Assembly: GCA_949291125.1 (NCBI GenBank)
Contig: CASEUJ010000011.1
Coordinates: forward strand, 1 to 33,748
DNA from: an uncultured Ruminococcus sp.
GTDB lineage: Bacteria > Bacillota > Clostridia > Oscillospirales > Ruminococcaceae
DNA length: 33,748 bases
Direction: 5' to 3'
A program made the translations under genes and the position numbers. The notes under the pieces were generated by a model. The model was not told where the DNA came from. It was given only the letters and a program-made list of their open reading frames with translations, and did no database searches. This document shows, one piece after another, positions 1-33,748 of this stretch (positions are counted from its first letter, which is position 1; each line of letters opens with the position of its first letter).

Positions 1-60
1 ACTTATCAGCGCTCGTCTTGCCTGCTGTTCTTCTGTTCCTTTTCTTCCTCTTCTGCTCAT
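1..60 (-). CDS. Partial CDS at window edge (N-terminal 20 residues only)
   Basis: An ATG at 60 on the minus strand opens a frame that runs off the left edge. The visible protein begins MSRRGRKGTEEQQARR, which is basic and hydrophilic. A strong Shine-Dalgarno sequence, GGAGG, lies 8 nt upstream of the ATG, but it is buried in a long hairpin (66-113). The gene lies beyond the terminator of the large upstream operon, so it is probably a separate unit. Twenty residues are too few to name a family. A basic start could suit a DNA-binding or mobile-element protein, but that is a guess. Confidence 0.6.
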   Translation of the reverse strand, partial: MSRRGRKGTEEQQARRALIS

Positions 61-65
61 AATTA

Positions 66-113
66 AAACCTCCGAAGTAGTGTCTCTTCTATTTTACACT
101 ACTTCAGAGGTTT
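66..113 (-). promoter_or_regulatory. 18-bp hairpin sequestering the ribosome binding site of the edge gene
   Basis: Positions 66-83 and 96-113 form an 18-bp inverted repeat with a 12-nt loop. The single imperfect position (73/106) becomes a G-U wobble in minus-strand RNA but a C-A mismatch in plus-strand RNA. The structure is therefore fully paired only in the transcript of the edge gene. The 3' arm contains the GGAGG that would initiate translation at 60. This suggests translational control, such as blocking expression from read-through transcripts, as is known for IS10 and IS200. Confidence 0.65.
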
Positions 114-179
114 ACACAAATTCTGGGATAGACTCAAATCAAATGAACTTCATTAAAATATTATCCCCATACTGAGCAA

Positions 180-226
180 CAAAAAGCCGGCAGTACCGTG
201 AACACATCTCACAGTACCGCCGGCTC
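180..226 (-). terminator. Rho-independent terminator after the methylase-helicase gene
   Basis: On the minus strand an AGCCGGC arm (225 downward) pairs with a GCCGGCT arm (ending at 185). The stem is about 16 bp with one or two imperfect pairs, a loop near 201-209, and a following run of five U. It lies about 45 bp past the stop of the methylase-helicase gene and probably ends the long minus-strand operon. Confidence 0.85.
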
Positions 227-270
227 TTTCCCGTACACTAACTTTTTCTATCAATTTCTACGAAATTTCT

Positions 271-3200
271 TTACAGACAAGCCGCGTTTGGATGCCGTTC
301 AGAATTCTCCATCTTTTCCGATAATAGCACATGCTCGTTCTGATCGAATTGTAATTGTGCATTGAGTTGTGCAAGACGCTCGGATTTTTCTGCTAGCTCT
401 GCTTCTTTAGCAAATGGTTTTTCTAACTCTGCCTTTGCGTATTCAAGCTGTGTCTGACAATCCTCAATTTCACGCTCACACTGTGTAACACTTTCCGGAA
501 TACTTTCCAAACGATTGTTAATTCGAGTGATATTTCCATCTGCGCTGCCGCTTAATGACACGCGGTAACGTCCATTTCCGCTTAGAATTGCCGTATATTC
601 TTTGATTAGGGGATCAAAGTAAACTTCTATGAGAAATCCACGATATTCTCCCACAGTAGAGGGGACGGTACTGTGAATCGATTGGATTGCATTCAGCAGC
701 GCTTTTCCGGCATTCTTTTTTTCCGAATATGTAATATCGCCGATCTTCATGGGTGAAAAGCCCTGTGCGTTTCTCCTTGTGCATTCTTGCAAACGACTGA
801 TATCAGCAATGTAGTTTTGCATCCGCTTCTTTGTGGAAGCCATCTTTTCCGGGAATTCCCGCAGCACGCTGTCCTCTAAGCGATACTTTTGGTTGAGATA
901 AGTCGTTTTTGCCACTTTTAGTAGACGAACTTCATTATCCAACTGCATCTGCTCTTTCATGCGCTCATCGGAAACACAGCATGCTTTAATCTCGGCGTAA
1001 TTCAGCGCTCGATCATCGATATCCTCCATGCTTCGTTCACCGGTTGTTGGAGACATAAACTGAGAGATCATTTTTTGCTTTCGTTCAATGATTTGCCAGC
1101 TATAAGCGTCAAATGTGTCTTTTGTGATATAGCGGTAGATATGTACATGCTGATTTTCATTCCCTCTGCGAATGATTCTGCCTTCGCGCTGCTCTATATC
1201 GGAAGGTCTCCAAGGTACGTCGAGGTGATGCAATGCAATCAGACGTGTCTGAACATTGGTCCCTGCCCCCATTTTGCCGGTAGAGCCAAGCAAGATACGT
1301 ACTTCGCCTTTGCGTACCTTTTCAAAAAGTGTTTCCTTTTCCTTTGGCTTTTCATAATCGTGTATAAACGCGATTTCATGTTCCGGGACGCCTTTTTCTA
1401 CCAGCTTTTCTCGAATTGACTGGTAGATACTACGAAATCCTTCTTCCGGTTCTGTACGTTTCGGTGTAGATAAGTCGGAAAAAATCAGTTGTGTGGAACG
1501 CTGCGCCACCGTTTCTTGCCAGATGCGGAACACATTGTCCGCACAGGCACTTGCTTTGCTGGTATCACTTTCCGGAATCAAAGGGTTGATCGTCCGCTGA
1601 TCTAATGCCATTTTTCTGCCGTCATTGGTGATGGCAAGCATATTGTCCACGGATGCATCTACCATACCACTACGCACAGCTGAAGCGCGTTCCAGAAATG
1701 CATCCATCATCTGCGCTTGAAACTCACTTCTCTCCAGCGAAACGGTATGATATTCCGCTTCCGGCACTTCCAAGTGCAACATTTGCGCTGTCTGTACATC
1801 TGCAAATTCTAGAAACATCGATTTCAGTTCACTTAGATTATTGAATTTGGAAAAGCGCGTTTTTATACGATAATAGCTGCCTTCCGGTGCAAGCTCTGCC
1901 GCAGTGACCGCTTCAATGAAGTTTGCTGCCCAAGCATCGAAATGCAGCAGCCCATATTCTTTCATTTGTGCTTTATTCAGATATTTCTGGAATGTATACA
2001 CTTCCGCGATACTGTTGCTCAAAGGTGTGCCAGTAGCCATAATGCAGCCCTTTCCGCCAGTGCGCTCATCCATGTACTGTGTTTTTAGATATAAATCAAA
2101 CGCATTTGCGCTGCCGGCAGGCAAATTGATATTATCCATTTTGGATACAACGCCGAGATTTTTGAATAAATGTGCTTCGTCCAGAAACAGACGGTCAAAG
2201 CCGAATTCATCAAAGAAAACAGTATCGTCATCATTCTGCTTGTGATGAATGACTTCCAGTCGTTTATCAATGCTTTTCAGTATTCCTTCCGTTTGTTTTA
2301 CTGTAAAGTTTTTCCCGTCACTATTGCGTTTTGCTTCATTTAGAATTGCCAAAATTTCAGCGCGTTCCCTGTTCAGCATGTCCTTCTGTCGTTCTGATGA
2401 CAGCTTCAGCGATGTAAACTGAGAATGTCCCATGATAATTGCATCATAATCGTGCAGCAGTGCGTCTGCCAGAAAAGCGCGGCGTTTTTCCGGTGTAAAA
2501 CTCTGCGGCGTGGCAACCAGTATATTAGCTGTAGGATACAATCGCAGAAAGTCCGCTTCCCATTGTCTGGTCAGATGATTTGGAACCACAATCAAATTCT
2601 TTCTGGATAGTCCCAATCGTCGCAGTTCCTGCGCCGCAGCAATCATTTCAAAAGTTTTGCCGGCTCCAACGGTATGTGCCAGCAGTGTATTGCCGCCATA
2701 AATGATCCTGGCAATGGCATTCTTCTGATGCGGATATAGCGTAATTGCAGGGTTCATGCCGGGAAAATTCAAGTAAGCTCCATTGTATTGCCTTGGGCGA
2801 ACCGAATTAAATTGTTCGTTATACCGGGTCACAAGATCCATTCTTCGTTCCGGGTCATTCCAAATCCATGACGCAAAGGCGTCACGGATTTTTTCTTCGC
2901 ATGCCTGAACCTTTTCCGTTTCCACCTGATTAAGGATGCTTCGCGTTTTTCCATCAGCGTCCTTTATCGTGTCATAGACACGGGAAGATCTTGAATTCAA
3001 AAGATTTTCCAGTACCTTGTACCCATTGCAGCGTTTTGTTCCATAGATTTCTCCGGCTTTTAAGTTTATACCGGTTGTGTGGTGAGAACCATAGACGTAG
3101 TATACATTACTGCTCGGTTCGAATTCTACTCTGCCTTTCTTCTCCCATGCTGACGGTTGAAACAGTGTTTCGGAAAATGCCTGATAATACCTCACTGGAA

Positions 3201-6200
3201 TCCATGTTGCCCCTAGGCGTACATAGATATCACCTGCTTCTAGGTCTTTTGGCTGTACTTTTTCCAAACAAGTGACATTCACAGCATACATATCGTCCTT
3301 TTCAGCAGCGTGCCGCGCTTCTCTGAGTTTTTTTCTTACGTTGCCGGAAAGATATTCATCTTCAGTCAGATATTTTTGTGAAGTTTCGTCATTCGAATTG
3401 TAAAGAGGGTTACGAAATATACTGCCGGTCAGTGCACCTGCAAGAAACTCTTCTGGTTTACCGGTCAGCTCCATCATGTACGGCATATCTACGCGTCCTC
3501 TCTCGTTCATGCTGTAAATGAGTGCGTCCTGCGGAGTTTCTGCGCTCTGAATCACTGGAGTCGGCTGAATAATTCGATCTGTAAAAATTTCTGTTTTCCC
3601 CAAAAAAGTTCCATTCTCGTCATACTCTTCCAGCCGTGTCAACCGATAGTAACTCTTGTCTAGGCGAAGAATTTTCGCATTGTCTTTGTCCGCAATTCTA
3701 CCATATTGACTGACAAATTGCTCATAGGCAAGATCCAAATCTGCTTGTTTTCCGGAAATGATGTCATCGGACGCATTTTCTGATTCTAATTGAATCAGTT
3801 CGTCCATCACATCTCGAATGGTAATCATCATGCGCAGCATGGATTCCGCTTTTTTCTGGTATGCTTTTGCAATGCCCATTTTCTGTGCGTTAAATTCCAT
3901 AATATCCTGATTTGCGTTTTTGAAATACAGAGTTTCATTTTCTACAAAAAAGCTTTCCGATCGTATCTGTTCCGCATCAATCTGCAGCTGCGTGATTGTG
4001 ATTTCCTGCATATTGATCTGTGCGGAAGGAACCGGAACAAGTGGCAGATGCGTCACTGCCTGTTTCAGTTGTTCCTTCAGGGGCGCAGGCAATGTGTCCA
4101 GACATTCCGCCGTCATACCAAATCGACCGCTGATCATTTTCATTTCACCTAAAATCATTTCCGGATGAGAAACAAAATAGGCGTTCATAGTGATTCCAGC
4201 TTCATTTACAGCTAAAGAAATCCATTCTGGGAGTTGTCCCATCGGTTCTGTCCGCTTCCGCAAAAAGAGAATATCAGAGGTAACCGTTGTCCCGGCTGCT
4301 TCTGAAAAGGTGTTATTCGGAAGACGGATCGCACCGATCAATTCCGCACGTTCCGCAATGTACCGTCGAACCATATCATTTTTCTTATCCATTGTACCTT
4401 TTGACGTAATAAACGCCACAATACCGCCGGGGCATACTTGGTCCAGCGTCTTTGCAAAAAAGTAATCATGGATCAGAAAATGATTTTTATCATACTTCGG
4501 ATCAGATAGCTGAAAATCTCCAAACGGCACATTGCCCACAGCCGCAGTGAAACTGCCGTCTGCAAAGGTTGTCTTTTCATAGCCTGTTACAACAACATGG
4601 TCGTTGGGGTACAGTTGCTTTGCAATTCTGCCGGATATGCTGTCGAGTTCCACACCGTAAAATTTGCAGTTTTGCATGGATTCCGGACGTAACCCCAAAA
4701 ATGCGCCAACGCCGCAGGAGGGTTCTAAAAGATTTCCTGAAGTGATGCCAACACGTTCCAAATAATCATAAACAGCGCGAATCACAACCGGCGGCGTATA
4801 GAATGCAGTAAGCGTAGATGCTCTGGCAGCAGCATATTCGTCTTCTGTCAGTAGAGATTTTACCGTGTCATACATGAAACCACCCGGTTCAAAAACTTGC
4901 GGCAGACCACCCCATCCTACATACTCTGACAAGAGACACTGTTCTTCACGTGTTGCTGGCGTTCCTCTCAGTTCAACCTCTTTTAAGGTGTGGATTGCCT
5001 GTACGTTTGCTTGGATGCGTTCTTTTGGCGTGCCAACGCCAATAAAATCATCTATAATACGATAATTTTCTGCGTTTGTCCGTACACTTTGCGTCTGCGT
5101 GTATTCTTGTTTCCAAGTAGACTGATTCGGCTGTGCTTTCGCAGCAAAGTATGTATCAGCATATGTTTTTGTCAGTTCCAGGATGATTTGTGCTGTTTGT
5201 GCCTGTCCAGTTAGCACTTCTGCTGCGCCCGGCTGTGCAGCTTCTTCTATCAGAGATCTAAGATACTTCTCAATTGGTTCGGTATTGCCTGATCGCAATA
5301 GTTCTACTGTGTTTTCCGATACATCTTTTTCGATATGAAAATCCCAATCGAACATATCCGCGAATCGATCTAAATCATAGACATAGGGTTCGCCCAACAT
5401 CTGTGGTACATCGGTAAAAGCGGCGGAGATGTCGCGTACGCCGTCCGCAATGTTGCGCATTGCCCGTTCCTGTAGCAGTTCGGTAGAATCAGCCAGATAT
5501 ACAGTAAGATTATCTGTGGATAGTTGGTCGAAAGAAATATCAGATGCACCGTCCGCTGCATGTACGGAAAATCCGTGCGCCAGCATGCTGGCAGCAGTAT
5601 CTGCGTCAATGGCGGTCATGTTTTCCGGGATATGTTCTGGCATTTCGGGTTGAAGCAGACCATACTCTTTCAGAATTTTCTTTGCTTGACTTAGATGGAA
5701 ATCATCGGAAGATGGCTCTTGCATGACATGCTGTGCGTTTCGGATACGCGCTGCGATCTCTTCTTGCATAATGTATGTACCGGATTCGATCAGATCGTAC
5801 AGTTTTTTCGCAATGACATTCCAGGTGAATTGTGCAGACTTTTTTTCTCCCTTTTCGGTGTAGAGAATTTCCATGCCTTTTCCATCGTAATTGATGAAAT
5901 TTACATTGCCGTTTCCGCTGTGTCCGCCAATCCCATATTCTTGTTTCAGTATGGCTGCAAAGGCTTTGATGTTCTTTGGATTTTCCTGACAGAATTTTTC
6001 CACACGGAATTTTCCATCTTGAAACATTGTACCACGTTTTAGATCATCGATAAGATATTGTTCTATGTCCACAGATTCTGACTCAGCGATCATAGGTCTA
6101 TCGGGCACTATTTCTGTTTCAATATCCGCATACCCACGAATCGGGTTCCTTGCCTTAAAATCTTCCAGTGTCTTTTGCTCCTCGGCTGTCAATTCAGAAT

Positions 6201-8442
6201 GCGCTTCAAGAAAAGGAATAAAAATATCAAGCGTGCGCTTTGCCTTTTCTTTAGCTTCGGGCGTATTATATGGATAATTGTTGGAATCTATCATGCCTTG
6301 ATTGAAATCCCGGATATGGTCGATCAGACTGCCGCCGCCTGCGCCTTTTCCATCGCCGATGTCAATTCTTCCTTCATAACTGAATGCATCGCCGTCAATT
6401 TCTGCATTAATCATAAAGTTGGTCTTTTTGTACCAGCCGGCGTGAAGATCTTTCAAATTACGCTCGGTATGCTGCTTTTCGTCAAGATATTCCACAACAG
6501 CATTGGCAAGTGCAAAACGCATGTCGGGATGCTTCTTTGCAAAATCGGCAAGCAAATCACTTTCTGTAAACCATGCATCATCTGCTCTATCAGTATTACC
6601 GAAATAAAAGATGAGTTCTTCGCTTTGGATTTCTTTCGTGGTGCTCTCTGGATTTTCGTTAACTTGAACAATGGAGTCCAATAATGAAGTCTGACTGGGA
6701 AGGGATGATCTGATAGGATGAAGCGATTTTTCTCTCATATTCCAATAATCCAAATGCCATTTTTTCAATTGCCCATTGATGCTTTGATTGTACGCTTCTG
6801 AGCTATGAGGATAATCAGACGGGATCTGTATCAAGCCTTTGTCAAGCAGTTCTCGTTCTGCAACGCAGGCATCACAATCTTCTTCAAAACAAAGATATCC
6901 ATTTTCAGTGAAGCCCTCTTTTCTTGCTTCTTTGGAAAGCATATACTTTGCTATATCAATATGAATCATAATCCCGCCATGTGACGGCGTAGAAACGCGG
7001 AATACCCCATTGCACAATTCATAATGGCTTTCTACCGTTCCCCATGGGGAAATATCAGGTGAAAAATACGGCGGTGCTGTGCTGATGTGGAGACGATCTG
7101 CTTTATTCAGCGCTGTAAACCTAGTTTCGGGGAGTTTGTCTTTTATCGACAGATTGGTAGCAGATGGGGATTCTTTCAGCGAAGTAAATTTGCTTTGAGT
7201 TTCTAAAAATGTACCGTTATTCGCTTGTGCCTTAAAAAAAGATGCGGAAACAGGTGAATCTGCTTCCGCATCTTTTTGATTTATGTCATGTTTCGGTACG
7301 TTTCCGGAATCTGGTATACGACTTCCTTCATCACCTGATTCTCGATGGTTCGCAGCCGCTTCAGATCCCAATCTAGGAAGGCTTTCCGGTTGTTTTCTCT
7401 GTCCGGTGCCGGATCTTGTTGGCGATACTGCTTGTCCAGCGCTTCGAATCGTTCCTGTGCCGTTATATCCACTTCGTTTATCATCACCTCGAAATCGAAT
7501 TTCTTCGACTGAATAATGGCGAGAAGGATTTTCAGATGATTTTTGCTCATCCATCTGTTCCAGAGTTTTCCCCATTTTCCCAGAAAGGTCCTGGCTTTGT
7601 TCAGAAGCAGATCCAGTTCTTCTCCCGGAATGATTCCGAACCAGCTGTCCATCTCGCTGTCTGTGATCAACGATTTCATTCGTGTCAATTCTGCTCTCGT
7701 CATGTTGCAATTCCTCTTTTCTGATTATATTCTGCATGCTTTTGATACTTTTGGTATAGATTCTCTGTGCTAGAGTGCCGAACCGAATAAAATTCCTCAC
7801 ATCATTGCGAAACAGCGAAAATCCGAACAAGTCCGGCTCCGGAACATGTACGCCGGGAACATCTTGCACGCAACGCAGATGTACCACATACCGTACTGTT
7901 TCGATAAGTAACTGTACATATTGCTGTTTTTGTTTCTCGTCCCATCTTGCCATCTCACAGTGACTGTTAATTAGTCGTTGCACGGCTTCCTGCCAAATAA
8001 AATGTTTTGCTGTGCCGATGCTCAACTGTGCAAAATCTTCAAACAATTGGCTTTCGGATGTGCCTATCACCTTGCATAGTTGTTTTTCGTATGCCGAAAA
8101 TGAAAACGGTTCGGGGATCATCGGTTCTTGCATTGGCTTGTTTCGATCAATCACTTGTGATGAATCAAATAGGAACAACAGTGCATTTTGGCGATTGGTT
8201 TCATCAAACACTGCGATGCCATGTTCACCAGCCCGAATAGACAATCCCATAGAGTTCCAGCCTGCGGCAGTTGCGACTTTTGTCAATTTTGAATTTTCTC
8301 GAAACACCAGCGCCGCATTGGAAAACGGCAGACCATATAGATGAGAAGAAAATTGCAGAAACTGCAAATACACATCCGGTTCAGACAGTAGCTGCTGCGT
8401 AATTTCTGCCCAGTTCTGCTGAACTTCCCTCATGTTTGCCAT
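271..8442 (-). CDS. Giant ICE methylase-helicase (ArdC-like N-terminus, N6 adenine methylase, SNF2/DEAH helicase)
   Basis: A 2723-residue protein of the LtrC/Tn1549 type. I chose the ATG at 8442 because AAAGGAGG sits 7 nt upstream; a longer frame to 8574 lacks such a site. Residues about 10-85 resemble the ArdC single-stranded-DNA-binding domain. Residues about 247-387 are a Gly/Ser/Arg/Gln-rich linker that overlaps another gene. A DUF7007-like segment follows (HGGI and EEDCD motifs). The methylase has EPSCGVGAF near 1242 and GNVPFGDF near 1306, in place of the usual NPPF. The helicase has Walker A GAGKT near 1927, DEAH near 2089, ATGTPLSNS, and QREGRIIRRGN near 2420, followed by a coiled-coil-rich tail. 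Family members are standard ICE genes, thought to modify or remodel element DNA during transfer. The exact role is inferred. Confidence 0.92.
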   Translation of the reverse strand: MANMREVQQNWAEITQQLLSEPDVYLQFLQFSSHLYGLPFSNAALVFRENSKLTKVATAAGWNSMGLSIRAGEHGIAVFDETNRQNALLFLFDSSQVIDRNKPMQEPMIPEPFSFSAYEKQLCKVIGTSESQLFEDFAQLSIGTAKHFIWQEAVQRLINSHCEMARWDEKQKQQYVQLLIETVRYVVHLRCVQDVPGVHVPEPDLFGFSLFRNDVRNFIRFGTLAQRIYTKSIKSMQNIIRKEELQHDESRIDTNEIVDHRQRDGQLVRNHSGRRTGSASEQSQDLSGKMGKTLEQMDEQKSSENPSRHYSVEEIRFRGDDKRSGYNGTGTIRSAGQAVSPTRSGTGQRKQPESLPRLGSEAAANHRESGDEGSRIPDSGNVPKHDINQKDAEADSPVSASFFKAQANNGTFLETQSKFTSLKESPSATNLSIKDKLPETRFTALNKADRLHISTAPPYFSPDISPWGTVESHYELCNGVFRVSTPSHGGIMIHIDIAKYMLSKEARKEGFTENGYLCFEEDCDACVAERELLDKGLIQIPSDYPHSSEAYNQSINGQLKKWHLDYWNMREKSLHPIRSSLPSQTSLLDSIVQVNENPESTTKEIQSEELIFYFGNTDRADDAWFTESDLLADFAKKHPDMRFALANAVVEYLDEKQHTERNLKDLHAGWYKKTNFMINAEIDGDAFSYEGRIDIGDGKGAGGGSLIDHIRDFNQGMIDSNNYPYNTPEAKEKAKRTLDIFIPFLEAHSELTAEEQKTLEDFKARNPIRGYADIETEIVPDRPMIAESESVDIEQYLIDDLKRGTMFQDGKFRVEKFCQENPKNIKAFAAILKQEYGIGGHSGNGNVNFINYDGKGMEILYTEKGEKKSAQFTWNVIAKKLYDLIESGTYIMQEEIAARIRNAQHVMQEPSSDDFHLSQAKKILKEYGLLQPEMPEHIPENMTAIDADTAASMLAHGFSVHAADGASDISFDQLSTDNLTVYLADSTELLQERAMRNIADGVRDISAAFTDVPQMLGEPYVYDLDRFADMFDWDFHIEKDVSENTVELLRSGNTEPIEKYLRSLIEEAAQPGAAEVLTGQAQTAQIILELTKTYADTYFAAKAQPNQSTWKQEYTQTQSVRTNAENYRIIDDFIGVGTPKERIQANVQAIHTLKEVELRGTPATREEQCLLSEYVGWGGLPQVFEPGGFMYDTVKSLLTEDEYAAARASTLTAFYTPPVVIRAVYDYLERVGITSGNLLEPSCGVGAFLGLRPESMQNCKFYGVELDSISGRIAKQLYPNDHVVVTGYEKTTFADGSFTAAVGNVPFGDFQLSDPKYDKNHFLIHDYFFAKTLDQVCPGGIVAFITSKGTMDKKNDMVRRYIAERAELIGAIRLPNNTFSEAAGTTVTSDILFLRKRTEPMGQLPEWISLAVNEAGITMNAYFVSHPEMILGEMKMISGRFGMTAECLDTLPAPLKEQLKQAVTHLPLVPVPSAQINMQEITITQLQIDAEQIRSESFFVENETLYFKNANQDIMEFNAQKMGIAKAYQKKAESMLRMMITIRDVMDELIQLESENASDDIISGKQADLDLAYEQFVSQYGRIADKDNAKILRLDKSYYRLTRLEEYDENGTFLGKTEIFTDRIIQPTPVIQSAETPQDALIYSMNERGRVDMPYMMELTGKPEEFLAGALTGSIFRNPLYNSNDETSQKYLTEDEYLSGNVRKKLREARHAAEKDDMYAVNVTCLEKVQPKDLEAGDIYVRLGATWIPVRYYQAFSETLFQPSAWEKKGRVEFEPSSNVYYVYGSHHTTGINLKAGEIYGTKRCNGYKVLENLLNSRSSRVYDTIKDADGKTRSILNQVETEKVQACEEKIRDAFASWIWNDPERRMDLVTRYNEQFNSVRPRQYNGAYLNFPGMNPAITLYPHQKNAIARIIYGGNTLLAHTVGAGKTFEMIAAAQELRRLGLSRKNLIVVPNHLTRQWEADFLRLYPTANILVATPQSFTPEKRRAFLADALLHDYDAIIMGHSQFTSLKLSSERQKDMLNRERAEILAILNEAKRNSDGKNFTVKQTEGILKSIDKRLEVIHHKQNDDDTVFFDEFGFDRLFLDEAHLFKNLGVVSKMDNINLPAGSANAFDLYLKTQYMDERTGGKGCIMATGTPLSNSIAEVYTFQKYLNKAQMKEYGLLHFDAWAANFIEAVTAAELAPEGSYYRIKTRFSKFNNLSELKSMFLEFADVQTAQMLHLEVPEAEYHTVSLERSEFQAQMMDAFLERASAVRSGMVDASVDNMLAITNDGRKMALDQRTINPLIPESDTSKASACADNVFRIWQETVAQRSTQLIFSDLSTPKRTEPEEGFRSIYQSIREKLVEKGVPEHEIAFIHDYEKPKEKETLFEKVRKGEVRILLGSTGKMGAGTNVQTRLIALHHLDVPWRPSDIEQREGRIIRRGNENQHVHIYRYITKDTFDAYSWQIIERKQKMISQFMSPTTGERSMEDIDDRALNYAEIKACCVSDERMKEQMQLDNEVRLLKVAKTTYLNQKYRLEDSVLREFPEKMASTKKRMQNYIADISRLQECTRRNAQGFSPMKIGDITYSEKKNAGKALLNAIQSIHSTVPSTVGEYRGFLIEVYFDPLIKEYTAILSGNGRYRVSLSGSADGNITRINNRLESIPESVTQCEREIEDCQTQLEYAKAELEKPFAKEAELAEKSERLAQLNAQLQFDQNEHVLLSEKMENSERHPNAACL
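7281..7703 (-). CDS. TnpV-like protein encoded in a second frame inside the methylase-helicase gene
   Basis: A 140-residue frame lying wholly inside the methylase-helicase gene, on the same strand but in another frame. It starts with ATG at 7703, and AGAGGA lies 8 nt upstream. The product has the layout of the TnpV family named from Tn4451: GKWG (42-45), a short helical stretch, SKKF, then AQERFE (82-87), a Trp-containing helix (DWDLKRL) and an ending close to KEVVY. From memory, TnpV proteins carry AQERFE and an EI(V/I)...E(I/L)(I/V)Y ending at the same places. The first 40 residues do not match well. In the overlap the host frame encodes only a low-complexity linker, so selection may act mainly on this frame. 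TnpV function is not established; an Xis-like role has been suggested. Expression is unproven. Confidence 0.65.
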   Translation of the reverse strand: MTRAELTRMKSLITDSEMDSWFGIIPGEELDLLLNKARTFLGKWGKLWNRWMSKNHLKILLAIIQSKKFDFEVMINEVDITAQERFEALDKQYRQQDPAPDRENNRKAFLDWDLKRLRTIENQVMKEVVYQIPETYRNMT

Positions 8443-8485
8443 GAAATATCCTCCTTTGTGATACCATATTGCTACAAAAAAGCAA

Positions 8486-8513
8486 GAAGCGGAAGTCCTC
8501 TGATTTCCGCTTC
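8486..8513 (-). terminator. Hairpin followed by U-rich tract between the 391-aa gene and the methylase-helicase
   Basis: A perfect 9-bp stem (8486-8494 with 8505-8513, GAAGCGGAA type) and a 10-nt loop lie between two minus-strand genes. In minus-strand RNA it is followed by a U-rich run (UUGCUUUUUUG). It could terminate part of the transcripts before the methylase-helicase and so lower its expression. The U run starts 2-5 nt after the stem, so efficiency may be partial. Confidence 0.6.
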
Positions 8514-8539
8514 GTATTTGCGATTGGCTATGCGTATTG

Positions 8540-9715
8540 TCAATAGTAAAAATACTCATCTCGCAAAATTTCATTGATTTCCATATCGATCTTTGTTTTT
8601 TCTGCGGCGATCTGTTCGTCTGTCATGCCGGCTGATTTTCGCTGTGCAATTTTGCTTTCTCGTATCTTTTCCGCATTGTCCCGAATACTATTGCCGTATG
8701 CGTTGACGGTAGATGCCAGGGAATCTTCCATTAGCTCTGTCAGGTATTCATCGTAGGCATACTCTTTCAGATATTCCAGTCTTCTCCATGCATATCCGGG
8801 AAAGTCTGTGCCGACATTTGGAGACCAAATTGCATCACTATTTGATGCACCCAATTCATTCGCGATAACACGCACACTAACAAGCTGGGCATTGCTGTAT
8901 GGAAGCGGATCGGGAAATTGTCTGGCAATTGTTCGTAGATATCCCATATATTCTTTTGTCTTTTTCTGTATGGCTGTCAGAAGCATCAAAAAACCGCTTC
9001 TGGATTTGGCATGTGTATCTCGCAAGACAAAATCTTTTTCACTGTAACGAGAAAACGGATTCAAGCCACTTCGAAGCATCAACTGAAAATGCACTGCATT
9101 TTGGACAAACTGCCAGAGCCATTCCATCTCCAATTCTGCATTTGTCTTAGAGACGTCTCGTCGATCTTCTTCATCAAAAACGGCAGGGATTCCGTATTCG
9201 CGCAGGAAGTAGTTGCTGTCATATTCCGCGTCTCGATCGGTTGCAATTCGATAGGATTCATAAAATTCTTCCATTTCGCTGTGCGCCGCGTCAGACTGGA
9301 TCATGTTCCAGAGTGCATCCTCCAGCGTGTCAGAGTTTCGATGTACTGCTTCTGCAATATGAAGCTCATAGAGGAGATTGAACGCCCATTTTTCCCTGCG
9401 CACGCTGCCGGAAACTTGTTTTTCCGTCCATACGGGATATAGATTGTAGGCGTCCTCCTCGTCCAAAAGCACAATAGACTCTCTTCCGACCTGGCAGCCG
9501 ATTTTTTCCCAATCCTCTCGGTCTGAGACACTCTGTGCGTCAGGCTTCTGTGCCAGAATGAGAAGTTGATTGACAAATGTTTCTTCGTCGTGAGACGCCG
9601 CAGTGCAGAGAAATTGCAAGAAGAAAATTTGATCTGTTCGCATCGCTTCGATGACGGCTGTCAGGATTTCTCCTACGCTGCACACGTGATGTGGTATAGG
9701 AATTGAATGTTCCAT
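8540..9715 (-). CDS. ICE protein with ArdC-like N-terminal domain, function unknown
   Basis: A 391-residue soluble, acidic protein. AGGAGGT lies just upstream of the ATG at 9715. Residues about 28-95 follow the ArdC N-terminal pattern: a helix (FFLQFL), LILAQKPDAQ, a Trp (DWEKIG), QVGRESIVLL, then Asp/Glu-rich residues. The methylase-helicase directly downstream starts with the same pattern (VYLQFLQF, GWNSMG, RAGEHGIAVF), so the two N-termini look related. The rest is helical and contains no HExxH metalloprotease motif. It is rich in Trp and Tyr and ends with a charged helix (DEQIAAEKTK). ArdC-type proteins bind single-stranded DNA and protect incoming plasmids from restriction. Whether this one does so is inference. 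Confidence 0.8.
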   Translation of the reverse strand: MEHSIPIPHHVCSVGEILTAVIEAMRTDQIFFLQFLCTAASHDEETFVNQLLILAQKPDAQSVSDREDWEKIGCQVGRESIVLLDEEDAYNLYPVWTEKQVSGSVRREKWAFNLLYELHIAEAVHRNSDTLEDALWNMIQSDAAHSEMEEFYESYRIATDRDAEYDSNYFLREYGIPAVFDEEDRRDVSKTNAELEMEWLWQFVQNAVHFQLMLRSGLNPFSRYSEKDFVLRDTHAKSRSGFLMLLTAIQKKTKEYMGYLRTIARQFPDPLPYSNAQLVSVRVIANELGASNSDAIWSPNVGTDFPGYAWRRLEYLKEYAYDEYLTELMEDSLASTVNAYGNSIRDNAEKIRESKIAQRKSAGMTDEQIAAEKTKIDMEINEILRDEYFYY

Positions 9716-9812
9716 AGATTACCTCCTGTTACAATAAATATGGGACTTATCTGCGTTGCAGGGCCACCATGGCATGGAATTTTCCTCATTTCCGAAAATC
9801 AAAGTAAGAAAT

Positions 9813-9874
9813 GATGTCGTATATGTACAATTGAAAATCAAATTGGCTGCAACATATTTGTTCAAAACGACATC
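9813..9874. repeat. Spaced 8-bp inverted repeat in the gap between the hydrolase and the 391-aa gene
   Basis: GATGTCGT (9813-9820) and ACGACATC (9867-9874) are perfect inverted copies 46 bp apart. They fall in the 160-bp gap 9716-9875, where I see no gene and no convincing promoter. The right copy touches the hydrolase stop codon. It may be a weak long-loop RNA structure, a pair of operator half-sites, or chance. Confidence 0.35.
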
Positions 9875-9875
9875 T

Positions 9876-11546
9876 TTATAGATAATTCATAGGATCCACT
9901 TGCGTGCCGTTCTGTTTGATTTCAAAATGCAAATGGTATCCGGTGGAATGTCCGGTACAACCCACATAGCCGATCACTTGTCCTTGCTGCACAGTCTGCC
10001 CAACAGAAACTGTAATCGTTACCATGTGTCCGTACAAAGTGGATATTCCGTCACCGTGGGAAATTTCGACTCGATTTCCATACCCACCGCCGCATCCGCA
10101 GCTGGAGTTCTTCGGGTAATTATGAGTACAGGAGTTGTCTGCACGTGTCACTGTACCGGCACGGGACGCCACAATTGGTACGCCGGAAATGTTTCCATCG
10201 GAGATATCGATGCCCTTATGTGTGGTACCCCAACGAGAGCCAAAGTAACTGGTAATATTCGTGTGTCCCGGCACGGGCCAGGCGAATTGTGCACCATCTG
10301 TCACAAATTCTATTGTCGTTTCTCCTGGGTTATAGTATCGCAGTACATGTTCTACATATTGCGGATCGCCATATACGCTCCATCCCAGTGCTGCTTTCTG
10401 ATTCTCGGAAAAGAGCTGTGCATTTTCCGGGGTATACTCCCCGGCGTAGTTGTTCCATACCCATGTGATGTAGCCTGTTCCATAGTTGTATCCTTGTAAA
10501 GCAACTTTAATTTGATCCATATCTCCTGGATCAGTGACACGTGCCATTTCCAAACATGTCCGCACATAGCCAACCCCCATGCGAATCGAATCTTCTACGG
10601 TATTTACCGTGCCGAAACCAACTTGCATCACATTGACTCCGATTCCACCGGATTCCTGCATCATAATCGCTTCGATCAATGCCACGTATCTGCCGATTCC
10701 ATTTGCATTGGCATATTGGATAATGAGTGGTTCATATTGCAAGACAGCATCGCTGACAGAAGCAGTTGCATTGCCGGCATTTTGGCGATTTTGTTCTTCT
10801 ACTTGATTGCTTGAAATGCAGACAATTATGACAGCAAAAATTGCGACAATGATAACGAGCACCAATGCAACAATCGCTCCAACGCCGCCACCTATAGAGA
10901 TTGCTTTTTTGGGCGCGGTGGAAGAAGCTGTTTTCTTTGTCGCCTTCTTCGCTGCTTTCTTACTTGCAGTACATTTCGCGGCTTGTTTTTGTTCCGTTGT
11001 AGCGCAAGCACGAGCTTTTTCGGCAGATTTCTCCGCCATTTTTTTCTGTTTGACCTCATCGGAAGTTCGAATGGATTGATAGCCTGCCTTTGTTTTCGGC
11101 GTATACGCTGCATGCTCCGTTTCCCTCGTCTTGATTTTGGACTGTGGAGAAGATGTTTCCTTTTTGTAGTCATTGGAATGGGTTTCTTGCATCTGAATCG
11201 ATTCATTGGGTTTGTGCTGCTTTTGTGCTTCTTTTTCCTGCGTTTTCTCCGCCTTGTCTTTTGTCGTATGTTGGAGAAGCCTTTCCACATCATATATCTT
11301 GCGCTCCATCGATCGGATCGCGTCAGATTCCGGAGATGTTTCATTTTGTGACAGTCCGGCTGCGCTCTCCATGTGACGCATAGACTGCTGCGATTTTCGC
11401 GTGATTTCCCGAATACGAAAAGCGCGATTTGCCATTGCTTTTATGTGTTGATTTGCGGAGGTTTTGGGAGGCTTCTTTTGCGCATCCGAAAGAAGTGTGC
11501 GAATCATTTTATTGTTTTGTTCTCGATCTTGCAGCTTGTATGCCAA
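9876..11546 (-). CDS. Membrane-anchored lysozyme-like / M23 peptidase wall hydrolase of the transfer apparatus (VirB1/CwlT-type)
   Basis: A 556-residue protein starting with TTG at 11546, with GGAGGTGAG about 9 nt upstream. Residues 1-215 are a basic, Lys/Ala/Thr-rich cytoplasmic region. One membrane segment spans 221-244. An SLT/CwlT-like lysozyme domain follows at about 262-400, with probable catalytic Glu298 (MMQESGG) and the GYNYGTGY motif. An M23 endopeptidase domain lies at about 425-550: zinc ligands His443 and Asp447 (HKGID) and the HLH motif at 538-540, with His507. Gram-positive conjugation systems use such two-domain enzymes to open peptidoglycan for the channel. Tn916 CwlT pairs a lysozyme with an NlpC/P60 domain; here the second domain is M23. 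In related ICEs it usually follows the VirB4 gene, but here a block of about 3.5 kb separates them. Confidence 0.92.
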   Translation of the reverse strand: MAYKLQDREQNNKMIRTLLSDAQKKPPKTSANQHIKAMANRAFRIREITRKSQQSMRHMESAAGLSQNETSPESDAIRSMERKIYDVERLLQHTTKDKAEKTQEKEAQKQHKPNESIQMQETHSNDYKKETSSPQSKIKTRETEHAAYTPKTKAGYQSIRTSDEVKQKKMAEKSAEKARACATTEQKQAAKCTASKKAAKKATKKTASSTAPKKAISIGGGVGAIVALVLVIIVAIFAVIIVCISSNQVEEQNRQNAGNATASVSDAVLQYEPLIIQYANANGIGRYVALIEAIMMQESGGIGVNVMQVGFGTVNTVEDSIRMGVGYVRTCLEMARVTDPGDMDQIKVALQGYNYGTGYITWVWNNYAGEYTPENAQLFSENQKAALGWSVYGDPQYVEHVLRYYNPGETTIEFVTDGAQFAWPVPGHTNITSYFGSRWGTTHKGIDISDGNISGVPIVASRAGTVTRADNSCTHNYPKNSSCGCGGGYGNRVEISHGDGISTLYGHMVTITVSVGQTVQQGQVIGYVGCTGHSTGYHLHFEIKQNGTQVDPMNYL

Positions 11547-11615
11547 GCTTTCTCACCTCCTATGCAATACCACACAAAGACCATCCGGCGGCTTTGCACG
11601 GCGTCCGCTCATATT

Positions 11616-12527
11616 TTAGTAATACACTTTCACACAACTTGTCCCACCAAAACACTTGTCAAAATTCTGATCGATCCAAGAGTCCTGCTTGACAAATACC
11701 TGTATGGTGTTTTGTTCTTCCAAGGGAAGATCGGCACCGCCACTGACCGGGTACAATCCGCAAGTTGTCACAGATGCCGGAATGGTAACGTTCAAAAGAT
11801 TTTTGCAATTTCCAAAGGCGTAATCTCCGATTTCCGTCACACCGTCCGGAATGAAGACATTGACAAGGCTGCTGCATCCGTAAAATGCAATGTCTTCGAT
11901 TGTACGCAATCCTTGATACATTGTTAAACTTAGCAAATCTGTGCAGCCGTAAAATGCACCTTCCTTGATTTCCGTCACAGTTTCCGGAATATCTAACAAC
12001 TGTAAAGAAGTACAGTCCTGAAATGCATAGGGAGATATCGTCTCCGTGTACCAAGGCAGCTCTAGTTGTTCTAAATTCGGGCAGTTGCTGAATGCATAAG
12101 AGCCGATTTCGGTATAGGGATTGGAAAAGGATACATGTTCTATCGTTTCATTGTTGGAAAAGGCGCTATCGGCTACGCTGGTACAATTGATTGGTATCAC
12201 AAGATCTGTTGTGTATGTATCTGTTGTACCAGTGACGGTGTTTTTCTGCATTACATCCCAGCGATAATTGACAGAAGCCTGACTGTCACTTTGCCCGGAA
12301 TCTGCGGTGGGATTATGGATTTCCGGCACACCTGTCGGGTAAATGGGGTTTGCTGTAGTGGCGGTGGTAATCGTTTCCGTTGTGGTTGTCGTAAGCTCAG
12401 TTGTCGTCGTTGCTGCCGCCGTTGTTTCCGCTTTTTCTTCGACCGGCTCATCTTTGCTGCCGCAGCCGGGAATGCATACTGCGGTCAAACATATCAAGAG
12501 TATCGCAAATATTTTTTTCTGTTTCAT
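11616..12527 (-). CDS. BspA-type leucine-rich-repeat lipoprotein
   Basis: A 303-residue exported protein. I chose the ATG at 12527 because GGAGGG lies about 7 nt upstream and a signal peptide follows directly. The lipobox IPGC puts the lipidated Cys at residue 22. Residues about 33-60 are a Thr/Ala-rich linker typical of Ruminococcus surface proteins. Residues about 118-262 hold some six LRR_5 repeats of the form AFxxCxxLxxxxIPxxVxxI. BspA-type repeats commonly mediate binding to host or bacterial surfaces; the ligand here is unknown. It starts 29 bp after the stop of the dockerin gene and is probably cotranscribed with it. It is not a standard ICE transfer gene, so I read it as cargo. Confidence 0.88.
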   Translation of the reverse strand: MKQKKIFAILLICLTAVCIPGCGSKDEPVEEKAETTAAATTTTELTTTTTETITTATTANPIYPTGVPEIHNPTADSGQSDSQASVNYRWDVMQKNTVTGTTDTYTTDLVIPINCTSVADSAFSNNETIEHVSFSNPYTEIGSYAFSNCPNLEQLELPWYTETISPYAFQDCTSLQLLDIPETVTEIKEGAFYGCTDLLSLTMYQGLRTIEDIAFYGCSSLVNVFIPDGVTEIGDYAFGNCKNLLNVTIPASVTTCGLYPVSGGADLPLEEQNTIQVFVKQDSWIDQNFDKCFGGTSCVKVYY

Positions 12528-12555
12528 CGTATTCCCTCCGGAAGTTTTTTGGATG

Positions 12556-14277
12556 TCATTTTTCTGCGGTATACGGCAGTGTGTCAATCAATTGTACTTG
12601 GAAACGCAAGAGTGTCATTGCGTCGTTACCATCCACATAGGAATCATAGTATACATCCGCATTTGCCAGCGCAATCGGTACAAGATCTACTACGCTTACG
12701 GTATACTTATTCAGAAGGATCACATCCGCCATATTGATTGTACCATCGAGGTTGACGTCACCGTATAAAGTGTTATTTGTTTCCGTATAAGTTTCGTAGG
12801 AACCGTCTTCGTGTAAAACGATACGCTCGATCATCATCGCTGTTCCGACAGGGGAAGTGGGAATGCCATGTTCAATGCGCAGCAGATAATATGGCTCTGT
12901 TACACCGCCCTCCGGCACGTCTAATTTTCCATCTTTTGTATAAGCTCCACTGGTCAGAAGCTCTGCCCCGGTTTTGTCATACAACCAGTAGCAGGAAATA
13001 TAGGTGTCCGCATCGGTATACGTACCATCTGCATGCAGTGTGATATATTTTTCCGTCATCACTGTTCCAATTGCAGATGTTGGATCTCCCTGCTCTACAC
13101 GCAGTAGATAATATGGTTCTGTTACACCGCCATCCGGTACCGTTAATCTCCCATCTTCTGTATAGGTTCCGCTGGATAAAAGTACTTTTCCAGTGCTATC
13201 ATACAGCCGGTAGCGGGAAATATTTTGTGATACAGTGGAGGTAGTCGTTGTCGTTGTTACTGATGTTGTGGTGACTGCGGTGGAAGATACTGTCGGTGAA
13301 TCCTGGAAATCGACTGCAACAATTTCACCGTATGTCGTAATGCGTGCGGACGTACTTTCCCCGGTAGTCAGATTCTGAATGCGATAGGTTCCATAGGGCA
13401 GCATGTCAGTTTGCGTTGCCTTGCCATCCTCTGCGATCGTCAGTGATACACGTTCTGTAATACGGCTGTTCTCATAACTGCCGGAGGACTGTAAATACAC
13501 TTGAATTTCATCACCTGCATGCCCTTGAATCGAAAATCTGCCGGAAATCGGAAGCAGGCTCAAATGCATCGTGGCATGGGTATATTGCGGAAAATAGCTG
13601 TTCAGCGCAATCCAGGTATCACCTTCATAGTAGCCCAATTCCTGCATGGTAGAATCCAGATAGTACCCCTCTGGCGCTTCGTTCATCTGTACTGTCCATT
13701 CTCCCTCGTATGAATCCCCATGCAGTGTAAACTCACAAAGCAATCCATCGGCATCGATAGAATATGTGTCGTAGACCTCGCCGTCGTGATAAACAGTATA
13801 AGAGCCGCCGGAAAGCACTGCGTCTCCGCTTGGTTCGGTACTGCCTGTTTTGTAGTCCTTGCAATCAATGGCAATGGTATATGTTTTTTCCGTGTTGGGA
13901 ATAGATGCAATTATGGTAGAACCAGCACTGAGCGTCATAGTCATGGCCGAAGCAGCCAGATATCCGTCTGGAATTGTCTCCCGTATGGTGTATGTAATCG
14001 GATTGCCGGAGGAATCGTTGACAGGCAGCCGAGAGAATACAGCTTGTCCAGAATCGTTTGTGATTTCCGTATAGGTTTTGCCATTTCCGGTAACCGTGAT
14101 TGTTACACCGGATAAATCAGACAGACCACTAACTTGCACAATGAGATTTCCTGCTGCTTCCTCAGCAGAAGCAGTGATCTGGGAAATCATTGTTGTGGGA
14201 ACTGCTTGTGTACCTAGATTGCAGCAGAGTGTACCGAGCGATAAAAGCGTAGCTGCATAAAGAATCGTTCGTTTCAT
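12556..14277 (-). CDS. Secreted dockerin protein with Cna_B-like domains and a tandem repeat
   Basis: A 573-residue secreted protein. The ATG at 14277 has AGAAAGGA upstream and a signal peptide after it; the longer frame to 14493 adds only a shadow. N-terminal segments look Cna_B/prealbumin-like (YTIRETIPDGY; WTVQMNEAPEGYY). A Thr-rich linker precedes two tandem copies of about 72 residues (SRYRLYDSTGK... and SCYWLYDKTGA..., each with GGVTEPYYLLR). Residues about 504-573 form a type I dockerin: GDVNLDGTINMAD is the first calcium loop and ADVYYDSYVDGND the second, ending IDTLP. Dockerins bind cohesins of scaffoldin proteins in cellulosome-making Ruminococcus. No catalytic domain is visible, so the protein may be structural or adhesive. 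A promoter candidate lies about 95 bp upstream. Confidence 0.88.
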   Translation of the reverse strand: MKRTILYAATLLSLGTLCCNLGTQAVPTTMISQITASAEEAAGNLIVQVSGLSDLSGVTITVTGNGKTYTEITNDSGQAVFSRLPVNDSSGNPITYTIRETIPDGYLAASAMTMTLSAGSTIIASIPNTEKTYTIAIDCKDYKTGSTEPSGDAVLSGGSYTVYHDGEVYDTYSIDADGLLCEFTLHGDSYEGEWTVQMNEAPEGYYLDSTMQELGYYEGDTWIALNSYFPQYTHATMHLSLLPISGRFSIQGHAGDEIQVYLQSSGSYENSRITERVSLTIAEDGKATQTDMLPYGTYRIQNLTTGESTSARITTYGEIVAVDFQDSPTVSSTAVTTTSVTTTTTTSTVSQNISRYRLYDSTGKVLLSSGTYTEDGRLTVPDGGVTEPYYLLRVEQGDPTSAIGTVMTEKYITLHADGTYTDADTYISCYWLYDKTGAELLTSGAYTKDGKLDVPEGGVTEPYYLLRIEHGIPTSPVGTAMMIERIVLHEDGSYETYTETNNTLYGDVNLDGTINMADVILLNKYTVSVVDLVPIALANADVYYDSYVDGNDAMTLLRFQVQLIDTLPYTAEK

Positions 14278-14370
14278 ATCAATCTTTCCTTTCTGAATGA
14301 CAATTAACTTTATGTAAATCAGTAGTCTATAAAAAATCACATGCGGATCACCTTCTTTTCTAAATTTCCT

Positions 14371-14400
14371 ATTGTACTTGACAAAGTTTCTGAAATGCAA
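14371..14400 (-). promoter_or_regulatory. Candidate promoter for the dockerin-lipoprotein pair
   Basis: On the minus strand TTGCAT (14400-14395), an 18-bp spacer and TACAAT (14376-14371) form a reasonable sigma-A promoter about 95 bp upstream of the dockerin start at 14277. It overlaps a stronger plus-strand promoter. The boxes fit the consensus only moderately. Confidence 0.4.
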
Positions 14401-14406
14401 TATACT
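14378..14406 (+). promoter_or_regulatory. Strong sigma-A-type promoter pointing to the plus-strand membrane protein
   Basis: TTGACA (14378-14383), a 17-bp spacer and TATACT (14401-14406) give a perfect -35 and a five-of-six -10. The next good plus-strand gene starts at 14653, so the leader would be about 240 nt and antisense to the small minus-strand ORF at 14411-14614. The stretch 14278-14652 is AT-rich and otherwise holds only that ORF. Confidence 0.55.
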
Positions 14407-14410
14407 TTTA

Positions 14411-14614
14411 TCACTTGTTTTCGTCATCGAAGTCAAAAAGAAAGTATTTTTTGATTCCGTTTCGAATGCATTGATAAACACGTGTAGATTCATATTTTTT
14501 TATTTTCATATGAATTTTATGTACTATGTGTTCTACAGCAAAAAAAAGACACCCTCCAACAACAAAAATAAGTGGAATACATAATATTGTGACTACTATT
14601 ATTAAAAAACGCAT
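14411..14614 (-). CDS. Possible small membrane protein (67 aa)
   Basis: A minus-strand frame whose product starts with about 25 hydrophobic residues (MRFLIIVVTILCIPLIF...), followed by a basic region and an acidic tail (FDFDDENK). This is the layout of a small single-span membrane protein. AAAGGA is present upstream, but 13 nt from the ATG, which is far. A strong plus-strand promoter reads across it. It could be a real cargo gene or a chance frame in AT-rich DNA. Confidence 0.4.
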   Translation of the reverse strand: MRFLIIVVTILCIPLIFVVGGCLFFAVEHIVHKIHMKIKKYESTRVYQCIRNGIKKYFLFDFDDENK

Positions 14615-14652
14615 TGCAACTATAATTTCCTTTCTGTAATACTGGAGAATCT

Positions 14653-15138
14653 ATGAAAAAAAATCAATTTTGGGAATATAACTTATCTCTGTCTCTTATG
14701 GCATCTGGTTTGATCAATTATTTACTGGTATATAAATACGATAAAATATGGATGTGGTTTATTTCTTGCATACCAATAGTGGCCGGCTTTTTTCTCTTCT
14801 GTAAACTTGCGAATATTAATGAAAAATCTGCTTTTCGATGGCTTATCGGATTAGGATTTTCTCTAGTTGGTTTTTTAATTGATTTGATTATTATAATTTA
14901 TATATTAGAAGGAATAAAATACATGTATATTTGGTTCTTCATCTCCATAATTCTAAACTTTATTCTTTCTTGGTTTTATTTGAATCTCATATGCGTTATA
15001 GTTAAAGCTATATGGAAAATTTCAAAAACAAATCAGAAACATGCACATGGTATTGCATTTGGTATAGAGTTTGCAGCTTCCGCTGTTGCTATATTTGATT
15101 TTATATGGCGCATAGCGCAATTCATTTTGAGGAAATAA
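14653..15138 (+). CDS. Four-span integral membrane protein, function unknown
   Basis: A 161-residue protein and the only convincing plus-strand gene in the window. The ATG at 14653 has GGAG about 7 nt upstream. Hydrophobic segments lie at about 11-27, 33-50, 65-90 and 92-118, and a final amphipathic region ends FILRK. Codon use is strongly A/T-ending (many ATA, TTT, TTA), unlike the ICE genes on both sides, which suggests separate acquisition. It ends 22 bp from the convergent VirB4 stop. I do not recognise a family. An immunity or superinfection-exclusion role is possible for a small membrane protein inside a transfer region, but nothing in the sequence shows it. Confidence 0.8.
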   Translation: MKKNQFWEYNLSLSLMASGLINYLLVYKYDKIWMWFISCIPIVAGFFLFCKLANINEKSAFRWLIGLGFSLVGFLIDLIIIIYILEGIKYMYIWFFISIILNFILSWFYLNLICVIVKAIWKISKTNQKHAHGIAFGIEFAASAVAIFDFIWRIAQFILRK

Positions 15139-15160
15139 AGCATTGCAACATGATCAACTC

Positions 15161-17518
15161 TTATCCAGCTGCTTTTTCTTTTTGCTGTTGTTTGAATACC
15201 TCATCCTGTTTGGTTGTCATCAGCTGATACAATTTGGTATCCGTCGGGAAGTCATTGGCAAATGGAATCAGGGAAGAGCCGACTTTCAACAGCCCATGCC
15301 CTGGCTCCGCACCGTTGATATATGACAGCTGTGTTTCCGGAATGTGCAGCATGTCTGCTAAGATCACGGTATCTGTGGGTGCTTGATTCAGCATCACCAA
15401 AAGCTCGCTGTTGGCAATGAGGGAACGGGACTCCTTTGTTTGCAGCACATCTTCGACATTTTGCGTCAAGCCTGTGCAGTTGCCGCCATATTTCCGGACA
15501 CGTTTCCAGAGCTTGGAAAGAAACTTAAATGTGTATGGATGCTGGAACAGAAGATAGATTTCGTCAATAAAGATGAAGGTCTTTTTTCCGTCCTCCCGGT
15601 TTTGGGAAATGCGGTTCATAATATTGTCCAGTACGACCAGCATCCCCACTGTCATTAAGTCTTCTTCCATATCGTGAATGTCATAACAAAGCAATCTGCT
15701 TTGCGTATTGACGTTCGTTTGTTCCGAAAACGTATTAAGAGAACCCTTGGCATACAGTTCAATTTCCAACGCAATATCTTTACCCAATTGTTCCTGCTGT
15801 TGCATGAGTTCTGAATACAGATCACGCAATGTGGGCATGCTTCCTTTTTGCCCACTTTTTAGATACTTACGATAGATGTTACCGCTGCATCGATCAATCA
15901 AGGATCGTGCTTTGGAATCAATTGCGCTGCCAATAATTTCCTCACATAGAGACAACACAAAGCTCTGCTTAATTTTAATTGCATTTTCTACACTTTCGTC
16001 ATACGCCTGTCGAAAATCCATTGCATTGATATGATTCTCTGAAGTTTCCGAGAGGTTGATGACTTCACCTCCTAATTCTTCGATTAATGTTCGGTACTCA
16101 CGATCGGGGTCAATGACAATAATATCCGCATCGGAGTTGAGCATCAGGGAGATGATCTCGTTTTTCCCAAACATGGATTTGCCGGCACCGGATGTTCCAA
16201 GAATGAAACTGTTTCCATTCTTGAGCATCAGGCGATTGACTAGGATCATGTTTCCGCTAACGACATTCTTTCCATAAAAGATTCCATGCGGATGATTTAC
16301 ATCGCGTGTGTTGAAGGGGATGAATGCAGCAAGCGCTTCTGTTGTCATGGTATAGTCAGCTTCAATTTTTTTCACGCCAAACGGTAACGTCGTATTCAAG
16401 CCGTCTAGCTGCTGGAACATCAACGGAACAAGCTGACACATTTTGTTTTGGGCAATCCGGCGAATGCTTTCTGTGTCTTCCTCCAATTCCTCCATCGTAT
16501 CTGCGACATATGCGACGGTAATGGTCGTATAAAAGACACGCTGATCTCTTGTGCGGATATCTTCCTGAAATTCCCGGCATTCCTTTCTTTGCTGTTCGTA
16601 ATCGTAGGGAATAATGGCAGAAAAATTATTGTTCTTATTCTGACTGCGCTGCCATTTTCCGATGTTGGCTTCTACTCTGTCTGCCTGTCTGTCAGCAAGA
16701 CGGTTTGCCTCTTCCATCGATACCGGATTGACTGTAATGGTCAGTATCATATCTTTGTCTGTATCACAGATTTCTTTGATCATGGCATCGCTGATATAAT
16801 TGGCAAAGCTTTTGAAAAATAACACGCGGCAGTATCGTTTGCCAATGCGCAGATAATCTCGCTGTTTCTCCATGCTGTCCGGGCAGATGTAGTCCCGAAA
16901 ATCTCGTCCCAACCGCATTGCACTTTGGAAATCAAACGTATATTGTACTTCTTCACCGTGCCTGTAAAAGCTGTGCAGAATCCGCAAACGTTGCTGCGTA
17001 TCCATTGCTGTAAGGTTAGACCCTAGATCTTTCATCTTGTTGCTTAACGTAGTAGCAATTCGGGAAAACTGATTTCGTACCGTTTGGATATCCTTTTGAT
17101 TGGTAGTAGTGATGGTAATGTATTTTTCCTGCACAATTCCATTGTCTTCGTTGGCATGCTCCGACAAAATCTGATTGTATTCCGTTCGATACTCGTCCAG
17201 ATCATCTGCCTGCATAGGAAAAAGGACATCATGTTCAAATTCTACCATATTTCTCTTGTGATTGCGGATAGTGATCTGTGCCAGATTTCCCGCATCCAGA
17301 CTATTCAATAACTTGGAATATCGTAAAAACATGGTACTTTGATCTTCACTCCCGGCAATCTGATAATTGATATCATCAAAGCGAAACATTTTACTGTAGG
17401 TTTTTTCGCTTAAAAAAATGCCATCTTTCCATATCATCTGTACTGGAATGGCGGCTTGTACGCTTTTTGGAATGACATAGCGCTCTTTTCGCTCGTTCTT
17501 TCGCTGTTTGAAATTCAC
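15161..17518 (-). CDS. virB4: VirB4/TraE-family conjugation ATPase
   Basis: A 785-residue cytoplasmic ATPase that energises assembly of the secretion channel. I prefer a GTG start at 17518 (VNFKQRKNERKERYVIPKSV) because AAAGGA lies upstream. The ATG at 17548 has no ribosome binding site. Walker A GTSGAGKS lies near residue 444 and Walker B FIFIDEIYLLF near 651; the C-terminal RecA-like core is complete. The N-terminal half is the usual VirB4 domain. The gene overlaps the end of the PrgI frame by 128 nt. It is the last transfer gene before the presumed cargo block. Confidence 0.93.
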   Translation of the reverse strand: MNFKQRKNERKERYVIPKSVQAAIPVQMIWKDGIFLSEKTYSKMFRFDDINYQIAGSEDQSTMFLRYSKLLNSLDAGNLAQITIRNHKRNMVEFEHDVLFPMQADDLDEYRTEYNQILSEHANEDNGIVQEKYITITTTNQKDIQTVRNQFSRIATTLSNKMKDLGSNLTAMDTQQRLRILHSFYRHGEEVQYTFDFQSAMRLGRDFRDYICPDSMEKQRDYLRIGKRYCRVLFFKSFANYISDAMIKEICDTDKDMILTITVNPVSMEEANRLADRQADRVEANIGKWQRSQNKNNNFSAIIPYDYEQQRKECREFQEDIRTRDQRVFYTTITVAYVADTMEELEEDTESIRRIAQNKMCQLVPLMFQQLDGLNTTLPFGVKKIEADYTMTTEALAAFIPFNTRDVNHPHGIFYGKNVVSGNMILVNRLMLKNGNSFILGTSGAGKSMFGKNEIISLMLNSDADIIVIDPDREYRTLIEELGGEVINLSETSENHINAMDFRQAYDESVENAIKIKQSFVLSLCEEIIGSAIDSKARSLIDRCSGNIYRKYLKSGQKGSMPTLRDLYSELMQQQEQLGKDIALEIELYAKGSLNTFSEQTNVNTQSRLLCYDIHDMEEDLMTVGMLVVLDNIMNRISQNREDGKKTFIFIDEIYLLFQHPYTFKFLSKLWKRVRKYGGNCTGLTQNVEDVLQTKESRSLIANSELLVMLNQAPTDTVILADMLHIPETQLSYINGAEPGHGLLKVGSSLIPFANDFPTDTKLYQLMTTKQDEVFKQQQKEKAAG

Positions 17519-17891
17519 CTTTTTTCCATCCTTTCTGTTTGGCTGCATCTGCTTGCATTTGCGTTTCCAGTATTTTTTTATAAAAATTATTTCCGATGAA
17601 TTTTAGTTGTTTCGGCTCCAAATAGGTGTATCGAATCCAGACCCATAGGAATTTTCGAAACGGCATACCCTGTACTGTCGGTCCGAAGTCTCCGATCAGT
17701 GCAAACGGGATCATGACTATGGTACCGACAAGCCCCATCATCGTAGCGCTGGAAAAGGTATGGCGAAGAGAAAAAGCGATATACACACTGAAGATAATAC
17801 CGATTGCACCGATGATAATTTGCCGCATTGTCAGATTCAACCAAGAGCGCTCTTGATATGCACGAATCTCTTTATTCATTTTGATTTCCAT
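17391..17891 (-). CDS. prgI: PrgI-family inner-membrane protein of the conjugation channel
   Basis: A 166-residue protein. AAAGGAGG lies just before the ATG at 17891. Two hydrophobic segments lie at about 26-45 and 50-70, followed by FGPTVQGMPFRKFLWVW and YLEPKQLKF, as is typical of PrgI proteins encoded directly upstream of VirB4. The last 40 or so residues (basic, Ser/Arg/Lys-rich) are translated from DNA that also encodes the VirB4 N-terminus. The family is usually shorter, so that tail may be extra. PrgI takes the VirB3-like place in Gram-positive systems. Confidence 0.85.
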   Translation of the reverse strand: MEIKMNKEIRAYQERSWLNLTMRQIIIGAIGIIFSVYIAFSLRHTFSSATMMGLVGTIVMIPFALIGDFGPTVQGMPFRKFLWVWIRYTYLEPKQLKFIGNNFYKKILETQMQADAAKQKGWKKGEFQTAKERAKRALCHSKKRTSRHSSTDDMERWHFFKRKNLQ

Positions 17892-17903
17892 AGATAACCT
17901 CCT

Positions 17904-18752
17904 TTAGACGCCCAACATCTTATACACCAATTGATCAGAACCTTTAATAATGGCAATCAAAACAAATAGCTGCCCTAAAACAGAAATACTGTAATCCCAA
18001 ACCAATTCAATTGGGCCGGCATTTGCATCCAATTCGACGTTGCTAAAGAACAACGTAAACAAGATGAAAGCAAGAACCAAAATTAACCCTTGCAGCAATA
18101 CACCGCAGAAGCTCTTCAAAAACTGCTTTCCGACATCAGATGTATTTGGGCATGCAAAAGTGGAAAGTGCAATGGGGGCAAGTGCGATATACATGTATAG
18201 CTTGAAAAAGCGCGTGTACGCTACAATTGAGATATATATGATCACAATTCCCAGTGCAACCACCAAAATGAAGCCCAAAAGCAGTAGGATGAGCATATCA
18301 AAACTGATATCGAGAATGCCAAATTCGATCTCGTTCATCGCTGCTTTTACTGTTCCGTCTGCGGAGAGCGTAGGAACGCCGCCGCTCGCACTGTTTGCAG
18401 TGTTCCATCCTAATGTAATCAAACCAGTTCCGATTTGCATGATTTTTTCCAAGATGAAAGAAGAGTTCAAGACGATGATGTTGCAAACAATCAGCCGAAC
18501 AAATTCTGCTAAAACCACTTCCGGTCGTTTGATATCTCCTATAGAACGAGATGGATCTGCAAGACTGAGAAAGAAAAACAACACAACCAGAGCCACACCC
18601 ACCGACTGAAACACAAAACTCAAATTTTCTGCGAATTGATACAGTGTCGCATTGAACGATTCCGGATCCTGTGACAATAACCCCACTACGAATTGCAAAG
18701 TAGAATTAAACATCTCAAAGATGATGTCCAGTAAATCGGAAAGCCATCTCAC
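17904..18752 (-). CDS. VirB6/TrbL-like polytopic channel protein
   Basis: A 282-residue polytopic membrane protein. It starts with GTG at 18752: an in-frame TAA lies two codons upstream, and AAAGGA is about 11 nt away. At least six hydrophobic segments are visible (about 40-64, 85-105, 143-180, 190-205, 215-240, 255-275), with FKLYMYIALAPIALSTF in the core, typical of VirB6/TrbL-like proteins of Tn1549-type ICEs. It would form the membrane pore together with PrgI. It sits 12 bp before PrgI and 38 bp after the pilin-like gene, and is probably in one operon with them. Confidence 0.85.
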   Translation of the reverse strand: MRWLSDLLDIIFEMFNSTLQFVVGLLSQDPESFNATLYQFAENLSFVFQSVGVALVVLFFFLSLADPSRSIGDIKRPEVVLAEFVRLIVCNIIVLNSSFILEKIMQIGTGLITLGWNTANSASGGVPTLSADGTVKAAMNEIEFGILDISFDMLILLLLGFILVVALGIVIIYISIVAYTRFFKLYMYIALAPIALSTFACPNTSDVGKQFLKSFCGVLLQGLILVLAFILFTLFFSNVELDANAGPIELVWDYSISVLGQLFVLIAIIKGSDQLVYKMLGV

Positions 18753-18790
18753 AGTTTACCACATCCTTTCCTGTAACAATATTCGCTTTG

Positions 18791-19111
18791 TCAGCTTCGT
18801 ACAACACCAATCAAGCTGAGAAGATCGGGCGCAAAGAAGACTAGCAGTCCGCTAATCAAGCCTAACGCGGAATTGATTCTCTGAGAAGTATCATGGCTGC
18901 TGATGGATGCCCCTAAAAATGCAAGGCTGATCAAACAAACAATAACGCCGACCGCCTTAAAAATACCGGAAACAATATCAGCTAACTCCCAAACTGCTTG
19001 GGTAGCACCATCCGTCGCAAATACCGGTATTGCCATTGCCGAAAAACAAAGCGCAGTAGTGATACTGGAAACGAACATTTTGTACATTGTCTTTTTATTA
19101 AATTTCTTCAT
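18791..19111 (-). CDS. VirB2-like pilin or small membrane subunit
   Basis: A 106-residue protein with the ATG at 19111 (AAAGGA 9 nt upstream); a longer frame to 19153 is not needed. A basic N-terminus and hydrophobic stretch ending PVFA-TDG look like a signal peptide cleaved after residue 32. Two hydrophobic helices follow (about 44-68 and 79-100), separated by a short polar loop (SSHDTSQR). This is the VirB2/TrbC pattern, and the place between VirD4 and VirB6 fits. The start overlaps the VirD4 end by 14 nt, so the two are translationally linked. Confidence 0.75.
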   Translation of the reverse strand: MKKFNKKTMYKMFVSSITTALCFSAMAIPVFATDGATQAVWELADIVSGIFKAVGVIVCLISLAFLGASISSHDTSQRINSALGLISGLLVFFAPDLLSLIGVVRS

Positions 19112-21128
19112 GGTATATATTCCTTTCCTTTTGCTCCAGCATTGAGATTGCATAGATTAGCAATTCTTCACTGGAAAAATCAAATTCATTGATGTCAAAC
19201 ACAATTTCATCTTTTTCACTGCGGTGATCGGAGAAAAACATGGATAGAGCTTGACCGGTTTCCGCTGCAATTCTTGCAGCCTTCTTTTGAAACGCCTGCC
19301 GCCGCAATTGTTCTTCTTGTGCTTTTTTTGCCCGCAGGCGTTCTAGTTCGTTGTAAGGTTCACCGCCGCCGGAAGCTGTCATGTGCCATCGTTTGTGATG
19401 GAACACATCATATTTCCGATCCATGATCGGATATTCCCCACGCATGAAGTAAATTGCGTAATCATTATCCAGCATTCGTACTTCTCCGGGTTTGAGCAAT
19501 TCTCTGCCAGCGTTTTGATCATTCTTGGAGAATCCTCCCATTCTTCCTTTGTTATGTCCATAAGTATTGGTATCGATGGTTTCCGTGTCCAATAGCTTGG
19601 AAATGTACTCATGGATACTCTGTTCATTGCCGCCCAGATACAAAAAGGAGTCACAATTGCCAACAATTGATTCCCAATTTTTTTCATACAAGGCTTTTAG
19701 TTGCGATAGGTTTTGCAAAATGATGGAGCAAAAGATCTGTCTCTGACGCATTGTAGACAACAGACTATCAAAATCTTGCGGCAGCGCTACGTTTGCAAAT
19801 TCATCCATCAGAAAATGGACTGGAATTGGCAGTCGCTTTCCCGGATAATGATCTGCCAACCGGTACAATTGTTGAAATAACTGCGTGTACAGTATACCAA
19901 CTAGGAAGTTGTATGCCTTTGTATTGTCCGGGATTATCGCAAATATGGCTGTTTTTTCCTTGCCCACAGCTCTAAGATCAATTTCATTTTTGGCTGTCAA
20001 ATCACCAATGGTACTCAGGTTAAATCGGCTTAGTCTTGCATTTAGGGTAAACTGTACCGACTGCATCGTCCGTGCAGCACCGCTGCGGTATTCCTTGTAT
20101 GCTCTGATCGAAGCGCGTTGATAGGCGATCTGCAATTCGTTCTTTCCGGTTTCCGATAAGCGTGCGATGTCTCCGTCCAATTCGGAAGGAATTGCCACAC
20201 CTCGTTCATCCTCTTCCGTTTTCGCTCGCCGCAGCAGATGCATCACAGAATTGAAATTTTGCTGTTCCGGCGGCAGTTCAGACAGCACATAGAATATGAG
20301 CGAGCGAAGCAGTGACTTGGCAGAATCATCCCAGATCTGTTCACCCTTTTGTGCGCCTTCCTCTGCGGTGTTGACAAAGATGTTTTCCACCAGTTCGAGT
20401 ACATCCTCTTCACTTTCTAGATACAAAAAAGGGTTGTATCGGTCGGAGCGCTCCGGATGCAGCAGATCTAACACGCAAACCCGATATCCCTGTTGTTCTA
20501 AAAAAACTGCGCAATCCTCTAAGAGTTCGCCTTTTGGATCGAGAACAATATATGAGGTGTTTGCCTGTAGTAGATTGGGTCTGACATAAAACATGGATTT
20601 GCCTGCACCAGCGCCGCCGATCACCAGTACATTCAAATTTCGCCGATGTCTCAGTGTGTCCAGCCCCAGCCGCATATTTTGCGTCAAAATTAGATTCATG
20701 TACTCATAATCACAAGGAGCAACAACGGTCTTCTGTGAATTTGACTGCTTTTCTTCCTTTTCCACTTGTTTTTTTAGTTTTCGGTAGCTGCTCTTTCGGT
20801 ATTTGTACTTTTGGGATATCCAGGCTGCATTGCCCCACTTCGCACTGCCGTGTTCTTCTCCGCGGCGATAATTTTTGGTACAGAAGAGATAAAAAAATAA
20901 GATCCCTACATACGTCAAACCAAACAGTGCAACACGCGGTTTTGTTTCCGGTACAATGCGAATGGGAAACAAATCAGAAAAGCGGATGCCGTTTAAATTG
21001 GAAACCCAGTCAAACAGATTCCCTTTTAAAAAAGGTGCGATTAAAAATGCTGTTAAAATGACAAGGACAAACCCAATCCCATAGAGGATGAGATTGAATT
21101 TGGAAAACTTGTTTTTTGCTTTTCTCAT
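19098..21128 (-). CDS. virD4: VirD4/TraG-family type IV coupling protein
   Basis: A 676-residue membrane ATPase that brings the relaxase-DNA complex to the channel. The ATG at 21128 has TAGGAGA 7 nt upstream and overlaps the previous stop as ATGA, indicating translational coupling. Membrane segments lie at about 12-33 and 65-83. HGSAKWGNAAW, Walker A GGAGAGKS (171-178), VLDPKGEL and Walker B FLMDEFAN near residue 441 are all present. Length and motifs are normal for the family. Confidence 0.95.
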   Translation of the reverse strand: MRKAKNKFSKFNLILYGIGFVLVILTAFLIAPFLKGNLFDWVSNLNGIRFSDLFPIRIVPETKPRVALFGLTYVGILFFYLFCTKNYRRGEEHGSAKWGNAAWISQKYKYRKSSYRKLKKQVEKEEKQSNSQKTVVAPCDYEYMNLILTQNMRLGLDTLRHRRNLNVLVIGGAGAGKSMFYVRPNLLQANTSYIVLDPKGELLEDCAVFLEQQGYRVCVLDLLHPERSDRYNPFLYLESEEDVLELVENIFVNTAEEGAQKGEQIWDDSAKSLLRSLIFYVLSELPPEQQNFNSVMHLLRRAKTEEDERGVAIPSELDGDIARLSETGKNELQIAYQRASIRAYKEYRSGAARTMQSVQFTLNARLSRFNLSTIGDLTAKNEIDLRAVGKEKTAIFAIIPDNTKAYNFLVGILYTQLFQQLYRLADHYPGKRLPIPVHFLMDEFANVALPQDFDSLLSTMRQRQIFCSIILQNLSQLKALYEKNWESIVGNCDSFLYLGGNEQSIHEYISKLLDTETIDTNTYGHNKGRMGGFSKNDQNAGRELLKPGEVRMLDNDYAIYFMRGEYPIMDRKYDVFHHKRWHMTASGGGEPYNELERLRAKKAQEEQLRRQAFQKKAARIAAETGQALSMFFSDHRSEKDEIVFDINEFDFSSEELLIYAISMLEQKERNIYHEEI

Positions 21129-22048
21129 AAACGTCTCCTAAAAATGTGTTGGAAAAAGCTTTTCTTCTTTGGCACGCGCTGCTGCATTGCTGCCTGCACA
21201 CGCTGTTCAACCATTTTTTCAATGATGGCTTCATTTTGCCGCGCTTTTTCTTGTTCCCGTTGTTCTTCTCGTGCATTGCATTCCAGTTGTGCCTGCCGCT
21301 CATTTTCTGTGTAAAAACTATGTAAATCCTGCATCAGATCCGCACTGCTCAAAACGAACAGTGCCAATTCCAAAGACGGCAGTGCTGCTGCGCTTTCCTC
21401 TATCTGCTTTTGCAATTTTGCCATCACGAGATACGGCTGCGTCCGAACACCGTATTTTTTGCATATCATCCATGCTAACAAGTCTACTGTTAGAACAAGA
21501 TCGCTCCCTTGAAAACGCTCATATTCAGAAATGTCCAACCGCTTCAGATTATCTGAAAAATACTTCACGATGATACCGTAGAAGCAAAGCTCCGATCCAC
21601 ACTTTTCATTGATATACCAAATGTTTTTATCCACACGCACGATTTCACCTTGCCGCATGGTTTGGGATATCACTGGGGTAACACCGGATTTGTGTTCTAA
21701 AACCTTCAAAAGTGCTTGATAGGATTTTTCCGGTTGTCTTTCCTTCGGCTGTTCCAGTTTCATATCTGTCTGAGTCACATCATACAGATAAATCGGTATG
21801 TGATTTTCGCCGCAAATTGTAATCGGCTCCGCTCCGCTTTTTACCTGATTCAAATTCGCATTCCATTCCCGTTCCGTTTTCAGATAGGAGGCATATGGAT
21901 TTTGGATGAGTACCGCACAGATATCCTTTGCACTAAGTTCCGGATTGTTCGCCGCGGTTTCCAGAAACTGTTCTAAGTTCTGTTTCTGTACCCAGAACAG
22001 CCCTAGCTGGGAGATCCTCTCGGCTTCTTCCACTGTCAGTTTTGCCAA
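21125..22048 (-). CDS. ArdC-like N-terminal domain protein, function unknown
   Basis: A 307-residue protein starting with TTG at 22048, with GAGGTG about 8 nt upstream. Residues about 22-95 follow the ArdC N-terminal pattern: FLETAANNP, LIQNPYASY, a Trp (REWNANLNQ), VKSGAEPITI, then IPIYLYDV. The middle contains LLAWMICKKYGV, reminiscent of the helix after the metallo-site in ArdC/LtrC proteins, but no HExxH is present, so a protease activity looks lost or was never there. Residues about 245-285 are a charged, probably coiled-coil helix, and the tail is very basic (KKKSFFQHIFRRRL). It may bind DNA or the coupling protein encoded directly downstream. The role is inferred. Confidence 0.75.
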   Translation of the reverse strand: MAKLTVEEAERISQLGLFWVQKQNLEQFLETAANNPELSAKDICAVLIQNPYASYLKTEREWNANLNQVKSGAEPITICGENHIPIYLYDVTQTDMKLEQPKERQPEKSYQALLKVLEHKSGVTPVISQTMRQGEIVRVDKNIWYINEKCGSELCFYGIIVKYFSDNLKRLDISEYERFQGSDLVLTVDLLAWMICKKYGVRTQPYLVMAKLQKQIEESAAALPSLELALFVLSSADLMQDLHSFYTENERQAQLECNAREEQREQEKARQNEAIIEKMVEQRVQAAMQQRVPKKKSFFQHIFRRRL

Positions 22049-22064
22049 ATTTTTTCACCTCGCA

Positions 22065-23723
22065 TTAACGGGCAGCTTCACGCTCGGGATGAAACGCCAT
22101 ATTTTTTTCGGATAAAGATTGAGAAAGTGCGTTATCCAATTGACTCATATCCATGATATCTCTTTGCGGTGCAGCTTTTGCCATCACCGTGTAATGCCTT
22201 CTGCCCAAAATCGTTGCATTGTCGAGAGAACGATCGGACTGTACCGTTTCCAGAATATCTGCTTTCCTTTGCGGCGAAAGTTGTGTCTCATTTTCAGAAG
22301 TCTCATAATAATAACGAGTGACAGAAGCTTCTGTTGTTCCGGTAAATCCATGTTCTGCCGCCATTGCTGCAAGGCTGTTTTGATTTGGTGACTGTTCCAA
22401 AACCGATACCGCTTCCTCACCTTGTTCGTTATAGAAGTACACAGTATAGAAATCAATTCTGTTTACGATTGCTTTTGAAGCCGACATGCTGTTTTCCGGT
22501 ACAGTTCGTTCCGGTGCTGCATCTGCCAGCGAAATATCATGAATATTTTCTGCGTAGATATGCCGGTCTGCATCGGCAAGGATGTGACCTATCTTTTCGG
22601 TATATCCGTAATTGTCGCTTTCCAGTACAAACAGTGTTTTGCCCACGTGTTGTGTCGTGCCTACAACCGACCATGTACCTTCCAGTTGTTCACCAGTGCT
22701 GCGTTCTAGGATCACCTCCTTGCTGTTCACTGTTAGCTGTTGTGATACATCCTTGACATATGTTTCTATATGAAAGCCCTGTGGCGGCGGATTCATTGAA
22801 GTTAAAACGTCACTGGAAATGGTTTCACCATCTGCATTTCGATATAGCACCACCTCCAACGGCACACCGTATGTACTGTTTTCTTGAATATCCCGCAGAA
22901 AATCCGCTTCATTAGTATACTCAACTCGTTGCTGTATACCGCCGGAATTGGAAAGGTAATCAATTCTTCCGACCGGAATCTGTTCTGACCAGTCGGATTT
23001 CTGTACATAGTCTTCTGTGCGAAAACTTTCCGGCATTTTATTCAAATCTCTCAAGAAATCGCCGGAAATGGTATTGCCGTCTGCATTCCGGTAAAGAACA
23101 ATCCCCATTGGAGTGTCATTCCTGCTGTTCTCCTGCACAGCAGAAAGAAAAGCATCTTCATTCATATATTCTTCGCTGTCTAATATTTCTCCGGAAGAGG
23201 CGAGTAAATCAATCCGTCCGACCGGTATCTGTTGTGCCCAGTCAGTTGCCGGTTGCTGCATCTGCTGGGCTTCTGGAGGGGCTGGCGTCATCTCCATACT
23301 TGCTTGTGCCAGAGAATTAGCTTGAATCCGTTCCAGCATACTGTTGACAAGTTGCGTATCCTGCTGCCGAAATATGATCGTGGATAACCCATCAATTCGA
23401 TAATTTCCATCATAGTCCACTTGATCGTGTTTGAGGTGAAACAGCAGACCGGTTTCTTTGGCAAGTGCCTGAAAACGTTCAGCATCTTCACGGCTTAGTG
23501 CAACGACATTTAGCGGTGCGCCGTGCTTGATCAGAGATCGCAGTTGTACTTCGCCGGAATCCTTCATAGACGCCGCTTTGCATCTTGCGGCAAGATGTAC
23601 ACCGAGATATTGTGCGGCATGTCCGGCAAGCCGAAGCGTGACAACCATGCCGTCCACAGTTAACCGAAATATACTGGTGGTGATGTGTAACATGTCATCT
23701 GCTGCTTGTGTTTCTATGCTCAT
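22065..23723 (-). CDS. PcfB-like (DUF3801) relaxosome protein fused to tandem repeat domains
   Basis: A 552-residue protein with AAAGGA about 10 nt before the ATG at 23723. Residues about 8-135 match the PcfB/DUF3801 pattern (ADDMLHITTSIFRLTVDG, then SREDAERFQALAKETGLLF). In pCF10, PcfB links the relaxase PcfG to the coupling protein. Two clear tandem repeats follow at about 165-233 and 249-318 (IPVGRIDxLxxSG..., VLYRNADG). A third, looser copy begins near 433 (NRIDFYTVYFYNEQGE). These resemble the small accessory domains found in large ICE proteins; I do not assign a name. The usual PcfB protein is only about 150-200 residues, so this is an extended form. It lies between relaxase and coupling protein genes, as expected. 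Confidence 0.82.
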   Translation of the reverse strand: MSIETQAADDMLHITTSIFRLTVDGMVVTLRLAGHAAQYLGVHLAARCKAASMKDSGEVQLRSLIKHGAPLNVVALSREDAERFQALAKETGLLFHLKHDQVDYDGNYRIDGLSTIIFRQQDTQLVNSMLERIQANSLAQASMEMTPAPPEAQQMQQPATDWAQQIPVGRIDLLASSGEILDSEEYMNEDAFLSAVQENSRNDTPMGIVLYRNADGNTISGDFLRDLNKMPESFRTEDYVQKSDWSEQIPVGRIDYLSNSGGIQQRVEYTNEADFLRDIQENSTYGVPLEVVLYRNADGETISSDVLTSMNPPPQGFHIETYVKDVSQQLTVNSKEVILERSTGEQLEGTWSVVGTTQHVGKTLFVLESDNYGYTEKIGHILADADRHIYAENIHDISLADAAPERTVPENSMSASKAIVNRIDFYTVYFYNEQGEEAVSVLEQSPNQNSLAAMAAEHGFTGTTEASVTRYYYETSENETQLSPQRKADILETVQSDRSLDNATILGRRHYTVMAKAAPQRDIMDMSQLDNALSQSLSEKNMAFHPEREAAR

Positions 23724-23752
23724 TTCATTTCAATCCTTTCCAAAATCATTTT

Positions 23753-25210
23753 TTACCGTTGGGCCTGTGCATCTGTTTTGGACGTTTCTGAAACATGCTG
23801 CTGTTTTTCTATCAGTCTGCAAATGGAAAGCTGTTCTTTCAGATGCTTTTCTTTTGCCTGTATCGTTTCCAATTTGGTAAGCAGCATCTGACTTTGTTCC
23901 GACGAATCGGAACCTGCCAGTTTTTGATTTAGCTGTGCAATCTGTGTTCCGCACTGTTCCAGCTTAGAAACCACGTTTTGTTTGAACACAGCCAATTCTT
24001 CCATTGTTCGGATTCCCGTACCTTGAAGAAATGATGCAGCTTTGGTGTACGCACGCAGTTGCTTTGCCGCCTGCCAGTATTCCGGTGTATGCTTCACAGA
24101 TTGCCGCTTTTGGAAAACGCTTAACCGGAAACAGTGATAATAGTAGACAGCGAGCAGACCGCGCGCCTTTGGCTTCTTCTGAAAACTGCCGCGATAGTGA
24201 AAATGTGTTTGCTGTACCTTTGGCAGCATTCGGCTTTTTTCCTGCATGCCCATAATACGCTTTGCCAATGTTTCTATGCTATCATAACCGTTTCCCAGTT
24301 TATACAAGCGGAAAAATCGTTCCCTGCCCGGCGGTCTGATACGGGGGTACTTGCCATTGAAATTCCAAACATAGCCATAGCTTTCCATTTTTTGAATGAA
24401 TTCTCGCATGGTAAATGAAAGTCGGATGGCTTCATCCATATCCTGCCGTACATCTTGTCTGGCGCCGGATTTGACAGGTGGATGGACGGCGGAATTCTCC
24501 TTTGGCATATCACTGACAGTTGCAGTCTCCGGTGCCGTCGTCGGGTTCTGCATTCCCATTTCCTCCATGGCGCGCTCTATATCTTCCCGAATCTGATTTC
24601 CGGCTTTCCATTCATCATAACTATGACGGGATTTTGGCTTCGGATTTTCAATGACGGAAATACCGTAGCGTCGACAGATTTCATCGGAGATATCCCGCAT
24701 TGCCCGATAATCTGATTTTCGATTCACAAATTTCAATCCATCTGCAAAAGAAATGGCATTGAGTAAAAAATGATTGTGATAATGTCCGGTGTTCATGTGT
24801 GTGGCAACTACGACCTGAAACCGATCTCCCCATAAGCGCTGTGCCAGTTCCACACCGATTTCATGTGCCTGTTCCGCTGTGACTTCATTTTCCTTAAAAC
24901 TTTGATACCCATGATAACAGACACGTCCTTCACAAGGTTTGTCATAGCATTGGTAGACATATGCCATTTCCTGCCAGGCTTCATCTGGTGCATTGCAGTT
25001 GATTCCTGTGACATAACAGGCAATTTCACCTTTCAGTTCGTCCAATGTATATTCGGCTGTTTCCTTGTTGCCGTTCTGTACGAGATGTAGCATTTGCTGT
25101 GCTTCCAGATATTGCGGTGTACATGTTTTTTCTGGATTTTCGATGTACGCTTCCAATCTGGCGATTGCACCTGCACCGCCTTTGATTGGCCATATGGATG
25201 TCGTTGCCAT
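23753..25210 (-). CDS. MOBP-family conjugative relaxase
   Basis: A 485-residue relaxase that would nick the element at oriT and lead the strand into the recipient. AGGAGGTG lies upstream of the ATG at 25210. The N-terminus has ARLEAYIENPEKT with a probable catalytic Tyr22. The metal-binding motif ATHMNTGHYHNHFLLN near residue 144 gives the H...HxHxH...N signature of MOBP enzymes. DYRAMRDISDEICRRYG and GISVIENP follow, as in Tn1549-type relaxases. The C-terminal third is helical with a coiled-coil (SKLEQCGTQIAQLNQKL). Two inverted repeats just upstream form the likely oriT region. Confidence 0.92.
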   Translation of the reverse strand: MATTSIWPIKGGAGAIARLEAYIENPEKTCTPQYLEAQQMLHLVQNGNKETAEYTLDELKGEIACYVTGINCNAPDEAWQEMAYVYQCYDKPCEGRVCYHGYQSFKENEVTAEQAHEIGVELAQRLWGDRFQVVVATHMNTGHYHNHFLLNAISFADGLKFVNRKSDYRAMRDISDEICRRYGISVIENPKPKSRHSYDEWKAGNQIREDIERAMEEMGMQNPTTAPETATVSDMPKENSAVHPPVKSGARQDVRQDMDEAIRLSFTMREFIQKMESYGYVWNFNGKYPRIRPPGRERFFRLYKLGNGYDSIETLAKRIMGMQEKSRMLPKVQQTHFHYRGSFQKKPKARGLLAVYYYHCFRLSVFQKRQSVKHTPEYWQAAKQLRAYTKAASFLQGTGIRTMEELAVFKQNVVSKLEQCGTQIAQLNQKLAGSDSSEQSQMLLTKLETIQAKEKHLKEQLSICRLIEKQQHVSETSKTDAQAQR

Positions 25211-25232
25211 AATCTTATTTCACCTCCTGTTG

Positions 25233-25258
25233 ACCTATGGAACTGCGGTTCCATAGGT
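25233..25258. repeat. Perfect 11-bp-stem inverted repeat upstream of the relaxase
   Basis: ACCTATGGAAC (25233-25243) and GTTCCATAGGT (25248-25258) are perfect inverted copies with a 4-nt loop. In the relaxase transcript the hairpin ends 4 nt before the AGGAGGTG ribosome binding site and has no U run, so it is not a terminator. It could be a relaxosome binding site or a translational control element. Confidence 0.7.
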
Positions 25259-25269
25259 GGAAAATGATG

Positions 25270-25298
25270 ACTTCCGGAAGTATACAAGTGGGGCTTTA
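25270..25298 (+). other. Candidate origin of transfer (oriT) with nic-like sequence
   Basis: A perfect 12-bp palindrome ACTTCCGGAAGT (25270-25281) is followed by ATACAAGTGGGGCTTTA. This layout, an inverted repeat then AAGTGxGxxCTT, resembles oriT of pIP501/pSK41 type as I recall it (inverted repeat then TAAGTGCGCCCTTA). It lies in the gap upstream of the relaxase gene, overlapping the last codons of the 156-aa gene. Plus-strand nicking would send the surface protein side first and the relaxase gene last, the usual order. This is similarity by eye only. Confidence 0.5.
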
Positions 25299-25766
25299 CA
25301 TTCTTCTGACTTTCAATGCTTCTTCTGGATTACTTGCCCAGCGCTCCACATCCTGCACCGTTTTGTACATCACGCCTTGTTTTCCATCCCGCTCTTGCTT
25401 CATTGCTTCCTTTGCCAGACCGGCAAGTGCATTCAAATGCAAAACATTTGCGGCATGTATGGTAAAGGCTTCCGGCACCTCGTTGGAATGATTGGTGACA
25501 CGCATTGCCAGCGCCCATGCCAGATTATCTTCATCGAAATCAGACGTGCTTCCAGATGCATGCAGCTTCTGAATCGTAAATGCAGTCACGATTGCGATAT
25601 GCCATGCGTCCCAGTATCGTTCTGGCTTTTCTCCGAGAATCTCGGAAAAACCTACACCATGATCCAGTGTGCCATCCTGTTTACCGTACCTTGTGAGAAA
25701 CTTTTCAATCTGTTCGCATAGCTTTTTCATGCTATCGTGATATGCGGTCATATCACCTTTTGCCAT
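25296..25766 (-). CDS. Conserved-looking ICE protein of unknown function (156 aa)
   Basis: A 156-residue soluble protein; AGGAAG lies directly before the ATG at 25766. It is helical, with a cluster of His and Trp residues (RYWDAWHIAIVTAFTIQKLHA; FTIHAANVLHLNALAGLAKEAM). It has no membrane segment and no ribbon-helix-helix or helix-turn-helix that I can point to. The place directly upstream of relaxase and oriT candidate is where an accessory relaxosome protein (MobC-like) is often found, but the sequence does not look like MobC. Two hairpins lie in its leader. Confidence 0.75.
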   Translation of the reverse strand: MAKGDMTAYHDSMKKLCEQIEKFLTRYGKQDGTLDHGVGFSEILGEKPERYWDAWHIAIVTAFTIQKLHASGSTSDFDEDNLAWALAMRVTNHSNEVPEAFTIHAANVLHLNALAGLAKEAMKQERDGKQGVMYKTVQDVERWASNPEEALKVRRM

Positions 25767-25790
25767 TTTTCTTCCTCTTTTCCTGTATAT

Positions 25791-25837
25791 TTGATGTCTG
25801 TGACATCAATTGTGCCGGCAGATATTCTGTCGGCACA
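25791..25837 (-). promoter_or_regulatory. Two adjacent hairpins in the leader of the 156-aa gene
   Basis: TTGATGTC (25791-25798) pairs with GACATCAA (25802-25809) over a 3-nt loop. TGTGCCGGCAGA (25811-25822) pairs with TCTGTCGGCACA (25826-25837) with one imperfect position and a 3-nt loop. They stand 1 nt apart, just upstream of the ribosome binding site of the 156-aa gene and about 125 bp past the surface protein stop. Neither is followed by a U run. They may be operators, a transcript-processing site or part of a wider oriT region. I see no clear promoter in 25767-25963. Confidence 0.5.
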
Positions 25838-25963
25838 GTTCATAACACATTGATTTTCTCTGAAAAAAGATTTGTATTACATGGGACTCACCATTCCTTT
25901 CTTATCTCTGTGTGATCTGGTTTGTGTGAATGCGTTATCTATGGAGTTTGCCGATGGTGTCTG

Positions 25964-28900
25964 TTATGCAGCCTTACCGGTTTTCCGCTTCTTTTTTCTT
26001 GCCAGGAACATGATGATCAGACTTGCAATCAGTCCGGTACCGAAAGCAGTTAGTGGCACTGCGTCAGCTGTTTTTGGCGAAGATGTGGATATCGGCGTAG
26101 GTGTAGAAGTTGTCGGAGTTGCTGTCGGCGTGTTTGGTGTTTCCGGTGTCTTTTCATCTACCATCACAACTTCTGTTGTATGACCATTTTCGTCTACAGT
26201 AAATGTCTGATCTTCGGCAACTTCATAACCGTCCGGTGCAGAAACTTCATGCAGTGTATAGGTTTCTCCCGCAATCAGTGTTGCTGTCAGGACATGTGCA
26301 GTGCCGTCAGTTGTCCATTCTTCTATCACTTCACCCTCCTTGTCCAGCAGTTGTAGAATTGCACCGGAAATATCTTTGCCGTCTGCATCTACCTTACGGA
26401 TGGAAACGGAGGTAGGTATGTCATACATTTCCACATGCGTGATACTTCCGTCTGTATTGACTGTGAAAGTGACATCTTCCGCAACTGTCCATCCGTTCGG
26501 CGCACTGAGTTCACGTAACGTGTAGCTTTCACCGGCTTTCAAAATGCCTTCGATCAAATGGGCTTCTTCTGTGGACACCCATTCCTCCACGACATTGCCG
26601 TCTTTGTCTATGATTTGAAGCGTTGCCCCTGGCAGCTCTTCTCCTGTGGTGATATCATACTTGGTAATAGATACCTTTGTCGTATCATCGTACATGGGAA
26701 CAACATTGACACTGCCATCTGTATTGACAGTAAAAGTGATGTCTTCTGATACTACATAGCCATCGGGGGCAGATTCTTCATGTAAAATGTATGTCTCTCC
26801 AGCTGTAAGCTGCGCTTCCAGATAGTTGACATCTTCTCCGGAAATCCATTCGTGAATCACGTTTCCGTTTTGATCTATGATTTGCAGGACTGCACCGGTA
26901 ACTGGTTTTTCTCCGGTGATGTCTGTCTTAGAAATTTCCACCTTTGTGGTATCGTCCAGCATTTCCACGTAATCCACTTCACCAGTTTCACTGACTGTAA
27001 ATGTAATGTCAGATGCAACGACATAGCCGTTCGGTGCAGATTCTTCATGAAGGATATATGTCTCTCCTGCAATCAGAACGCCCTCAATAAAGTGGGGCTG
27101 TGTGCCAGAAATCCAGGCGTCAATCAAATTGCCGTTCTTGTCCAATAACTGCATTGAAGCTCCAGGCAACTCATCTTCTCCAGTAATGGATTTTTTAGAA
27201 ATCTGTACCTTTGTGGTATCGTCAAACATCTCTACGTGTGTAATGGTGTTATCCAGATTTACCGTAAACTCTATCTGTTCGGAAATGACATATCCATCTG
27301 GAGCGGAGGTTTCGATCAGAGTATAAGTTTCTCCAGCAATCAGAACTGCTTCAATGACGTGTGCTTCGTTTGTCGATACCCATGCGTCAATCAGGTTGTG
27401 ATCTTTGTCATACAGCTCCAGATATGCTCCTGGCAATTCGTCTCCTGTGGTGATATCCTTTTTCGTAATGTGTACGACCGTTGGATAATCATACATGGAA
27501 ACCGGTGTGACAGAACCATCTGCATGAACAGTAAAGGTCACGTCAGAAGCAACGACATAGCCGTTCGGCGCAGTGACTTCATGCAGCGTATATTCCGCGC
27601 CTGCAATCAGCACACCATTAATTTGATGTGACGTCCCGTCAGACACCCATGCATCGATCACATTGCCCTGCGCGTCTCTGACTTCCATGGAAGCGCCTGC
27701 GAGTTCTGTTTCACCAGTGATGTCATATTTGCTGATTGATACCTTTGTCACATCATCCTGCATGACAACAGAGGTCACCGTTCCATCTGGATTTACCGTA
27801 AACGGAATATCCTCTGCTAGAACGTAACCGTCCGGTGCAGCAATCTCTCGCAGTGTGTATGTCTCGCCAGCAGTCAGAACTGCTTCAATCAGATGTGCTT
27901 CGCTTGTAGATACCCACTCTTCCAAGACATTGCCATCTTTGTCTATGATTTGCAGTGTCGCACCAGCCAGTGCAGCGCCTGTGGTAATATCCTGTTTTGT
28001 GATAGAAACCTTTGTGGTATCATCGTACATGGAAACGACGTTGACGCTGCCATCTGTATTGACAGTAAAGGTCACGTCATTTGCAACAACATAACCGTTC
28101 GGTGCGGCAACTTCATGCAGCGTATAAGTTTCACCGGCAGTCAAAATGCCAACAATTTCATGTGCGGTTGTACCGGAAATCCAAGCGTCTATCACATTCC
28201 CTTCAGAATCTCTTAATTCCAGAGATGCGCCCGGTAATTCATGTTGTCCGGTAATCTCATACTTGGTAATGGAAACCTTTGTCGTATCGTCCAGCATCTC
28301 CACATGTGTAACGCTGCCGTCAGCGTTGACTTCAAATGCAATGTCTGTTGCAACCACATAGCCGTCCGGGGCAGAGACTTCATGCAGTGTATATGTTTCT
28401 CCAACTGCCAGAACACCTATAATCTGATGCGGTGTTCCATCAGATACCCATGCATCGATCAGATTGCCCTGGGCGTCTCTGACTTCCAAAGAAGCACCGG
28501 CGATTTCATTTTCTCCGGTGATATCCTTCTTGGTAATAGAAACCTTTGTGGTATCATCCAGCATCGTGACGTTTGTCACATTCCCACTTGCATCTACTGT
28601 GAATTCCACATCCTTTGCAACAACATAGCCATCTGGTGCAGTCACTTCATGAAGTGTATAGGTTGCGCTTGCAACCAGAACACCGTTGATGACATGTGGT
28701 GTTCCATCAGAGATCCAACTGTCAATGACATTGCCTTGTGCATCTCTGATTTCCAGTGCGGCGCCGGCAATTTCATTTTCGCCTGTAATATCTTTCTTCG
28801 TGATGGAAACCTTTGTGGTATCGTCCTTCATGGAAACTGTCGTGACTGTGCCATCTGGATTAACAGTAAATGCAATATCTTCTGCTAAAACATACCCGTC

Positions 28901-31900
28901 CGGTGCGATCTCTTCATGCAGGATGTAGGTTTCACCGGCATTCAAAATACCTTCAATGAGATGTGCTTCTTCTGTAGAAGTCCACTGCTCTAGAATGTTT
29001 CCGTCTGCATCCTTCACCTGCATCAGTGCACCTGCAATTTCATTTTCACCGGTGATATCATACTTGGTGATGGAAACTTTTGTTTTTACGTTATATAGCG
29101 TAATCACATTAGGCGTGCCATCCAAATTCACGGTAAAAGCAGTGTCATCGGAAACGTAATAGCCATTCGGAGATTGTGTTTCACGGAGAATATATGTTTC
29201 ACCGGCAGTCAGAACGCCTTTTAATTCATGGACCGTTCCGTCAGAAATCCATTCATCCAGTACTTCCTCCGCTTCATTCAAAATTTGCAGAGATGCGCCC
29301 TCCAATGAATTACCATCAGGATCTACCTTGTCAATGTAGACTTCGGTTGATAGATCAATCATTTCCACATGGGTGATACTGCCGTCTGCATTGACTGTAA
29401 ACTGTTGATCTTCCGAAACTACATATCCTGCCGGCGCAGAGACTTCATGCAGGGTATATGTTTCGCCGGCGGTCAACTCACCATTCAGCACATGGGCGGA
29501 ATCATCGGAAGTCCACTCTTCCACAACGTTGCCGTCCTTGTCTTTGATTTGTAACAGTGCACCCGGCAGGAGTTCTCCGTCTTCATCTGTTTTCCGAATC
29601 TGTACCTTTGTCACATCATCATACATTTCAACTTCTGTGACCGTACCGTCTGGATTGACAGTAAATGTTACATCTGAAGCAACGACATAGCCATCCGGCG
29701 CAGATACTTCATGGAGTACGTAGGTTTGTCCTGCAATCAATTTGGATTCAATCAGATGCGCTTCTTCTGTAGAAGTCCAGCTTTCCAGCACAGTTCCAGA
29801 TTCATCTCGAATTTCCAGTTGTGCACCGGCAAGTTCGTGTTCTCCAGTGATATCATACTTGGTAATAGAGACCTTTGTGGTAAGATCCTCCATCACAACA
29901 TCTGTCATGCTGCCGTCTTCGTTGACAGTGAACCTCAAATCATCTGCCAGAACGTACCCGTCTGGAGCAGAGACTTCATGCAGGATATAGGTTTCACCGG
30001 CTATCAGTGTCGCAATCAATTCGTGCGGTTCGCCGTTTGTGATCCATTCTTCAATCAGCGTGCCGTTTTGATCTATAAGCTGTAATGCAGCGCCGACTAC
30101 CGGATTGCCGTTTTCATCATTTTTTTCGATGCTTACTTTGGTTGCAAGATTGACGTAGTCAATATTCTGTACCACGCCATCTGTACCGACAGTAAAGGTC
30201 TGATCCTCACTGACAGTATATCCGGCAGGTGCACTGACTTCGTGAATGGTATAGGTTTCACCGGCGATCAGCTTTCCATAAAATTGATAAGGCTCCGTAT
30301 CCGTGATCCATTCTTCTACGACTTCACCGTTGCTGTCTAACAACTGAAGAACTGCGCCCGGAAGCGGACTACCGCCCTCATCCGTTTTTTGAATCTCGAC
30401 CTTTGTCGCAAGATCGTACATGCGAATCCATTGTTCACCGGATTCATAGGCGTCGCTTTTCACAAAATTGTAATTCTCATCCAAAGAGAAATGTATGTCT
30501 TCTGCCGTGCAATAGCCATCCGGTGCAGACACTTCGTGAAGAATATACGATTCGCCAGGCTCTAAAACGGTTTCCAGAATATGTTGACTATTATCCGTCG
30601 TCCACTCTTCCAGAACATTTCCGTTTTCATCCTGCACTTGCAGTACAGCTCCGGCAAGCCAGATGATTTCCTGACCCGGTGTCTGCTCTTGGATATCCGA
30701 GATCTTACCGAACCGCAGACTGCCGTAGCTGACATCTCGCATGATGATTGGCGTAACAATTTCTCCCTTTTCCGAAACTTGGAATGAGATATCCTCTGCT
30801 TTGAAATACCCTTCCGGTGCAGAAACCTCATGGAGCGTATATGTTTCCCCATAGTTTAGCAGCTTTTCTACTTTGTGTATGGTACCGTCCGTTGTCCACT
30901 GATCTATTACAGTTCCACTTTCATCCAGAATTTGTAGAACTGCGCCGACAATTCGCCTTCCATTTTCATCTGTTTTCAAGATAAAGGATTTTGTCGCGTA
31001 GTTTGTCATTTCAACGGAAATTCTTCCGCTTGTAGGATCAGAAGAAGAAATGAACGATGGAATGGTAAACGTAATGTCTTCTTCCTTGTAGAAGCCTGTC
31101 GGCGCTTTTTCTTCATGCAGAATGTATGTGCCGCCTGGATTCAGCTTTGCCGTAATGATGTGTGTATCTGTGCCAGATGTCCATTCCTCTATTACATTCC
31201 CGTCCGTATCCAGAATTTGTAGCAAAGCGCCTGGCAGTAGCTCACCATTTTCATCGCGCTTTGCAATTTCTACAGCGGTTGCAGTATTCACTATGGAAAC
31301 CAGATCAATTGGATTGCCGTCGGAATCACTGATGCTGCCGTCTGCATTGACTGTGAAATAGATAGAACTGGATGCTCTGAAATAGCCGTCTGGTGCAGAA
31401 ACTTCTGACAGGGTATATCCGCCGCCTACTGCAAGCTTTCCGGTGATTGTATGTACAGAACCGTCAGACACCCATTCGTCTATGACCGTACCTGCATTCA
31501 CGCCGGGAACATTGACTGCCTCCACACGCAGTGTTGCACCTTCTATAGGGTTTCCATTTTCATCCGTCTTTTCAAACTGCACTTGCGTGGAATCATTGAT
31601 AATCGTATCACCCATTTCAATGGTTTGACCAGATTGTGCAGCTTTGACTGTAACAGAATAGACCTCTTCGGAAAGAAGGTATCCGGATGGCGGGGCAAGT
31701 TCTTTAATCTGGTATTCCCCGACCGGAATGTTCTTGAATACAAAATCACCGTTCGCATCCGAAACAGCAGTAATGCCGTTGAACAATGTCTCATACGTGT
31801 ATTCTTTTGCATCTTCGGGGAAAATCCCGATTACAGCGCCCTCCAGTGGTGCTCCCTCTGTATCGGTCTTATGTCCGAGGATACTGGATGGAGAGGATGT

Positions 31901-33592
31901 ATTTACCAGTGTTCCCAGATCAATGCTTGTCTTGGATGCATTGATGGAAAAGCTTTTGGTGATAAGATGATATCCCTCATTTTTAGGGCAGCGAATTTCA
32001 CGCAGTATATAATTTCCGTAGGGAAGTGCGCCCTCTGTCGAGTTGACGCTGCCACCGCCGAACCATACGCTCGATCCGGTGGAAAATCCCATCGTCCCGA
32101 CGATGCTGACCATATCGTCACCGGCCAGCGCAAATTCTCCATTGGTCAGCTTGACACGGATCTTGTATTCATCCAGATCATTGGCCTGGCTGCGATACGC
32201 AGAGGTATCAATTCTCCCTTGGCTGTCTGTGACAAGAATATGCCATTCGCCGGTGTCCCTGTTTTGCAGCATAAAGGGGATGAAGGTGAAGCGATCTTCT
32301 GTATTGCCATCGATCTTTACTGCTTCCATATCACCGCGGATAATATCTTCTTCATAGGTTGCTGTATATTCCTGCAAATAGGTGGTGCTGCCATCTACTT
32401 GAATCTGTGCCGTTCCATTGCGCTCGACAATATGCAGCGTCGTTACCTGATTATTGATCAAATAACCGGTCGGCGCTTTTGTCTCTTGAATGGTGACGGT
32501 GCCGAGGGGGATACAAGGGTTACCATTTTTAGTGGTATATAGCGTTCCTGAAACTAAATGTGCAGCATCTAATTTCGCTAATCCGTTCGAATCGGTTTTA
32601 ATCACCCATGTTCTTGCTGGGGTACCGCTGGCGGATGTGCCGGCATAATACCGCATGGTGAATTCTGCACCGGCAAGGGAAGCTGCCCCTTGCGCAGAGG
32701 TTTGTCCGGTTTCAGAATCTCGTTTTTGAATGTTAATTCTTGTTGGGTCAAAAGTAGGTGATTCTTCTGTTTCCGACCATGGGATTACCACATACGTGTT
32801 GTGTTCTGCCTTGCCGTATATCTGGTTGATGCTGTTGATCTCGCCGGTGGTATTGCCGTCCCCATTGATCGGACCGGACTGCCACCACAGGTCAGAACTG
32901 CCGTTACCCATATAGATACCGATATGGTGATAGTTGTTTGTATTTGCAAGACCGGATAGACCTCTGCCTGCTTCGGCGTTGACGCACCAGATAACATCAC
33001 CTTTTTGCAGTACGCCGCTGCTGAGCATTTCGGATTTGGTGCTGAATTCATAGTAGTGCACATTTTTTTGCGTGATGTACGTGTACCAACCGCCGCTACT
33101 CCAACAGTTGCGGGAAAAGCCGTAAGAGTTAAAGTTTCTGACATTGGGCACCCATGCACCGGTTGTGACTATGCTATTTCCACTATAGTGCGCCAAGCTG
33201 TGGGAGATGATAAACCAAACAAAACCGGTACAATTCATACCGCCGTTTGTGCTGGACCCACCGGCACCGATAATGTTGCTGCGATAGCCATCGTCAAATT
33301 GCCATTTGTCCCCGTTCGGCGAAGCAGCGTACAGCCAGGAACTGTATGGCGTTCCCAGATAGTAGGTGTTGCCGGATTTGGAGTATGCATCCAGAAATGA
33401 TGTCCAGTCTTCTCGGCTTTCCTGATAAGAAAAAGTTTCGCTGAGATAGGTACTGCCGTGCAGCGCTGCGGCGGATGCTTTCATGGTTACCATATCGCTG
33501 GTGATGATCCCGGACGTAACGGTTAGTACAACCGCGCACATGGCAGAACATATGCGTTTTGCCGTGTTTTTGAGTTTTTCAAAAAATCGCAT
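25964..33592 (-). CDS. Giant cell-surface adhesin: NlpC/P60-like head, about 23 Cna_B-type domains, sortase-type tail
   Basis: A 2542-residue surface protein. I chose the ATG at 33592 because AGAAAGGA lies 8 nt upstream and a signal peptide follows (cleavage near residue 43, KASAAA). Residues about 50-275 resemble an NlpC/P60 cysteine hydrolase: Cys121 in MNCTGFVWF, GDVIWC near 200, and HHIGIYMGN (His222/223). Three divergent Cna_B-like domains follow to about 669, then 20 tandem units of about 88 residues (670-2482). Each unit has Lys near its start, Glu in YTLHE and Trp. The end is Pro/Thr-rich with SPKTAD, a membrane segment and KKKRK, a sorting signal lacking a canonical LPxTG. Likely role: a covalently stabilised stalk for cell-cell contact in mating or host adhesion. 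No sortase gene is in the window. Confidence 0.9.
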   Translation of the reverse strand: MRFFEKLKNTAKRICSAMCAVVLTVTSGIITSDMVTMKASAAALHGSTYLSETFSYQESREDWTSFLDAYSKSGNTYYLGTPYSSWLYAASPNGDKWQFDDGYRSNIIGAGGSSTNGGMNCTGFVWFIISHSLAHYSGNSIVTTGAWVPNVRNFNSYGFSRNCWSSGGWYTYITQKNVHYYEFSTKSEMLSSGVLQKGDVIWCVNAEAGRGLSGLANTNNYHHIGIYMGNGSSDLWWQSGPINGDGNTTGEINSINQIYGKAEHNTYVVIPWSETEESPTFDPTRINIQKRDSETGQTSAQGAASLAGAEFTMRYYAGTSASGTPARTWVIKTDSNGLAKLDAAHLVSGTLYTTKNGNPCIPLGTVTIQETKAPTGYLINNQVTTLHIVERNGTAQIQVDGSTTYLQEYTATYEEDIIRGDMEAVKIDGNTEDRFTFIPFMLQNRDTGEWHILVTDSQGRIDTSAYRSQANDLDEYKIRVKLTNGEFALAGDDMVSIVGTMGFSTGSSVWFGGGSVNSTEGALPYGNYILREIRCPKNEGYHLITKSFSINASKTSIDLGTLVNTSSPSSILGHKTDTEGAPLEGAVIGIFPEDAKEYTYETLFNGITAVSDANGDFVFKNIPVGEYQIKELAPPSGYLLSEEVYSVTVKAAQSGQTIEMGDTIINDSTQVQFEKTDENGNPIEGATLRVEAVNVPGVNAGTVIDEWVSDGSVHTITGKLAVGGGYTLSEVSAPDGYFRASSSIYFTVNADGSISDSDGNPIDLVSIVNTATAVEIAKRDENGELLPGALLQILDTDGNVIEEWTSGTDTHIITAKLNPGGTYILHEEKAPTGFYKEEDITFTIPSFISSSDPTSGRISVEMTNYATKSFILKTDENGRRIVGAVLQILDESGTVIDQWTTDGTIHKVEKLLNYGETYTLHEVSAPEGYFKAEDISFQVSEKGEIVTPIIMRDVSYGSLRFGKISDIQEQTPGQEIIWLAGAVLQVQDENGNVLEEWTTDNSQHILETVLEPGESYILHEVSAPDGYCTAEDIHFSLDENYNFVKSDAYESGEQWIRMYDLATKVEIQKTDEGGSPLPGAVLQLLDSNGEVVEEWITDTEPYQFYGKLIAGETYTIHEVSAPAGYTVSEDQTFTVGTDGVVQNIDYVNLATKVSIEKNDENGNPVVGAALQLIDQNGTLIEEWITNGEPHELIATLIAGETYILHEVSAPDGYVLADDLRFTVNEDGSMTDVVMEDLTTKVSITKYDITGEHELAGAQLEIRDESGTVLESWTSTEEAHLIESKLIAGQTYVLHEVSAPDGYVVASDVTFTVNPDGTVTEVEMYDDVTKVQIRKTDEDGELLPGALLQIKDKDGNVVEEWTSDDSAHVLNGELTAGETYTLHEVSAPAGYVVSEDQQFTVNADGSITHVEMIDLSTEVYIDKVDPDGNSLEGASLQILNEAEEVLDEWISDGTVHELKGVLTAGETYILRETQSPNGYYVSDDTAFTVNLDGTPNVITLYNVKTKVSITKYDITGENEIAGALMQVKDADGNILEQWTSTEEAHLIEGILNAGETYILHEEIAPDGYVLAEDIAFTVNPDGTVTTVSMKDDTTKVSITKKDITGENEIAGAALEIRDAQGNVIDSWISDGTPHVINGVLVASATYTLHEVTAPDGYVVAKDVEFTVDASGNVTNVTMLDDTTKVSITKKDITGENEIAGASLEVRDAQGNLIDAWVSDGTPHQIIGVLAVGETYTLHEVSAPDGYVVATDIAFEVNADGSVTHVEMLDDTTKVSITKYEITGQHELPGASLELRDSEGNVIDAWISGTTAHEIVGILTAGETYTLHEVAAPNGYVVANDVTFTVNTDGSVNVVSMYDDTTKVSITKQDITTGAALAGATLQIIDKDGNVLEEWVSTSEAHLIEAVLTAGETYTLREIAAPDGYVLAEDIPFTVNPDGTVTSVVMQDDVTKVSISKYDITGETELAGASMEVRDAQGNVIDAWVSDGTSHQINGVLIAGAEYTLHEVTAPNGYVVASDVTFTVHADGSVTPVSMYDYPTVVHITKKDITTGDELPGAYLELYDKDHNLIDAWVSTNEAHVIEAVLIAGETYTLIETSAPDGYVISEQIEFTVNLDNTITHVEMFDDTTKVQISKKSITGEDELPGASMQLLDKNGNLIDAWISGTQPHFIEGVLIAGETYILHEESAPNGYVVASDITFTVSETGEVDYVEMLDDTTKVEISKTDITGEKPVTGAVLQIIDQNGNVIHEWISGEDVNYLEAQLTAGETYILHEESAPDGYVVSEDITFTVNTDGSVNVVPMYDDTTKVSITKYDITTGEELPGATLQIIDKDGNVVEEWVSTEEAHLIEGILKAGESYTLRELSAPNGWTVAEDVTFTVNTDGSITHVEMYDIPTSVSIRKVDADGKDISGAILQLLDKEGEVIEEWTTDGTAHVLTATLIAGETYTLHEVSAPDGYEVAEDQTFTVDENGHTTEVVMVDEKTPETPNTPTATPTTSTPTPISTSSPKTADAVPLTAFGTGLIASLIIMFLARKKKRKTGKAA
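26146..31585 (-). repeat. Coding tandem array of 20 CnaB2-like units
   Basis: Twenty units of roughly 264-267 bp (a few longer) run without gaps. The protein pattern is VxIxKxDxxGxxLxGA, LQIxDxxGN, EWxSxxxxH, AGETYxLHEVSAPDGY, FTVNxDG, VxMxDDTTK. Units 10-19 are the most alike (KVSITKxDITGE start, DDTTK end in most), while units 1-5 differ more, with insertions. This suggests recent expansion toward the C-terminal side. Units are too divergent for simple slippage now. Confidence 0.9.
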
Positions 33593-33682
33593 GTTTTTAT
33601 TCCTTTCTTGTAGATTCGGATGGGCGTACAAATTTTTGCATTACATTGCAATCACACCTTTCGCTGTGAATTGGCATAAGAA

Positions 33683-33708
33683 AACCGTTCGGGTGCATCC
33701 GAACGGTT
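33683..33708 (-). terminator. Intrinsic terminator upstream of the surface protein gene
   Basis: AACCGTTCGG (33683-33692) and CCGAACGGTT (33699-33708) form a perfect 10-bp stem with a 6-nt loop. In minus-strand RNA it is followed by UUCUU directly after GGUU, a usable U tract. It would stop transcription arriving from genes to the right of the window and isolates the surface protein gene. The plus-strand side has a weaker AUUUU tail. Confidence 0.65.
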
Positions 33709-33723
33709 ATTTTCGCCTGTATT

Positions 33724-33743
33724 TATATATATATATATATATA
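33724..33743. repeat. (TA)10 dinucleotide repeat
   Basis: Ten uninterrupted TA units lie at the right end of the window, beyond the terminator hairpin. The length could vary by slippage. It is upstream of the surface protein gene but about 130 bp away and separated from it by a terminator, so a direct promoter role is unlikely. Confidence 0.9.
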
Positions 33744-33748
33744 AAGCC

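Follow-up and report, generated by a model that had tools for sequence, protein, structure and literature searches.

The window (the whole stretch of 33,748 nucleotides analysed here) is part of a contig of an uncultured Ruminococcus sp. On its minus strand lies one giant ORF (271..8574), which comprises 2767 codons if the first ATG is used; translation may in fact begin further in, near codon 45. Amino acids 1144-2748 of the encoded protein matched PHROG 10089 (DarB-like antirestriction proteins) with 1433.5 bits, and the host thus shares the methylase-helicase body of this family. By similarity it is a DarB-like antirestriction protein, for which antirestriction activity is predicted. Pfam domains on the same strand were DUF7007 (6706..7056, aa 507-623, 52.8 bits), LPD25 (6301..6537, aa 680-758, 44.6 bits), an SNF2-related helicase domain (1612..2691, aa 1962-2321, 43 bits) and a helicase C-terminal domain (1162..1410, aa 2389-2471, 30.9 bits). 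The DUF7007-like part predicted earlier in a sequence-only reading of this DNA was thereby recovered. A profile of 135 heads recovered the head of the host (7704..8442, minus strand) in relatives. The ArdC-like label given to the head in that reading found no support in Pfam, as none of 7 host heads gave a match above the cut-off, although a distant relation to ArdC may exist. When 16 genomes of the genus were searched with the window head, a weak match (E 9.7e-6) was the sole hit apart from the genome of the window itself.

Between the head and DUF7007, a second ORF was present within the host gene (7281..7703, minus strand, +1 relative to the host frame). It runs from ATG to TAA over 140 codons and shares the strand of the host, as had been proposed when it was described as a complete TnpV-like gene in a second sense frame. 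Over the same positions (7281..7703, minus strand) the host frame encodes a linker rich in Gly, Ser, Arg and Gln, again in agreement with that reading. The product passed the Pfam TnpV profile (PF14198) narrowly, with 28.9 bits and an E value of 1.2e-6 against a cut-off of 27, aligning to profile positions 18-106 of 111; in the whole-genome search it scored 28.7 bits against the TnpV model. An NCBIfam search with the window TnpV gave no match. Both sequence elements attributed to the TnpV layout were found, AQERFE and KEVVY, the latter 10 residues from the C-terminal end. The structure model of the window TnpV has four core helices (pLDDT 84.2). The N-terminal hairpin of typical TnpV, seen as strands at residues 5-9 and 12-16 in the model of a Faecalibacterium copy, is missing from the window model, which shows helices there at low confidence (residues 1-40, pLDDT 58-67), and the Pfam match begins only at profile position 18; since the hairpin is typical of TnpV and not defining, family membership stands. 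Several papers use the name TnpV in unrelated senses.

The window copy is divergent: it is 15% identical to the Faecalibacterium copy, as aligned, and 33% identical to its best match. The TnpV search revealed no close relative in genome contigs or viral contigs, the phage search gave none either and the plasmid search yielded one distant record. Because the window TnpV has no close relative, the substitution test was run on relatives and not on the window lineage.

Relatives were gathered via the methylase part of the host (4225..4902, minus strand), a query independent of TnpV. This resulted in 181 loci, 174 without duplicates. In the first batch, 61 places gave 59 retrieved regions, one place being the window itself and a fragment (the second piece in G030) being omitted; region L110 was retrieved but left out of the survey. 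In addition, 40 loci representing bacterial classes were hand-picked for breadth out of 109 listed places, and further relatives were the best 80 of 398. A nested TnpV was present in 134 of the 174 unique loci, always at the same place and in +1 relative to the host. The remainder consisted of 5 loci with TnpV in a split host that is broken beyond TnpV, 3 with a divergent TnpV-like ORF at the nesting site, 13 that were cut off (L130 and L142 included) and 19 that lacked TnpV. Seven of these 19 (L062, L075, L087, L104, L106, L107 and L108) have fewer than 400 codons of the host ahead of the methylase part and are therefore regarded as broken or as fragments. Stop codons in the TnpV frame of homologues, which would have argued against a gene, were not observed in the 134 loci; the window copy itself has no close homologue. 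All 42 nested proteins that were aligned matched PF14198 (best E value 8.7e-45). Examples of intact loci are those of Faecalibacterium prausnitzii (L182) and Butyrivibrio hungatei (L185).

The pair of host and nested TnpV is spread over elements of several bacterial classes; as several source genomes are metagenome bins, individual records assigned to unusual phyla could be wrongly placed. Outside the 181 loci, nine plasmid stretches were hand-picked among the 30 listed of 1879 matching records; no TnpV was detectable in two of these nine hosts (L236 and L237). The gene tables examined name just one gene of each nested pair, and in two plasmid records it is TnpV that is annotated, the host ORF having no gene entry. 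The survey of free-standing TnpV genes started from 30, of which L048 and L050 proved to be nested, leaving 28. The TnpV tree was made with FastTree from 117 columns and 173 rows; it labels L007 as free, although the ORF spanning L007 matches the head profile weakly (32.2 bits), which suggests that L007 is nested. A second FastTree tree scores L130, L142, L058, L223 and L227 as lacking TnpV. Seven duplicate sets are still included in the analyses of start-signal spacing, TnpV tree, linker and third-position composition. The constant +1 frame was considered as a sign of a single origin and rejected: the remaining frame of TnpV contains about 14 stops per gene (1930 in 134), so that no other nesting frame is possible.

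In the window, the presumed ribosome-binding site AGAGGA is located 8 nt before the nested ATG (7712..7717, minus strand), exactly where the earlier reading had placed it. It is weaker than the AAGGAG seen in most relatives. The host codon that overlaps the nested ATG in the window is CAT (His). The nested TnpV starts with ATG in 132 of the 134 loci, in many cases preceded by AAGGAG. A Shine-Dalgarno match of at least 6 nt was found at the ATG nearest to the profile start in 57/134 loci, compared with 88/9135 control ATGs; the other 77 lacked a 6-nt match, the ATG having been chosen irrespective of a ribosome-binding site. In relatives, RNA structure is weak around the nested start and the spacing is typical of initiation. 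These observations bear on the possibility that TnpV is reached from the head by a programmed +1 frameshift, which would yield a head-TnpV fusion, with the inner Shine-Dalgarno sequence stimulating the shift. Inner Shine-Dalgarno sequences can indeed promote such shifts, and TnpV directly follows the head in the +1 frame, split hosts included. Frameshifting needs no start codon, however, yet all but two of the nested genes keep an ATG at the expected place, and the initiation-typical spacing and weak structure also speak against it. We consider this explanation very improbable.

Among 45 pairs of relatives, substitutions at TnpV codon positions 1, 2 and 3 numbered 878, 633 and 1408, and those in the host methylase part 740, 408 and 3119. 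TnpV identity exceeded linker identity in 44 of the 45 pairs. The strongest constraint in relatives thus falls on the TnpV frame, and the pattern named beforehand as contrary to a nested gene, constraint in the helicase frame only, was not seen. A further possibility is that function resides in the host alone and that the TnpV frame is the relic of a gene swallowed by it. The divergence of the window TnpV and its weaker than usual start signal would fit such a relic. In a relic, however, host third positions should change most; they coincide with the second positions of TnpV codons, the least variable of the three. Moreover, it is the TnpV frame that shows the best conservation among relatives, with start codon and ribosome-binding site retained. 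For the group as a whole this reading is already disfavoured, and we regard it as extremely unlikely.

Inside the 134 nested TnpV genes no host-frame stop was observed, whereas 348.9 were expected from synonymous shuffling. Free TnpV genes contained 197 stops in the host-type frame versus 250 in shuffles; as they show a deficit too, part of the host-frame stop deficit may be general. For the window, synonymous shuffling of the TnpV codons kept the host frame free of stops in only 21 of 20000 trials, with 4.87 stops on average, and since the arrangement also recurs in relatives, the nesting in the window is more than chance. Divergence at fourfold sites was 0.244 in TnpV, versus 0.396 in the methylase part and 0.378 in the head, and at TnpV sites where a stop is impossible it was 0.215 versus 0.377. 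At TnpV fourfold sites where T would create a host stop, the frequency of T was 0.000, compared with 0.165 in the methylase part. Third positions of nested TnpV (G 0.457, T 0.090) resembled host first positions in composition; the values were G 0.227 and T 0.277 for host third positions and G 0.255 and T 0.244 for third positions of free TnpV.

It is very unlikely, in our view, that TnpV alone is real and that the host frame is open by accident, the giant protein not being made in one piece. Such a reading could draw on the two plasmid records that list TnpV without a host gene and on the five split hosts. It is opposed by the complete lack of host-frame stops and by the avoidance of T at stop-making sites, and the composition shift and reduced fourfold divergence persist where no stop could arise. 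Both frames are thus maintained by selection in the relatives; for the window the evidence concerns the host frame, from the shuffles.

With a probability of roughly 90%, we propose that one stretch of DNA encodes both a giant methylase-helicase and an internally initiated TnpV, the linker being overprinted on a probably older tnpV. The main frame, open and kept open, would be translated without interruption into the DarB-like methylase-helicase. We infer that ribosomes restart within the same message, at a ribosome-binding site followed by an ATG in the +1 frame, producing a TnpV of approximately 110-140 residues; this start is proposed because start signals are conserved and purifying selection is seen in relatives. 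The order of events, with tnpV most likely the older, is suggested by the relative constraint and by the existence of free-standing TnpV relatives. The head frame would have stayed open across tnpV into the helicase part, creating a probably flexible linker with a sequence that TnpV largely determines. The overprinting suggested by the sequence-only reading is thus supported, TnpV being the better conserved frame and the linker its shadow. Two histories are equally possible: three genes (ardC-like, tnpV and helicase) may have fused, or tnpV may have entered a head-helicase gene that was already there, since a small number of heads lack a nested tnpV. TnpV, co-produced with the helicase, would likely assist the mobile element as a small, helical accessory protein; this is the weakest step, and the above probability does not extend to it.

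ComS has a regulatory role in a single group of species. Unlike comS, tnpV encodes a mobile-element protein that is shared by many hosts and apparently predates the frame covering it. The two share the position of a small protein in a different frame of a very large gene. In the case of comS this gene is srfAB of Bacillus subtilis, and ComS is functional (PMC12915044); the TnpV product is predicted. In phage lambda, the spanin gene Rz1 is embedded in the +1 frame of Rz and both products cooperate in lysis (PMC5295617). As in Rz/Rz1, a complete small gene lies on the same strand in +1 of a longer gene, and the host segment over it tolerates change and is linker-like. Unlike Rz1, the nested tnpV is one of a family in which free-standing genes are numerous. 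Unlike Rz, the host of tnpV is a giant methylase-helicase found in elements of several classes, and both products are predicted here. The TnpV genes of Tn4451 and relatives are described as separate genes adjoining recombinase genes, with a role in excision postulated for Tn4451 TnpV from similarity to lambda Xis (PMC3158075). The window TnpV falls in the same Pfam family (PF14198) but is nested in a helicase gene, any role in recombination being putative.

Among the literature matches listed on nested or overlapping genes in connection with conjugative elements or TnpV, with most subscription journals outside their scope, none described this arrangement. Long genes nested on the same strand are generally considered rare in bacteria. 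We judge the chances slightly better than even that an old overprinting created a fixed tnpV-in-helicase unit, inherited with DarB-like helicases across several classes, in which the linker is a second reading of tnpV and both products come from one message and act together. If so, it would rank with the most widespread bacterial genes known to be nested on the same strand, overlooked since annotation as a rule permits one gene per stretch. The finding is relevant to the annotation of a common conjugative-element gene. Since the nested start codon can be eliminated while the host protein stays unaltered, the function of TnpV becomes testable. The nested loci (134 of 174) form a large natural data set of one sequence serving two proteins and of a protein segment born by overprinting, and they tie the unexplained TnpV family to a DNA methylase-helicase.

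The minus strand of the window, one of 47 contigs of a 2.2 Mb genome, contains part of a conjugative element, encoding a relaxase (23753-25210), a VirD4-type coupling protein (19098-21128), PrgI (17391-17891) and a TraG/VirB4-type ATPase (15161-17548). The same strand encodes, within the transfer region, a protein combining SpaA/Cna_B domains with a dockerin type I domain (12556-14493) and, beside the transfer genes, a BspA-type leucine-rich-repeat protein (11616-12587) and a lysozyme-like and M23 peptidase protein (9876-11546). An ORF of 2555 codons (25964-33631, minus strand), in which 23 SpaA-type stretches were matched, probably encodes a giant surface protein belonging to the element. The host ORF of the nested gene (271-8574, minus strand, 2767 codons) comprises DUF7007, LPD25, methylase-like and SNF2 helicase parts, and over residues 1144-2748 it scores 1433.5 bits against the DarB-like antirestriction family.

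The sequence-only reading had placed a complete 140-residue TnpV-like gene inside this host, upstream of a DUF7007-like part. The DUF7007 domain was indeed found, and the nested ORF (7281-7703, minus strand, 140 codons) lies intact in the +1 frame of the host, ends in TAA and has the AGAGGA motif at 8 nt upstream of its ATG, a ribosome-binding site weaker than usual. Its product is homologous to TnpV, with a score of 28.9 bits (E 1.2e-6) that only just exceeds the Pfam cut-off of 27; PF14198 was matched by all 42 aligned nested proteins, this one included. The predicted structure of the window copy (pLDDT 84.2) contains the core helices, with a different, low-confidence N-terminal part, and that of a Faecalibacterium copy (pLDDT 87.9) consists of a hairpin and helices; fold searching gave no confident match. 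The same genome contains two more TnpV genes, on contigs C34 (168-500, 150.8 bits; locus L044) and C47 (4047-4379, 146 bits; L240). The C34 gene has stops in the host-type frame, the one which the host occupies relative to TnpV at nested loci.

The nesting is recurrent. With the nested protein as tblastn query, matches were obtained in 17 of 197 same-family genomes and in a single plasmid, pRUMAL02 of Ruminococcus albus, in which the matching region is out of frame within an annotated SNF2-related gene. To avoid bias, the methylase part of the host, which does not overlap TnpV, was used as a second query, with matches in 45 of 197 family and 83 of 391 class genomes. The survey, using a profile built from 28 free-standing TnpV genes, covered 181 loci: the window, 59 family loci, 40 hand-picked class loci, 80 from named genomes (the best 80 of 398 relatives) and one plasmid. 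TnpV was nested in the host ORF at 140 loci, always in the +1 frame; 23 were without TnpV and 12 were cut off. At the other 6 loci TnpV lies outside the host ORF, in 5 cases within the ORF of the head, the upstream host part, and there too at +1, since the host is split at a later point. Three of the 23 loci scored as lacking TnpV have a divergent TnpV-like ORF at the same place, two of which score 26.4 and 17.1 bits, below the Pfam cut-off. At L223 and L227 (host codons ~245-406) such an ORF shares both place and frame, and the profile may therefore miss remote TnpV variants. Removal of duplicates left 174 loci (134 nested, 5 nested with a split host, 3 divergent, 13 cut off and 19 with none); in 15 of the 19 the head was also undetectable. 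Named unique hosts of known phylum belonged to Clostridia (47), Bacilli (9), Synergistia (2) and Mycoplasmatota (2). Among nine plasmid stretches examined, seven had a nested TnpV, one of them in a split host.

Gene tables, which were incomplete and without pseudogenes, list a 'TnpV protein' in the Cohnella herbarum and Monoglobus plasmid records (L231 6265-6603 and L232 4939-5292) and assign no gene to the open host ORF spanning it; they list the helicase alone in Streptococcus suis, Anaerococcus and Virgibacillus. From the two plasmid records, it seems that one gene or the other is listed. The S. suis plasmid helicase gene (L233 5886-13163) also contains a nested TnpV (50.3 bits); in elements of this species, snf2 genes are described as insertion sites of smaller elements carrying TnpV genes (PMC9815147). 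No report of TnpV nesting was found in literature on TnpV and on nested or overlapping genes, searched mostly outside subscription journals.

Nested genes have start signals of their own. ATG is the start in 132 of the 134 unique genes, and a Shine-Dalgarno match of at least 6 nt precedes 57 of 134 nested ATGs, chosen as nearest to the profile start regardless of the ribosome-binding site, versus 88 of 9135 other same-frame ATGs of the same hosts. With the ribosome-binding site considered in choosing the ATG, the count was 88 of 134; 8 nt was then the commonest spacing (80/140) and 2 of 140 had no match. Start regions of 50 nt fold weakly (mean -3.62 kcal/mol at 98 loci versus -8.55 at 392 control ATGs), also at similar A+T.

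Judged from substitution and codon patterns, both frames are maintained by selection. TnpV codon positions 1, 2 and 3 are host positions 2, 3 and 1. In 45 close-host pairs, changes at TnpV positions 1/2/3 numbered 878/633/1408 (5282 codons), and those at host positions 1/2/3 of the methylase part 740/408/3119 (8888 codons); where tnpV lies, the peak is at TnpV position 3 instead of host position 3. Among the 42 pairs having 10 or more changes, TnpV position 3 was the most changed in 40. TnpV had an identity of 0.785, versus 0.646 for the overlying linker (the host frame read over tnpV), and exceeded it in 44 of 45 pairs; an earlier run of 15 pairs agrees. Of the two frames, TnpV is therefore under the stronger constraint.

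The host frame is nevertheless kept open. Within-gene synonymous-codon shuffling of the 134 genes predicted 348.9 host-frame stops and none was seen, versus 1930 seen and 1824 expected in the third frame; for the window, only 21 of 20000 shuffles left the host frame open. Thirty genes initially classed as free-standing, of which two proved to be nested, had 197 stops in the host-type frame versus 250 expected; the deficit may therefore be general to a small extent. Fourfold-degenerate sites differ less in nested TnpV (0.244) than in the methylase part (0.396) or head (0.378), also where no stop can arise (0.215 versus 0.377, pairs picked by the same rule), and T never occurs at stop-making fourfold sites in TnpV (0.165 in the methylase part). 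Changes at 170 fourfold sites left host residues slightly more similar than expected, a level reached in 13 of 1000 simulations. Third positions of nested TnpV (G 0.457, T 0.090) differ from those of free TnpV (0.255, 0.244) and host (0.227, 0.277); those of the window copy (0.355, 0.121) resemble host first positions (0.324, 0.173). Hydrophobic residues make up 0.12 of the linker versus 0.26 of the shadow of free TnpV genes. In 67 of 138 nested genes, and in 0 of 28 free ones, this fraction was lower than the 5th percentile of own-codon shuffles.

On a rough tree, 138 nested TnpV are set apart from 35 labelled free (one perhaps nested) with 3 state changes, versus a shuffled mean of 32.4. In a 60-locus sample, nested TnpV identity tracks that of the host methylase (Mantel r 0.724, a value reached in 0 of 999 permutations). 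Three head-bearing hosts without nested TnpV (L100, L229, L236) have no comparable Gly/Ser/Arg-rich linker after the head. Together these suggest an old nesting and a linker that is the shadow of tnpV. The host tree shows 9 changes between TnpV-bearing and TnpV-less hosts, five loci having since been reclassified. Either fusion of three genes or entry of tnpV into an existing gene could have produced the nesting.

Nested arrangements that work alike are described for Rz1 in Rz (PMC5295617) and comS in srfAB (PMC12915044). Unlike these, nested tnpV belongs to an otherwise free-standing mobile-element family, differs in its spread, and its host linker was likely born by overprinting. Ribosomes would initiate internally, at the nested start, and both TnpV and the helicase would be made. 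For TnpV of Tn4451, a role in excision was postulated from similarity to lambda Xis (PMC3158075); nested TnpV might conceivably have an accessory role in the element, co-produced with the helicase.
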